From contig JALQUZ010000009.1 in NCBI GenBank assembly GCA_023263695.1, positions 1-48,364 of the forward strand: a stretch of DNA of 48,364 nucleotides, given 5' to 3'. Source of the stretch: Ilumatobacteraceae bacterium. Its GTDB lineage: Bacteria > Actinomycetota > Acidimicrobiia > Acidimicrobiales > Ilumatobacteraceae. Made by a program: the position numbers and the translations under genes. This document shows, piece after piece, positions 1 to 48,364 of this stretch (the first letter of the stretch is position 1; every line of letters begins with the position of its first letter). Under the pieces are notes generated by a model. That model was not told the DNA's origin, ran no database searches, and worked only from the letters and a program-made list of their open reading frames with translations.

Positions 1-1
1 T

Positions 2-457
2 CGAGATTCGTTCGGCCAATGGGATCCAAAAAATCAACGCCCAGAGCTATGGGGTATCTACAACGGTCGTCACCGCCAAGGCGAACATTTCAGAATCTTT
101 CCACTTTCCAACTGGACCGAGCTCGATATCTGGACCTTCATCGGCGAATACAACATCGACTTACCGAGCATTTATTACGCTCACACGCGACCAATTTTTA
201 GGCGCGACAACATGCTGATGGCAGTTACCGATTTTTTGCCGCCAGACGAAGGTTCGACCGTTGAACAGATGCAGGTGCGCTTTCGAACGGTTGGTGATGC
301 AACATGCACCGCAGCCGTTGCTTCGAGCGCTTCAACAGTTGACGACATCATTGCCGAAACCGCAGTTGCGCGTGTAACCGAACGTGGTGCAACTCGCGCC
401 GACGACCGTATGTCCGAAGCTGGCATGGAAGACCGCAAGCGAACGGGATACTTCTAA
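2..457 (+). CDS. cysD: Sulfate adenylyltransferase subunit 2 (CysD), 3' end
   Basis: This is the C-terminal part of the small, PAPS-reductase-fold subunit of ATP sulfurylase, which adenylylates sulfate to APS together with CysN. The 5' end lies outside the window. The reading frame is open from base 2. It contains NQRPELWGIYNGRH, the segment around FPLSNWTELDIW, RPIFRRDNMLMAVTDFLPP and the hallmark end RVTERGATRADDR followed by SEAGMEDRKRTGYF, all typical of CysD. The stop codon overlaps the cysN start (TAATG), so the two subunits are translationally coupled. Family identification is very secure. Only the length of the missing N-terminus is unknown. Confidence 0.96.
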   Translation, partial: RDSFGQWDPKNQRPELWGIYNGRHRQGEHFRIFPLSNWTELDIWTFIGEYNIDLPSIYYAHTRPIFRRDNMLMAVTDFLPPDEGSTVEQMQVRFRTVGDATCTAAVASSASTVDDIIAETAVARVTERGATRADDRMSEAGMEDRKRTGYF

Positions 458-1713
458 TGGAACGCTTGCGCTTTGCCACCGTTGGTTCCGTTGATGACGG
501 CAAATCAACGCTTATTGGTCGCCTTCTGTATGACTCGAAGAGCATTTTCGAAGACCAACTTGAACATATTGAGGCAGTCAGCAAACGACGTGGCGACGAC
601 TATGTAGACCTCTCGCTACTTACCGACGGATTGCGTGCAGAACGCGAGCAAGGCATCACCATTGATGTTGCCTACCGCTATTTCGCAACTCCGAAGCGAT
701 CATTTATCATCGCTGACTGCCCAGGCCACATTCAGTACACGCGCAACATGATTACTGGCGCGTCAAACGTGGACCTCGCCATTGTGCTGATTGATGCCCG
801 CACAGGTGTGATTGAGCAAACTCGTCGACACAGCTTGCTCGTTTCACTCCTAGGCGTTCCTCACTTGGTGATCTGCGTAAACAAAATGGACCTTGTTGGT
901 TACGACCAGGAAGTATTCGATCGTATTCGCGGTGAATTTGAAGAGTTTGCTTCACGCCTCGATTTGCAAGATGTTACCTTCCTGCCAATTAGCGCTCTTG
1001 CCGGTGACAACTGCGTAACCAGATCGACAAACATGGACTGGTACGAAGGCCCAACGCTTTTGCACCACCTAGAAAACGTGTACACCGCAAGCGACGACAA
1101 TCGAATTGATACTCGCTTTCCTGTGCAATTTGTCATTCGACCACAGCGCGCAGATTTTCCTGACTATCGCGGATATGCGGGTCGAGTTGCGGGTGGTGTT
1201 TTACGTGTCGGCGACGAGATCATGGTGTTGCCGTCTGGGCTCACCAGCACGATTACCGGAATTGATTCACCCACAGGTCCGCTACAGGAGGCAACGCCGG
1301 GCCAAGCAGTCACCGTGTTACTCGCTGACGATCTTTCCATCACCCGTGGTGACATGATTTGCCGTCCAAACAACAGGCCACGTGTATCACAAGAACTTGA
1401 AGCCATGTTGTGCTGGATGGACGATGCGGCACCGATGCAGCCAGGCAAGATTTACACCATTAAGCACACATCAAAGATTGCGCGCACAAAAATTACCGAT
1501 GTGCTGTATCGCCTGAACATCTCCACGCTTAGTCGCGAAACTGGCGTAACTCAACTTGCCATGAACGAGATTGGCAGAGTTACCTTGCACACCACCGCTC
1601 CACTGATGTTCGATGATTATCACCAGAACCGCACCACAGGTTGTTTCATCATTGTTGATGAAACAACAGGTCAAACCGCTGGTGCAGGAATGCTGTTGTC
1701 CCCTCGCACATGA
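457..1713 (+). CDS. cysN: Sulfate adenylyltransferase subunit 1 (CysN), GTPase
   Basis: This is the regulatory GTPase subunit of ATP sulfurylase; GTP hydrolysis drives formation of APS from sulfate and ATP in the cytoplasm. The 418-aa protein has an EF-Tu-like G domain with the P-loop GSVDDGKST (residues 10-18), DCPGH (87-91) and NKMD (142-145), followed by beta-barrel domains. It ends before any APS kinase domain, so it is a stand-alone CysN rather than a CysNC fusion, and the kinase is the next gene. The ATG start overlaps the cysD stop, and its own TGA overlaps the cysC ATG. Length and motifs match the family. Confidence 0.97.
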   Translation: MERLRFATVGSVDDGKSTLIGRLLYDSKSIFEDQLEHIEAVSKRRGDDYVDLSLLTDGLRAEREQGITIDVAYRYFATPKRSFIIADCPGHIQYTRNMITGASNVDLAIVLIDARTGVIEQTRRHSLLVSLLGVPHLVICVNKMDLVGYDQEVFDRIRGEFEEFASRLDLQDVTFLPISALAGDNCVTRSTNMDWYEGPTLLHHLENVYTASDDNRIDTRFPVQFVIRPQRADFPDYRGYAGRVAGGVLRVGDEIMVLPSGLTSTITGIDSPTGPLQEATPGQAVTVLLADDLSITRGDMICRPNNRPRVSQELEAMLCWMDDAAPMQPGKIYTIKHTSKIARTKITDVLYRLNISTLSRETGVTQLAMNEIGRVTLHTTAPLMFDDYHQNRTTGCFIIVDETTGQTAGAGMLLSPRT

Positions 1714-2324
1714 CAAACTCAGCGAATCAACCCGTCTGGCATCAGCCGCAAGTGACTCGCGATCAACTGTGGGACGCTCACAAGTTTCATGGAATGACTA
1801 TTTGGCTCACCGGTTTATCGGGGTCGGGTAAGTCAACCATTGCTCACGAACTCGCACGCAAGTTAACCGACTTAGGAAAATTCGCCGTGGTCCTAGATGC
1901 CGACAATGTTCGCCATGGACTCAATAGCGACCTTGGGTACACCGACGAAGACCGTGCCGAAAATGTTCGACGAATGGCAGAGGTCGCCAAACTATTCGCA
2001 CAATCTGGTGCGATCACTCTGGTACCTATCATCAGTCCGTTTGCCTCTGGGCGCCAGTTCGCTCGCCTTATTCATGCTTCTGACCATTTGGACTTCGTTG
2101 AAGTGCATGTAGCAACTCCCATCGCTGAATGCGAAAAGCGTGACACCAAAGGCCTATACGCACAGGTGAAAGCTGGGGCGAATATTGGTCTATCGGGAGT
2201 AAATGCACCTTACGAGGCGCCTGCCGCCCCTGAATTTGTTTTGTGTGCCGACGGTGAATCGCTAGACCAATGTGTTGAAGCATTGTTACGTGACGTGTTG
2301 TTGCGTACCGACATGAAAAGATAG
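1710..2324 (+). CDS. cysC: Adenylylsulfate kinase (CysC)
   Basis: APS kinase phosphorylates APS to PAPS, the sulfuryl donor. The 204-aa protein has the Walker A motif GLSGSGKST at residues 35-43 after a short N-terminal lead (HKFHGMTIWLTGLSG), followed by the family segments VLDADNVRHGLNSDLGY, ENVRRMAEVAKLF and CEKRDTKGLYAQVKAG. The ATG overlaps the cysN stop by 4 bp, which implies translational coupling. The following gene is a sulfotransferase, so the PAPS made here may be used for sulfation rather than, or as well as, assimilatory reduction. No PAPS or APS reductase is seen in the window. Confidence 0.96.
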   Translation: MTNSANQPVWHQPQVTRDQLWDAHKFHGMTIWLTGLSGSGKSTIAHELARKLTDLGKFAVVLDADNVRHGLNSDLGYTDEDRAENVRRMAEVAKLFAQSGAITLVPIISPFASGRQFARLIHASDHLDFVEVHVATPIAECEKRDTKGLYAQVKAGANIGLSGVNAPYEAPAAPEFVLCADGESLDQCVEALLRDVLLRTDMKR

Positions 2325-2329
2325 TCAAC

Positions 2330-3289
2330 GTGCAATACGACCCGCACCCACAGCTTCCTCTGATGATTGGGTATGCGCTCATTGCCCCGCGCATCAAAGT
2401 GATGTATGTACCGACAACCAAGGTTGCCTGCAGCACATTGAAGCTCTTAATCTCACAGATTGAGGGCTCCTATAACGAGCAAGCAGCTCGCGAGATCATT
2501 ACTCCGAATATTTCACAAGAACAGACCATTCACAACTACCGCGTGCATGGCCTTCGCCGCATGTTTGATCTGTCGCCAAAAGAGCAATGGGAAGTGATTC
2601 AGTCACCCGAATGGCTTCGAGTTGCGGCTCTACGTGACCCGTTGAAGCGTGCATACTCCTCTTGGGAAAATCGTGCATTCTTGCGAGCACCCGGTACACC
2701 GAAATCAATTCTTGAGGCATGTTCCGACGTTCTCGTTGATGGTCGCGTAGACGTTGCGGCAACTTTTAAAAAGTTTGCCCGTGCAATTCATGCCGATCGC
2801 GATGCCTTCTCCATTGATGACCATTTCAGACCACAATTCAATACGTTGTACTCCAACCAATTGGAATACCAAGAATTCGTACGCATTGATCAGCACGGAG
2901 AATTGCAACGTCTTGCAGATGTTCTCAATGAGCGCGGTGGAACCAATATTGCTCTTCAGCGCTTAAACAGCGGACTTGGCATCAAAGTTGAACAAGTTTT
3001 TGATCGCGAGACTGCCGACCTGCTTGAACAGACATACCACGAAGATTATGAATGGTTTCATTTTGAGCGTCACAATTACGCTGCAACGACCACATCTTTC
3101 GTCCTTGACCCTCTTCAGCAAGCGTTCCTCACCAACTTGCGTCAAACTACAGAGCGCTTGCAAACACTTTCGAATGCGGCATTCACTCGCGTCGGTTTCC
3201 GATATGGAATGAAGCAAGTATTTCGATCACTTCAGTTGCGACTCACTCGCCCAAGTCGCCGACACGACCCCAAGTTGTTGCAGTGGTAG
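2330..3289 (+). CDS. PAPS-dependent sulfotransferase family protein
   Basis: This is a predicted sulfotransferase of the carbohydrate/HNK-1 type (Sulfotransfer_2-like) that would move a sulfuryl group from PAPS to an unknown acceptor. The 319-aa protein has the 5'-phosphosulfate loop PTTKVACSTLK (residues 28-38) and the 3'-phosphate-binding segment RDPLKRAYSSWENR (102-115), spaced as in the family. There is no signal peptide or transmembrane segment, so it is probably cytoplasmic. It starts with GTG only 5 bp after the cysC stop and overlaps the next gene by 7 bp, so it belongs to the cysDNC transcript. A cell-surface glycan or lipid acceptor is plausible but not shown. The substrate cannot be read from sequence. 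Confidence 0.85.
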   Translation: MQYDPHPQLPLMIGYALIAPRIKVMYVPTTKVACSTLKLLISQIEGSYNEQAAREIITPNISQEQTIHNYRVHGLRRMFDLSPKEQWEVIQSPEWLRVAALRDPLKRAYSSWENRAFLRAPGTPKSILEACSDVLVDGRVDVAATFKKFARAIHADRDAFSIDDHFRPQFNTLYSNQLEYQEFVRIDQHGELQRLADVLNERGGTNIALQRLNSGLGIKVEQVFDRETADLLEQTYHEDYEWFHFERHNYAATTTSFVLDPLQQAFLTNLRQTTERLQTLSNAAFTRVGFRYGMKQVFRSLQLRLTRPSRRHDPKLLQW

Positions 3290-3813
3290 TCGCGCGAATT
3301 GGAGTTGTCACGGTTTCTGACCGTGCGTCTCAGGGCATATACCAAGACTTAGGTGGCCCTGCGATTCGCGAGTACCTTGGCAAACACATCACCAGCGAAT
3401 GGACAGATGTTTCACGCATCGTTCCCGACGAGACAGACGTTGTTTCGAAAACGCTGATTGAGCTTGCTGATACCGAAGGCTGTTCGCTCATCGTGACTAC
3501 CGGCGGCACGGGGCCAGCCCTTCGCGACATCACACCTGAAGCCACTGAATCTGTTTGCGAAAAAATGATGCCAGGGTTTGGCGAACTCATGCGCCAAGTA
3601 AGCCTGCAGTACGTACCCACCGCAATCTTGTCGCGTCAAACCGCCGGTATTCGAGGCACTTGCCTCATCGTGAATTTGCCGGGAAAGCCAACTTCTATTG
3701 CGCAATGCCTAGATGCGGTGCTCCCTGCTATCCCCTATTGCATTGACATCATTGGTGGTGCTCACCTAGATGTAGGCAATGGCGTTGAAGCGTTTCGACC
3801 TAAATCGAAATAG
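3283..3813 (+). CDS. MogA/MoaB-family molybdopterin biosynthesis protein
   Basis: This is a small MoCF-fold protein that in its family adenylylates molybdopterin before molybdenum insertion. The 176-aa protein contains VVTVSDRAS near the N-terminus, the MPT-binding signature TTGGTGPALRDITPEA (residues 72-87) and GIRGTCLIVNLPGKP near the C-terminus. The start is GTG, overlapping the end of the sulfotransferase gene, so it is the last gene of the cysDNC-sulfotransferase run. It converges with the ABC permease gene 3 bp away. MogA and MoaB cannot be separated on sequence alone, so no gene symbol is given. Its link to sulfate activation may be only positional. Confidence 0.88.
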   Translation: MVVARIGVVTVSDRASQGIYQDLGGPAIREYLGKHITSEWTDVSRIVPDETDVVSKTLIELADTEGCSLIVTTGGTGPALRDITPEATESVCEKMMPGFGELMRQVSLQYVPTAILSRQTAGIRGTCLIVNLPGKPTSIAQCLDAVLPAIPYCIDIIGGAHLDVGNGVEAFRPKSK

Positions 3814-3816
3814 CGA

Positions 3817-5061
3817 TTACTTGCTGGCGTCGTACGCCTGACCGGCAGCCTTTGGTGCGCGACTGCGACCCACGAAACCGGCAACAACGATGAGCGTCAC
3901 GATGTATGGCGCCATCAGCAAGAACTCAGACGGAATACCGGTATCGAGGTTTGACATCTTCAACTGAATAGCTTCGGAAAGACCGAAAACCAATGCAGCG
4001 GTAAGCGCTCCGACCGGATGCCAACGTCCAAAGATGACCGCAGCAAGTGCAATAAACCCGCGACCATTCGTGATGTTCTGATCGAATCGACCAACAGTTC
4101 CGAGTGGCCACCATGCACCACCAAGACCGGCTACGGCACCAGCGATCCATACGTTGCGATAACGCAATTTAATGACGTCCACACCAAGTGTGCCTGCAGC
4201 TTGCGGATATTCACCTATTGCGCGCGTGCGAAGGCCCCAACGAGTTCGATACAAGAACCACGTTGACACCACTACCGCAAGGATAGAGACGTACACAAAC
4301 AGGGTTTGAGTGAACAGCACCACGCCGATTACTGGAATTTTGCTGAGCAGCGGAACCGCATATGGCGTAAACGGTTTCACGATGTTGTACTCCGGGTGCG
4401 GGGTCAGTACGCGCTGCGCCAAGAAACTGGTTAATCCGAGAGAAAAGAAGTTGATCGCGAAACCCACGATCACTTGGTCCACACGGAAGCGAATTGCAAA
4501 GACAGCCAAAATTGCTGAAAGCCCAACACCCATTGCCATTGCACCGACTATTCCAACCCAAGGTCCGTACAGCGAACCAAGCACAGCACCGGCAAACGCG
4601 CCACCTAACAACTGGCCTTCGATTGCAATGTTGATGACGCCACTTCGCTCACACAGAATTCCCGCAATTGCGCCAAGCGTGATGGGCACGCTGCGGGTCA
4701 CGGTGTCCTGCAACATTCCGGTGAGGCTGAAAGACCCGCCAGATGCAGCCCACGTGAGAAATGCGATGACGAATGTTCCTGTGGCAATTGCCAAAACAAC
4801 ATTGGTCCATTTTCCGAATCCTCGGAACAATTGAATTGCACCGAGCGCAACTAATGCAACGGCAAGTGCACGCGCAAACGGCTGAGCCGGTAGAAATACC
4901 GTGTAACTATCTACAAGTTTGAATCCCGCATTTCCTGGCCGACCTGCCAGCAAAAAAGCAGATACCAATCCAAGAAATACCAGAGAGAACCCTACGTTGC
5001 GAGCTCGCTTTTTTTGTTCAAGTGAAAGCAGGGGTGCTGTTGTATCGACTGCGATGCTCAT
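3817..5061 (-). CDS. BMP-type ABC transporter permease (YufQ-like)
   Basis: This is an inner-membrane permease of the branched-chain/nucleoside-type family (BPD_transp_2), partner of the BMP lipoprotein encoded upstream. It is about 414 aa with many hydrophobic helices and the family segment ITLGAIAGILCERSGVINIA followed by EGQLLGGAF. I chose the ATG at 5061 because it overlaps the previous stop (ATGA) and has AGAGG 9 nt upstream; an in-frame ATG at 5070 would have no room for a ribosome site. It is the last gene of a four-gene importer. Relatives in Firmicutes and Actinobacteria carry purine nucleosides, but the substrate here is not proven. Confidence 0.9.
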   Translation of the reverse strand: MSIAVDTTAPLLSLEQKKRARNVGFSLVFLGLVSAFLLAGRPGNAGFKLVDSYTVFLPAQPFARALAVALVALGAIQLFRGFGKWTNVVLAIATGTFVIAFLTWAASGGSFSLTGMLQDTVTRSVPITLGAIAGILCERSGVINIAIEGQLLGGAFAGAVLGSLYGPWVGIVGAMAMGVGLSAILAVFAIRFRVDQVIVGFAINFFSLGLTSFLAQRVLTPHPEYNIVKPFTPYAVPLLSKIPVIGVVLFTQTLFVYVSILAVVVSTWFLYRTRWGLRTRAIGEYPQAAGTLGVDVIKLRYRNVWIAGAVAGLGGAWWPLGTVGRFDQNITNGRGFIALAAVIFGRWHPVGALTAALVFGLSEAIQLKMSNLDTGIPSEFLLMAPYIVTLIVVAGFVGRSRAPKAAGQAYDASK

Positions 5062-6212
5062 GATCCCCATCCTCTAAATGTTTGACCAGCAGAAACAGTT
5101 GCAGACTTCGTGCGCCAAATGGTTTTTACCAATAATGGCGCTGCAATAAACATCACGATGAGTGCTCGAAGCACGACAATAAGGTCAATAGGTACGTCGC
5201 TATTTGCCTGCATCTGTCGACCGCCAGCTTGCAATGCGCCGAACAGTATTGCTGCAAACATCGTGCCTAACGGGCTGGATTGCCCAAGCAACGCGATGGC
5301 AATGGCGTCAAAGCCAATGTTGCCAGCAAAGTTGGCTGAGGCGTATCCATACGTGCCCAACACTTCTGCGGCGCCAGCCATACCCGCGATTCCTCCTGCG
5401 AACACCATTGCCAACACAGTCAGTCGCTTTACATGCATTCCTGCGTACGTTGCTGCATCGGAATTCAAACCATATGCCCGGAACTCAAAACCTGTGGTGC
5501 TCTTCTTCAAAAACCACCAGTAAGCAGCAACTACTCCAAGCGCCACAAAAAAACCCGCATGCGCAATGAGATCAGATCGGCCATCTAAAAAACCAAACAA
5601 TCGCGGAAGTTTTCCTTCGGCTGAAACCAACTTAGAAATCGGATCGGTCCGCTCCTCGCGCTGAAATAGGTTGGTTTTCAAAAGCCATAGAACGAAAAAA
5701 GCCATCATGTTGTTCAACATGATGGTGGTAATCACTTCGTGCGCGCCTGTACGGGCCTTCAAAAATCCTGGGATTGCACCGAACGCCGCTCCACCAATAG
5801 CGCCTGCAAGAACAGCGAGTGGCACCTGAATGATTCCAGGACCATGCATACTGAAACCCACCCACAAGGACGCCATTCCACCCGCAAGCATTTGTCCTGT
5901 TGCGCCAATGTTGAACAACCCAGCCTTGAATGCAATGGCAACCGATATTCCACACAAAATTAGCGGTGTCGAACTATTGATGGTGTTCGAAATTGCCCTA
6001 AGGGAGCCAAAAGACCCGACGACAAGAGCCCAATACGCGCTTCCCACTGTTGAGAACGCACCAGCGATGTCGCCACTTTTCAGCTTGTCGACGTCAGAAA
6101 TAATGATGATGAAAGCTCCAACTACGAGCGCCGAAAGCACTGCAAGCAGCGTCAACTTCATCGAGCTAATACGATTAAGACGCTCTCCAATTTTGTTGAA
6201 AAACTTTTTCAT
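5058..6212 (-). CDS. BMP-type ABC transporter permease (YufP-like)
   Basis: This 384-aa integral membrane protein is the second permease of the BMP-family importer. The N-terminus is basic (KKFFNKIGERLNR) followed by a transmembrane helix. The core segment has STPLILCGISVAIAFKAGLFNIGATGQ, shown here only as a location near residues 80-110, the conserved region of this permease family. The ATG overlaps the ATPase stop (ATGA at 6209-6212) and the gene overlaps the next permease, indicating one translationally coupled operon. It probably forms a heterodimeric channel with the 3817-5061 product. Confidence 0.9.
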   Translation of the reverse strand: MKKFFNKIGERLNRISSMKLTLLAVLSALVVGAFIIIISDVDKLKSGDIAGAFSTVGSAYWALVVGSFGSLRAISNTINSSTPLILCGISVAIAFKAGLFNIGATGQMLAGGMASLWVGFSMHGPGIIQVPLAVLAGAIGGAAFGAIPGFLKARTGAHEVITTIMLNNMMAFFVLWLLKTNLFQREERTDPISKLVSAEGKLPRLFGFLDGRSDLIAHAGFFVALGVVAAYWWFLKKSTTGFEFRAYGLNSDAATYAGMHVKRLTVLAMVFAGGIAGMAGAAEVLGTYGYASANFAGNIGFDAIAIALLGQSSPLGTMFAAILFGALQAGGRQMQANSDVPIDLIVVLRALIVMFIAAPLLVKTIWRTKSATVSAGQTFRGWGS

Positions 6213-7732
6213 GCGACCACCGCACCATCCGGTCGTGAACCCGCCATATACAGACCAACTTCCATTGGTGTCACCTTCTTCGGATCAAGTTCTGCAACCA
6301 CGCGACCGCGATACATCACTAACAATCGATCGGAAAGTGCCATCACTTCTTCAAGTTCGGTACTCACGATTAACACGGCAGTACCAGAATCTCGTTCTTT
6401 CACAATTCGCGAGTGAATGTATTCAATACTGCCCACGTCCACTCCCCGAGTTGGCTGCGCAGCGATAGTAAGCCGCAAATCGCGACTGAGTTCGCGGGCC
6501 ACAATCACTTTTTGCTGGTTTCCACCCGAAAGCGTTCCTACACCGGTTTCCTTGCTCGGTGTTCGAATGTCGTATTCGCTAATTAATGTGTCCGCAATCG
6601 CATCTGCGGCGTCCCAATCGACAATCACGCCATGTGAAAACTGATCATCGTGATAGCGAGTAAGCACCAAATTCTCTGCAACGCTCAACCCGCCAACCAG
6701 ACCCTGGCGCTGTCTGTCTTCGGGGATGTGTGCCATTCCCATTTGGTGGCGTTCACGCGGGTTTGAGTGCGTGAGGTCTTTGCCATCTAACGAAATAGTT
6801 CCGCCTGCAGCTTTACGCAGTCCTGTAAGCGCTTCAACCAATTCAGTCTGACCATTGCCCTGTACGCCAGCGACCCCAACAATTTCGCCGGCTCGAACGT
6901 CAAAAGAAACCGATTCAACATGAGTTCGGCCGTCTGCATCAAGCACCGTGAGATCAGAAACTTTCAAGACCACGTCTCCGACAGAAGCAGTGTCTTTATC
7001 AACGGTTAATTTCACCGGACGACCCACCATCATCTCGGCAATCTGAGATTCGGAAGCAGCCTTGGGGTCGACTTCTCCAACCACCTTTCCTCGTCTCAGC
7101 ACTGCAATACGATCTGCAATTTTTAGCGCTTCTTTCAATTTGTGAGTGATGAACACCACACCTCGCCCCGCCGAGACCAGGGTTTTAACGATTTCGAAAA
7201 ACTCAATAATTTCACTTGGAGTGAGCACAGCAGTTGGCTCGTCAAAGACCACTACTTTCGCATCGCGCAGCAAAACTTTTACAATTTCGACGCGCTGTTG
7301 AACGCCAACTGGTAAATCTTCTATCACCGCATCTGGGTCAAGATCGAGGCTGTATTTGTCTGAAATTTCGCGCACCATGCGACGTGCTTCGTCAATATGC
7401 AGTCTGCCTAATGCCCCAGTTGGCTCTACCCCCAACACCACATTTTCTGCAACAGTAAAGACTGGCACCAACATGAAGTGCTGGTGAACCATTCCAATTC
7501 CGGCTGCAATTGCATCGGCAGGAGAAGTAAATACTTGTGGCGAACCGTCAATCAGGATGTCGCCTTCATCTGGCTTATACATGCCGTACAGCACACTCAT
7601 CAGTGTTGACTTGCCTGCACCATTTTCACCAATGAGCGAAAGAACTTCACCAGTATTGAGAGCGAGATTGACGTTGTCGTTGGCAACAACTCCGGGAAAA
7701 CGCTTGGTAATGCCACGCAACTCAAGCTTCAT
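6209..7732 (-). CDS. BMP-type ABC transporter ATP-binding protein, two ABC domains (YufO-like)
   Basis: This 507-aa double ATPase energises the importer. The first domain has Walker A GENGAGKST, the signature-like LPVGVQQRVEIVKVLL and Walker B VVVFDEPTAVL. The second domain has a degenerate P-loop GVQGNGQTELVE and the signature LSGGNQQKVIVAREL followed by AAQPTRGVDVGS, where the Walker B region lacks the usual DEP. This asymmetry is normal for sugar/nucleoside-type double ATPases. I placed the start at the ATG ending at 7732 because GGGGAG lies 9 nt upstream; an in-frame GTG at 7756 would add eight residues and has no ribosome site. Confidence 0.92.
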   Translation of the reverse strand: MKLELRGITKRFPGVVANDNVNLALNTGEVLSLIGENGAGKSTLMSVLYGMYKPDEGDILIDGSPQVFTSPADAIAAGIGMVHQHFMLVPVFTVAENVVLGVEPTGALGRLHIDEARRMVREISDKYSLDLDPDAVIEDLPVGVQQRVEIVKVLLRDAKVVVFDEPTAVLTPSEIIEFFEIVKTLVSAGRGVVFITHKLKEALKIADRIAVLRRGKVVGEVDPKAASESQIAEMMVGRPVKLTVDKDTASVGDVVLKVSDLTVLDADGRTHVESVSFDVRAGEIVGVAGVQGNGQTELVEALTGLRKAAGGTISLDGKDLTHSNPRERHQMGMAHIPEDRQRQGLVGGLSVAENLVLTRYHDDQFSHGVIVDWDAADAIADTLISEYDIRTPSKETGVGTLSGGNQQKVIVARELSRDLRLTIAAQPTRGVDVGSIEYIHSRIVKERDSGTAVLIVSTELEEVMALSDRLLVMYRGRVVAELDPKKVTPMEVGLYMAGSRPDGAVVA

Positions 7733-7816
7733 GAGTGAATACTCCCCATGTATCACAGACTAACCAACCACCACACCTTGGCTTCAATGCACAGGATTCG
7801 TTGACATAAATGGAAA

Positions 7817-7840
7817 TGGGGGCCGCTTTCGCGACCCCCA
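7817..7840 (-). other. GC-rich intercistronic hairpin between BMP and ATPase genes
   Basis: The arms are TGGGGG and CCCCCA plus CGC/GCG around a TTTC tetraloop, with a single C/A mismatch. The hairpin sits between the lipoprotein gene and the ATPase gene on the same strand. No clear T-run follows on the minus strand, so it may be a partial terminator or an mRNA-stabilising structure that gives more binding protein than ATPase. This is inference from position. Confidence 0.55.
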
Positions 7841-7854
7841 CTCCTCCTACTGAA

Positions 7855-7870
7855 TCGCTCGTATGAGCGA
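7855..7870 (-). other. Perfect 6-bp hairpin just after the BMP gene
   Basis: TCGCTC and GAGCGA form a perfect stem around a four-base loop, four bases beyond the BMP stop codon. Together with the stronger hairpin at 7817-7840 it gives two stacked stem-loops in a 142-bp gap. It is probably a 3'-end stabiliser or part of an attenuator. Confidence 0.4.
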
Positions 7871-7874
7871 TGAA

Positions 7875-8912
7875 TTACTTGGTGACGATTGACCCGTCGA
7901 TAATGCCAGCCTTCACTGCATCAAGCTCTGCCTGAAGTTCAGGCGTGATGGTCGATGTGATAGCGATATCAACACCACCATTGGCCAGGGTTCCGAGATA
8001 GTCGGTTCCGCCGCCAGTCTTAGCAAGAGCATCCTTCACAGCCTGAAGTACTGCAGCATCAATCTTCTTCAAGACCGAACCTACATACACCTCTGCCTGA
8101 GTTGGGTTTGACACTGACATGTCTACGTCAACACCGATGATCTTGACCTTGCCAGCTGAGTCCATCGCGAACTGCGATGCACCAAGGCCTACTGGGCCTG
8201 CAACTGGGAAGATGATGTCGGCGCCTTCGTCGGCCATGCTCTTTGCAATGCTGGTTCCCTTGGTCTGGTCACTGAAGTCACCAGAGAAGGTTCCGTCTTG
8301 CTTAGCAATGTCCCAACCGAGAACCTTTACCGATGCCTTCTTCTGAGCGTTGTAGTACTCAACACCCTTAGCGAAACCTTGCATGAAAGTTGTTACTGGT
8401 GGAATGTTGATACCACCGAATGTACCGACGATGCCGGACTTGGTGGTAGCTGCTGCCATGTAACCAGCCAAGAATGATGGCTGATCAGTTGCGAAGGTCA
8501 GACCCTGAACGTTTGGTGCCGAAGTGTTGGAGTCAACAATTGCGAACTGAACGGTTGGGTTAGCTTCTGCAGCTGCCTTTGTTGCGTCTGCGAGCAAGAA
8601 GCCAACAGTAACGATGACATTGCAACCCTTGTCAACAAATGACTGAAGGTTTGGTGCGTAGTCAGCGTCTGTTGTTGACTCGAGAAGATCGGTGGTTACA
8701 CCGAGTTCTTTCTCTGCCTGCAATAGACCTTCGTGTGCAATCTGGTTGAAGCCCTTGTCATCAACGCCACCAGTGTCGGTAACTTCGCATGCCAAGCCTG
8801 CTGCACCCGCTGCCACTGTTGTGTCTGATGAAGAGCTAGATGAACCACAAGCGGCCAATCCAACTACTGCAACGAGACCAACAGCAAGACCTTTAAGTGT
8901 CTGCTTTCTCAT
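7875..8912 (-). CDS. BMP family ABC transporter substrate-binding lipoprotein
   Basis: This is the extracytoplasmic binding protein of the importer. The 345-aa precursor has a lipoprotein signal peptide with positive start MRKQTLK, a hydrophobic core and lipobox LAAC with the lipidated Cys at 22, followed by a Ser-rich linker. The mature part matches the Bmp (PnrA-like) family, with DTGGVDDKGFNQIAHEG near the N-terminus and repeated sugar-binding-fold strands. GGGAG is present upstream of the ATG. It is the first gene of the operon, in the usual order for BMP nucleoside uptake systems. The ligand is likely a nucleoside by family, but another ligand cannot be excluded. Confidence 0.92.
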   Translation of the reverse strand: MRKQTLKGLAVGLVAVVGLAACGSSSSSSDTTVAAGAAGLACEVTDTGGVDDKGFNQIAHEGLLQAEKELGVTTDLLESTTDADYAPNLQSFVDKGCNVIVTVGFLLADATKAAAEANPTVQFAIVDSNTSAPNVQGLTFATDQPSFLAGYMAAATTKSGIVGTFGGINIPPVTTFMQGFAKGVEYYNAQKKASVKVLGWDIAKQDGTFSGDFSDQTKGTSIAKSMADEGADIIFPVAGPVGLGASQFAMDSAGKVKIIGVDVDMSVSNPTQAEVYVGSVLKKIDAAVLQAVKDALAKTGGGTDYLGTLANGGVDIAITSTITPELQAELDAVKAGIIDGSIVTK

Positions 8913-8996
8913 TTTTCTTTTTCTCCCTCTTACGTGCCTCTAGAAACACGTATGTTTGTTGGTCTCACGATCATAGTTCAACCGTTTTACGCGGTT

Positions 8997-10820
8997 TTAC
9001 CATGTGTCGATCATTGGGCGTTTTTTGGACGTTTTACGCGGTGGCATCGGACACGCTTCCAAAAGCCCCAAAATACGTTGCCTTGTGGCGGCAGGGTCAA
9101 TGACATCATCAATTTCGGTGTGACTAGCCATACTGAGAGCACTACCCCTTACATAAGCAGCCTCGATCAGGCGATTTTCCAGTTCCTGGCGTATATCTGG
9201 GGTTTTTGCTGCGTCGAGTTCCTTTTTGAAACCCAAGCGCACGGCACCTTCAAGACCCATGCCTCCGAATTCTCCCGTTGGCCACGCAACGATGAGGTCT
9301 TTGGCATGGAAACTTCCGCCTGCCATTGCCTGAGCGCCAAGTCCATAGCCCTTGCGAAGCACCACCGTGATCCACGGGATAGTCACACTTGCAGCGGTTA
9401 CAAACAGCCGCGAGAAATGACGGACTTGCGCAGATTCTTCGGCCTGTGGGCCAACCATAAAGCCCGGTGTATCGCACAGTGAAATCAACGGAATATCGAA
9501 TGCGTCGCAGAGTTGTATGAACCGTGCCATCTTGTCTGCACTTGGAGTGTCAATTGCACCACCCAGATGCGCTGGGTTATTCGCAATAACACCGACGGGT
9601 CTTCCTTCAATTCGTGCGAACGCAGTAACGATGCCCACGCCAAATTCGGATCGCAGTTCAAGCACTGAATCAATATCGGCAAGCGTATGAATTACGGTTC
9701 GCACGTCATACACGCGAGTGCGTTGCTCGGGAACGAGATCTCTCAGAGCTTCGTCGTTATGACGGCTGAACCATGTTGTTGCACCTTGAAAGTACGACAA
9801 GTATTTCTTGGCAACCGCAACGGCTTCCGCTTCATCGGCAACTCGAATATCGACTACTCCGTTAGCAACTTGAATTCCAATTGGACCAATTTCGGTTGGC
9901 TTCACCACTCCGAGTCCGCCGCCTTCGATCATTGCCGGCCCAGCCATGCCAATGTTTGAGTTCTCTGTTGCAATCACTACGTCGCAGCAACCAAGAAGCG
10001 CAGCGTTACCTGCAAAGCAATAACCCGATGCAATGCCAACTACAGGCACGAGTCCGGAGAGCTGCGCAAATGATGCAAACGACATAACGTCGAGACCTGC
10101 AACTCCTGGTGCGTCAGTATCACCTGGTCGACCACCACCGCCTTCGGCGAACAACACCACTGGAGTCAAGTTTCTTTTCGCAACGTCAAAGATGCGGTCT
10201 TTCTTCCGGTGATTAATAAACCCTTGCGTGCCAGCAAGCACTGTGTAGTCGTATGCGACAACTGCGCAATTTGTGTTCTTCGCGCCAAACAGTTCGGAGT
10301 TGATTTTTGCAAGTCCAGTAATCAACCCGTCTGCGGGAGTGTTGGCAATAAGGTCCTCTTCACTCCTACGACTACGTTGAGCAGCAACTCCAAAACTTCC
10401 ATACTCAACAAACGTTCCCTCGTCGATTAAATCGGCAATATTTTCGCGTGCAGTACGTTGACCTCGTGCATGACGTTTTGCCACCGCTTCACTGCGAGAC
10501 GAATCCAGCAGCAGTTCTTGGCGCCTGTGCAATTGTTCCAAGTCGGCACGACGCCCTGAAGCAGAAACCACGGCGGCATCTGTGTTTTGCGAAACGCTTT
10601 CCGCAACGTACTCAACAAGAACTTCGCCTTCACTCACTGTTTTTCCAACAGTCGCAAACAGTGCATAAATTCGACACGATATTTCGGCCACTACAGGGTG
10701 CTCCATCTTCATGGATTCAATAATCACCAGTTCTGTGCCTGCTGAAACCACATCGCCAACTGCAACCTTTACGGCGACCACTGTTCCGACAAGTGGCGAG
10801 CGCAACGACGAAGTGGTCAT
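8997..10820 (-). CDS. Acyl-CoA carboxylase: N-terminal biotin carrier fused to carboxyltransferase
   Basis: This protein of about 607 aa joins a biotinyl domain (about residues 5-75) to a full carboxyltransferase (about 85-600). The biotin site is ESMKMEH with Lys38. The carboxyltransferase half has the acyl-CoA carboxylase segments TARENIADLIDEGTFVEYG, GVVAYDYTVLAGTQG-type strand order, SLCDTPGFMVGP and GGSFHAKDLIVAWPTGEFGG followed by MGLEGAV. The role is transfer of CO2 from carboxybiotin to an acyl-CoA. A biotin carboxylase partner is not in the window. The ATG at 10820 is preferred over an in-frame TTG six bases upstream. The substrate (acetyl-, propionyl- or branched acyl-CoA) is not deducible. 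BCCP is more often fused to biotin carboxylase, so this arrangement is less usual. Confidence 0.88.
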   Translation of the reverse strand: MTTSSLRSPLVGTVVAVKVAVGDVVSAGTELVIIESMKMEHPVVAEISCRIYALFATVGKTVSEGEVLVEYVAESVSQNTDAAVVSASGRRADLEQLHRRQELLLDSSRSEAVAKRHARGQRTARENIADLIDEGTFVEYGSFGVAAQRSRRSEEDLIANTPADGLITGLAKINSELFGAKNTNCAVVAYDYTVLAGTQGFINHRKKDRIFDVAKRNLTPVVLFAEGGGGRPGDTDAPGVAGLDVMSFASFAQLSGLVPVVGIASGYCFAGNAALLGCCDVVIATENSNIGMAGPAMIEGGGLGVVKPTEIGPIGIQVANGVVDIRVADEAEAVAVAKKYLSYFQGATTWFSRHNDEALRDLVPEQRTRVYDVRTVIHTLADIDSVLELRSEFGVGIVTAFARIEGRPVGVIANNPAHLGGAIDTPSADKMARFIQLCDAFDIPLISLCDTPGFMVGPQAEESAQVRHFSRLFVTAASVTIPWITVVLRKGYGLGAQAMAGGSFHAKDLIVAWPTGEFGGMGLEGAVRLGFKKELDAAKTPDIRQELENRLIEAAYVRGSALSMASHTEIDDVIDPAATRQRILGLLEACPMPPRKTSKKRPMIDTW

Positions 10821-10844
10821 GCGCAAACTGTAGACAACGACGGC

Positions 10845-12059
10845 TTACGCCTTTGCACGGGTGCGGCGCAGAAGCGGGTCTGCAATGCGCAGAGCATGAT
10901 CGGCAAATCGCATCACACGGCCAGCCGCACCTGGCGTTGAGGAATCGATGAGATTGCCCATTACTGCAAGCGTGATGTCGGCTGCTGTTTGGGAACCAAC
11001 AGCAACGCGCAAGCCTGGCTTCAACAGCCACGGGTGACCAATGATGAAACTGAATCTTCGACCAGTGCGCAAGAACGCGTCGAACCTCTCACCAACTTGC
11101 TTGTCGTAGTCGCTGGTTGCCGTTTCAGGATTGCTCAGGAAACACGAAATGGCGAGCATGCCTGATTCAAGCGCGTAGTCAATGCCTTCGCCATTCATGG
11201 GGTTCACAAAGCCCGCTGCATCGCCAACCGCAACCCAACCCGGGCCATGACGGCGCACACAACTCATTGGCAAGCGCCACGCACGAGGCTTATCTATATA
11301 GTCACCCAGTGACCATGGCTCACGCACAATTGATGCGTACTGATCGAGCAACGTATTGAGATTGAGTTTTTTGAAACCTTTCATGGTGCTGAGTGCACCA
11401 ACACCGATATTCACGGTGCCGTCGCCAGCAGGAAACATCCATCCATACCCAGGCACAGGCGTGCCGTGTTCATCACGCAAACTGAGACAAGCTTCAAGAT
11501 GCCTCTCGGCATGACGAGGTGTTGGCGCATATGCGCGTATCGCGAGACCGAATGTTTCATCTGGGTCGCGAACAGCGCCAAGGATTTTTGCCGCTGCACC
11601 TTGTGCGCCAGTTGCTAAAACAACGAGTGAGGTTTTTAGGACCTCACTACCGACTTGCACTCCAATTACACGATCTCCTTCGAGCACGGGCAATGCTTCC
11701 GAATCAAAGCGAACTTCAGCGCCGGACGCAATAGCTACATCGAGCAAATGATTGTCAAACTTCTGTCGCGGCCAAACTGCCCCATGACTTGGAAAACGCG
11801 AAGTCGTTGGCCATGCCAATTCGCGTTGAGTTTTACCTGCAATCATTCGCAGGCCGTCGATGCGATGCGCAACGGAGTAATCGATCTTTAGTTCATCAAG
11901 AGCGGATATTGCACGTGGGGTTAAACCATCGCCACACACTTTGTCACGACCATATGGTCCCTTTTCGACAAGAAGCACTCGCAAACCTGCACGCGCAGCA
12001 GTGATGGCAGCCGAGGAGCCTGCGGGACCTCCACCAATTACCGCTACATCAAAATGCAT
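10845..12059 (-). CDS. Geranylgeranyl reductase family FAD-dependent oxidoreductase
   Basis: This 404-aa flavoprotein belongs to the GGR/MenJ family that saturates isoprenoid chains. The N-terminal dinucleotide fold has GGGPAGSSAA (residues 9-18). It is followed by KVCGDGLTPRAI, the Cys-Gly-Asp segment typical of this family, and a second FAD motif GWVAVGDAAGFVNPMNGEGI followed by DYAL. In actinobacteria relatives act on menaquinone side chains or archaeal-type lipids; a menaquinone role is plausible here but not shown. It lies 24 bp upstream of the carboxyltransferase gene on the same strand and could share its transcript. There is no clear signal peptide; membrane association is expected from the substrate type. 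Confidence 0.85.
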   Translation of the reverse strand: MHFDVAVIGGGPAGSSAAITAARAGLRVLLVEKGPYGRDKVCGDGLTPRAISALDELKIDYSVAHRIDGLRMIAGKTQRELAWPTTSRFPSHGAVWPRQKFDNHLLDVAIASGAEVRFDSEALPVLEGDRVIGVQVGSEVLKTSLVVLATGAQGAAAKILGAVRDPDETFGLAIRAYAPTPRHAERHLEACLSLRDEHGTPVPGYGWMFPAGDGTVNIGVGALSTMKGFKKLNLNTLLDQYASIVREPWSLGDYIDKPRAWRLPMSCVRRHGPGWVAVGDAAGFVNPMNGEGIDYALESGMLAISCFLSNPETATSDYDKQVGERFDAFLRTGRRFSFIIGHPWLLKPGLRVAVGSQTAADITLAVMGNLIDSSTPGAAGRVMRFADHALRIADPLLRRTRAKA

Positions 12060-12123
12060 AGTTGCGAGCCTGTCACTCTCGTTCGTTTCATGCCAACACT
12101 GGCTCGCTACATATTGGACACAG

Positions 12124-12199
<76 letters not shown>

Positions 12200-12211
12200 G
12201 CATTGCATTGC

Positions 12212-12231
12212 TCACGCGTTGGCGCGCGTGA
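12212..12231 (-). other. Hairpin between the two tRNA genes
   Basis: TCACGCG and CGCGTGA form a perfect 7-bp stem around a 6-base loop in the 44-bp spacer between the Asn and Ile tRNA genes. There is no T-run on either side, so it is more likely a processing or folding element in a shared tRNA precursor than a terminator. Confidence 0.4.
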
Positions 12232-12243
12232 TGGGAGCTTTCG

Positions 12244-12316
12244 CTCCGAGGGTGGGGATCGAACCCACGACCCACGGATTAACAGTCCGTTGCTCTGCCA
12301 GCTGAGCTACCTCGGA
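12244..12316 (-). tRNA. tRNA-Asn (GUU)
   Basis: A complete 73-nt cloverleaf is present on the minus strand: acceptor TCCGAGG/CCTCGGA, D-arm GCTC/GAGC, anticodon stem ACGGA/TCCGT with loop CTGTTAA giving anticodon GTT, T-arm GTGGG-TTCGATC-CCCAC and discriminator G. The 3' CCA is not encoded (CGA follows), unlike the neighbouring tRNA. It lies 24 bp downstream of the acetoacetyl-CoA synthetase gene on the same strand. Confidence 0.95.
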
Positions 12317-12340
12317 AGGTCGGGCGTCAGCCTATCGGGG

Positions 12341-14308
12341 TTACCTGCGGAGTTCGTCCATTGCAGCGATCACCGAAATGCACTCAGGATTCGCAATTGC
12401 TTCACTGTTTCTCACCGGTCTTCCATTGACAGCGTCGGCAAGGGCTAGTTCCACCAACTTATTACTGCGTGTTCGCGGAAGATCGTGAACTTGCACCACG
12501 AGGGCAGGAACATGACGTGGTGTGCACGCAACGCGTATGCGTTGCTTTAGGTCAGCTACAAGTTCACCTGAAAGCGATGCGTTATCTGCAAGGCGAACCA
12601 GTAAAACAATGCGCACATCGTTTTCCCAATCTTGGCCAAACACCAAACTCTCCACGACATCAGCGTGCTGCTCAACCACTCGATAAATTTCTGCAGTTCC
12701 AATGCGCACTCCACCAGGGTTCAAGGTGGTGTCACTGCGACCATGAATGATCATTCCCCCATGCGCAGTCCACGAGGCAAAGTCGCCTTGTGCCCACATG
12801 CCATTCAGACGTTCGAAGTACGCCGACAAAAATTTCGGACCTGGCTGAGACTGAATCGGGAAACCAACGTTTCCGTCATTCCAAAAACCGATCGGCATAC
12901 TTGGAAACGGCTGACGGCACACCAACTCGCCCGGCGTAAGCGGACTGTCGTGCAACGAACGCAATTGTTCGTCAACTACATCAACCGCCATACCAAGCAT
13001 TGGGCCTTGAATTTCTCCGCGATACACAGGCTTCATTGGATCACCGCCAACAAAACATCCGCACAAGTCGGTGCCACCAGAAATTGATGCAAGGTGCACA
13101 TCGCTCTTCACCGATTGATACACCCAATCGAAACCTTCTGGCGCAAGCGGAGAACCCGTTGAACAAATAGTGCGCAGCGAATTCAGCGCGTGCGTATCTT
13201 TCGGGCGAAGATCGGCTTTGCGCAATGAGTCGATGAATTTTGCAGACACTCCAAGCAGCGTGATTTTTTCGTCATCAACAATGTCGAATAATCGCGACAT
13301 CGTCGGCGCGGTTGGAGCGCCATCAAACAACACCGCAGTTGCACCCGTTGCCAGCACCGACACCAACCAGTTCCACATCATCCAACCCGTAGTCGTGAAG
13401 TACATCACGCGATCGGCAGGCTGAATATTGCAATGCAACTGGTGCTCTTTCATGTGTTGCAACAACACGCCACCCGTGCGATGAACGATGCACTTTGGAA
13501 TACCTGTTGTGCCTGACGAATACAGCACATACCACGGGTGATCAAACGAGAAGCGTTGCGGGCTAACGGGAGTGTTTGATCCACTGGCGACAAAGTCGTT
13601 ATATGCGACTGCACCTTCAGGAACAATCGCTCCAATATTGCTGACCACGACAGTTGCAACAACCGTTGGCAATCCTTTGCAAATTTCTGCCAAGCGATCG
13701 AGGCAATCGAATTGTTTTCCGTTGTACACATATCCATCAACGGCAAACAGCACCTTTGGCTCAATTTGACCAAAGCGATCGAGCACGCCATTTGCCCCGA
13801 AGTCTGGTGAAGATGATGAGAAGACTGCGCCAATGGATGCAGCACCGAGCATGACCTCAATTGCCTCAATGGAGTTTGGCAACCACGCAGCAACGCGATC
13901 TCCCGCCACAACACCAAGGTTTTGCAACGCCGAAGCGATTGAGGCAACTCGCTCACGCAGTTCATCCCACGATCGCGTTCGCCTATTCCCCATTTCATCA
14001 ATGGCGACCAACGCGTCGTGGCTACCAGTCGTTGCCAACATGTTTTCGACCACGCTGATGCGGGCATCGGGGAAAAACTGGGCTGTCGACATTGGCGCAC
14101 CTGGTTGAGCAGGGACAAAGGACCGCTCCCCCTTGTGTCCAGCCACTCCACATGCATCCCACACCAGTGACCAAAATTGTTCTGGCCGGTTGATTGACCA
14201 TGTGTATAAATCACCAGATTCATTGACCAACTGAGCAAAGCGATTCATTCGAGAGTTATCGATACTCTCTCCGGTCGGCGTCCATAGGGCTTTGGCTACA
14301 TCGGGCAT
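12341..14308 (-). CDS. Acetoacetyl-CoA synthetase
   Basis: This 655-aa adenylate-forming enzyme would activate acetoacetate with ATP and CoA. It has the N-terminal ACAS-type region (FWSLVWDACGV), the P-loop-like YVLYSSGTTGIPKCIVH, FTTTGWMMWNWLV, and a C-terminal segment GRSDTTLNPGGVRIGTAEIY followed by RTRSNKLVELAL containing the catalytic Lys. The longer length and the GGVRIGTAEIYR variant fit acetoacetate-CoA ligase rather than acetyl-CoA synthetase. I chose the ATG at 14308; an in-frame GTG at 14314 is an alternative with AGG 3 nt upstream. It faces the carnitine operon across a 74-bp divergent gap. The next operon's BKACE is expected to release acetoacetate, which explains its position. 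Confidence 0.88.
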   Translation of the reverse strand: MPDVAKALWTPTGESIDNSRMNRFAQLVNESGDLYTWSINRPEQFWSLVWDACGVAGHKGERSFVPAQPGAPMSTAQFFPDARISVVENMLATTGSHDALVAIDEMGNRRTRSWDELRERVASIASALQNLGVVAGDRVAAWLPNSIEAIEVMLGAASIGAVFSSSSPDFGANGVLDRFGQIEPKVLFAVDGYVYNGKQFDCLDRLAEICKGLPTVVATVVVSNIGAIVPEGAVAYNDFVASGSNTPVSPQRFSFDHPWYVLYSSGTTGIPKCIVHRTGGVLLQHMKEHQLHCNIQPADRVMYFTTTGWMMWNWLVSVLATGATAVLFDGAPTAPTMSRLFDIVDDEKITLLGVSAKFIDSLRKADLRPKDTHALNSLRTICSTGSPLAPEGFDWVYQSVKSDVHLASISGGTDLCGCFVGGDPMKPVYRGEIQGPMLGMAVDVVDEQLRSLHDSPLTPGELVCRQPFPSMPIGFWNDGNVGFPIQSQPGPKFLSAYFERLNGMWAQGDFASWTAHGGMIIHGRSDTTLNPGGVRIGTAEIYRVVEQHADVVESLVFGQDWENDVRIVLLVRLADNASLSGELVADLKQRIRVACTPRHVPALVVQVHDLPRTRSNKLVELALADAVNGRPVRNSEAIANPECISVIAAMDELRR

Positions 14309-14339
14309 CAGCACTAACCTAATGAAGTCGTTACAGGTA

Positions 14340-14345
14340 TTGACA
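14340..14345 (+). promoter_or_regulatory. Candidate -35 box (TTGACA) for the carnitine operon
   Basis: A perfect TTGACA lies 38 bp upstream of the BKACE start in the divergent gap with acetoacetyl-CoA synthetase. At 18 bp downstream only a weak -10 (TGCGAT, 14364-14369) is seen, so activation by a regulator may be needed. GAAGGG at 14371-14376 is the ribosome site for the gene. Confidence 0.35.
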
Positions 14346-14382
14346 ATTAGCGATTTTGCAGACTGCGATCGAAGGGAAAATT

Positions 14383-15276
14383 ATGAACTGGGGAGCATTT
14401 ATTACGTGCGCGGTCACGGGCTCGGGAGAAACTGCACACAAGAGCGACAAGGTTCCGGTCACTCCAGAACAGATTGCAAACTCATGTATTGAGGCAGCAA
14501 AAGCTGGCGCCGCGGTTGTGCACATTCACGTGCGCGACCCAAAGACCGGGCTTGGCTCACGCGATACCGAACTGTACGCAGAGGTAGTTGATCGAGTTCG
14601 ATCTTCAGACACCGACGTAGTCATCAACCTCACTGCAGGCATGGGTGGCGACTTGGTTCTTGGTGGCGATGAAAACGTATTGCCACTCGCTGCAGGCACT
14701 GACATGGTTGGTTCCACAGAACGCCTTGATCACGTCACTCGCTTGCGCCCAGAAATTTGCACGCTTGACTGCGGCACCATGAACTTTTCGAGTGGTGGCG
14801 ACTACATCATGACCAACACGCCAAGCGTGTTGCGCAAGATGGCAAAAATTGTGCAAGACCTTGGTGTTCGCCCTGAGCTTGAAGTGTTTGACACTGGCCA
14901 CTTGGTCATGGTGAAAGATTTGCTGAAGGAAGGCCTGCTTGATGACCCCGTAATGATTCAGTTGTGCATGGGCATTGCATACGGTGCTCCTGATGACACG
15001 AACACCTTCATGGCAATGGTGAATCAAATTCCAGAAGGCGCTGTGTTCTCCGCATTCTCCATTGGTCGCATGCAAATTCCATTCGTTGCTCAGTCGGTGC
15101 TTGCTGGCGGAAACGTGCGCGTTGGACTTGAAGACAACCTGTACTTGAACCGCGGCGAACTTGCCACTAACGGCAAACTCGTTGAACGCGCTGTCAACAT
15201 TCTCGAGAACATGAACGTGTCCATCATGGGACCGAAGGAAGTTCGCGAAAAACTCAAGCTCACCAAGCACGCGTAA
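14383..15276 (+). CDS. BKACE (beta-keto acid cleavage enzyme), probable 3-dehydrocarnitine:acetyl-CoA type
   Basis: BKACE enzymes use acetyl-CoA to cleave a beta-keto acid, giving acetoacetate and a shorter CoA ester. The 297-aa protein has the zinc-binding HIHVRD segment (His47 and His49) and the late GLEDNLYL that carries the Glu zinc ligand. The ATG at 14383 is chosen because GAAGGG lies just upstream; a longer in-frame start at 14356 lacks one. The next gene is a carnitine dehydrogenase fused to a thioesterase, the known partner of the dehydrocarnitine-cleaving members. The expected reaction is therefore 3-dehydrocarnitine plus acetyl-CoA to betainyl-CoA plus acetoacetate. Substrate assignment rests on context; family assignment is strong. 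Confidence 0.88.
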   Translation: MNWGAFITCAVTGSGETAHKSDKVPVTPEQIANSCIEAAKAGAAVVHIHVRDPKTGLGSRDTELYAEVVDRVRSSDTDVVINLTAGMGGDLVLGGDENVLPLAAGTDMVGSTERLDHVTRLRPEICTLDCGTMNFSSGGDYIMTNTPSVLRKMAKIVQDLGVRPELEVFDTGHLVMVKDLLKEGLLDDPVMIQLCMGIAYGAPDDTNTFMAMVNQIPEGAVFSAFSIGRMQIPFVAQSVLAGGNVRVGLEDNLYLNRGELATNGKLVERAVNILENMNVSIMGPKEVREKLKLTKHA

Positions 15277-15285
15277 GGACTCATC

Positions 15286-16770
15286 ATGAGCAATATTCCT
15301 GGTTTAAAAACTGTTGGCCTGCTCGGTGGCGGAGTAATTGGCGGTGCCTGGGCTGCCCGATTTGTACTTAATGGTGTCGATGTGAAGTTGTACGACATCG
15401 ATCCGCAAGCTACGCGCAAGATGAACGAGATCATGGTCAACGCTCGTCGTGCATACTCAAAGTTGACGCTCGCTCCTCTTCCACAAGAAGGAACCATCAC
15501 ATTTGTGAACACGCCAGAAGAGGCAGTTACAGACGTTGATTACGTGCAGGAAAGCGCACCAGAACGACTTGAGCTGAAGCAGGAACTGCTCGCTCGAGCC
15601 AGCAAAGCCGCATCACCGACCACAGTGTTTGGTTCATCTACTTCAGGGCTGCTGCCAACGCAGATTCAAAAAGACATGGTGAACCCAGAACGTTTTGTGG
15701 TGGTGCACCCCTTTAACCCCGTGTATTTGATGCCACTTGCCGAGATTTGTGGTGGAGATTTAACAAGCGAAGCAACCAAGTTGCGCGCGAAAGAAGTGGT
15801 GACGGCTGTTGGCATGAAGCCACTCATGTTGAGTAAAGAAATTGACGGCTTTATTGCAGACCGTTTGATGGAAGCGCTTTGGCGCGAAGCGTTGTGGTTG
15901 GTAAATGACGGTGTTGCTACCGCTGAGGAAATTGACGACGCCATGCGCTTTGGCCCAGGCCTTCGCTGGTCATTCATGGGAACGTTCTTGGTGTATCGCA
16001 TTGCTGGCGGCGAAGCCGGAATGCGTCACTTCATGGCGCAGTTTGGACCATCGTTGAAGTGGCCATGGACCAAGTTGATGGACGTGCCAGAACTCGACGA
16101 TGTACTTCTGGAAAAGATTGTTTCGCAAAGCGACGATCAGGCAGGCACAGCAACCATTCGCGAACTTGAAGCACTCCGTGACGATTGTTTGGTGTCCGTG
16201 TTCCAAGCATTGCGTGGCAATAATTACGGTGCTGGAAAAGTGCTTGCCGAATATGAACGTGAGTTGTTCGGTCGTGGACCAGTGCCTGTGCTCGACCCGC
16301 TTGCCCCTTCTGTCTCACACGAGATGATCATTCCCGCCGACTGGACCGACTACAACGGGCACACCAACGATTCGCGCTATTCACAACTAGTAAGCGAAGC
16401 AAGCGACACGTTCTTTCGCGCCATTGGTTTCACCCCCGAATATTTGGCATCTGGGCGAACGTTCTACACCGTTGAAGGACACACGCGCTATCTCGATCAA
16501 ACCCATTCGGGCGACAAAATCAAGGTGCTTACCCGAGTCGCTTCATACGACGAAAAGCGCATTCATCTGTGGTCAGAAGTAGTTCGCGAAGATGGTGTCG
16601 TTGCATTCACCGCCGAGCACATTTTCTTGCACGTTGATACCAACACCGGGAAATCCTCGCCAATGGGCAACGAAATGATGTCGAAGTTGAAGCCAATTGG
16701 TGACGCGCATGCGAAACTTCCTCAACCAGTTGGCATCGGCCGACGTGTTGGCGAAAAGCCCGCGAAGTAG
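15286..16770 (+). CDS. L-carnitine dehydrogenase fused to a betainyl-CoA thioesterase
   Basis: This 494-aa two-domain protein has a 3-hydroxyacyl-CoA-dehydrogenase-like half (about 1-335) with the NAD motif GLLGGGVIGGAWAARF (residues 11-26), FGSSTSGL (115-122) and HPFNP (141-145). It oxidises L-carnitine to 3-dehydrocarnitine with NAD. A hotdog thioesterase half (about 345-494) starts at WTDYNGH (353-359) and would hydrolyse betainyl-CoA to glycine betaine. The CDH-thioesterase fusion is a recognised architecture. It lies 9 bp after BKACE in the same operon. The two halves perform the steps on either side of BKACE, suggesting channelling. Confidence 0.9.
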   Translation: MSNIPGLKTVGLLGGGVIGGAWAARFVLNGVDVKLYDIDPQATRKMNEIMVNARRAYSKLTLAPLPQEGTITFVNTPEEAVTDVDYVQESAPERLELKQELLARASKAASPTTVFGSSTSGLLPTQIQKDMVNPERFVVVHPFNPVYLMPLAEICGGDLTSEATKLRAKEVVTAVGMKPLMLSKEIDGFIADRLMEALWREALWLVNDGVATAEEIDDAMRFGPGLRWSFMGTFLVYRIAGGEAGMRHFMAQFGPSLKWPWTKLMDVPELDDVLLEKIVSQSDDQAGTATIRELEALRDDCLVSVFQALRGNNYGAGKVLAEYERELFGRGPVPVLDPLAPSVSHEMIIPADWTDYNGHTNDSRYSQLVSEASDTFFRAIGFTPEYLASGRTFYTVEGHTRYLDQTHSGDKIKVLTRVASYDEKRIHLWSEVVREDGVVAFTAEHIFLHVDTNTGKSSPMGNEMMSKLKPIGDAHAKLPQPVGIGRRVGEKPAK

Positions 16771-16776
16771 CAGCCC

Positions 16777-17283
16777 ATGTGCGCGGTGGTGTGGACTCCT
16801 GGCACTGAAGTTCCCGCCCCACTTAGCTTGTACACCTGCAAGGTTGAACAAGACTGGGTGGACTACAACGGCCACATGACCGAAGCTGCGTACCTGACTG
16901 CGATGGGCTGGGGCTCAGATGCGTTGTTTACCTACATTGGCGACAACGATGAGTATCGCGCAGCTGGCAATTCGTTCTACACCGTGGAAACCCACATTGT
17001 GTACGAGGACGAAGCATTCCTTGACCAACCACTGCATTGCACCACGCTGGTTCTAGACATGGACCCAAAGCGAATGCACATTTATCACGAGCTATTCAAT
17101 TCGGAAACTGGCAAGCGATTGTCAAACTGCGAACAAATGCTGGTGCATGTTGACATGAAAGCAGGAAAGTCTGCACCGATTCTCCCCCACGTTGCCGAAG
17201 CGCTCACCGCTGTTTACGAAGTACACAAACATGTTCCAACTCCAGAAAATGTTGGACGTGTCATGAAAATTAAACACAAGTAA
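16777..17283 (+). CDS. Stand-alone hotdog thioesterase, paralogue of the fused domain upstream
   Basis: This 168-aa protein has a single 4HBT-type hotdog fold with WVDYNGHM (residues 27-34), SFYTVETHIVY and a late QMLVHVDMKAGKSAPI, each matched in the thioesterase half of the preceding gene (WTDYNGH, TFYTVEGH, IFLHVDTNTGKSSPM). It is clearly a paralogue of that domain. It begins 6 bp after the previous stop and is followed 9 bp later by an acyl-CoA dehydrogenase gene. By context it could hydrolyse carnitinyl-CoA to carnitine while the fused copy handles betainyl-CoA, or both could be betainyl-CoA thioesterases. The substrate is inference. Confidence 0.82.
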   Translation: MCAVVWTPGTEVPAPLSLYTCKVEQDWVDYNGHMTEAAYLTAMGWGSDALFTYIGDNDEYRAAGNSFYTVETHIVYEDEAFLDQPLHCTTLVLDMDPKRMHIYHELFNSETGKRLSNCEQMLVHVDMKAGKSAPILPHVAEALTAVYEVHKHVPTPENVGRVMKIKHK

Positions 17284-17292
17284 AGGACTGAT

Positions 17293-18453
17293 ATGAATTT
17301 TGATCTCACCGATGAACAACAAGCAATTGTTGATACCACTCGCACCTTCACTGAAAAAGAGTTGATCCCTCACGAAGAACGCGTAGAGAAGCTTGGAGAC
17401 GTACCACCAGATTTGGTGAAGCAAATTAAGGAGCGCTCAATCGCAGCCGGAATCTATGCATGCAACATGCCTGCCGAATACGGCGGAGGCGGACTTGACT
17501 CATTTGATTCGACTCTCGTAGACCGCGAATTTGGCGCAACGTCGTATGCATTGCATTACATCGTTGCCCGTCCATCAAACATCTTGCGTGCATGCAAAGA
17601 CGAGCAAATTCAGGAATACCTCATTCCAACAATTTCTGGCGAACGAGTTGACTGCCTAGCGATGAGCGAACCAGACGCTGGATCGGATGTTCGTGGCATG
17701 AAGTGCACCGCGGTAAAGGATGGCAAGGACTGGGTAATCAACGGAACAAAACACTTCATTTCGCATGCCGACCTCGCCGACTACACCATCTTGTTTGCAG
17801 CAACCGCCGAAGAGCAGACCTCAAAAGGCCCGAAGAAAAAGATCACCGGCTTCCTCGTCGACTTCGACACACCTGGTTGCGAAAAGGTTGCTGGATATAA
17901 CTGCGTTTCAAACTCTGGTTATCACAACATGATTATTAACTTTGATAATTGCCGAGTTCCTGAAAGCAAGATTCTCGGCGAACTACACGGAGGTTTTGAC
18001 GTAGCCAACGAATGGCTTGGCTCAACCCGCCTGCAGGTTGCCGCTGTTTGTGTTGGCCGCGCACGACGAGCATTGAATCTGAGCATTGAGTGGGCGGCAA
18101 GTCGTGAACAATTTGGACAACAGATTGGCAAGTTCCAAGGCGTGTCGTTCAAATTGGCAGACATGCAAACTCGCCTCGACGCTGCCGAACTGTTGACCTT
18201 GCGTGCTGCGTGGAATGACGCGCACGGCAAGTTTGACGATGCAGAGATGGCAATGGCCAAGGTATTCGCCAGCGAAATGTGCCAGTTCGTGACCGATGAA
18301 GCCATTCAAATCTTCGGTGGCATGGGCTTGATGGACGAATTACCGCTCGAGCGCATGTGGCGTGACACTCGCGTAGATCGCATTTGGGACGGCACCAGCG
18401 AAATTCAGCGACACATCATTTCACGTCAACTTCTGCGCAAGTACGGCGGCTGA
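17293..18453 (+). CDS. Acyl-CoA dehydrogenase, probable gamma-butyrobetainyl-CoA dehydrogenase
   Basis: This 386-aa flavoprotein would introduce a trans-2 double bond in an acyl-CoA and pass electrons to ETF. It shows AMSEPDAGSDVRGMK (residues 123-137), INGTKHFIS (149-157), the arginine-rich REQFGQQIGKFQ and FGGMGLMDELPLERMWRD. The position that carries the catalytic Glu in many members (YEGTSEIQ) is WDGTSEIQ here, with Asp366. The neighbours are CaiD and a CoA ligase, so gamma-butyrobetainyl-CoA to crotonobetainyl-CoA is the likely step, the reverse of CaiA. SD AAGGA precedes the ATG. ETF genes occur later in the window. Confidence 0.85.
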   Translation: MNFDLTDEQQAIVDTTRTFTEKELIPHEERVEKLGDVPPDLVKQIKERSIAAGIYACNMPAEYGGGGLDSFDSTLVDREFGATSYALHYIVARPSNILRACKDEQIQEYLIPTISGERVDCLAMSEPDAGSDVRGMKCTAVKDGKDWVINGTKHFISHADLADYTILFAATAEEQTSKGPKKKITGFLVDFDTPGCEKVAGYNCVSNSGYHNMIINFDNCRVPESKILGELHGGFDVANEWLGSTRLQVAAVCVGRARRALNLSIEWAASREQFGQQIGKFQGVSFKLADMQTRLDAAELLTLRAAWNDAHGKFDDAEMAMAKVFASEMCQFVTDEAIQIFGGMGLMDELPLERMWRDTRVDRIWDGTSEIQRHIISRQLLRKYGG

Positions 18454-18461
18454 TCTCGACC

Positions 18462-20471
18462 ATGCCCGATCTCTCCCGTTTACTCAACCCACGCAGCATT
18501 GCCGTTATTGGCGGCTCCCCTGCTGCACGAGTGGTTGAGCAGTGTCAGAAATTGGGATTCACCGGGAATATTTGGCCAGTTCACCCAACGAAGAAAGAGA
18601 TGCACGGCGTCGCATGCTTTCCCTCGCTTGCAGACATTCCTGGAGTTCCTGACGCCGCATTCGTAGCGGTCAATCGCCATCTCACGCTTGATGCAATTTC
18701 CCAACTCAGCGCGATGGGCGCTGGCGGCGCAGTGTGTTACGCATCGGGGTTTGCAGAATCCGGCGATGTCGAACTGCAAGAAGAACTCGTTCGCCGAGCA
18801 GGAGAACTTCCTATCCTTGGTCCGAATTGCTACGGATACATCAACTCCTTGGACGGAATTGCGCTCTGGCCCGACGAGCATGGCTGCCGTCCCGTGAAGC
18901 ACGGCGTGGGAATCATTTCGCAAAGCGGCAACGTTGGCATCAACCTCACCATGCAGCAACGCGGTCTGAACATGGCCTACATGGTGACTGTAGGTAATCA
19001 AGCAGGCGGCGGAGTTGAAGATGCGCTGCAATCATTTATTGATGACGACCGCGTTACCGCAATTGGAATGTTTATCGAAGCTGTGCGCGAACCCATTCGC
19101 TTCGCCCATTTGGCACAACTCGCATTCAACAAGGGCAAGCGCATCGTCGCACTACAAACCGGCAAGTCTGAAGCAGGCGCATTGATTGCCGCCTCACACA
19201 CCGCATCGCTTGCAGGAAATCGACAGGCTTATGCAGCGTTGTTCGATCGTTGCGCGGTTGCCACAGTAGAAACCCCAACTGAACTGATTGAAACACTGAA
19301 GATGCTGGACAACGGTGGCGTACTCAGCGGATATCGACTCGCTTCATTGTCGTGTTCTGGTGGTGAGGCTTCGCTTATTGCCGACATGTCGGAATTTACG
19401 AACTTAAAGTTTGAACCATTTCCCGCAGAGCAGACTGCACGAATTGAAGCAACGCTCACTGAATTGGTTCACGTTGCCAATCCATTTGACTACCACACCT
19501 TCATGTGGGGCGATAAGCCAGCGATGACCGCAACGTTTTCCGAAACCATGCGCGGCGATCATGACGCAACGTTGTTATTGCTCGATGCCCCGCCACGCGA
19601 TGACCAAGACGCAAGCAGTTGGCTCGTTGCTGCCGAAGCATTTGCTGCAGCTGCACAAGCAACTGGCCGTCGGGCAGTGTGTGTGGCAACCATTCCTGAA
19701 TGCTTTTCAGAAAGCATGCGCTCCTCCATCATGTCGCTTGGGTTAAATGCAGCACAAGGACTACGTGAAACTCTCGTTGCATTGGACCGCGCCGCGTGGC
19801 TTGGCACTCATTCACCGATGCCACTTCCTACACCCGTTTCAACACCAGGTGTCACTGCATTAGTTGACGAAGCAAATAGCAAAACCCTGCTCGCTTCGTG
19901 GGGTGTGCCCGTGCCTCAAGGTGCTCGATGCACCCGCGATTCCGTGACTACCGAAGCCAAACGCATTGGCTTCCCCATCACACTAAAAGGCCTTGGACTC
20001 GCCCATAAAAGTGAAGCTGGCGCTGTAGCCGTTGGTTTGCGCGATACAGATCAGCTCGTTGCCGCACTTAACGCAATGCCTGCAGACATTGGCGAATTCC
20101 TCGTGGAACAAACCATCACGGGAATCGTTGCCGAAGTGTTGGTGAGCATTCGTAGGTCTGCCCCGCTTGGTTGGCTCATCACCGTTGGCGCAGGCGGAGT
20201 GCTCACCGAACTCTGGCGTGATACCCAATGCCTACTTGCTCCAGCAACAGCCGACGACCTACGTAGTGCACTTCAACGATTGCGCATCGCCCCAATTTTG
20301 AACGGCTACCGCGGCAAACCTTCAGCCAATATCAATTCACTGGTCAATGCAATATTGACGCTGCAACAACATGTAGTTGGTTCCAATCTTGCAGAAGTAG
20401 AACTCAACCCAGTGCTCGTCACCACCACGTCATCTGTTGCAGTAGATGCATTAATCATCGAGGAGAAATAG
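18462..20471 (+). CDS. NDP-forming acyl-CoA synthetase (ACD family)
   Basis: This 669-aa enzyme would form an acyl-CoA with ATP cleaved to ADP and phosphate. The order is CoA-binding domain (about 1-125, RSIAVIGGS), two succinyl-CoA-ligase-like domains (VGIISQSGNVG at 149-159, phosphohistidine candidate His246 in ASHTASLAGN), and a C-terminal ATP-grasp domain (about 450-669) with FPITLKGLGLAHKSEAGAV. I chose the ATG at 18462 because the longer open frame overlaps the acyl-CoA dehydrogenase by 70 bp. The stop is followed 3 bp later by caiD, whose ribosome site AGGAGA lies within this gene. In context it would activate gamma-butyrobetaine or carnitine, replacing CaiC/CaiB. The substrate is inference. 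Confidence 0.85.
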   Translation: MPDLSRLLNPRSIAVIGGSPAARVVEQCQKLGFTGNIWPVHPTKKEMHGVACFPSLADIPGVPDAAFVAVNRHLTLDAISQLSAMGAGGAVCYASGFAESGDVELQEELVRRAGELPILGPNCYGYINSLDGIALWPDEHGCRPVKHGVGIISQSGNVGINLTMQQRGLNMAYMVTVGNQAGGGVEDALQSFIDDDRVTAIGMFIEAVREPIRFAHLAQLAFNKGKRIVALQTGKSEAGALIAASHTASLAGNRQAYAALFDRCAVATVETPTELIETLKMLDNGGVLSGYRLASLSCSGGEASLIADMSEFTNLKFEPFPAEQTARIEATLTELVHVANPFDYHTFMWGDKPAMTATFSETMRGDHDATLLLLDAPPRDDQDASSWLVAAEAFAAAAQATGRRAVCVATIPECFSESMRSSIMSLGLNAAQGLRETLVALDRAAWLGTHSPMPLPTPVSTPGVTALVDEANSKTLLASWGVPVPQGARCTRDSVTTEAKRIGFPITLKGLGLAHKSEAGAVAVGLRDTDQLVAALNAMPADIGEFLVEQTITGIVAEVLVSIRRSAPLGWLITVGAGGVLTELWRDTQCLLAPATADDLRSALQRLRIAPILNGYRGKPSANINSLVNAILTLQQHVVGSNLAEVELNPVLVTTTSSVAVDALIIEEK

Positions 20472-20474
20472 CCA

Positions 20475-21251
20475 ATGACCGTTCATGTCACCACTTCACT
20501 TGATGGCAAGGTGCTAGAGATCACTCTTGATCGACCAAAGGCAAATGCAATTGATGCGGCCACCAGTCGCGAGTTGAGTAATGCATTTGTTGCGTTTATG
20601 GCAGACCCCGTACAACGCGTTGCCATTCTTACCGGTGGTGGAGAGAAGTTCTTTTCTGCAGGATGGGATTTGAGTAGTGCCGCAGACGGCGAATCATTCG
20701 AATCCGATTACGGCGCGGGAGGCTTTGGCGGCTTCCCTGAATTACCAAATCGAACCAAGCCGATCATTGTTGCGGTAAACGGTATGGCAGTAGGCGGCGG
20801 TTTCGAAATTGCCATGTCGGCAGACTTCATTGTTGCCGCAGAACACGCACAATTCTTTCTACCTGAAACTCGAGTTGGCGTTCTTCCCGATGCCGGTTCA
20901 GTGCGTCTTCCGCGATTGCTTCCTCGTCAACTTGCAAATGAAATCATTTTCGGTGGCCGTCGCTTATCGGCACAGGAAGCAATGAATTGGGGAATTGTCA
21001 ACAAGGTTGCGCCGGCAAATGCTGTCATGGATACCGCGCGGGCTCTTGCAGCAGAAATCTGCTTGTCTGCCCCACTCAGCATTGCTGCAGTGCTCGACAT
21101 TATTCGTGAAACTGAAGACTTAAGCATCGCAGATGGTTACGCCGCAATGCGCAAGAACGAGGCATACATCACCGCTATTCATTCGCAAGATGCGATGGAA
21201 GGCCCAAATGCCTTTGCGGAAAAACGTGACCCTGTGTGGAAAGGTAAGTAA
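20475..21251 (+). CDS. caiD: Carnitinyl-CoA dehydratase / crotonobetainyl-CoA hydratase (CaiD-like)
   Basis: This 258-aa crotonase-fold protein would hydrate crotonobetainyl-CoA to L-carnitinyl-CoA. It has LEITLDRPKANAID (residues 14-27), KFFSAGWDLSS and VNGMAVGGGFE ending at Glu111, LPETRVGVLPDAG with Glu131 and the end AFAEKRDPVWKGK. From memory these strings are close to E. coli CaiD, including the numbering of the two active-site glutamates. It is the last gene of the operon and converges with the hydrolase gene 3 bp away; no terminator was seen in that gap. Together with the CoA ligase and acyl-CoA dehydrogenase it gives a gamma-butyrobetaine to carnitine route. Confidence 0.88.
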   Translation: MTVHVTTSLDGKVLEITLDRPKANAIDAATSRELSNAFVAFMADPVQRVAILTGGGEKFFSAGWDLSSAADGESFESDYGAGGFGGFPELPNRTKPIIVAVNGMAVGGGFEIAMSADFIVAAEHAQFFLPETRVGVLPDAGSVRLPRLLPRQLANEIIFGGRRLSAQEAMNWGIVNKVAPANAVMDTARALAAEICLSAPLSIAAVLDIIRETEDLSIADGYAAMRKNEAYITAIHSQDAMEGPNAFAEKRDPVWKGK

Positions 21252-21254
21252 GGC

Positions 21255-22376
21255 TTACTTCGCCTTCGACATGCACTCATCCAGCACGTCGAGCAGTTCA
21301 ATTCCGCGACTGTCTGCATTTTCAGACTGAAACTCGCGCATCGCATATGAAAAACTGCCCTGCAAACTAGGCCAAGCGCCATGAGTAGAACCGCCAGCCC
21401 CAGTATGTCCGAAGGCAAGCTGATCCATTCCTAGCCGCGAAGGGTTTGGGTTCAGTTCAAAGCCAACACCGAAGCGCAACAGTCGACCCGACAACGGGTC
21501 GTTGCCCACCGAACGCTGTTGACGGGCAATCTCGATCGTTTCGGGCTTCAACATTCGCACTCCGTCAAGTTCGCCGCCATTCACCAACATGGCGTACAAC
21601 CGCGACATGGCATACGCACTGGCTATGCCGCCTCCGCCCGGAAGCTCCGACTTTGCAAACATGGACGTTCCTCGTTCGGCAGGAATCATGCCGTACACGT
21701 ACTGCAAGCGAGGGTCCACGTCATCGCCTGCCATGGCCGAATAGTTGTAGTTTGCCGCACGTGTGGTTTCACCTATGCGCGGTAACACCGAATCTGGTGC
21801 TCCAATGTGCAGATCTAGTTGCAACGGCCCTGCAATTTCTTCGCGCACGAAGGTTCCGATGCTTCTGCCATCGACGCGGCGCAACAACTCACTCGCAATC
21901 CACCCGTATGTCATGGCGTGATACGAAGGAATTCCTATTGGCGTAATCGGGTGTTGTGCCGCAACATATTGAGCCATCAAAATTGGATCTGAAATCTCCT
22001 CCACACTGATTGAGCGTTCCAAACCAGGCACTCCAGCAACGTGGGCAAGCGAGTCTCCAACCGTTACATGCCCCTTGCCGCCTTCAGCAAACTCAGGCCA
22101 AACACTGTCAATAGGTGCTTCCAAATTAAGCAGTCCACGCTCAACGAGCATCATGATTGCAGTTGCACAAATACCTTTCGTGCCTGATGCGATAACGCAT
22201 ACGGTTCCGTCGTCCCAAGGCTTTTCATCGCTACGAACACCGCCCCACAAATCAATGACCTGTTTGCCCTTATGAGTTGCTGCAAACGATGCACCCGCCA
22301 TTTTCGGACCGTGATATTTGTTGAAAACCTTGGCCACAGGTTCGAATCCAGGCGCTACAAATTGTTCTCGTGACAT
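21255..22376 (-). CDS. Beta-lactamase-fold serine hydrolase (EstB/class C-like)
   Basis: This 373-aa protein of the serine beta-lactamase/esterase superfamily has SGTK (Ser64 to Lys67) as the SxxK motif, a Tyr-Gly-Trp triplet in AMTYGWIA as the YxN equivalent, and HTGAGG as the third box. There is no signal peptide, so it is probably a cytoplasmic esterase or amidase rather than a resistance enzyme. The ATG at 22376 has GGAG 10 nt upstream; an in-frame GTG at 22382 overlaps the previous stop but sits too close to it. It is the last gene of the demethylation operon, coupled to the homocysteine methyltransferase. The substrate is unknown. Confidence 0.85.
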   Translation of the reverse strand: MSREQFVAPGFEPVAKVFNKYHGPKMAGASFAATHKGKQVIDLWGGVRSDEKPWDDGTVCVIASGTKGICATAIMMLVERGLLNLEAPIDSVWPEFAEGGKGHVTVGDSLAHVAGVPGLERSISVEEISDPILMAQYVAAQHPITPIGIPSYHAMTYGWIASELLRRVDGRSIGTFVREEIAGPLQLDLHIGAPDSVLPRIGETTRAANYNYSAMAGDDVDPRLQYVYGMIPAERGTSMFAKSELPGGGGIASAYAMSRLYAMLVNGGELDGVRMLKPETIEIARQQRSVGNDPLSGRLLRFGVGFELNPNPSRLGMDQLAFGHTGAGGSTHGAWPSLQGSFSYAMREFQSENADSRGIELLDVLDECMSKAK

Positions 22377-22378
22377 GC

Positions 22379-23389
22379 TCACTTGTCTCCTCTTCCGCGT
22401 TTACGACGCGAGTCTCGATCGGTGGTGTCAGAAACAGTTGGCACCGAATTGGTTAGTGCACCGAGCGCATTCACGACTTCATCAATACTTGGCACCGAGC
22501 CCTTAGTATGGCCATCAATTGCATGACGCATTGATGCCACATGTTCTGGGGAGTTTCCACAACAACCACCAACAATTCTTGCGCCTGCATTAACTGCAAG
22601 TTCTGCATAGGTAGCCATCAACTCTGGCGTTCCCGAATACGTAATGGTGGTTCCAACAAACTTTGGAATTCCGCAGTTTCCTTTTGACACCACCGGAGTC
22701 GAAAAGCCCGACATTTCTGACACCGACACCACAATGTCCGAAGCTCCGACGCCACAATTAGCGCCAATCGCAAGAGGCTGAGGTTCGATACCCGCGAAAA
22801 CTTCTTCAAGCGCACCGGGCATGATGCCCATCATCGTTCGGCCAGCAGTATCAAACGACATGGTGCACACATATGGCATGCCCACGCGAATTGCAGCGAG
22901 TGCTGCAGCACGTGCTTCCTCTGGTGCCGACATGGTTTCGATCCACGCGACGTCTGCGCCACCAGCCTTTAACCCGTCAATTTGTTCGGCAAATGCATCA
23001 ATTGCTTCGGCTTCAGTGAGCGCGCCAAGCGGCTCAAATAGTTCGCCAGTTGGCCCAACTGAACCCGCAACCACAACGGGCCGTGGCGATGCATCGGCAA
23101 TTTTTCGTGCAATCTGTGCTGCACTCTTTGCTAACTCAAATGTGCGCGACTGCGCGTTGTGCAACTTCAATCGATGTCGATTGCAGCCAAACGTATTGGT
23201 GAGAATGATGTCAGAACCGGCATCAACAAACTGCTGGTGAAGCGATTCCACGCGATCTGGATGCTCGGTGATCCAGAACTCTGGTGGTTCGCCCGAGGTA
23301 AGCCCCATGGCGAAATAGTTTGTACCCGTTGCCCCATCTGCCAATAACACTTTTCCTGAAAGCAGCAACTGCTCCAGCGATGTTTGCAT
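22379..23389 (-). CDS. Homocysteine S-methyltransferase family protein (Bmt/BHMT/MetH N-terminal type)
   Basis: This 336-aa zinc TIM-barrel methyltransferase has ADGATGTNYF at the start, ILTNTFGCNRHRL, and zinc cysteines Cys212 (GANCG) with Cys276-Cys277 (GGCCGN), the full ligand set. It would methylate homocysteine to methionine using a methyl donor such as glycine betaine or a methyl-corrinoid protein; no cobalamin domain is fused. It lies 9 bp after the DAO oxidoreductase in the demethylation operon. The last 15 residues are Arg/Asp/Gly rich (SRRKRGRGDK), like tails on other enzymes of the operon. Direct betaine:homocysteine transfer is possible but not proven. Confidence 0.86.
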   Translation of the reverse strand: MQTSLEQLLLSGKVLLADGATGTNYFAMGLTSGEPPEFWITEHPDRVESLHQQFVDAGSDIILTNTFGCNRHRLKLHNAQSRTFELAKSAAQIARKIADASPRPVVVAGSVGPTGELFEPLGALTEAEAIDAFAEQIDGLKAGGADVAWIETMSAPEEARAAALAAIRVGMPYVCTMSFDTAGRTMMGIMPGALEEVFAGIEPQPLAIGANCGVGASDIVVSVSEMSGFSTPVVSKGNCGIPKFVGTTITYSGTPELMATYAELAVNAGARIVGGCCGNSPEHVASMRHAIDGHTKGSVPSIDEVVNALGALTNSVPTVSDTTDRDSRRKRGRGDK

Positions 23390-23398
23390 TGAACGAGA

Positions 23399-24703
23399 CT
23401 AACCCATCACGTTTCCGGCGGTGTCCGCCTGAGTGCGAAGTCGCGAGAACGCAGAAAGGTTGATTGGCATTCCAGTGAACTCGCCCATAACTTCTACTGG
23501 GGTCACATCATGGTCAATGCCCTGCTCTTGCGCTTCAATGAGCGTGCGCATGAACTTACCAACGAGTGGTGCATTCTTGAACTGGTTACCACTTGTGCCA
23601 CAGGCCATGAAAAACCCAGGAAGGCTGGATTTGTCGTACAGCGGAATCCAGTCGTCGGTCACGTCGTATAACGCGCCGATGCCAAGCAGCTTGTGCGGAA
23701 TGCCGAAGTCTGGCAATCGACGTGCCAAACGAAGCATGACTCGCTCGAAGAACTCCACTGAAACCGAATCGTTCCAGTTGTCTGCATCGTCCAAGAAGTG
23801 CAATGGATCGCATGCTGGCTCTGTAGTGCCCACATTGAGCAAGTCACCCATGTGTGGACGGAAGTACTGACCAAGGTCGAGGTCTGCAACAACCGGCGCG
23901 TTGTCTTCCAAGCGGAAGCCCTTTGGTGCTGGTGGCGAAAACACTTCTTGACGCAATGGACGGTGATGCACTTTCATCTCGTCGTATACGCCTGCCATAC
24001 GGTTGATTGCGGCGGCATGCGGGCCAGCGGCGTTGATGACGATTGGCGCCTCGAAACGCTCACCCGTCTTCAGGACAACGCCACTCACCACGTCTCCATC
24101 GCGAGTGATTTCACTGACTTCTTTATGGAACAAGAACTCGGCGCCGTAATGCTTTGCAGCATTAGCCAAGTTGTGTGCAGCCAACATTGGGTCGTCCATG
24201 AATCCGCTCAACGGGTCGAACAAAGCCGACAGCTGATCATATGGATCGTCTGCAAACGCAGGGTCTTCAATTGCTTTCGGTGGATAGAACTTGCCCGTTT
24301 CAAATGCTGGCCAACGCTTCTTCACTTCTTCTGGGGACAACACTTCATATGGAATGCCGAATTCGTCCCACAGTTCGCGCTGGCGGAGGCCGTCGTACCC
24401 TTCGGTAAGGAATACCAAATAACCCGTCTGAATGTACTTGGCCATGCCGTCTGGGTCTTCAATTCCTACAAACTTGTTCCAGTTAAACCAATGCTGAGCA
24501 TTTTCCCATGCCATCAAAATGGTGTTGAAGTTTGAATACGTAAAGCGAATGATTGCTGACGATGCACTAGTTGACCCAGCGCCTGCGGCACCACCTTTAT
24601 CGATCACCACAACTTTGCGACCATGACGCGACAGTTCGAGTGCAATGGATGCACCCATAACTCCGCCACCAATGATCACCACATCAGTTTTGGTTGTACT
24701 CAT
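23399..24703 (-). CDS. FAD-dependent oxidoreductase, DAO family (sarcosine/dimethylglycine oxidase-like)
   Basis: This 434-aa amine oxidoreductase has the FAD fold VVIIGGGVMGASIALEL near residue 10, then DKGGAAGAGSTSASSAIIRFTYSNF in the region around 35-60 (given as location), and GIGALYDVTDDWIPLYD with ACGTSGNQFKNAPLVG near the C-terminus. It lacks a GcvT half. Within this operon it most likely oxidises dimethylglycine or sarcosine, releasing formaldehyde-level carbon and passing electrons to ETF or oxygen. The ATG overlaps the MTHFR stop (ATGA, 24700-24703), which fixes the start; the longer frame to 24733 runs into MTHFR. The substrate is inference. Confidence 0.85.
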   Translation of the reverse strand: MSTTKTDVVIIGGGVMGASIALELSRHGRKVVVIDKGGAAGAGSTSASSAIIRFTYSNFNTILMAWENAQHWFNWNKFVGIEDPDGMAKYIQTGYLVFLTEGYDGLRQRELWDEFGIPYEVLSPEEVKKRWPAFETGKFYPPKAIEDPAFADDPYDQLSALFDPLSGFMDDPMLAAHNLANAAKHYGAEFLFHKEVSEITRDGDVVSGVVLKTGERFEAPIVINAAGPHAAAINRMAGVYDEMKVHHRPLRQEVFSPPAPKGFRLEDNAPVVADLDLGQYFRPHMGDLLNVGTTEPACDPLHFLDDADNWNDSVSVEFFERVMLRLARRLPDFGIPHKLLGIGALYDVTDDWIPLYDKSSLPGFFMACGTSGNQFKNAPLVGKFMRTLIEAQEQGIDHDVTPVEVMGEFTGMPINLSAFSRLRTQADTAGNVMG

Positions 24704-25584
24704 ACTTGCTGCTCCAAAATTGCATTTGCCCACTGTGCGGTATCTGCAGTGCTGTTGAACGTGAACGAGTGGATTCCCGAAACGTTCAGTTCGTCTGCCT
24801 TGACGGCAATGTCATTCAACAATTTCGTTGGGTCATAACCGCCTGGTGCGAACATGAGCGTGAGTGATGCTTTGTTCTTCTTCAAATAACGAAGCGACTG
24901 GCCAACGCCAGTGCGTACACCCACCGACATTAAACGTGTGCGGTCAACAACTCCCGGAAGTCCAAGATTAATTGGCGTGGTGAAACCTGCTGCACGCAAG
25001 TCCTTCAACCAGCTCAAAATCAATGGCGCATCGAAACACATTTGTGTTGATGCAAGACCCTTTACGCCGTGGCTCTTGAGTAATGCTTCTTTCTCAATAA
25101 CTGCGTTATGCAAATCGCCCTTACTAATGGTCGCATGACCATCTGGGTATGCACCAAAACCAATGGTGTCAACACCAGGCTTTGCTTCCAGGAAATCTTT
25201 CATGAACGGAAGCGCATATTGATAATGAGGCGGAACTTCAGCATCGCCACCAATGATGAACACTTCTTTGATTCCCTTTTCGCGCACCCATGCGGCCAAT
25301 TTCGCTGCATGCTCTGGACCTTCAACCAATCGAGCAGCAAAGTGAGGAACCACGTTGTGGCCCTTCTCCAGTAATTGTTCACACAATTGCTGAGTAGTGG
25401 CAATGCCCTTTGCTGGTGAACAAGTAACTGAAACAGCCGCACCCTTTGGCAAGTCGGCAATGGCTTGGTCAAGTGACTTCAACGGCACCAGTTCGTAGCG
25501 CATGTTGCGCACAAGCCGTTGTGCAGCAGGTGTGGTCTTTCCCCCACGCTTACCTTTGCCGAGAAGTGTCGAAATGATGCTCAT
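24700..25584 (-). CDS. Methylenetetrahydrofolate reductase family protein
   Basis: This 294-aa TIM-barrel protein of the MTHFR family interconverts 5-methyl-THF and 5,10-methylene-THF with FAD. Family strands include AAVSVTCSPAKGIATTQQL, VPHFAARLVEGPEHAA, FIIGGDAEVPPHYQYALPFM, IGFGAYPDGHATIS and STQMCFDA. I set the ATG at 25584 with CGGAG five bases upstream; a much longer open frame upstream is non-homologous and crosses into the mttB end. In this operon it would run towards methylene-THF, oxidising methyl groups taken from betaine. It sits between the MttB homologue and the DAO enzyme. Electron acceptor unknown. Confidence 0.86.
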   Translation of the reverse strand: MSIISTLLGKGKRGGKTTPAAQRLVRNMRYELVPLKSLDQAIADLPKGAAVSVTCSPAKGIATTQQLCEQLLEKGHNVVPHFAARLVEGPEHAAKLAAWVREKGIKEVFIIGGDAEVPPHYQYALPFMKDFLEAKPGVDTIGFGAYPDGHATISKGDLHNAVIEKEALLKSHGVKGLASTQMCFDAPLILSWLKDLRAAGFTTPINLGLPGVVDRTRLMSVGVRTGVGQSLRYLKKNKASLTLMFAPGGYDPTKLLNDIAVKADELNVSGIHSFTFNSTADTAQWANAILEQQV

Positions 25585-25622
25585 TAGTGCTCCGTATAGT
25601 TTTTTGTGATGGGGGTTGAGAC

Positions 25623-27161
25623 TCAGCCGAACGTATCGGGCAGAACAGCCTTGCGCTTGGCGATGTACTCCTGCAACTCGGCGTCGATTGCATCGTCCAA
25701 TGCTGGTGGTTGATAGGAAGCAAGTCGCTCTTTCCACAGCTTATTTGCGCGCTGCGAAGCGTCCAGACTGCCGTCATCTACCCACTGTTCATAGCTGTTG
25801 TTGTCGGCAGTGTCCGAGCGGTAAAAAGCGGTTTCAAAGTTGGCCAACGTATGCGCTGTTCCCAAGAAGTGATTTCCCGGTTCGTTTTCTCGCATCGCAC
25901 TCATGGCTTGACCATTTTCAGTGATGTCGAGTCCCTTGCCAAATGTCATCATCATGCCCAGTTGGTCACAATCGAGAACAAATTTTTCGTACCCAATTGC
26001 CAAACCGCCTTCCAACCAGCCGGCGGAATGCAACACAAAGTTGGTTCCCGCCATGATTGTTGGAATTAGTGTTGATGCACTTTCGTATGCGGCCTGTGCA
26101 TCAGGAAGTTTTGATGCGCACAGCGAGCCACCCGAACGGAATGGAACACCAAGACGACGAGCAAGTGCAGCAACGGTGTACAACACCATGGCTGGTTCTG
26201 GAGTTCCAAACGTTGGTGCACCAGTAAGCATGGACATTGAGCTGGCAAACGAACCGAAAATCACTGGAGCACCAGGGCGCACCAGCTGACAAAATGCCAT
26301 GCCAACAAGTGACTCGGCAAGTGTTTGCGAAATAACACCCGAGGAAGTTGATGGCGCCATTGCACCAGCCAAAATGAATGGCGTAATGATGCACGCCTGA
26401 TTGTTCAGCGCGTACACCTCAGCCGATTCCAACATGGTGGCATCCCACACCAACGGTGACGATGCATTAATCAGGCTGGTCATGACGGTGCGATCTTGCA
26501 AGTCGCCACCAAATGCGATGCGTGCCATGTTCACACTGTCTTGTGCACGCTCACCTGCCGTAACCGAACCCATGAATCCTTTGTCGCTGTATTTAATGTG
26601 CGCGTACACCATGTCGAGATGGCGCTTGCTGACGGGAATGTCAACTGGTTCGCACACCGTTCCACCTGAATGGTGAATGTACGGCGACATGTACGCAAGC
26701 TTCACAAAATTTTGGAAGTCGGCGATGGTTGCGTAACGACGACCATTGTCTAAGTCGTGCACAAACGGCGAACCGTAGTTAGGAGCAAACACTGTTGTAT
26801 CGCCGCCGATCTGCACGTTGTTCTCGGGGTTACGCGCATGTTGCGTGTACATGCGTGGCGCACTTGCTTGAATGATGCTTCGACACATGCCACGCGGAAA
26901 GCGCACGCGAGTTCCGTTAACGAACGCGCCTGCGTTCTTGAAACGCTCAATGGCGCTTGGATAGTCGCGGATCTCGACGCCAATCTCTTCCAAAATCGTG
27001 TCGGCGTTGTCTTCAAGAATTCGTAAACCCTCTTCAGAAACCAACTCGTACGGCTTAATCAACCGCGTGAGGTACGCCTCTCGCTGAGCGTTTGAGGTCT
27101 TGCGAGAAGATTGGCGAGCTGCGCGGCCGCCTCCCTTTCGATGATGTACTTCTTCGGTCAT
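25623..27161 (-). CDS. MttB-family (non-pyrrolysine) methylamine:corrinoid methyltransferase 1
   Basis: This 512-aa TIM-barrel member of the trimethylamine methyltransferase superfamily would move a methyl group from a quaternary amine to a corrinoid protein. The open frame runs through with no in-frame UAG, so it is a non-pyrrolysine member such as glycine betaine methyltransferase MtgB. Segments include PSAIERFKNAGAFV, ITPFILAGAMAPSTSSG, QLVRPGAPVIFGSF, DAQAAYESASTLI and HSAGWLEGGL. The N-terminus is Lys/Arg/Gly rich (RKGGGRAARQSSRK). GGGGAG precedes the ATG. The paralogue at 46625 shares the middle motifs. Its position in the corrinoid operon supports glycine betaine as a substrate, by inference. 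Confidence 0.9.
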   Translation of the reverse strand: MTEEVHHRKGGGRAARQSSRKTSNAQREAYLTRLIKPYELVSEEGLRILEDNADTILEEIGVEIRDYPSAIERFKNAGAFVNGTRVRFPRGMCRSIIQASAPRMYTQHARNPENNVQIGGDTTVFAPNYGSPFVHDLDNGRRYATIADFQNFVKLAYMSPYIHHSGGTVCEPVDIPVSKRHLDMVYAHIKYSDKGFMGSVTAGERAQDSVNMARIAFGGDLQDRTVMTSLINASSPLVWDATMLESAEVYALNNQACIITPFILAGAMAPSTSSGVISQTLAESLVGMAFCQLVRPGAPVIFGSFASSMSMLTGAPTFGTPEPAMVLYTVAALARRLGVPFRSGGSLCASKLPDAQAAYESASTLIPTIMAGTNFVLHSAGWLEGGLAIGYEKFVLDCDQLGMMMTFGKGLDITENGQAMSAMRENEPGNHFLGTAHTLANFETAFYRSDTADNNSYEQWVDDGSLDASQRANKLWKERLASYQPPALDDAIDAELQEYIAKRKAVLPDTFG

Positions 27162-27198
27162 ATTCTCCCCAATTCCTTACTTATTCTTGCAGAACCAT

Positions 27199-29217
27199 TT
27201 ATGCGCGACGACGCCTGCGCTGACCACCGCCAGCACCATCGCCCGAGTTTTCAATTCGCGGAGGCAGTGTGACCAAAGTCGACAGGTTTGGTGTCGCCGC
27301 ATATGCATGTGGAAATGCCATCGCTGCCACAAAGAGGTCTTGGAAACGTGGCTCGGTTGCCGTTTCAATCTTGGTTACATGCGTGACGGTGTGTTCCATC
27401 TCGCGGCGTTGAGCACGAGAAAGCAGTGCCTTCGCCGCGCCAGTTCCTGCAGAGTTACCCACCGACCGCACTCCCGGCAACGGGCAATCTGGCACCAGAC
27501 CAAGCACCATTGCATACGTTGGATCGATATGAGCACCGAAAGCGCCAGCAAGTCGAATGTCGTGTACTTCTGGCGAACCCGCATGCTCTACGAGCAAATC
27601 GATACCCGCACGCAGTGCAGCCTTTGCCAATTGAATGGCGCGGATGTCGTTTTGCGTGATGAACAATTTGGTGTCGCCGTTTTCGTAGAGTAAATACGAG
27701 AAGGTGCGCTCGTCCGCAACGACTCGAGGCGACTTCTCTATAAGTGATCCCTGGATCACCCCGTCTTGCGAAATAATTCCTGCGAGGTACATTTCGGCAA
27801 TCACTTCGATGATTCCCGAGCCACACACTCCAGTTACCGGGGTGTCTTGCACAGCTTCAGAGAAGCCCGGCTCATCTGACCACATGTCAATACCAATGGC
27901 GCGAAAACGTGGTTCAAGCGTGACCGGATCGATACGAACTTTTTCAATTGCACCTGCCGTTGCGCGTTGACCGCAACTCAGCTGAGCACCTTCAAATGCA
28001 GGACCAGTCGGCGACGATGCAGCAAACTGACGTGAGGTGTCACCAAGCACGATTTCCGCATTGGTTCCAACATCGATCAGTAGCTGCATGCTTGAACCAC
28101 GGTGTGGACCTTCGGAAAGAATTGCAGCCGCAGTATCTGCTCCAACGTGACCTGCAATGCACGGACCAACATAGAACGAAGCATTTGGCAAGTGAATATC
28201 AAGTTCTTCTGCTGCTCCATACGTTGCTTCGCTTGTTGCCAACACAAACGGAGCCGCACCAAGTGGCGTTGGGTCAATGCCCAAAAGAATGTGGTGCATG
28301 ATTGGGTTTCCAACCATTACCACTTCAAGAATTTTGTCTGCAGTAATTGATGCCTTCTCGGCCAACTCGTGAACAAGATCGTTAATTGCGCTGCGAATCA
28401 CGGTGGTGAGTTCTTTTTCGCCACCCTTGTTCATCATCACGTACGACACGCGGCTCATCAGGTCTTCACCGAAGCGAATCTGTGGGTTCATGACACCACT
28501 GCTACTCATCACTTCACCCGTTGTGAGATCGATGAGGTGACCAGCAACGGTTGTTGACCCAATGTCGATGGCGATGCCAAAGACGGTTTCAACAAACCCT
28601 GGCCAAGCTGCGACGATATTTCCTGCAACACCATCTATTTCAGAACGCTTAATTGCAATGGTTGCTCCGCCGTCACCTTTGTCAATCGCCCGATTCACCT
28701 GAGAAAGTGCAGTGATGCTGATAGTTGGACGCGCAATGTTGTGTTGCTGAGCGATTGCGTCGCGGATGATCTGTGATGCTGTTACGTCATCACCAAGTTC
28801 TGATGGTGCAACGGCTACGTAATACAAGCTAAATGTTGGGTCAATAACGATGACACCCAAGTCCAAGTCTTTACGCACAATCTGGCGGTGCACTTGACTC
28901 ATTGCAGGAACGTCAATGACCATGTCGCCACACACTTTGGCCATGCAACCAAGACGGTTGCCTTCAACAAGTGCGCGCTTGCCTTTGTAGTTGATCTCGC
29001 CTTCAGAAAGTTCTGTCAATGAAGACTCAACAGCGTCAATTCCCCACTTGGAGAACGAACCAAAACTTGGAGTTATTTGACAGCGACCGCAAATGCCTCT
29101 TCCGCCACACACCGAATCGATGTCGGCACCGAGCTTGCGCGCAGCGTCCAACACCGTGGTTCCGGATTCAACGGTGCCGTCTAGACCAGACGGCGTAAAG
29201 ACAATGCGGTGCGACAT
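27199..29217 (-). CDS. Corrinoid activation protein (RACo/RamA-like): 2Fe-2S ferredoxin plus ASKHA ATPase (DUF4445)
   Basis: This 672-aa protein would reduce inactive Co(II) corrinoid to active Co(I) using ATP. The N-terminal ferredoxin domain has four cysteines Cys37, Cys43, Cys46 and Cys91 (CX5CX2C pattern then a distant Cys), which fits a plant-type 2Fe-2S cluster. The ASKHA part has IDIGSTT at 217-223, IDVGTNAEIV at 381-390 and VTGVCGSGIIEVIAEM further on. It is the RACo arrangement rather than the 2[4Fe-4S] RamA arrangement. The C-terminus ends GGGQRRRRRA. It lies 6 bp after the methyl-THF methyltransferase gene in the corrinoid operon, which is the expected neighbourhood. Confidence 0.9.
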   Translation of the reverse strand: MSHRIVFTPSGLDGTVESGTTVLDAARKLGADIDSVCGGRGICGRCQITPSFGSFSKWGIDAVESSLTELSEGEINYKGKRALVEGNRLGCMAKVCGDMVIDVPAMSQVHRQIVRKDLDLGVIVIDPTFSLYYVAVAPSELGDDVTASQIIRDAIAQQHNIARPTISITALSQVNRAIDKGDGGATIAIKRSEIDGVAGNIVAAWPGFVETVFGIAIDIGSTTVAGHLIDLTTGEVMSSSGVMNPQIRFGEDLMSRVSYVMMNKGGEKELTTVIRSAINDLVHELAEKASITADKILEVVMVGNPIMHHILLGIDPTPLGAAPFVLATSEATYGAAEELDIHLPNASFYVGPCIAGHVGADTAAAILSEGPHRGSSMQLLIDVGTNAEIVLGDTSRQFAASSPTGPAFEGAQLSCGQRATAGAIEKVRIDPVTLEPRFRAIGIDMWSDEPGFSEAVQDTPVTGVCGSGIIEVIAEMYLAGIISQDGVIQGSLIEKSPRVVADERTFSYLLYENGDTKLFITQNDIRAIQLAKAALRAGIDLLVEHAGSPEVHDIRLAGAFGAHIDPTYAMVLGLVPDCPLPGVRSVGNSAGTGAAKALLSRAQRREMEHTVTHVTKIETATEPRFQDLFVAAMAFPHAYAATPNLSTLVTLPPRIENSGDGAGGGQRRRRRA

Positions 29218-29223
29218 TATGAA

Positions 29224-30126
29224 CTATTGCGCTGAACGGCGGCGGCGGCCTTCGCGATCGCCACGTCCACCAGTTGGAGCATTCGGATCGCGGTTCGCCT
29301 TAATCCATGCTGCACAGTCCTGGTCGTTTCCGGTCAGTACATCGGCCGCCATAATTGCAGCCTTCACCTCTGGATGAAGTGGGCTCATGATTGCCGACGT
29401 CATTCCTGAAGCCATCGCCATACTGAGGAACGTTCCCGTGACTTGGTTGCGGTTTGGCAAACCGAAACTGACATTAGAAGCACCACACGTGGTGTTCACC
29501 TTCAACTCCTCACGCAAACGACGAATCAATTTGAAAGCTTGTTGTCCGGCTTGTCCAAGTGCGCCAATTGGCATGACCAACGGGTCAACCACAACATCGG
29601 AATAGTGAATTCCGTGATCTGCTGCGCGCTCAACGATTTTCTTGGCAACTGCAAAGCGAACATCTGGATCCATGCTGATTCCAGTTTCATCGTTTGAAAT
29701 TGCTACTACTGCCGCTCCGTACTTCTTTACCAGTGGCAATACACGTTCAAGCGATTCGTCTTCACCCGTTACCGAGTTAACCAAAGCTTTGCCCTGGTAC
29801 ACCGAAAGTCCGCGCTCAAGCGCGTCGATGATTGATGAGTCGATAGACAGTGGAACATCGGTGATTGCCTGCACCAATTGAATGGCACGTGCGAGTAGTG
29901 CAGGTTCATCAGCAAGTGGAATACCGGCGTTGACATCCAACATTTGAGCTCCGGCTTCAACCTGCGCAAGTGCGTCGGCCTCAACACGACTGAAGTCTCC
30001 ATTTTTCATTTCTTCCGCGAGCAATTTACGGCCTGTTGGGTTGATGCGCTCACCGATCATCACAAATGGACGATCGAAACCAATGACAACTTCTTTGGTT
30101 GGCGACGAAAGGATGGTATGGGTCAT
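29224..30126 (-). CDS. Methyl-THF:corrinoid methyltransferase (pterin-binding, AcsE/MtgA-like)
   Basis: This 300-aa DHPS-fold protein has IGERINPTGRKLL at the start, AGAQMLDVNAG, PLSIDSS, NSVTGEDES and CGASNVSFGLPNRNQ, which match methyl-THF methyltransferases more than folate-synthesis DHPS. It would pass the methyl group between the corrinoid protein and THF; here the direction is probably corrinoid to THF. I chose the ATG at 30126 because the upstream extension to 30270 is Lys/Leu-rich and reads over the end of the PF13769 gene. The C-terminus is Arg/Gly rich (TGGRGDREGRRRRSAQ). It is the link between the corrinoid protein and the folate genes in this window. Confidence 0.88.
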   Translation of the reverse strand: MTHTILSSPTKEVVIGFDRPFVMIGERINPTGRKLLAEEMKNGDFSRVEADALAQVEAGAQMLDVNAGIPLADEPALLARAIQLVQAITDVPLSIDSSIIDALERGLSVYQGKALVNSVTGEDESLERVLPLVKKYGAAVVAISNDETGISMDPDVRFAVAKKIVERAADHGIHYSDVVVDPLVMPIGALGQAGQQAFKLIRRLREELKVNTTCGASNVSFGLPNRNQVTGTFLSMAMASGMTSAIMSPLHPEVKAAIMAADVLTGNDQDCAAWIKANRDPNAPTGGRGDREGRRRRSAQ

Positions 30127-30151
30127 GACAGTATCTCGTTTCTTTCTTGTA

Positions 30152-30544
30152 TTAAATGTTCGGAGTTTCTTCTTCGTCTTCTTCAAGCTCTTCGAGTGCA
30201 GCGAGATCTTTAGCTGCAACCGTAAGTTGCTCAACATCTTTTTCGAACCCACCCGCATAGGCAAGAACACCTAAACGCTGGCGTGTCCACTCTTCTTCCA
30301 ACCTGTCTGCAACTGATTGGGCAGCAAGCGCCATGTCGCCTTCAAGCGGCAATGTTTCGCGACTCCATTGAGCCACATCTTCTTCGGCGGTATAAATGTT
30401 TGCTTTTCGCTTCGCGCGATCGATTGCGCGTTGAAACTTTGCACCCAAAATGACTTGGTAGCGCTCGCGACCCATCTGTGCATTTACTTGCGCAGGAATG
30501 TCACGCCATTTAATAATGATTATTGAATTTCCACCACGGGCCAT
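30152..30544 (-). CDS. PF13769-type 'virulence factor' protein of unknown function
   Basis: This 130-aa protein has IIIIKWRDIPAQVNAQMGRER near the start, FQRAIDRAKRKANIYTAEED, and a helical second half. I recognise the domain family labelled 'virulence factor' in Pfam; the name is historical and nothing here suggests virulence. The ATG overlaps the DUF1638 stop by one base (TGATG), so the two are translationally coupled. The C-terminal 17 residues are strongly acidic (LEELEEDEEETPNI), the opposite charge of the Arg-rich tails on neighbouring enzymes. A role as an assembly or chaperone factor for the corrinoid/methyltransferase system is inference. Confidence 0.75.
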   Translation of the reverse strand: MARGGNSIIIIKWRDIPAQVNAQMGRERYQVILGAKFQRAIDRAKRKANIYTAEEDVAQWSRETLPLEGDMALAAQSVADRLEEEWTRQRLGVLAYAGGFEKDVEQLTVAAKDLAALEELEEDEEETPNI

Positions 30545-31170
30545 CAGTTAACACTCACATTTCTTTTTGCAGCAGATTGAAACACTACGGGAATTGACTC
30601 CCCTAAACCTTGCATACCAACGTGTCGATGTTCGAAGTTGAGCCCCAACATTTCTGCAGCTTCCTTAGCTATTGCAATCAGCGAATCATCACTGACTTGC
30701 GAGAAATACATCACTTTTGTGTAATTACCAAAGTACATATCGCGCAATTCAGGATGTGTGTCCAGCCCAAGCCCTTCCCACACCAACGCACGGAAGTGTT
30801 TTGCTAGGAAATCGGTGAGGTAAAACGTGCCTGGTTCTGCGTCGTGCACCTCTTTAAACAGTGACGAACCTGCAAAGAACTCGTAGCAATGTGCCCCTGA
30901 AATTCGCTCAACACCTGGGTAATCCAACAACATGGCGTCGATCTGCCCACCGGTACCGCAGTCTGCATAACCAACAAATGTTGGTCGGCTGCCACGTGCG
31001 TCCAAATGTTCACGCAATACAGGAACGATTCCTTCCGGACGGTTGTGCAAATTGGCCGGCAAGTAACGCACTTCCACAGCGTCAGTTAGTCCATTGCGAT
31101 TGAGAACTTCGCGCAACTCACTGACGAGTGCACCACACGCAATGATCAGTGGACGCTCGCCCGCCGACAT
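30544..31170 (-). CDS. DUF1638 protein
   Basis: This 208-aa protein matches what I recall of DUF1638: IIACGALVSEL near the N-terminus, VGYADCGTGGQID, GAHCYEFFAG, and the late segment FGNYTKVMYFSQ. Three conserved-looking cysteines, Cys12, Cys71 and Cys95, with His94 next to the last, suggest a metal or cofactor site. There is no signal peptide. The gene lies 21 bp after the corrinoid gene and is coupled to the PF13769 gene. DUF1638 genes are often found near methyltransferase/corrinoid genes in methanogens and alphaproteobacteria, to my knowledge. Function unknown; a role in corrinoid or methyl-transfer maintenance is inference. Confidence 0.8.
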   Translation of the reverse strand: MSAGERPLIIACGALVSELREVLNRNGLTDAVEVRYLPANLHNRPEGIVPVLREHLDARGSRPTFVGYADCGTGGQIDAMLLDYPGVERISGAHCYEFFAGSSLFKEVHDAEPGTFYLTDFLAKHFRALVWEGLGLDTHPELRDMYFGNYTKVMYFSQVSDDSLIAIAKEAAEMLGLNFEHRHVGMQGLGESIPVVFQSAAKRNVSVN

Positions 31171-31191
31171 GTGCGCGTTACCAGCTGCGAA

Positions 31192-31911
31192 TCAGGCGAC
31201 CGACGGGCCAGGAGGCTCGGCTGTTCGCACGCGACGTGCGTTGACCAAAGTCTTTGCGGTCTCTGAAGCAACTGCGGCGTCGCGACAGTACGCATCTGCA
31301 CCAACAGCCGCACCGAACTCTTCGTTCAACGGAGCACCACCTACCAAGATGATGTACTTGTCACGAATGCCACGCTCTTTCATGGTGTCCACAACAACCT
31401 TCATGTATGGCATGGTCGTAGTGAGCAATGCCGACATTCCCAGAATGTCTGGCTGATGCTCTTCGAGTGCTGCAATGAACTTGTCGGCGTCAGTGTTAAT
31501 GCCGAGGTCAATCACTTCAAAGCCAGCGCCTTCCATCATCATGGCAACCAAGTTCTTGCCAATGTCATGAATGTCGCCTTTCACGGTTCCGACAACAACT
31601 TTGCCAATTGACTCTGCACCAGTTTCTGCAAGCAATGGTCGAAGAATGTTCATTCCGGCCTTCATTGCGTTTGCAGCGAGAAGCACTTCTGGCACGAACA
31701 AGATTCCGTCACGGAAGTCAACACCAACGATGCGCATTCCTTCTACCAGTGCTTCCTGCAACACTTTGTCTGGGCCCCAACCGCGATCCAACAAAATGGT
31801 GGTGCCTTCAACGATCTCTTCGCCAAGACCGTCGTACAAGTCGTCGTGCATCTGTGCCACCAGGTCTTCGTTAGAAAGACTCGCAAGATCAATGTCGTCA
31901 AAATCGCTCAT
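31192..31911 (-). CDS. Cobalamin-binding methyltransferase corrinoid protein
   Basis: This 239-aa methyl carrier has a helical N-terminal domain (about 12-95) and a B12-binding Rossmann domain with the base-off motif DIHDIGKN (Asp113, His115, Gly118; His115 the lower cobalt ligand), then SALLTTTMPYMK and VGGAPLN around residue 190. It resembles MtbC/MttC/MtgC carriers. The N-terminus is acidic (MSDFDDIDLASLSNEDL). It is the first gene of the demethylation operon, with GGGAG upstream of the ATG. It is the only corrinoid carrier in the window although two MttB homologues are present, so it may serve both. Confidence 0.93.
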   Translation of the reverse strand: MSDFDDIDLASLSNEDLVAQMHDDLYDGLGEEIVEGTTILLDRGWGPDKVLQEALVEGMRIVGVDFRDGILFVPEVLLAANAMKAGMNILRPLLAETGAESIGKVVVGTVKGDIHDIGKNLVAMMMEGAGFEVIDLGINTDADKFIAALEEHQPDILGMSALLTTTMPYMKVVVDTMKERGIRDKYIILVGGAPLNEEFGAAVGADAYCRDAAVASETAKTLVNARRVRTAEPPGPSVA

Positions 31912-31940
31912 AGGTACTCCCGTTACTGAGTGGAGCCGAG

Positions 31941-31950
31941 ATATATCACG
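31941..31950 (-). promoter_or_regulatory. TGATATAT motif upstream of the corrinoid operon
   Basis: The minus strand reads CGTGATATAT about 30 bp upstream of the corrinoid gene start. TGATATAT can be an extended -10 (TGN then TATATC) or a regulator half-site. Related TGATATA motifs occur at 40414, 40448 and 42141. Confidence 0.45.
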
Positions 31951-32003
31951 GCGAGGGAAAGGCTATCAGGGCGGCCTTACAGCCACCCATTCATTGGCTG
32001 ACT

Positions 32004-33650
32004 TTAGTGATGGCGGTAGAAATCGAGGTTTTCTGGCGGCAGCGGGGTCTTGCCCAAAATGATGTCCGCCGACTTCTCGGCAAGCATCATGACCGGGGCG
32101 TAGATGTTGCCATTGGTTACATACGGCATGACTGAGGCATCCACAACTCGGAGTCCTTGCATTCCCCTCACCCGCATAGTGGCTGGGTCGATGACCGACA
32201 TGTCGTCCACTCCCATTCGGCACGTGCATGACGGGTGATAAGCGGTTTCACCGTCTTTACGCACCCAGTCCAACACTTCGACATCAGTTGCAACAGTTGG
32301 TCCAGGTGAAATTTCGCCACCGCTAAATGGTGCAAATGCGGGCTGATTCAAAATTTTGCGAGCAGCAGCAATCGCTTCAACCCATTCCTGCTTGTCCTCT
32401 TGCGTTGACAGGTAGTTGAAGGTGAAGGCAGGCTTATCACGCACATCGCCTGATGTCACTTTCAAACTGCCGCGCGAATTGGAATACATCGGACCGATGT
32501 GCACTTGGTACCCGTGGCCACTTGCAGGAGCAGTTCCGTCGTAGCGCACCGCAATCGGCAAAAAGTGAAACATCAAGTTCGGATATTTCACGGTGTCGTT
32601 ACTGCGAATAAACCCACCAGCTTCAAAATGATTTGACGCGCCTGGGCCTTTGCGGAACAGCCAAGCCAACCCAATGAATGGACGCCTCCACATTTTCATC
32701 ATTGGATTCAAAGACACGGGTTGTGTTGCAGAATGTTGAACGTACACCTCGAGATGATCTTGCAAGTTCTCTCCGACTCCCGGAAGATGATGTACCGGAG
32801 TAATGCCGACCTTTTGTAGCTCGTCACTGTTACCAATTCCCGAAACCTGCAGCAACTGTGGAGAGTTAAATGCTCCTCCGCACAAAATGATTTCTTTCGC
32901 TTGTACCGATCGCTTCCGGCCAAACGGCAATTCGTATTCAACGCCTGTTGCAGTTTTACCGCTGGTCAACACTTTTGTAACCAAGGCACGACATTGAACC
33001 GTGAGATTCTTGCGATGCTTCACCGGATGCAAATATGCACGTGCTGCGCTGTAGCGCCGACCACTTTTCACGTTGCGATCAAATGCCGCGAAACCTTCTT
33101 GTTGATATCCGTTTACATCTTGCGTAATTGGATGACCAGCTTCCTGCACTGCCTTGAAGAACGCACCGAACAATGGATTCTTCACTGCTCCACGTTCCAT
33201 ATGCAACGGACCCGACTTCCCGCGGAATTTGTCGGAAGGGTCTGCGGCGATACACGATTCCATTTTTTTGAAGTACGGCAAGCAATGCGCATAATCCCAC
33301 TCGCCCATTCCTGGGTCGGCTCCCCAACGTTCGTAGTCAAGTGGATTTCCCCGCTGAAAGATCATGCCGTTAATGCTGGATGATCCGCCAAGAATCTTTC
33401 CTCGTCCGTGAGTAATACGACGACCATCCATATGCGGTTCTGGTTGCGAGGAATACATCCAGTCGTACAACTTGTTGCCAATAGGGAATACCAACGCAGC
33501 GGGCATATGTACGAATACATCAAACCAATAGTCGGGACGACCGGCTTCAAGTACCAGAACTGAGTTGTTCGGATCTTCGCTTAAGCGATTCGCAAGCGCA
33601 CATCCAGCCGAACCACCACCAACAATCACGTAATCAAAAGACTTTTTCAC
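32004..33650 (-). CDS. GMC-family oxidoreductase (choline dehydrogenase-like)
   Basis: This 548-aa flavoprotein of the glucose-methanol-choline family has [17 protein letters not shown] near residue 10, [15 protein letters not shown], and the C-terminal HPSCTCRMG with the catalytic His near residue 472, then [14 protein letters not shown]. The HPSC-type box and overall length fit BetA-like enzymes. The expected reaction is choline to betaine aldehyde (possibly on to betaine) with FAD. No betaine aldehyde dehydrogenase is in the window. Its position, between the betaine transporter and the demethylation operon and on the same strand, supports a quaternary-amine alcohol as substrate. Other primary alcohols remain possible. 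Confidence 0.82.
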
Positions 33651-33676
33651 GCGCTCATTCTGCCACGGAATTACAA

Positions 33677-33704
33677 AAGTGGCGGGGCTTTCGCCCCGCC
33701 ACTT
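33677..33704 (-). terminator. Rho-independent terminator after the betaine-binding protein gene
   Basis: A perfect 12-bp stem (AAGTGGCGGGGC with its complement) closes on a four-base loop and is followed on the minus strand by TTTTG. It lies 36 bp past the stop of the substrate-binding protein gene and before the GMC gene, so it should end the single-gene proX transcript. Confidence 0.85.
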
Positions 33705-33739
33705 CGTGATACGTAATTATTTTTTAGTGAGTTATTGGT

Positions 33740-34744
33740 TCAGCTAAACCACGTAGACCATGTTGCTTCGTTTGCAGCGATCCAGTCGCTTGCAGCTTTA
33801 GCTGGTTCTACCTTGTCGATGTCTACTGGTCCAAGGAATGAAAGCTGGTCATCGGTGGTGAGGGCAAACTTCTGGAAGAAGTTAAATACCTTTCCATCCT
33901 TTGCAGCCAACTTTGCCGATGCAATCTTGAACAATGGGTCTTCTGGGTAGTCGCCGTCGCACTTTGCGCCATCAGCAGCACAGTCAACTGTTGGTGCTGG
34001 CAATGCAATGTTCTTCAGGTTGTACTTGCCTACTGCACCCGATGGGCTCCAGTAGTACACCAACACCGGCTTCTGATCAGCAGAGAGTGCCGAAATTTCT
34101 GCTTGTGTTGCTGCTTCTGAACCAGAGAATTGAACTTGGAATGGCAAGCCGAGGTTGGCAATGATTGCTTCGTCGTACTGGCTAAACGATGGGTCCATGC
34201 CAAGGAAGCGGCCTTTGTCACCAGTTGCTGCCGTAGCGAATGCTTTAGCAACTGCTGGATCCTTCAAGCCTTCCCACGATGACAACTGTGGAAACTGAGT
34301 AAGTGCATAGTCAGAAACGAACCAACCAATTTTCCCTACTGCGCCAAGCGCGCCCATGTTGGTTACTGAGCAGTCGTCGATGAATGCCTGCTCATCGGCA
34401 ACAACGCCAGATGGCCACACTTCAACGCTGGCATCAATATCGCCAGATGACATACCAGCAAACATTGCGTTCTCATCGATGTCAACGATTTCTACTGGGT
34501 TGCCGAGATTCTTTTCGATCAACTGCTTGACGATTTCCACTTCAACAGCCGATGCCGACCAGTTGTTGCGGGCAATCTTGATGGTCTCTGTACCTGTCGC
34601 ATCGAGGTTTACCTCTGGTGCTGCACAGCCATCCGTTGCGGCGGCTGTGGTATCTGATGTCGTGCTACTTCCACCGCAGGCTGCTCCAATAAGCGACCCA
34701 ACAGCAACAAGTCCGACGACGAGCAATTTCTTGCTTGAACGCAT
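33740..34744 (-). CDS. Glycine betaine/proline ABC transporter substrate-binding lipoprotein (OpuAC/ProX-type)
   Basis: This 334-aa precursor has a signal peptide with start MRSSKKLL and a lipobox GAAC with the lipidated Cys at 23. The mature part has RNNWSASAVEVE, EVWPSGVV, GWFVSDYAL and VYYWSPSGAVGKY, with Trp and Tyr residues of the kind that form the cation-pi cage around a trimethylammonium group. The start is the ATG at 34744 because AGGGGAG precedes it. It is transcribed away from the ATPase-permease pair across an 86-bp gap with two palindromes, and ends at a strong terminator, so the binding protein is probably made in excess. Confidence 0.9.
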   Translation of the reverse strand: MRSSKKLLVVGLVAVGSLIGAACGGSSTTSDTTAAATDGCAAPEVNLDATGTETIKIARNNWSASAVEVEIVKQLIEKNLGNPVEIVDIDENAMFAGMSSGDIDASVEVWPSGVVADEQAFIDDCSVTNMGALGAVGKIGWFVSDYALTQFPQLSSWEGLKDPAVAKAFATAATGDKGRFLGMDPSFSQYDEAIIANLGLPFQVQFSGSEAATQAEISALSADQKPVLVYYWSPSGAVGKYNLKNIALPAPTVDCAADGAKCDGDYPEDPLFKIASAKLAAKDGKVFNFFQKFALTTDDQLSFLGPVDIDKVEPAKAASDWIAANEATWSTWFS

Positions 34745-34766
34745 GTTCTCCCCTTTTGTTATGAAT

Positions 34767-34807
34767 GCACCGTAGGTGCGCAAAACCAGCATAACCAAGC
34801 CTTGGTT
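34767..34807. promoter_or_regulatory. Two palindromes in the divergent proX-type/proV-type gap
   Basis: GCACC-GTA-GGTGC (34767-34779) and AACCAAG-C-CTTGGTT (34793-34807) are perfect inverted repeats in the 86-bp region between the divergent binding-protein and ATPase genes. They are placed where an operator controlling both directions would be expected. The second is the stronger candidate. Confidence 0.5.
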
Positions 34808-34830
34808 GCATTGATAGGAGTGGAACTAAG

Positions 34831-35874
34831 GTGTCGTCTGTGCATGGGGACGCATCGAAGGCCATTGAAGTTCGCAATGTGTGGAAGGTATTCGGACAAG
34901 GGTCGCCCGACGAGGCCATAGCCCTAGCCAAAGCGGGAACAACTCGCCAAGACATCATCACGAGCACTGATCAGACGGTTGCCGTACGAGATGTTTCATT
35001 CAGCGTTGCTCGCGGAGAGACATTTGTGGTGATGGGGCTAAGCGGCTCTGGAAAATCCACGCTCATTCGCTGTCTCTCTCGTTTGATTGAACCAACCTCC
35101 GGCGAAGTTTTGCTTAACGGCGAAGACCTGTTAGCGATGAATGCAGATCAGTTACGCGAGGTTCGGCGCGGAAAAATCAGCATGGTGTTTCAACACTTCG
35201 GCCTCTTCCCACATCGCAAAGTCATTGACAACATTGCATACGGTCTTGAGGTTCAAAAAGTTGACAAGGCAACTCGTCATGCACGAGCAACCGAAGTGCT
35301 CAATATTGTTGGGCTTGACGGCTGGGCCGATCGATATCCGCAGCAACTTTCTGGCGGAATGCAGCAACGAGTAGGCCTTGCACGAGCACTTGCTGTTGAC
35401 CCAGAGATTTTGTTGTTTGACGAACCTTTTTCTGCACTTGACCCTCTTATCCGCAAAGAGATGCAAGATGAATTGATACGTCTTCAGAAGTCCATGCAAC
35501 GAACCATTATTTTCATTACTCACGATTTCGCCGAAGCACTTCGACTCGGCGACCGAATTGCCATCATGAAAGATGGCTCGTTCGATCAGGTAGGCACGCC
35601 AGAAGAGATTGTGTCCAACCCCGCCACTCCATATGTACGCGAATTTGTTAACGACGTTCCGCGCGCGAAAGTGCTGAGCGTTCGCTCGGTAACGGTTGCG
35701 GGAAATGCACCTGCAGGAGCACGCACGGTGAACGCATCATCTCGAATTGAAACAGTCATTCCTATGTTGTTAGAACGAGACGAAGCCATTCAAGTACTTG
35801 ACGAGAGCGGCTCTGCAATCGGAGTAGTCAATCGCCACAACGTGGCAAGTATGTTGCAAGCCGAACAACGATGA
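34831..35874 (+). CDS. Glycine betaine ABC transporter ATP-binding protein (OpuAA/ProV-type)
   Basis: This 347-aa ATPase has Walker A GLSGSGKST (residues 69-77), signature LSGGMQQ (173-179), Walker B ILLFDEPFSALD (about 193-204) and the switch His in FITHDF. The N-terminal insertion with VWKVFG and the late SPDEAIALAKAG region match ProV/OpuAA. The C-terminus (about 290-347) looks like a single weak CBS-like unit ending in GVVNRHNVASML. The GTG start has AGGAG 10 nt upstream. The stop overlaps the permease ATG (ATGA). The system imports glycine betaine, and by context possibly carnitine or gamma-butyrobetaine. Confidence 0.92.
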   Translation: MSSVHGDASKAIEVRNVWKVFGQGSPDEAIALAKAGTTRQDIITSTDQTVAVRDVSFSVARGETFVVMGLSGSGKSTLIRCLSRLIEPTSGEVLLNGEDLLAMNADQLREVRRGKISMVFQHFGLFPHRKVIDNIAYGLEVQKVDKATRHARATEVLNIVGLDGWADRYPQQLSGGMQQRVGLARALAVDPEILLFDEPFSALDPLIRKEMQDELIRLQKSMQRTIIFITHDFAEALRLGDRIAIMKDGSFDQVGTPEEIVSNPATPYVREFVNDVPRAKVLSVRSVTVAGNAPAGARTVNASSRIETVIPMLLERDEAIQVLDESGSAIGVVNRHNVASMLQAEQR

Positions 35875-37748
35875 TGAAGCGTTACCGCACAGTTCTTCTT
35901 GCGGTACTTGCGCTGCTCATGGGTTTGCAAATTGCCGGTAGCGGCGGGTTTCCTAAGTCGTGGAATATCCATCTATCCGATCCGATCAACACCTGGCAAT
36001 CGTGGATTCGCTCAAATCGCAGTCATCACTGGCTCTTCACCTACCTGCTTAACCCCATTACCTCGGTAGTTGAATTTGGGCTAAATAAAACCGAGGCATT
36101 CATCAGTTGGTTGCCTTGGTTTATTCCCGCCATCATCGTGTTTGCGGTGATTGCACGCACGGGAAAATGGATTGTCGCCAGTTTTGCTGCGTTTGCAGTG
36201 ATCTATCCGGGAATCGTTGGAGTGTGGCCGCAAAGCATCGAGACCATTTCCCTCATGGCTGTTTCCGTAGTCATTAGCGTGATCATCGGTGTTCCGCTTG
36301 GTGTATGGACCGCGCTCAACAAGCGCGTTGAATCGTTTCTTCGTCCAATCCTTGATGCGATGCAGACCGTTCCCGCAACCGTGTACCTCATACCCATCGT
36401 GTTGTTGTTTGGTATCGGCAAAGTTCCTGCCGCCATTGCAACTGTCGTGTACGCACTTCCGCCGATGGTCCGACTCACGTCGCTGGGAATTCAACAAGTG
36501 CCGCATTCGGCAATCGAAGCAGGACAAATGTTTGGAGCAACTAAGCGTCAGATTCTTGCTCGCATTCAGCTACCGCTGGCGCTTCCATCAATCATTGCGG
36601 GTATCAACCAAACCGTGATGATGGCACTCGGCATTGTGGTCATTGCCACGCTCGTTGGCGCAGGTGGACTTGGACAGGAAATCATGCAAACGGTTCGTCA
36701 GCTCTCGCCAGGACGAGGCCTTGTCGTGAGCCTTGCAGTTGTCTCAGTTGCATTCGTTCTCGACCGCGTGAGCCTTGCCTTGGTGCGTAACCCAGGCTCC
36801 ACTCAACACAAGTTTTCGCGACAGCAGTGGCTTGCTTTCACCGGAGCTCTTGTTGCAGCAACCATCGTTGGACGATTACTCGGTTGGCATGAGTTTCCAT
36901 TTTCGTGGGGAACCTCGTTCGCCGACCCCGTAGATACTGGAGTGATTTGGTTCCGCGACACCTTTTCATTCATCACACATCCATTCAATGATTTCATTGT
37001 TCGCGAGGTTCTCGTTCGTTCACAGAAATTGTTGAACAACTCACTGTCATGGCAGTTCATCGTTGTCGCAGCATCGGCAATTGTCTATGTAATTGCCGGA
37101 TGGAAACTTTCGCTCACTACAGCTATCGGTATCGTTCTGATCGGGCTCACCGGAAGGTGGCCAGATGCAGTTGACACACTTTCTCAGACTCTTGTTGCTG
37201 TTTTGATTTCAATTGTGATTGCACTACCAATTGGAATTTGGCTTGGGCGACGACCTCGTGCCGAAGCAGCACTCTCGCCCATTTTGGATTCACTACAAAC
37301 CATTCCACCGCTGATTTATGCAATCCCTTTTGTCATGATCTTTACCGTTGGACCTGTGCCTGGCGTCATTGCAGCTGTGGTGTATTCAATTCCGCCCGGC
37401 ATACGCCTCACCTCGCTTGGCATCCGACAGGTCAACGCAGAATCAATTGAAGCTGCGCAAACTTTTGGCGCTACCGACAGACAAGTGCTGTGGGGGGTAC
37501 GCATTCCACTGGCCATGCCAAGCATCATTTTGGCAATCAATCAAATGGTCATGATGGTGCTCGCCATGGCGATCATTGCCGGAATGGTTGGTGGTGGTGG
37601 ATTGGGTTATCGCTCCATCGAAGCACTTACTGGTCCGAACAAAGGCCTTGGCGCAGAAGTCGGTATAGCAATTGTGATTATGGCGACCATCCTGGATCGC
37701 CTTACGCAGTCAACTGCGAAACGCTTACAAGCGCCAGCGGCTATGTAG
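35871..37748 (+). CDS. Fused double permease of a glycine betaine ABC transporter
   Basis: This 625-aa membrane protein contains two ProW/OpuAB-type permease halves in tandem. The first half (about 100-305) carries the EAA-like loop EAGQMFGATKRQILARIQLP; the second half (about 410-615) carries EAAQTFGATDRQVLWGVRIP. The two halves also repeat the segments GLGQEIM / GLGYRSI and VVIATLVG / MAIIAGMVG. A single polypeptide therefore supplies both membrane subunits. The ATG overlaps the ATPase stop. The end converges with folD 6 bp away. The fusion is known from other actinobacteria and some proteobacteria but is less usual than a single ProW. Substrate by context. Confidence 0.9.
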   Translation: MMKRYRTVLLAVLALLMGLQIAGSGGFPKSWNIHLSDPINTWQSWIRSNRSHHWLFTYLLNPITSVVEFGLNKTEAFISWLPWFIPAIIVFAVIARTGKWIVASFAAFAVIYPGIVGVWPQSIETISLMAVSVVISVIIGVPLGVWTALNKRVESFLRPILDAMQTVPATVYLIPIVLLFGIGKVPAAIATVVYALPPMVRLTSLGIQQVPHSAIEAGQMFGATKRQILARIQLPLALPSIIAGINQTVMMALGIVVIATLVGAGGLGQEIMQTVRQLSPGRGLVVSLAVVSVAFVLDRVSLALVRNPGSTQHKFSRQQWLAFTGALVAATIVGRLLGWHEFPFSWGTSFADPVDTGVIWFRDTFSFITHPFNDFIVREVLVRSQKLLNNSLSWQFIVVAASAIVYVIAGWKLSLTTAIGIVLIGLTGRWPDAVDTLSQTLVAVLISIVIALPIGIWLGRRPRAEAALSPILDSLQTIPPLIYAIPFVMIFTVGPVPGVIAAVVYSIPPGIRLTSLGIRQVNAESIEAAQTFGATDRQVLWGVRIPLAMPSIILAINQMVMMVLAMAIIAGMVGGGGLGYRSIEALTGPNKGLGAEVGIAIVIMATILDRLTQSTAKRLQAPAAM

Positions 37749-37754
37749 TTTCAG

Positions 37755-38648
37755 TTACTTGGTTGGAAAAGCGCCGAGCATTTTTGCTGCGGACAACGTA
37801 TTTTCCAATAAGCATCCAATGGTCATCGGACCAGTTCCACCAGGCATTGGTGTAATTGCGCCAGCAACAGCCTGAACTGCATCGAAATCGACGTCACCAA
37901 CAATTTTTGCTTCTTCACGAGATACACCAACGTCGATCACCGTTGCACCAGGCTTCACATGATCGGCAGTAATGAGTCGTGCAATACCAACGCACGACAC
38001 GATGATGTCGGCTTCGCGGCAATATGCCTTCAAGTCTTCAGGTGAAGTATGCGAGTGAGTACATGTTGTTGTTGCGTCGCCACCCTTGCGCAAGAACAGT
38101 ACTAATTGAGGAAGTCCTGTCAACGTTGAGCGACCGATAACGACGACCCGCTTACCCTTGGTAGGAATTTCGTAGCGCTCGAGCAAACGCATCACACCAA
38201 GTGGCGTGCATGGTGCATGTCCAGGAAGACCCCGCAAGAGACGACCCATGCTTCGCTCCGTAAGTCCATCAACATCTTTTTCTGGCGGCAACAGTGCAAG
38301 CACTGGTTCGGCATCAAGGTGTTTTGGTAAAGGCAATTGCACCAAAATGCCGTGCACGGTTGGATCTGCAGCAAGCCTGCGTACCTCTGCTTCAACTTGT
38401 TCCTGAGTTGCATCTTCTTCAAGGTGCACGCCAACAGAAATCATTCCTGCTTCTTGGGCCTTCTTGTGCTTACTCGCAACATAAATGTGGCTTGGCTTAT
38501 CGCCACCCACCAAAACTGTTGCCAAGCACACCGCTGGAGAACCAGCAGCTTCGATTTCTTTTCGCAAGCGTGCAACCGTTTCGTCGCGCAAGTTATTGCC
38601 ATCCATCAAGATGGCGCCACCAGGCGTGCGCTTGTAATCAGTGCTCAT
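37755..38648 (-). CDS. folD: Methylenetetrahydrofolate dehydrogenase / methenyl-THF cyclohydrolase (FolD)
   Basis: This 297-aa bifunctional enzyme converts 5,10-methylene-THF to 10-formyl-THF with NAD(P). It has YVASKHKKAQEAG with the catalytic Lys, VHGILVQLPLPKHL, DVDGLTERSMGRLL, VVIGRSTLTGLPQ (the NAD(P) loop, with the usual GRSxxVGxP altered to GRSTLTGLP), and PMPGGTGPMTIGCLLENT at the C-terminus. The ATG overlaps the fhs stop (ATGA), so fhs and folD are co-translated. With the MTHFR and Fhs in the window it forms a THF-bound one-carbon oxidation route. Family assignment is secure. Confidence 0.95.
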   Translation of the reverse strand: MSTDYKRTPGGAILMDGNNLRDETVARLRKEIEAAGSPAVCLATVLVGGDKPSHIYVASKHKKAQEAGMISVGVHLEEDATQEQVEAEVRRLAADPTVHGILVQLPLPKHLDAEPVLALLPPEKDVDGLTERSMGRLLRGLPGHAPCTPLGVMRLLERYEIPTKGKRVVVIGRSTLTGLPQLVLFLRKGGDATTTCTHSHTSPEDLKAYCREADIIVSCVGIARLITADHVKPGATVIDVGVSREEAKIVGDVDFDAVQAVAGAITPMPGGTGPMTIGCLLENTLSAAKMLGAFPTK

Positions 38649-40342
38649 GAAAGACCGACGATTTCGCCGTTCTCATCAAAGTCGATGATTGCTGCAGCTG
38701 GCTTGGTGCCAAGACCAGGAAGCGTGCGCATGTCGCCACAAATTGGATACACAAAGCCTGCACCAACTGATGCACGAACTTCGCGCACGTTCAGAGTGTG
38801 GCCCTTCGGTGCACCCTTCAATGAAGCGTCACCCGAGATGGACAAGTGAGTCTTAGCAATACACACTGGCAGGTGACCAAAGCCGTTGTCGGTGTAGTTC
38901 TTCAACTGCTTGGTTGCAAGTGCCGAATACGTAACGTTTGCTGCACCGTAGATGGTCTTCGCAACAGTCTCAATCTTTTCCTTGAGTGATGCCTCGTCCT
39001 TGTACAGCATGTGGAAGTTGTTCTTCTCGTTGCAGGCCTCTTCAACTGCCTTTGCCAACTCAACCGCTCCAGCGCCACCATCTGCGAAGTGCGTGCACAA
39101 TGCAACACGTGCACCGGCAGACAACGCAATTTTGCGAATCGCTTCGTGCTCTGAGGCATGGTCAGTTGGGAATGAGTTAATGGCAACCACTGGAACTACG
39201 CCGTGCGCCTTGACGTTTTCGATTTGTGCGCGCAAGTTCTCGCCACCCATTTCAACGTCTGCTGGGTTTTCTGCGAGCAAGTCTGGAGGCAATGCTTTTC
39301 CTGCCACGATCTTGTACTTACCGGAGTGAGCCTTCAATGCTCGCACTGTTGTTACCAACACCGCGGCGTCTGGGGTCATGCCCGAGTAACGGCACTTGAT
39401 GTTGAAGAAGCGCTCTGCGCCCATGTCGGCGCCGAATCCTGCTTCGGTGATGAGATAATCGCCACCGTGAATACCGATCATGTCGCCAATGATTGACGAG
39501 TTTCCGTGTGCAATGTTTCCAAATGGTCCTGCATGCACGATTACGGGGGTGTTCTCCAGAGTCTGCAAAAGGTTTGGCTTAATTGCGTCGCGCATGATGA
39601 CGGCCATCGAACCTGCTGCGCTCAGTTGCTCTGCTGTTACTGGCTGCCCCTTGGTGTTGTAACCAACAACAATGCGAGCGAAACGGTTACGCATGTCTTC
39701 AAGCGAAGTTGACAAGGCAAGAATCGCCATCACTTCAGAAGCTGCGGTGATGTCGAATCCGGTTTGGCGAACTACTCCGTCTTCCTTCGTGCCAAGACCA
39801 ACAATGATGTTGCGCAAGGAGCGATCGTTTACGTCGATCACTCGACGCCAGGTGATGTTGTCCATATCGAGATCGAGTTCATTGCCCTGGTGTAAATGGT
39901 TATCCACCATTGCTGACAGCAAGTTGTGCGCGGCAGTTACTGCGTGGAAGTCGCCCGTGAGGTGCAAGTTGAGCAATTCCATTGGAATAACTTGGCTGTA
40001 GCCACCACCTGCTGCACCGCCCTTAATTCCAAACGTTGGTCCCATTGATGGCTGACGCAAGCTGATGACAGCATTTTTGCCAATGTGCTTAAACGCTTGA
40101 CCGAGACCAACCGTTGTTGTGGTCTTTCCTTCACCCAGTGGGGTTGGAGTGATTGCAGTAACCACGACGTACTTCGCCTTTGGACGCGACTTCAACTCGT
40201 CGATTGCATCGAGACTGATTTTTGCCAGGCTCTTGCCGTAAGGCTCAAGCAGATGTTCGCCGATACCCATCTGGGCAGCGATGTCCTTCAACGGCAGTGG
40301 CTTGCCCTGGCGCGCAATTTCAAGATCTGATGGAAACGACAT
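38645..40342 (-). CDS. fhs: Formate-tetrahydrofolate ligase
   Basis: This 565-aa enzyme interconverts formate, ATP and THF with 10-formyl-THF. It has TPTPLGEGKTTTTVGLGQAF at 65-84 (nucleotide loop), RQPSMGPTFGIKGGAAGGGY-type segment near 100-120, LTGDFHAVTAAHNLL, and FVYPICGDMRTLPGLGTKPA at the end. I set the ATG at 40342 because GGGGAG lies 8 nt upstream; the longer open frame to 40426 is non-homologous. It is the first gene of the fhs-folD operon. In this context the reverse reaction, giving ATP and formate from demethylation carbon, is likely. Confidence 0.95.
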   Translation of the reverse strand: MSFPSDLEIARQGKPLPLKDIAAQMGIGEHLLEPYGKSLAKISLDAIDELKSRPKAKYVVVTAITPTPLGEGKTTTTVGLGQAFKHIGKNAVISLRQPSMGPTFGIKGGAAGGGYSQVIPMELLNLHLTGDFHAVTAAHNLLSAMVDNHLHQGNELDLDMDNITWRRVIDVNDRSLRNIIVGLGTKEDGVVRQTGFDITAASEVMAILALSTSLEDMRNRFARIVVGYNTKGQPVTAEQLSAAGSMAVIMRDAIKPNLLQTLENTPVIVHAGPFGNIAHGNSSIIGDMIGIHGGDYLITEAGFGADMGAERFFNIKCRYSGMTPDAAVLVTTVRALKAHSGKYKIVAGKALPPDLLAENPADVEMGGENLRAQIENVKAHGVVPVVAINSFPTDHASEHEAIRKIALSAGARVALCTHFADGGAGAVELAKAVEEACNEKNNFHMLYKDEASLKEKIETVAKTIYGAANVTYSALATKQLKNYTDNGFGHLPVCIAKTHLSISGDASLKGAPKGHTLNVREVRASVGAGFVYPICGDMRTLPGLGTKPAAAIIDFDENGEIVGLS

Positions 40343-40411
40343 AGTGGAGACTCCCCGTTCAATTGCCACCTCGTGGCGATTTGGTCGCACCACTATATAG
40401 GAGTCGGAGCG

Positions 40412-40456
40412 CCTGATATATGACACGCCCCATAAGGCTCCGCGCGCTGATATAGG
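40412..40456 (+). promoter_or_regulatory. Two TGATATA sites between fhs and the oxygenase gene
   Basis: CTGATATATGAC (40413-40424) and GCTGATATAGG (40446-40456) both follow GCGC-type bases in the 122-bp divergent gap. The second is an extended -10-like element whose expected transcript start falls at or next to the oxygenase ATG at 40465, so that mRNA may be leaderless. They could also be operator sites for the nearby GntR-type regulator. Confidence 0.45.
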
Positions 40457-40464
40457 TTTGGGCC

Positions 40465-41442
40465 ATGCCCGAGAGTTTGCCCATTATCGATATCGCACCG
40501 CTGCGTGACGGGACGATAAACCCCAACTACAGCAAGGCTTCCCAAGAACTGTTTACCGCACTCTCTGAAATTGGTTTCGCGATCGTGGTTGGACATGGTG
40601 TCAGTCCTGACATCACTGCAGACATGCGCACCGCGGTGAAAACGGTCTTTGACACTCCGAGGGAAACACTGTTGCGCAACATGGTGGTGAAGGGCAACTA
40701 CCGCGGCTTTGTGCCGCTTGGATATTTCACACCTAATTCCGGAAAAGGTAAGGCTGATCAATACGAAGCGTGGAAGTTGCATTTCGAAACCGATGCACAC
40801 GACCCCATTCGCACAGAATGCGATTTGTATGGTCCAAACATTTGGCCGGAAATTGAAAGCGATGTTCGCACGCCAATCATGAAGTATTGGCACGCGCTCG
40901 ATGCAGTGAGCGAAGTACTGATCGTTGCCTTATGCGAGCAACTTGGCGTTGACCCGAATGTGCTGTTGTCGTGCATGTCTATGCCGCTTACCAACATGAC
41001 CTTGTTGAACTACCCACCTGTTGAACCACAAGCAGACACATGGGGAATTCACCCACATAAGGATTTCAACTTGCTCACGCTGCTTGCACATGATCCCATC
41101 GGAGGACTTGAAGTGCGCAAGCGCAACGGTGAGTGGATCAATGCAGATTGCCCAGAGAACGGCATGGTGCTCAATGTTGGTGACATGTTGGAGCTCTGGA
41201 GCGGTGGACGACTTCTCTCTACTCCACACCGCGTATTCAACAAGTCGGGAAAACCGCGACAATCGTTTCCGTATTTCTCAAAGCCACGGTGGGATGTTGT
41301 TGTTCAACCACTTGTCGCACCACTCGATGGATTTGATCGTGTGCCGCTTCACGTCGGCACATCGGCGGCCGACATTTGGTATTCAAATTGGCCAGATACT
41401 GCGAGCACAGACCCTGCGCAGGTGCTGGGAAAATTTGAATAG
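40465..41442 (+). CDS. 2-oxoglutarate/Fe(II)-dependent dioxygenase, isopenicillin N synthase family
   Basis: This 325-aa oxygenase has the N-terminal DIOX_N-type domain (LPIIDIAPL, FAIVVGHGVS) and a jelly-roll core with the iron triad His198, Asp200 (HPHKD) and His255 (STPHRV), plus 2OG-binding Arg265 and Ser267 (RxS). It therefore looks catalytically complete. The substrate is unknown; its location beside a GntR regulator and amine-catabolic genes suggests hydroxylation or oxidative demethylation of a betaine or related amine, which is inference. It is not of the TauD/gamma-butyrobetaine hydroxylase fold type. It converges with the regulator gene with no spacer. Only a weak ribosome site precedes the ATG. 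Confidence 0.85.
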   Translation: MPESLPIIDIAPLRDGTINPNYSKASQELFTALSEIGFAIVVGHGVSPDITADMRTAVKTVFDTPRETLLRNMVVKGNYRGFVPLGYFTPNSGKGKADQYEAWKLHFETDAHDPIRTECDLYGPNIWPEIESDVRTPIMKYWHALDAVSEVLIVALCEQLGVDPNVLLSCMSMPLTNMTLLNYPPVEPQADTWGIHPHKDFNLLTLLAHDPIGGLEVRKRNGEWINADCPENGMVLNVGDMLELWSGGRLLSTPHRVFNKSGKPRQSFPYFSKPRWDVVVQPLVAPLDGFDRVPLHVGTSAADIWYSNWPDTASTDPAQVLGKFE

Positions 41443-42111
41443 TTATTTTGGAAGCGGCGAACTCAGACGCTTACGCACTGCCTGATTCATTTCATCATCA
41501 AAACCACGTACGTGCTTTTCGCACAACTCTGCAGCGGTATCACCATCGCCCGCTGCAAGTCGTTCAAACATTTCGCCATGCTCTTGTACAGCGTGCTTCA
41601 TGTCGGCAACATCGGCAATATACAAATGCCACAAGCGATCACTCTGCGCGTACATCATGTCGAGCGTTGCAGTAAGAAAACGATTGCCAGCTGCATCCCA
41701 CACAATTTCGTGACACCGGCGGTCGATCTTCATGAGATCATCGTTTGTGGCGCCAGGCGCTTCTGCGCGCGCAAGCACGCGAGCCATTTCGTCCCAATGT
41801 TCTTGTTTTCCTCGCTTGGCAGCAAGTCGCATTGCATAGGGTTCAAGTAGTGCACGGGTCTCGTACAACATGCTCAGTTCCATGACGTCAATACCTGACA
41901 CCAACATGCCTCGGCGCGGGATGACCGTGACGAACTGGTCACGGGCTAACCGCTGGAGCGCCTCACGAATTGGGGTGCGGCCGATGCCGAGTTGACCCTG
42001 AAGGGTCTCCTCTTTAATCACGTCGCCGGGGGCCAATTCGAGGCGGACAATTTTGTTCCGAATCTCGAGATAGGCCTGCTCGCTCAACGAAGTACTCACG
42101 CAGGGCATCAT
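41443..42111 (-). CDS. GntR family transcriptional regulator, FCD subfamily
   Basis: This 222-aa regulator has a winged helix-turn-helix (about 14-75) with LGIGRTPIREALQRLARDQFV, and an all-helical FCD ligand domain (about 80-212). The FCD metal set appears intact as Asp129, His133, His177 and His199, so a metal-bound carboxylate ligand is expected. It is divergent from the DMGDH-ETF operon and next to the oxygenase, and probably controls these genes by binding in the 42112-42209 gap and perhaps at other TGATATA sites. The start at 42111 is one of several in frame (ATG at 42108, GTG at 42096); the choice is uncertain. Confidence 0.88.
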   Translation of the reverse strand: MMPCVSTSLSEQAYLEIRNKIVRLELAPGDVIKEETLQGQLGIGRTPIREALQRLARDQFVTVIPRRGMLVSGIDVMELSMLYETRALLEPYAMRLAAKRGKQEHWDEMARVLARAEAPGATNDDLMKIDRRCHEIVWDAAGNRFLTATLDMMYAQSDRLWHLYIADVADMKHAVQEHGEMFERLAAGDGDTAAELCEKHVRGFDDEMNQAVRKRLSSPLPK

Positions 42112-42120
42112 ATCCCGATT

Positions 42121-42149
42121 TTTACGTGATGATATTGCGCTGATATACT
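42121..42149 (+). promoter_or_regulatory. Candidate sigma-A promoter of the DMGDH-ETF operon
   Basis: TTTACG (42121-42126) and TATACT (42144-42149) are spaced by 17 bp, and the -10 is extended by TGA (42141-42143). The same region holds TGATATT (42130-42136) and TGATATA (42141-42147) 11 bp apart, which may double as half-sites for the divergent GntR regulator. The expected start near 42156 gives a leader of about 50 nt. Confidence 0.55.
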
Positions 42150-42209
42150 ACCAAAATTCAATTGTGGCCTCGCCCAACGGGGGTGTGGTCCTCTTTTTGG
42201 GGGTATCTC

Positions 42210-44753
42210 GTGAGTGAATTTCCAAGCCGCGCAAAGTGTGTCGTTATTGGCGCCGGAATCGTGGGCAACTGTCTTGTTGGCCACTTGAGCAAGCTCGGCT
42301 GGACCGACATGGTGCTCATTGACAAGGGGCCATTGCCAAACCCAGGCGGTTCAACCGGTCACGCGTCCAACTTCATCTTCCCTACCGACCACAACAAAGA
42401 GATGGCACTACTCACGCTTGCATCACAGCAGCAGTACATCGAGCACGGCATGAACAACACCTCTGGCGGTATTGAAGTTGCTCGCACTCCAGAGCGCATG
42501 GAGGAATTCAACCGCCGCATGACTTCGGCAAAAGCATGGGGCATTGATGCAAAGTTGCTTACCCCAGCTGAAATCAAAGAACTTGTTCCGTTCATTAACG
42601 AAAAGATTTTGCTCGGTGGTTTCTACACACCAAGCGTGTCGGTTGTCGATTCGCTACAAACGGGTACTTTGATGCGCGAAAGCGCACTGAAGGCCGGCCA
42701 CTTGCAAGTGTTTGCAAACACAGAAGTGCTTGACCTCGAAACTAAGAACGGTCAAATCTCTGCTGTAGTTACCAATAAGGGACGCATCGAAGCTGAATAC
42801 GTCGTCATTGCTTGCGGCGTGTGGAGCCCACGCATCGCAAAGATGGCGGGAGCAAACATTCCACTTACACCAGCTGTTCACCAGATGGCAGACGTTGGAC
42901 CAATTGACGTATTGCAAAAGACCAATGCCGAAGTTGCATTCCCAATCATTCGCGACATGGACACCTTCTGCTACGAGCGTCAATCAACGGGCTCGATGGA
43001 AGTCGGTTCGTACGCTCACCGTGCAATCTTCATGCACCCAGACGACATTCCGTCAAACGAAGCATCGGCACTCTCCCCAACCGAGTTGCCACTCACCATG
43101 GACGACTTCGATCCGCAGATGGAACAAGCAATTGAGTTGATGGAAATGCTCGGCGACGCCGAAATTAAATACGCCATCAACGGCTTGCTTTCACTCACAC
43201 CAGACGCAATGCCAGTACTTGGCGAAACCGTTGAAGTAAAGAACTTGTGGTCTGCTGCTGCTGTATGGATTAAAGAAGGTCCAGGCATTGCACAACTCGT
43301 TGCCGAATGGATGACGTATGGCTACCCACACTTGTGTGACCCACACTCGTCAGACATCAGCCGTTTTTACCCACACGAAAAAACTGAGCACCACATTTAC
43401 GCACGTTGCGATGAGCACTTCAACAAGACATACGGCATTGTGCACCCACGCGAACAGTGGGCTTCGCAGCGCAATATGCGTCGTAGCCCGTTCTACCCAC
43501 GCGAAGAAGCACTTGGCGCAACATTCTTCGATGCCCGCGGTTGGGAGCGTCCACAGTGGTTTGCATCGAATGCGAAACTCGTCGACAAGTTCCCAGCAGT
43601 GTGCGCACCTCGCGAACATGAATGGGATGCACGCTGGTGGTCACCAATCACCAACGCAGAGCACATGCAAATGCGCGAATCAGTTGGCATGGTGGACCTC
43701 ACTGCGTTCAACGAATTCGACTTTGAAGGCCCAGGCGTCGTCAATTTCTTGCAATACGTATGCGTCAACAATGTTGACGTGCCAGTTGGCCGTTCGGTCT
43801 ATACACCACTCCTCACTCCAGGTGGCGGATTCCGTGGCGACCTCACCATCATGCGACTCGGCCAAGAACACTTCCGTGTAATCACCGGCGCATTTGACGG
43901 TGGACGCGACAAATACTGGTTCAAGAAGTACATGCCAACCGATGGTTCGGTCACCTTCACCGACATGAGCCAAGCACTCTGCACCATTGGTGTGTGGGGA
44001 CCAAACGCTGAAAAGACCATGGCGAAGGCAACACAAACCATCGATGCCGAAGGCAAGTTGATTCCATTCGATGTGTCGCAAGCAAACTTCCCATACGGAT
44101 CAGTGCGCGACGTGTTGATCGACGGTGTACCTGCAACCATGTTCCGCATTTCATATGTGGGAGAAAATGGTTGGGAGGTGTACACACGCATGGAGCACGG
44201 TCTGCGTATGTGGGACACCATTGCAGAAGCTGGAAAAGAATTCGACATCATTCCTGTAGGAATGGGCGTATACGCAGTAACTGGTCGCATCGAAAAGGGC
44301 TACCGCCTCATGGGTGCAGAACTTGAAAGCGAATACACACCAGTTGAAGCAGGTTTGGCACGTCCGAAGGTGAAGTCGGCCGACTTCATTGGTAAGGCCG
44401 CATACATGAAGGCACGTGAAGAAAAGCCAGCGGCAATTATGTGCACGCTCGAAATTCTTGACCACACGTCGAAGTCAGGTATCAAGCGTTACCCAACGGG
44501 AGGCAACGAACCAATCCTCACCAAGACTGGCGAGCGAATCGTTGACGCTAAGGGCCGCGTATCACGCGTCACCACCGCTGGTATGGGACCGTCGCTCGGC
44601 AAGTACTTGCTCCTCGCCTACCTCACACCAGAACATGCTGTTGAAGGCAACGAACTGCGCGTGATGTACATGAACGAATTGTTCCCAGTAAAAGTCGCTC
44701 GAGTAGGCAGCCAACCGCTGTTCGACCCAACCGACGCTCGCATGAAGAGCTAA
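42210..44753 (+). CDS. Dimethylglycine/sarcosine dehydrogenase-like flavoprotein with GcvT domains
   Basis: This 847-aa protein joins a DAO-type FAD domain (about 8-380), a linker domain and a GcvT/aminomethyltransferase half (about 430-845). FAD contacts include VVIGAGIVGN (11-20) and GSTGHAS (47-53); His51 aligns with the His that binds FAD covalently in DMGDH, where the usual string is GSTWHAAG. The folate half has WWSPITNAEHMQMRESVGMVDL and GENGWEVYTRMEHG. The expected reaction is oxidative N-demethylation with formation of methylene-THF and electrons to ETF. I chose the GTG at 42210 with GGGGG six bases upstream; an open frame from TTG at 42162 is possible. The next genes are etfBA. Confidence 0.88.
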   Translation: MSEFPSRAKCVVIGAGIVGNCLVGHLSKLGWTDMVLIDKGPLPNPGGSTGHASNFIFPTDHNKEMALLTLASQQQYIEHGMNNTSGGIEVARTPERMEEFNRRMTSAKAWGIDAKLLTPAEIKELVPFINEKILLGGFYTPSVSVVDSLQTGTLMRESALKAGHLQVFANTEVLDLETKNGQISAVVTNKGRIEAEYVVIACGVWSPRIAKMAGANIPLTPAVHQMADVGPIDVLQKTNAEVAFPIIRDMDTFCYERQSTGSMEVGSYAHRAIFMHPDDIPSNEASALSPTELPLTMDDFDPQMEQAIELMEMLGDAEIKYAINGLLSLTPDAMPVLGETVEVKNLWSAAAVWIKEGPGIAQLVAEWMTYGYPHLCDPHSSDISRFYPHEKTEHHIYARCDEHFNKTYGIVHPREQWASQRNMRRSPFYPREEALGATFFDARGWERPQWFASNAKLVDKFPAVCAPREHEWDARWWSPITNAEHMQMRESVGMVDLTAFNEFDFEGPGVVNFLQYVCVNNVDVPVGRSVYTPLLTPGGGFRGDLTIMRLGQEHFRVITGAFDGGRDKYWFKKYMPTDGSVTFTDMSQALCTIGVWGPNAEKTMAKATQTIDAEGKLIPFDVSQANFPYGSVRDVLIDGVPATMFRISYVGENGWEVYTRMEHGLRMWDTIAEAGKEFDIIPVGMGVYAVTGRIEKGYRLMGAELESEYTPVEAGLARPKVKSADFIGKAAYMKAREEKPAAIMCTLEILDHTSKSGIKRYPTGGNEPILTKTGERIVDAKGRVSRVTTAGMGPSLGKYLLLAYLTPEHAVEGNELRVMYMNELFPVKVARVGSQPLFDPTDARMKS

Positions 44754-44763
44754 GTAACTCGTC

Positions 44764-45531
44764 ATGAACATTCTCGTTTGCGTGAAACGTGTGCCAGCTC
44801 CTGGTGCACGCATCAACATCACTGAAGATGGCCAAGCAGTAGACACTGCATTCCTTGGATTCACGGTTAGTCCGCACGAAGAGTGCGCCGTGGAACAAGC
44901 AGTACAACTCGTAGAGAAGCACGGCGGCGAAGTCACCGTACTTACTCTTGGGCCAGCAGAAGCCGAAGAGCAGTTACGCACCGCAGTCAGCGTTGGTGCA
45001 GCTAAAGCGGTACTTGTTCCGATCACCGAATCGGACTGGGACCCACAGCGAACTGCGCAAGCAATTGCTTCGGTGATTACCGATCTTGAAAACGCAAACG
45101 GCAAGTTCGACTTAGTGCTATTCGGTAACGAATCAGCAGACTCATGTGGTTATCAAGTTGGTATTCGCGTAGCCCTCAAGCTCGGCCGCCCAATGGTGAA
45201 CGGTGCAAAAGGTCTCGACATCGAAGGAACCATTGCCAAGGTTCGCCGTGAAAGCGACGCAGGTCAAGAGATCTACATGTTGCCAATGCCTTCTGCAGTT
45301 GGCGTGAAAGAAGGAATCAACCTTCCCCGTTACCCAACCATGAAGGGCCGCTTGGCGTCAAAGAAAGTCGATGTCACACGAACAGAATCGACCGGTTCAG
45401 TTGGCGGGTTAAAGATGATTCAACTTCAACGCCCACCAGAGCGCGTAAGCAATACGCAAATTTTGGGAACAGGACCAGAAGCAGCTTCAGCAGTAGTTGA
45501 CTTGCTTGAAGAACTAGGAGTGTTCAAATGA
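44764..45531 (+). CDS. etfB: Electron transfer flavoprotein beta subunit
   Basis: This 255-aa protein has NILVCVKRVPAPG at the start, SPHEECAVEQAVQL, AEEQLRTAVSVGAAKAVLV and FGNESADSCGYQVGIRVAL, characteristic of EtfB with AMP binding. It accepts electrons from dehydrogenases, here likely the DMGDH-like enzymes and the acyl-CoA dehydrogenase, and passes them to ETF:quinone oxidoreductase, which is not in the window. It starts 10 bp after the DMGDH gene and its stop overlaps the etfA ATG. The late GLKMIQLQRPPERVS region is typical. Confidence 0.95.
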   Translation: MNILVCVKRVPAPGARINITEDGQAVDTAFLGFTVSPHEECAVEQAVQLVEKHGGEVTVLTLGPAEAEEQLRTAVSVGAAKAVLVPITESDWDPQRTAQAIASVITDLENANGKFDLVLFGNESADSCGYQVGIRVALKLGRPMVNGAKGLDIEGTIAKVRRESDAGQEIYMLPMPSAVGVKEGINLPRYPTMKGRLASKKVDVTRTESTGSVGGLKMIQLQRPPERVSNTQILGTGPEAASAVVDLLEELGVFK

Positions 45532-46505
45532 GCGTTCTTGCCGTAATCGAACACGATCGCGGAACTATCGCTCCAGCATCACTTGGCGTGTTAACCGCAG
45601 CGCGCAATCTTGCAACACAGATGGGCACTTCGCTCGAAGCAGTGACCGTTGGCGCGAATGCCGATTCACTTGCAACGATTGCTGCTCAATACGGAGCAAC
45701 CGTTGTTCATCAAGCACACCATGCAGCACTCACCGACTTCGGACCAGAAGCGTGGGGCGAAGCGATTGCGCAAGTTGTTCGCGCAACTACGCCACAAGTG
45801 GTGATGGGAACTGGAACTGAACGCGGTCACGAAGTGATTGCACAAGTTGCAGCACGACTCGATTTACCAGCATCAATGAACTGCATCGAATTTGACACTG
45901 CATTTACCGGCGCACAACCTTTGAAGGTGGTTCGCGCACGTTGGGGCGGATCACTGCTCGAGCAAGCCGAAGTTGATGCACCAATGAAGTTGGTCACGCT
46001 TGCAAACCACACAGTTGAAGCAAGTGAATCTCCAGCAGCTGCCACCAACACGGTGCACAATGTTGAACTGAACGATTCGGTGATGCATTCATTTGTCCAA
46101 GACCGAGTTGAACGCGTTGCAGGTGTCACGCTCGCAACCTCGCCAGTGGTAGTAAGCGGTGGTCGCGGTGTTGGTTCGGCAGAAGCATTTGCTCCACTAG
46201 AAGAGCTTGCAGGTCTACTGGGCGGAGTCGTTGGCTGTTCGCGCGCAGTTACGAACAACGGCTGGCGCAATCACACCGACCAAGTTGGCCAAACCGGCAC
46301 CCGAATTGCTCCGGACATCTATATTGCCTGCGGAATTTCCGGGGCCATCCAACACTGGGTTGGCGCAATGGCTTCGAAAAACATTCTTGCCATCAACACT
46401 GATAAGGAAGCCAACATTGTGACCAAGGCTGGCTATGCCGTTATTGGCGACCTGCACAAGATTGTGCCCGCAATCTCCGAAGAAATTCGCCGCCGGCGCG
46501 GGTAA
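45528..46505 (+). CDS. etfA: Electron transfer flavoprotein alpha subunit
   Basis: This 325-aa FAD-carrying subunit has an N-terminal domain (LAVIEHDRGTIAPAS) and the C-terminal FAD domain with VVSGGRGVGSAEAF, GCSRAVTNNGWRNHTDQVGQTG, APDIYIACGISGAIQHWVGA and INTDKEANI, the full EtfA signature. It pairs with EtfB; the ATG overlaps the etfB stop by 4 bp (ATGA). The C-terminus ends RRRRG. A 119-bp gap with a palindrome follows before the second MttB gene, so this may be an operon end or an internal promoter. Confidence 0.96.
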   Translation: MSVLAVIEHDRGTIAPASLGVLTAARNLATQMGTSLEAVTVGANADSLATIAAQYGATVVHQAHHAALTDFGPEAWGEAIAQVVRATTPQVVMGTGTERGHEVIAQVAARLDLPASMNCIEFDTAFTGAQPLKVVRARWGGSLLEQAEVDAPMKLVTLANHTVEASESPAAATNTVHNVELNDSVMHSFVQDRVERVAGVTLATSPVVVSGGRGVGSAEAFAPLEELAGLLGGVVGCSRAVTNNGWRNHTDQVGQTGTRIAPDIYIACGISGAIQHWVGAMASKNILAINTDKEANIVTKAGYAVIGDLHKIVPAISEEIRRRRG

Positions 46506-46528
46506 ATCTCTTTCACAAATGCCTTAAT

Positions 46529-46545
46529 GCCATATGCAATATGGC
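46529..46545. promoter_or_regulatory. Palindrome upstream of the second MttB gene
   Basis: GCCATAT-GCA-ATATGGC is a perfect 7-bp inverted repeat with a 3-base centre, about 80 bp upstream of the gene. Its size suits an operator of a dimeric regulator. A second GC-rich dyad (around CGGGCCCG, 46597-46604) lies closer to the start. Confidence 0.45.
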
Positions 46546-46624
46546 GAAAATCAGGTGTTGGTTGTAGTGTTTCCTCCTTGTGTGGTCCGAATTTTCGGGC
46601 CCGGAAACCAAATTGAGGGACATC

Positions 46625-48178
46625 GTGACCGAAGTCGAAACTGGTGGGCCGCGTCGTCGCGGACGTGAACGTCAAGCAGCAGGTCCACGCTCCCGACTCC
46701 CCGAGCAAAAGGCTTTTCGTCAACCTCGAATGAAATATGCCCCAACCAAAGTCATCAGCGATGACGAGGTTGAAGCCATTCACCATGCATCACTGCGCGT
46801 CCTCTCCGAAATCGGCATTGACTTCTTACTCCCCGAGGCGCTCGAGCTGATCGCTAAATCTGGCGGAGCAAAAATTTCCGATAACCGAGTGCGCTTCGAC
46901 CCAGCTTTTGTTGAAGAGACCATCAAGACGTGCCCAAGTGAATTCAAACTGCATTCGCGCAACCCAAACCACACCCTCAATATTGGTGGTGACTGGATGG
47001 CATTCGGTTCTGTTGCAAGCCCACCTAACTTCATGGAGCTTGACGGCACTCGTCACGCAGGAAACCGACAGAACTTCCAAGACCTACTCAAGCTGACTCA
47101 AAGCTTCAACATCGTCCACTTCACTGCTGGCTACCCAGTTGAACCAGTTGACTTGCACTCCTCCATTCGTCACTTGGAATGCACTTACGACATGCTCACC
47201 ATGACCGACAAACCGATCCACTGCTACAGCCTCGGTCGTCAGCGCAACCAAGACGTATTGGAGATGTCGCGCATTGCACGCGGTATCGATGATGCAACTT
47301 TGGACAAAGAGCCATCGGTGTTCACCATCATCAACTCGTCTTCACCGTTGCGTCTTGACATTCCGATGTTGCAAGGCATCATGGAATATTCAGCTCGTAA
47401 TCAGATCATCGTCATCACTCCGTTCACTCTTGCCGGTGCAATGGCTCCAATCACACTTGCTGGCGCACTTTCACTGCAAAATGCTGAGGCACTAGCTGGA
47501 ATGGTGTTCACACAACTCGTTCGCCCTGGCGCTCCAGTGATGTACGGCGGATTCACGTCAAACGTGGACATGCAATCAGGAGCACCAGCATTTGGAACAC
47601 CTGAATACATGCGTACCGCAATGGCTGGCGGACAACTCGCACGTCGATACAAAGTTCCGTTCCGTTCAAGCAACGTATGTGCAGCAAATGCTCTAGATGC
47701 TCAGGCGGCCTACGAAAGCGTGTTCTCACTATGGGGCGCAATTCAAGGTGGAGTGAACTTCTTGATGCACGGTGCAGGCTGGATGGAAGGCGGACTACAC
47801 GCTTCACTCGAGAAGTTTGTGCTCGATGCCGACTTGCTCGCAATGGTTGCCGACTATTTAGAACCAATCGTTGTTGACGAATCTACGCTGGCATTCGAAG
47901 CCATTCAAGAAGTTGGACCAGCCGGACACTTCTTTGGCACGCAACACACACAAGACCGTTTCCGTGATGCGTTCTACAAGCCGTTGATTTCCGATTGGCG
48001 TAACTACGAGTCGTGGGAAGAAGCCGGCAAACCAACTGCTGACCAAAAGGCAAAACAACTTGCGCAGGCTTACGTTGAAGAGTTCATTGCTCCAGAACTC
48101 GACTCCGCAATTCAGCAAGAACTGTTGGAGTTCAAGCAGCGTCGCGTCGCCGAGGGCGGCGTGGCAACCGATTTTTAA
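46625..48178 (+). CDS. MttB-family (non-pyrrolysine) methylamine:corrinoid methyltransferase 2
   Basis: This 517-aa paralogue of the 25623-27161 product has ITPFTLAGAMAPITLAG, QLVRPGAPVMYGGF, DAQAAYESVFSLWG and HGAGWMEGGLHASLEKFV, matching it motif by motif but diverging elsewhere. No in-frame UAG is present, so it is a non-pyrrolysine member. The GTG at 46625 is preferred (GAGGGA 4-6 nt upstream); the open frame extends to 46580. The N-terminus is Arg/Gly rich (GGPRRRGRERQAAGPRSR). It lies in the DMGDH-ETF cluster with no corrinoid gene beside it. The substrate (glycine betaine or another betaine) cannot be told from sequence. Confidence 0.9.
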   Translation: MTEVETGGPRRRGRERQAAGPRSRLPEQKAFRQPRMKYAPTKVISDDEVEAIHHASLRVLSEIGIDFLLPEALELIAKSGGAKISDNRVRFDPAFVEETIKTCPSEFKLHSRNPNHTLNIGGDWMAFGSVASPPNFMELDGTRHAGNRQNFQDLLKLTQSFNIVHFTAGYPVEPVDLHSSIRHLECTYDMLTMTDKPIHCYSLGRQRNQDVLEMSRIARGIDDATLDKEPSVFTIINSSSPLRLDIPMLQGIMEYSARNQIIVITPFTLAGAMAPITLAGALSLQNAEALAGMVFTQLVRPGAPVMYGGFTSNVDMQSGAPAFGTPEYMRTAMAGGQLARRYKVPFRSSNVCAANALDAQAAYESVFSLWGAIQGGVNFLMHGAGWMEGGLHASLEKFVLDADLLAMVADYLEPIVVDESTLAFEAIQEVGPAGHFFGTQHTQDRFRDAFYKPLISDWRNYESWEEAGKPTADQKAKQLAQAYVEEFIAPELDSAIQQELLEFKQRRVAEGGVATDF

Positions 48179-48215
48179 GTAACCGATTTACGTTATATAC
48201 GGAAGGACATCAACC

Positions 48216-48364
48216 ATGAAATCATCAGCACGCGTAGTAGTAGTCGGAGGTGGAGTTGTTGGAGCCTCAGTGCTCTATCACCTCACCAAGGCTGGTTGGT
48301 CCGATGTTGTGCTTGTAGAGCGCAAAGAACTCACCGCAGGATCCACCTGGCACGCAGCAGGCGG
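48216..48364 (+). CDS. DMGDH-like FAD-dependent oxidoreductase, 5' end
   Basis: The first 49 codons of a second DMGDH-type gene are visible; the rest is outside the window. It starts [21 protein letters not shown] and reaches GSTWHAAGG, where the His is the expected covalent FAD attachment residue and the string is the usual DMGDH/sarcosine dehydrogenase form. GGAAGGA lies 8 nt upstream of the ATG. It follows the MttB2 stop by 37 bp, so it probably continues the operon. Whether a GcvT half is present cannot be seen. Confidence 0.85.

Follow-up and report, generated by a model that had tools for sequence, protein, structure and literature searches.

Plankton draw on betaines and other methylated osmolytes as important sources of nitrogen and carbon, and the enzymes usually credited with oxidising these compounds are of the corrinoid, flavin or Rieske kinds. 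In SAR11, a route of glycine betaine demethylation with THF-linked C1 oxidation has been described (PMC3160333). The locus reported here, in a window (the whole stretch of DNA that was analysed) of 48,364 bases, has BHMT, DMGDH, FolD, Fhs and a betaine ABC importer in common with the available part of that description, and FDH is found in relatives of the window. It differs from the SAR11 route by corrinoid MtgABC/MttB and RACo, and by an oxygenase and sulfatase-like genes, which are not among the SAR11 genes given in the same available part (PMC3160333). The host is a planktonic actinobacterium with a small acidimicrobial genome (1.67 Mb). The locus, which we take to serve the breakdown of choline and glycine betaine in combination with THF-linked oxidation of C1 units, has the following genes.

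22379..23389, minus strand: betaine--homocysteine methyltransferase (BHMT), by profile matches
24700..25737, minus strand: MetF-like 5,10-methylene-THF reductase, by PDB 7xg9 (E 5.9e-30)
25623..27161, minus strand: MttB-family glycine betaine methyltransferase (MTTB_A), by profile and PDB 4yyc, 9yce
27199..29217, minus strand: RACo-like corrinoid reductive activator, by profile matches
29224..30270, minus strand: pterin-binding methyltransferase (MtgA-like), by profile matches
30544..31170, minus strand: DUF1638 protein, by profile match
31192..31911, minus strand: corrinoid protein, MtgC type, by profile matches
32004..33650, minus strand: choline dehydrogenase BetA, by profile matches
33740..34798, minus strand: OpuAC-type betaine-binding protein, by profile match
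34831..37748, plus strand: ProV/ChoV ATPase and ProW/ChoW permease, choline/betaine ABC importer, by profile matches
37755..38648, minus strand: FolD, methylene-THF dehydrogenase/cyclohydrolase, by profile matches
38645..40342, minus strand: formate--tetrahydrofolate ligase (FTHFS, fhs), by profile matches, start corrected
40465..41442, plus strand: Fe(II)/2OG oxygenase, IPNS-like (DIOX_N and 2OG-FeII_Oxy), 325 aa, by ORF, Pfam, orthologue alignment and dN/dS
41443..42111, minus strand: GntR/FCD transcription regulator that may act on the operator sites, by profile matches
42162..44753, plus strand: DMGDH-like protein (DAO and GCV_T), probable start GTG at 42210, by profiles; best PDB 1pj5, dimethylglycine oxidase
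44764..45531, plus strand: electron transfer flavoprotein beta, by profile match
45528..46505, plus strand: electron transfer flavoprotein alpha, by profile match
46580..48178, plus strand: second MttB-family methyltransferase (MTTB_B), by profile match and PDB search

The order outward from the oxygenase is FTHFS, FolD, ProW/ProV, OpuAC, BetA, the MtgC-type corrinoid protein and DUF1638 on one side, followed further out by the pterin methyltransferase, the RACo-like protein, MttB, the MetF-like protein, a DAO protein and BHMT. On the other side it is GntR (FCD type), the DMGDH-like gene, EtfBA and the second MttB, in agreement with the initial annotation, which had placed the oxygenase between fhs-folD and the GntR/DMGDH genes. 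The FTHFS frame obtained by ORF calling runs to 40426, and ATG at 40342 is its probable start, because FTHFS profiles begin at residue 32-33. Each step of glycine betaine demethylation has a nearby candidate enzyme without the oxygenase, which is therefore more likely an accessory enzyme, peripheral to this demethylation. The MetF-like protein had no Pfam match at 0.001, and its relatives adjoin FTHFS, EtfA or MttB in four of the ten other family genomes fetched (L140, L142, L147, L148). The RACo-like corrinoid activator lies in one locus with a gene for an O2-dependent enzyme.

The oxygenase ORF is unbroken from ATG to stop. It matches DIOX_N (E 6.5e-18, 65.9 bits against a gathering cut-off of 27.3) and 2OG-FeII_Oxy (E 1.8e-21, 76.8 bits against 23) in Pfam, which bears out the earlier assignment to the IPNS family; in NCBIfam, no model matched at E 0.001. 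The iron triad H198-x-D200 with H255 and the 2OG site R265-x-S267 are read in the translation at precisely the positions that had been claimed as intact. In an alignment of the window protein and 39 orthologues (52-90% identity to it), H198, D200, H255 and R265 are constant in 40 of 40 rows and S267 is kept in at least 90%; Y183 is presumably a further 2OG-site residue. By its domains and cofactor residues the protein is an IPNS-like Fe(II)/2OG oxygenase, with predicted turnover. Its dN/dS of 0.055-0.076 against six close orthologues indicates purifying selection (synonymous change was saturated for four more distant orthologues), and because these values are low the gene is taken as real and kept; a pseudogene or relaxed gene is ruled out by them. 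The oxygenase nevertheless changes faster than the adjoining FTHFS, FolD, GntR and DMGDH. Two further, more distant oxygenase paralogues occur in the same genome, one with 25% identity and one with 37% over 106 residues.

Isopenicillin N synthase proper acts on the ACV tripeptide and uses no 2OG. True isopenicillin N synthase matches the oxygenase by phmmer at E only about 1e-10, and the neighbours of the oxygenase are betaine/C1 genes. The structure model is of low confidence (pLDDT 66.7, pTM 0.75), and Foldseek run on it puts the IPNS-like family first, with rmsd of about 4-8 A (6jyv, 3oox, 9ovh, SpoC, TraH). PDB 6jyv, an IPNS-like protein of Pseudomonas aeruginosa and presumably PA4191 of that species, ranks first with this low-confidence model and has a phmmer E of 4.1e-38, with a two-domain alignment and the HxD...H, RxS and RG..PLG motifs in common; it differs by an identity of about 30% and by having neither the FTPN insertion nor the K104, H106, T179, K199, N202 pattern, and no substrate was found to be assigned to it. 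The top phmmer match is the ancestral ethylene-forming enzyme Anc357 (PDB 9ovh, E 3e-46), which by the low-confidence model has the fold in common with the oxygenase; however, ordinary relatives have Arg at the place of T179, where the window family has Thr. The fungal IPNS-like 2OG oxygenases TraH, TropC, SpoC and thymine 7-hydroxylase are alike in predicted fold and in cofactor residues, but belong to fungal secondary or pyrimidine metabolism and have 20-30% identity to the oxygenase.

The subfamily was compared as 53 family rows, including four homologues of 43-44% identity from the same order, with eight ordinary outgroup oxygenases. Sites that are invariant or all-but-one in the family and different in the outgroups include N78, Y79, the F88-N91 insertion, Y100, K104 and H106, and further T179, H196, K199 (Thr in 8/8 outgroups), N202 (Gly in 8/8), N308 and P310. 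The FTPN insertion marks the family against ordinary relatives. T179 is found in at least 52 of 53 family rows and is Arg in all eight outgroup rows; this Arg is presumably the active-site Arg of ethylene-forming enzyme. Several subfamily-specific sites flank the iron ligands, and the active site has therefore probably been rebuilt for another substrate.

One scan of a collection of genome contigs from 84,980 species gave 56 loci with relatives, which were sorted by neighbours and titles: 36 are of acidimicrobial type, 19 belong to Comamonadaceae/Burkholderiales, and one (L033) is titled Anaerolineae. Five of the 56 had no ORF under simple gene picking and were dropped from the neighbour count. 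The upstream neighbour in all 33 readable acidimicrobial loci is FTHFS (10) or FdhA_N (23), which encodes the N-terminal half of a formate dehydrogenase alpha that is split; downstream, in 32 readable loci, it is an alkylsulfatase-like MBL gene (22) or GntR (10), and the MBL gene is usually followed by an FGly-type sulfatase. The full set is seen in L014, where the order is the C-terminal half of FdhA, a zinc ADH and a HalD-like Fe/2OG protein on the other strand, a NuoF-like FdhB, the N-terminal half of FdhA and the oxygenase, and then the MBL protein, a type I sulfatase, GntR and DMGDH. In L014 and L025, the oxygenase stop and the MBL start overlap by four bases. In this locus (L014:3528-9986) and its relatives, two separate genes encode formate dehydrogenase alpha, one for the catalytic C-terminal part and one for the Fe-S N-terminal part, and other genes lie in between. 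The HalD-like protein (L014:6276-7136, minus strand; PF23169, E 1.7e-13), a second protein of Fe/2OG type, adjoins the zinc ADH midway through the FDH cassette in one clade.

In the tree, the L028/L030 pair is the earliest acidimicrobial branch (support 90/88, below the starred level), and its gene order is FTHFS, oxygenase, MBL, sulfatase. This earliest branch having oxygenase-MBL-sulfatase, the sulfatase link looks old and seems to have been lost beside the oxygenase in the clade of the window and in L022/L026. The Comamonadaceae/Burkholderiales homologues (52-58% identity in full-length rows) are mostly near yaaA-queF, and no amine genes were recognised around them; downstream genes in Comamonadaceae are ECH, a DNA polymerase of the impB/mucB/samB family, FMN_dh and hemerythrin. 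A search for viral relatives found none, and plasmid relatives have about 34% identity or less among the matches listed (25 of 316). Three loci (L024, L025, L032) are labelled Bifidobacterium breve or Marivivens sp.; these labels do not fit their gene content, which is of acidimicrobial type.

The oxygenase is present in 17 of 23 genomes of the host genus. Among 150 genomes of the family it occurs in 22, all within two genera. The DMGDH orthologue is more widespread (63 genomes), so the betaine route can do without the oxygenase. Twenty of the 22 oxygenase genomes also have the DMGDH orthologue at the cut-offs used, and in the other two (G302, G312) DMGDH is cut by the contig end. The two oxygenase-bearing genera are close kin and their loci are therefore not independent; kinship alone could explain the overlap of oxygenase and DMGDH among the family genomes.

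Type I sulfatase relatives are found in 9/9 searched genomes of the clade of the window, the host genome included. In this clade the sulfatase pair is placed in a separate DMGDH-MttB operon and not beside the oxygenase; where enough sequence was available (L112, L113 and L115), the operon has DMGDH-like, MttB-like, FMN dehydrogenase, MBL and sulfatase genes. In the host genome, the sulfatase gene of C132 is truncated where the contig ends, and C84 has the DMGDH-MttB beginning of such an operon; these two contigs presumably adjoin. Wherever it is readable, the FGly motif of the type I sulfatase is intact as CSPTR (CSPSR in the paralogue L119). Choline-O-sulfatase was considered for this sulfatase and not accepted, the matches being only PF00884 at E 1e-5 and, as best PDB entries, AtsA-type arylsulfatases. 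The MBL protein has the motif THFHYV.GT, or THYHYC.GT in L123, against HxHxDH of known alkylsulfatases, and its metal site may, judging from this motif, be partly lost. Since Asp and His of HxHxDH are missing, it is doubtful whether the MBL protein itself acts as a sulfatase. The altered motif is found in every cassette copy with a readable motif (e.g. L014:10978-12693, L112:8403-10112, L123:15655-17394).

A GntR-type palindrome, TGATATA(T/C)..AC, is found ahead of FTHFS/oxygenase, GntR/DMGDH, the MtgC-MttB operon, the sulfatase operon and two aminotransferases, and also in six further genomes. The sites in the window are as follows.

31937..31950, no strand: operator-like palindrome GTGATATATCTC ahead of the MtgC operon (PWM 13.8)
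40343..40464, no strand: divergent spacer of FTHFS (ATG 40342) and oxygenase, largely conserved in eight close relatives
40413..40425, plus strand: operator-like site CTGATATATGACA in the FTHFS/oxygenase promoter (PWM 13.5), with the same site in G301, G302, G312, G315
40447..40454, plus strand: second CTGATATA, 10 bp ahead of the oxygenase start codon, only in the window, L004 and L005
42140..42152, plus strand: operator-like site CTGATATACTACC in the GntR/DMGDH promoter, a site type in 20 loci, window included

The sequence CTGATATA occurs three times in the window (40413, 40447, 42140), a number reached in none of 100 shuffles. The GntR/DMGDH spacer keeps TGATATA(C/T).AC in 20 loci, with a perfect palindrome, GTGATATATCAC, in L014. 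A PWM built from the 19 other loci (6 distinct sites, some of those kept being identical to the one in the window) ranks 42140 highest in the window, then 31937 ahead of MtgC, then 40413, with a gap to the next site (13.5 against 11.5). All three are non-coding, in a window that is 93.6% coding. At a cut-off of 13.5, set after the hits were seen, at least three sites are found in 1/200 shuffles, at least two in 8/200, and at least three in 11/200 column-permuted matrices.

In the 1.67-Mb host genome, the pattern STGATATAYNNC has nine matches against none for the reversed pattern. Those outside the window are in a divergent DMGDH promoter on C84, at a class III aminotransferase gene of C70, ahead of a class I aminotransferase gene of C81, and inside genes (three). 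The C70 site overlaps the start of the aminotransferase, whose best PDB match is 6jix, taurine:2OG aminotransferase. The operator at the start of both aminotransferase genes (L133:6259-7615 and L136:6414-7643 for C70 and C81) is conserved in relatives. Six relatives have 43 pattern matches against two reversed. Thirty of the 43 were placed: four at FTHFS/oxygenase, four at GntR/DMGDH, four at MtgC, three at the DMGDH-sulfatase operon, six at the class I aminotransferase, three at the class III aminotransferase and six elsewhere. Six recurrent promoters, all of amine, C1 or aminotransferase genes, thus hold 24 of the 30.

The oxygenase promoter accordingly has a predicted operator in common with betaine genes, conserved in relatives. 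Co-regulation, which the initial annotation had proposed to check, is predicted by this operator, which is common to the promoters of the oxygenase, DMGDH, MtgC-MttB and other genes. We infer from the sequences that the GntR protein (41443-42111) would bind the operator-like sites and control the oxygenase, because a site adjoins its own gene. The site in the divergent spacer could serve FTHFS alone, and its position is no proof of oxygenase control. In L013, L014, L018, L022, L025, L031 and L056, the pattern was not found in the FTHFS/FDH spacer ahead of the FDH-oxygenase operon.

Tentatively, and with a little less than even confidence, we assign the oxygenase an accessory role in a regulon for betaine demethylation and one-carbon metabolism under GntR control. 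It would be a demethylase or hydroxylase that depends on O2 and 2OG, acts on a small methylated osmolyte and delivers C1 to the THF route. As its promoter has a predicted DNA switch common to betaine-demethylation genes, it probably opens another methylated, perhaps sulfated, nutrient for that breakdown route. In the least certain step, the enzyme would spend O2 and 2OG on hydroxylation of a carbon next to N or O of the osmolyte, which may also have a sulfate ester. The unstable hydroxylated product would give formaldehyde or an aldehyde and a less methylated product; the C1 unit would be burned via CH2-THF, FolD and FTHFS to formate, and the remaining product would pass to the DMGDH, MttB and aminotransferase members of the regulon. 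An amine substrate, for instance a cyclic betaine, had been considered plausible in the initial annotation. The amine locus stands, by its glycine betaine genes and the predicted co-regulation; the cyclic betaine in particular is not supported, no gene that would point to it having been found.

In relatives, the oxygenase repeatedly shares an operon with two genes of sulfatase families, which suggests a class of substrates not visible from the window. A new IPNS-like branch could act there with the type I sulfatase and the alkylsulfatase relative of altered metal site in an oxidative opening of methylated organosulfates or sulfated betaines in planktonic actinobacteria, with methyl carbon going to the THF route and sulfate to the cell under one GntR switch, a proposal that we hold to be rather unlikely. 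Less probable still is that the oxygenase acts as a type II alkylsulfatase like AtsK and Rv3406, hydroxylating the carbon of a sulfate ester, which collapses to aldehyde and sulfate. It would then add a third type of sulfatase to the type III-like MBL protein and the type I enzyme, and methyl or short alkyl sulfates would give C1 units. The operon with the Alkyl_sulf_dimr protein and the FGly-type sulfatase in relatives (with the four-base overlap in L014 and L025), its presence already in the oldest-branching pair L028/L030, the residues K104, H106 and K199 that outgroups do not have, and the Fe(II)/2OG class of chemistry would all fit this role, but type II alkylsulfatases known so far are of the TauD family. 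The oxygenase is IPNS-like and has no TauD domain in Pfam at E 0.001; moreover, the sulfatase pair does not adjoin it in 10 of 32 loci, and its MBL partner is itself of doubtful activity. The mechanism of type II alkylsulfatases has been described in the available part of PMC3675115. Membership of the TauD-type sulfatases or gamma-butyrobetaine hydroxylases is ruled out, no such domain having been found.

Hydroxylation of a betaine without C1 removal (gamma-butyrobetaine-, proline betaine- or carnitine-type), the product being taken by MttB, DMGDH and aminotransferases of the regulon, appears improbable. It would agree with the common operator of several MttB and DMGDH paralogues and two aminotransferases, and with the likeness of the class III enzyme to taurine:2OG aminotransferase, which fits an omega-amine end product; yet none of the neighbouring proteins scanned was recognised as one of carnitine or proline-betaine metabolism, and the betaine hydroxylases known to us are all of other folds, which counts against it. 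The oxygenase might also have entered the C1 locus by transfer and act on something unrelated to it, for example a secondary metabolite, a nucleobase or a small acid. Its nearest relatives outside the clade are, save one contig titled Anaerolineae, from Comamonadaceae in a different context, the 43-44% homologues of the same order adjoin other genes, and its rate of change exceeds that of its neighbours. We nevertheless find such a bystander unlikely in view of the position kept in 33/33 loci, the operon with FDH and sulfatase genes including a stop/start overlap, the operator in common with betaine genes and the strong purifying selection.

By title and start of abstract, no literature on this oxygenase family in betaine metabolism was found. 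If the accessory role in the betaine regulon is true, an IPNS-like oxygenase fixed in such a regulon would be a new enzyme class for osmolyte oxidation. The predicted GntR operator leads to a concrete gene set, i.e., DMGDH, MtgC-MttB, FTHFS/oxygenase, the DMGDH-MttB-MftD-sulfatase operon and two aminotransferases, and it still describes a predicted betaine regulon in a poorly known lineage if the oxygenase is a bystander. The FMN dehydrogenase inside the DMGDH-MttB-sulfatase operon of L112 (L112:7210-8379, G309:C25) is of MftD type, matching the pre-mycofactocin synthase model with 688 bits against a cut-off of 471.
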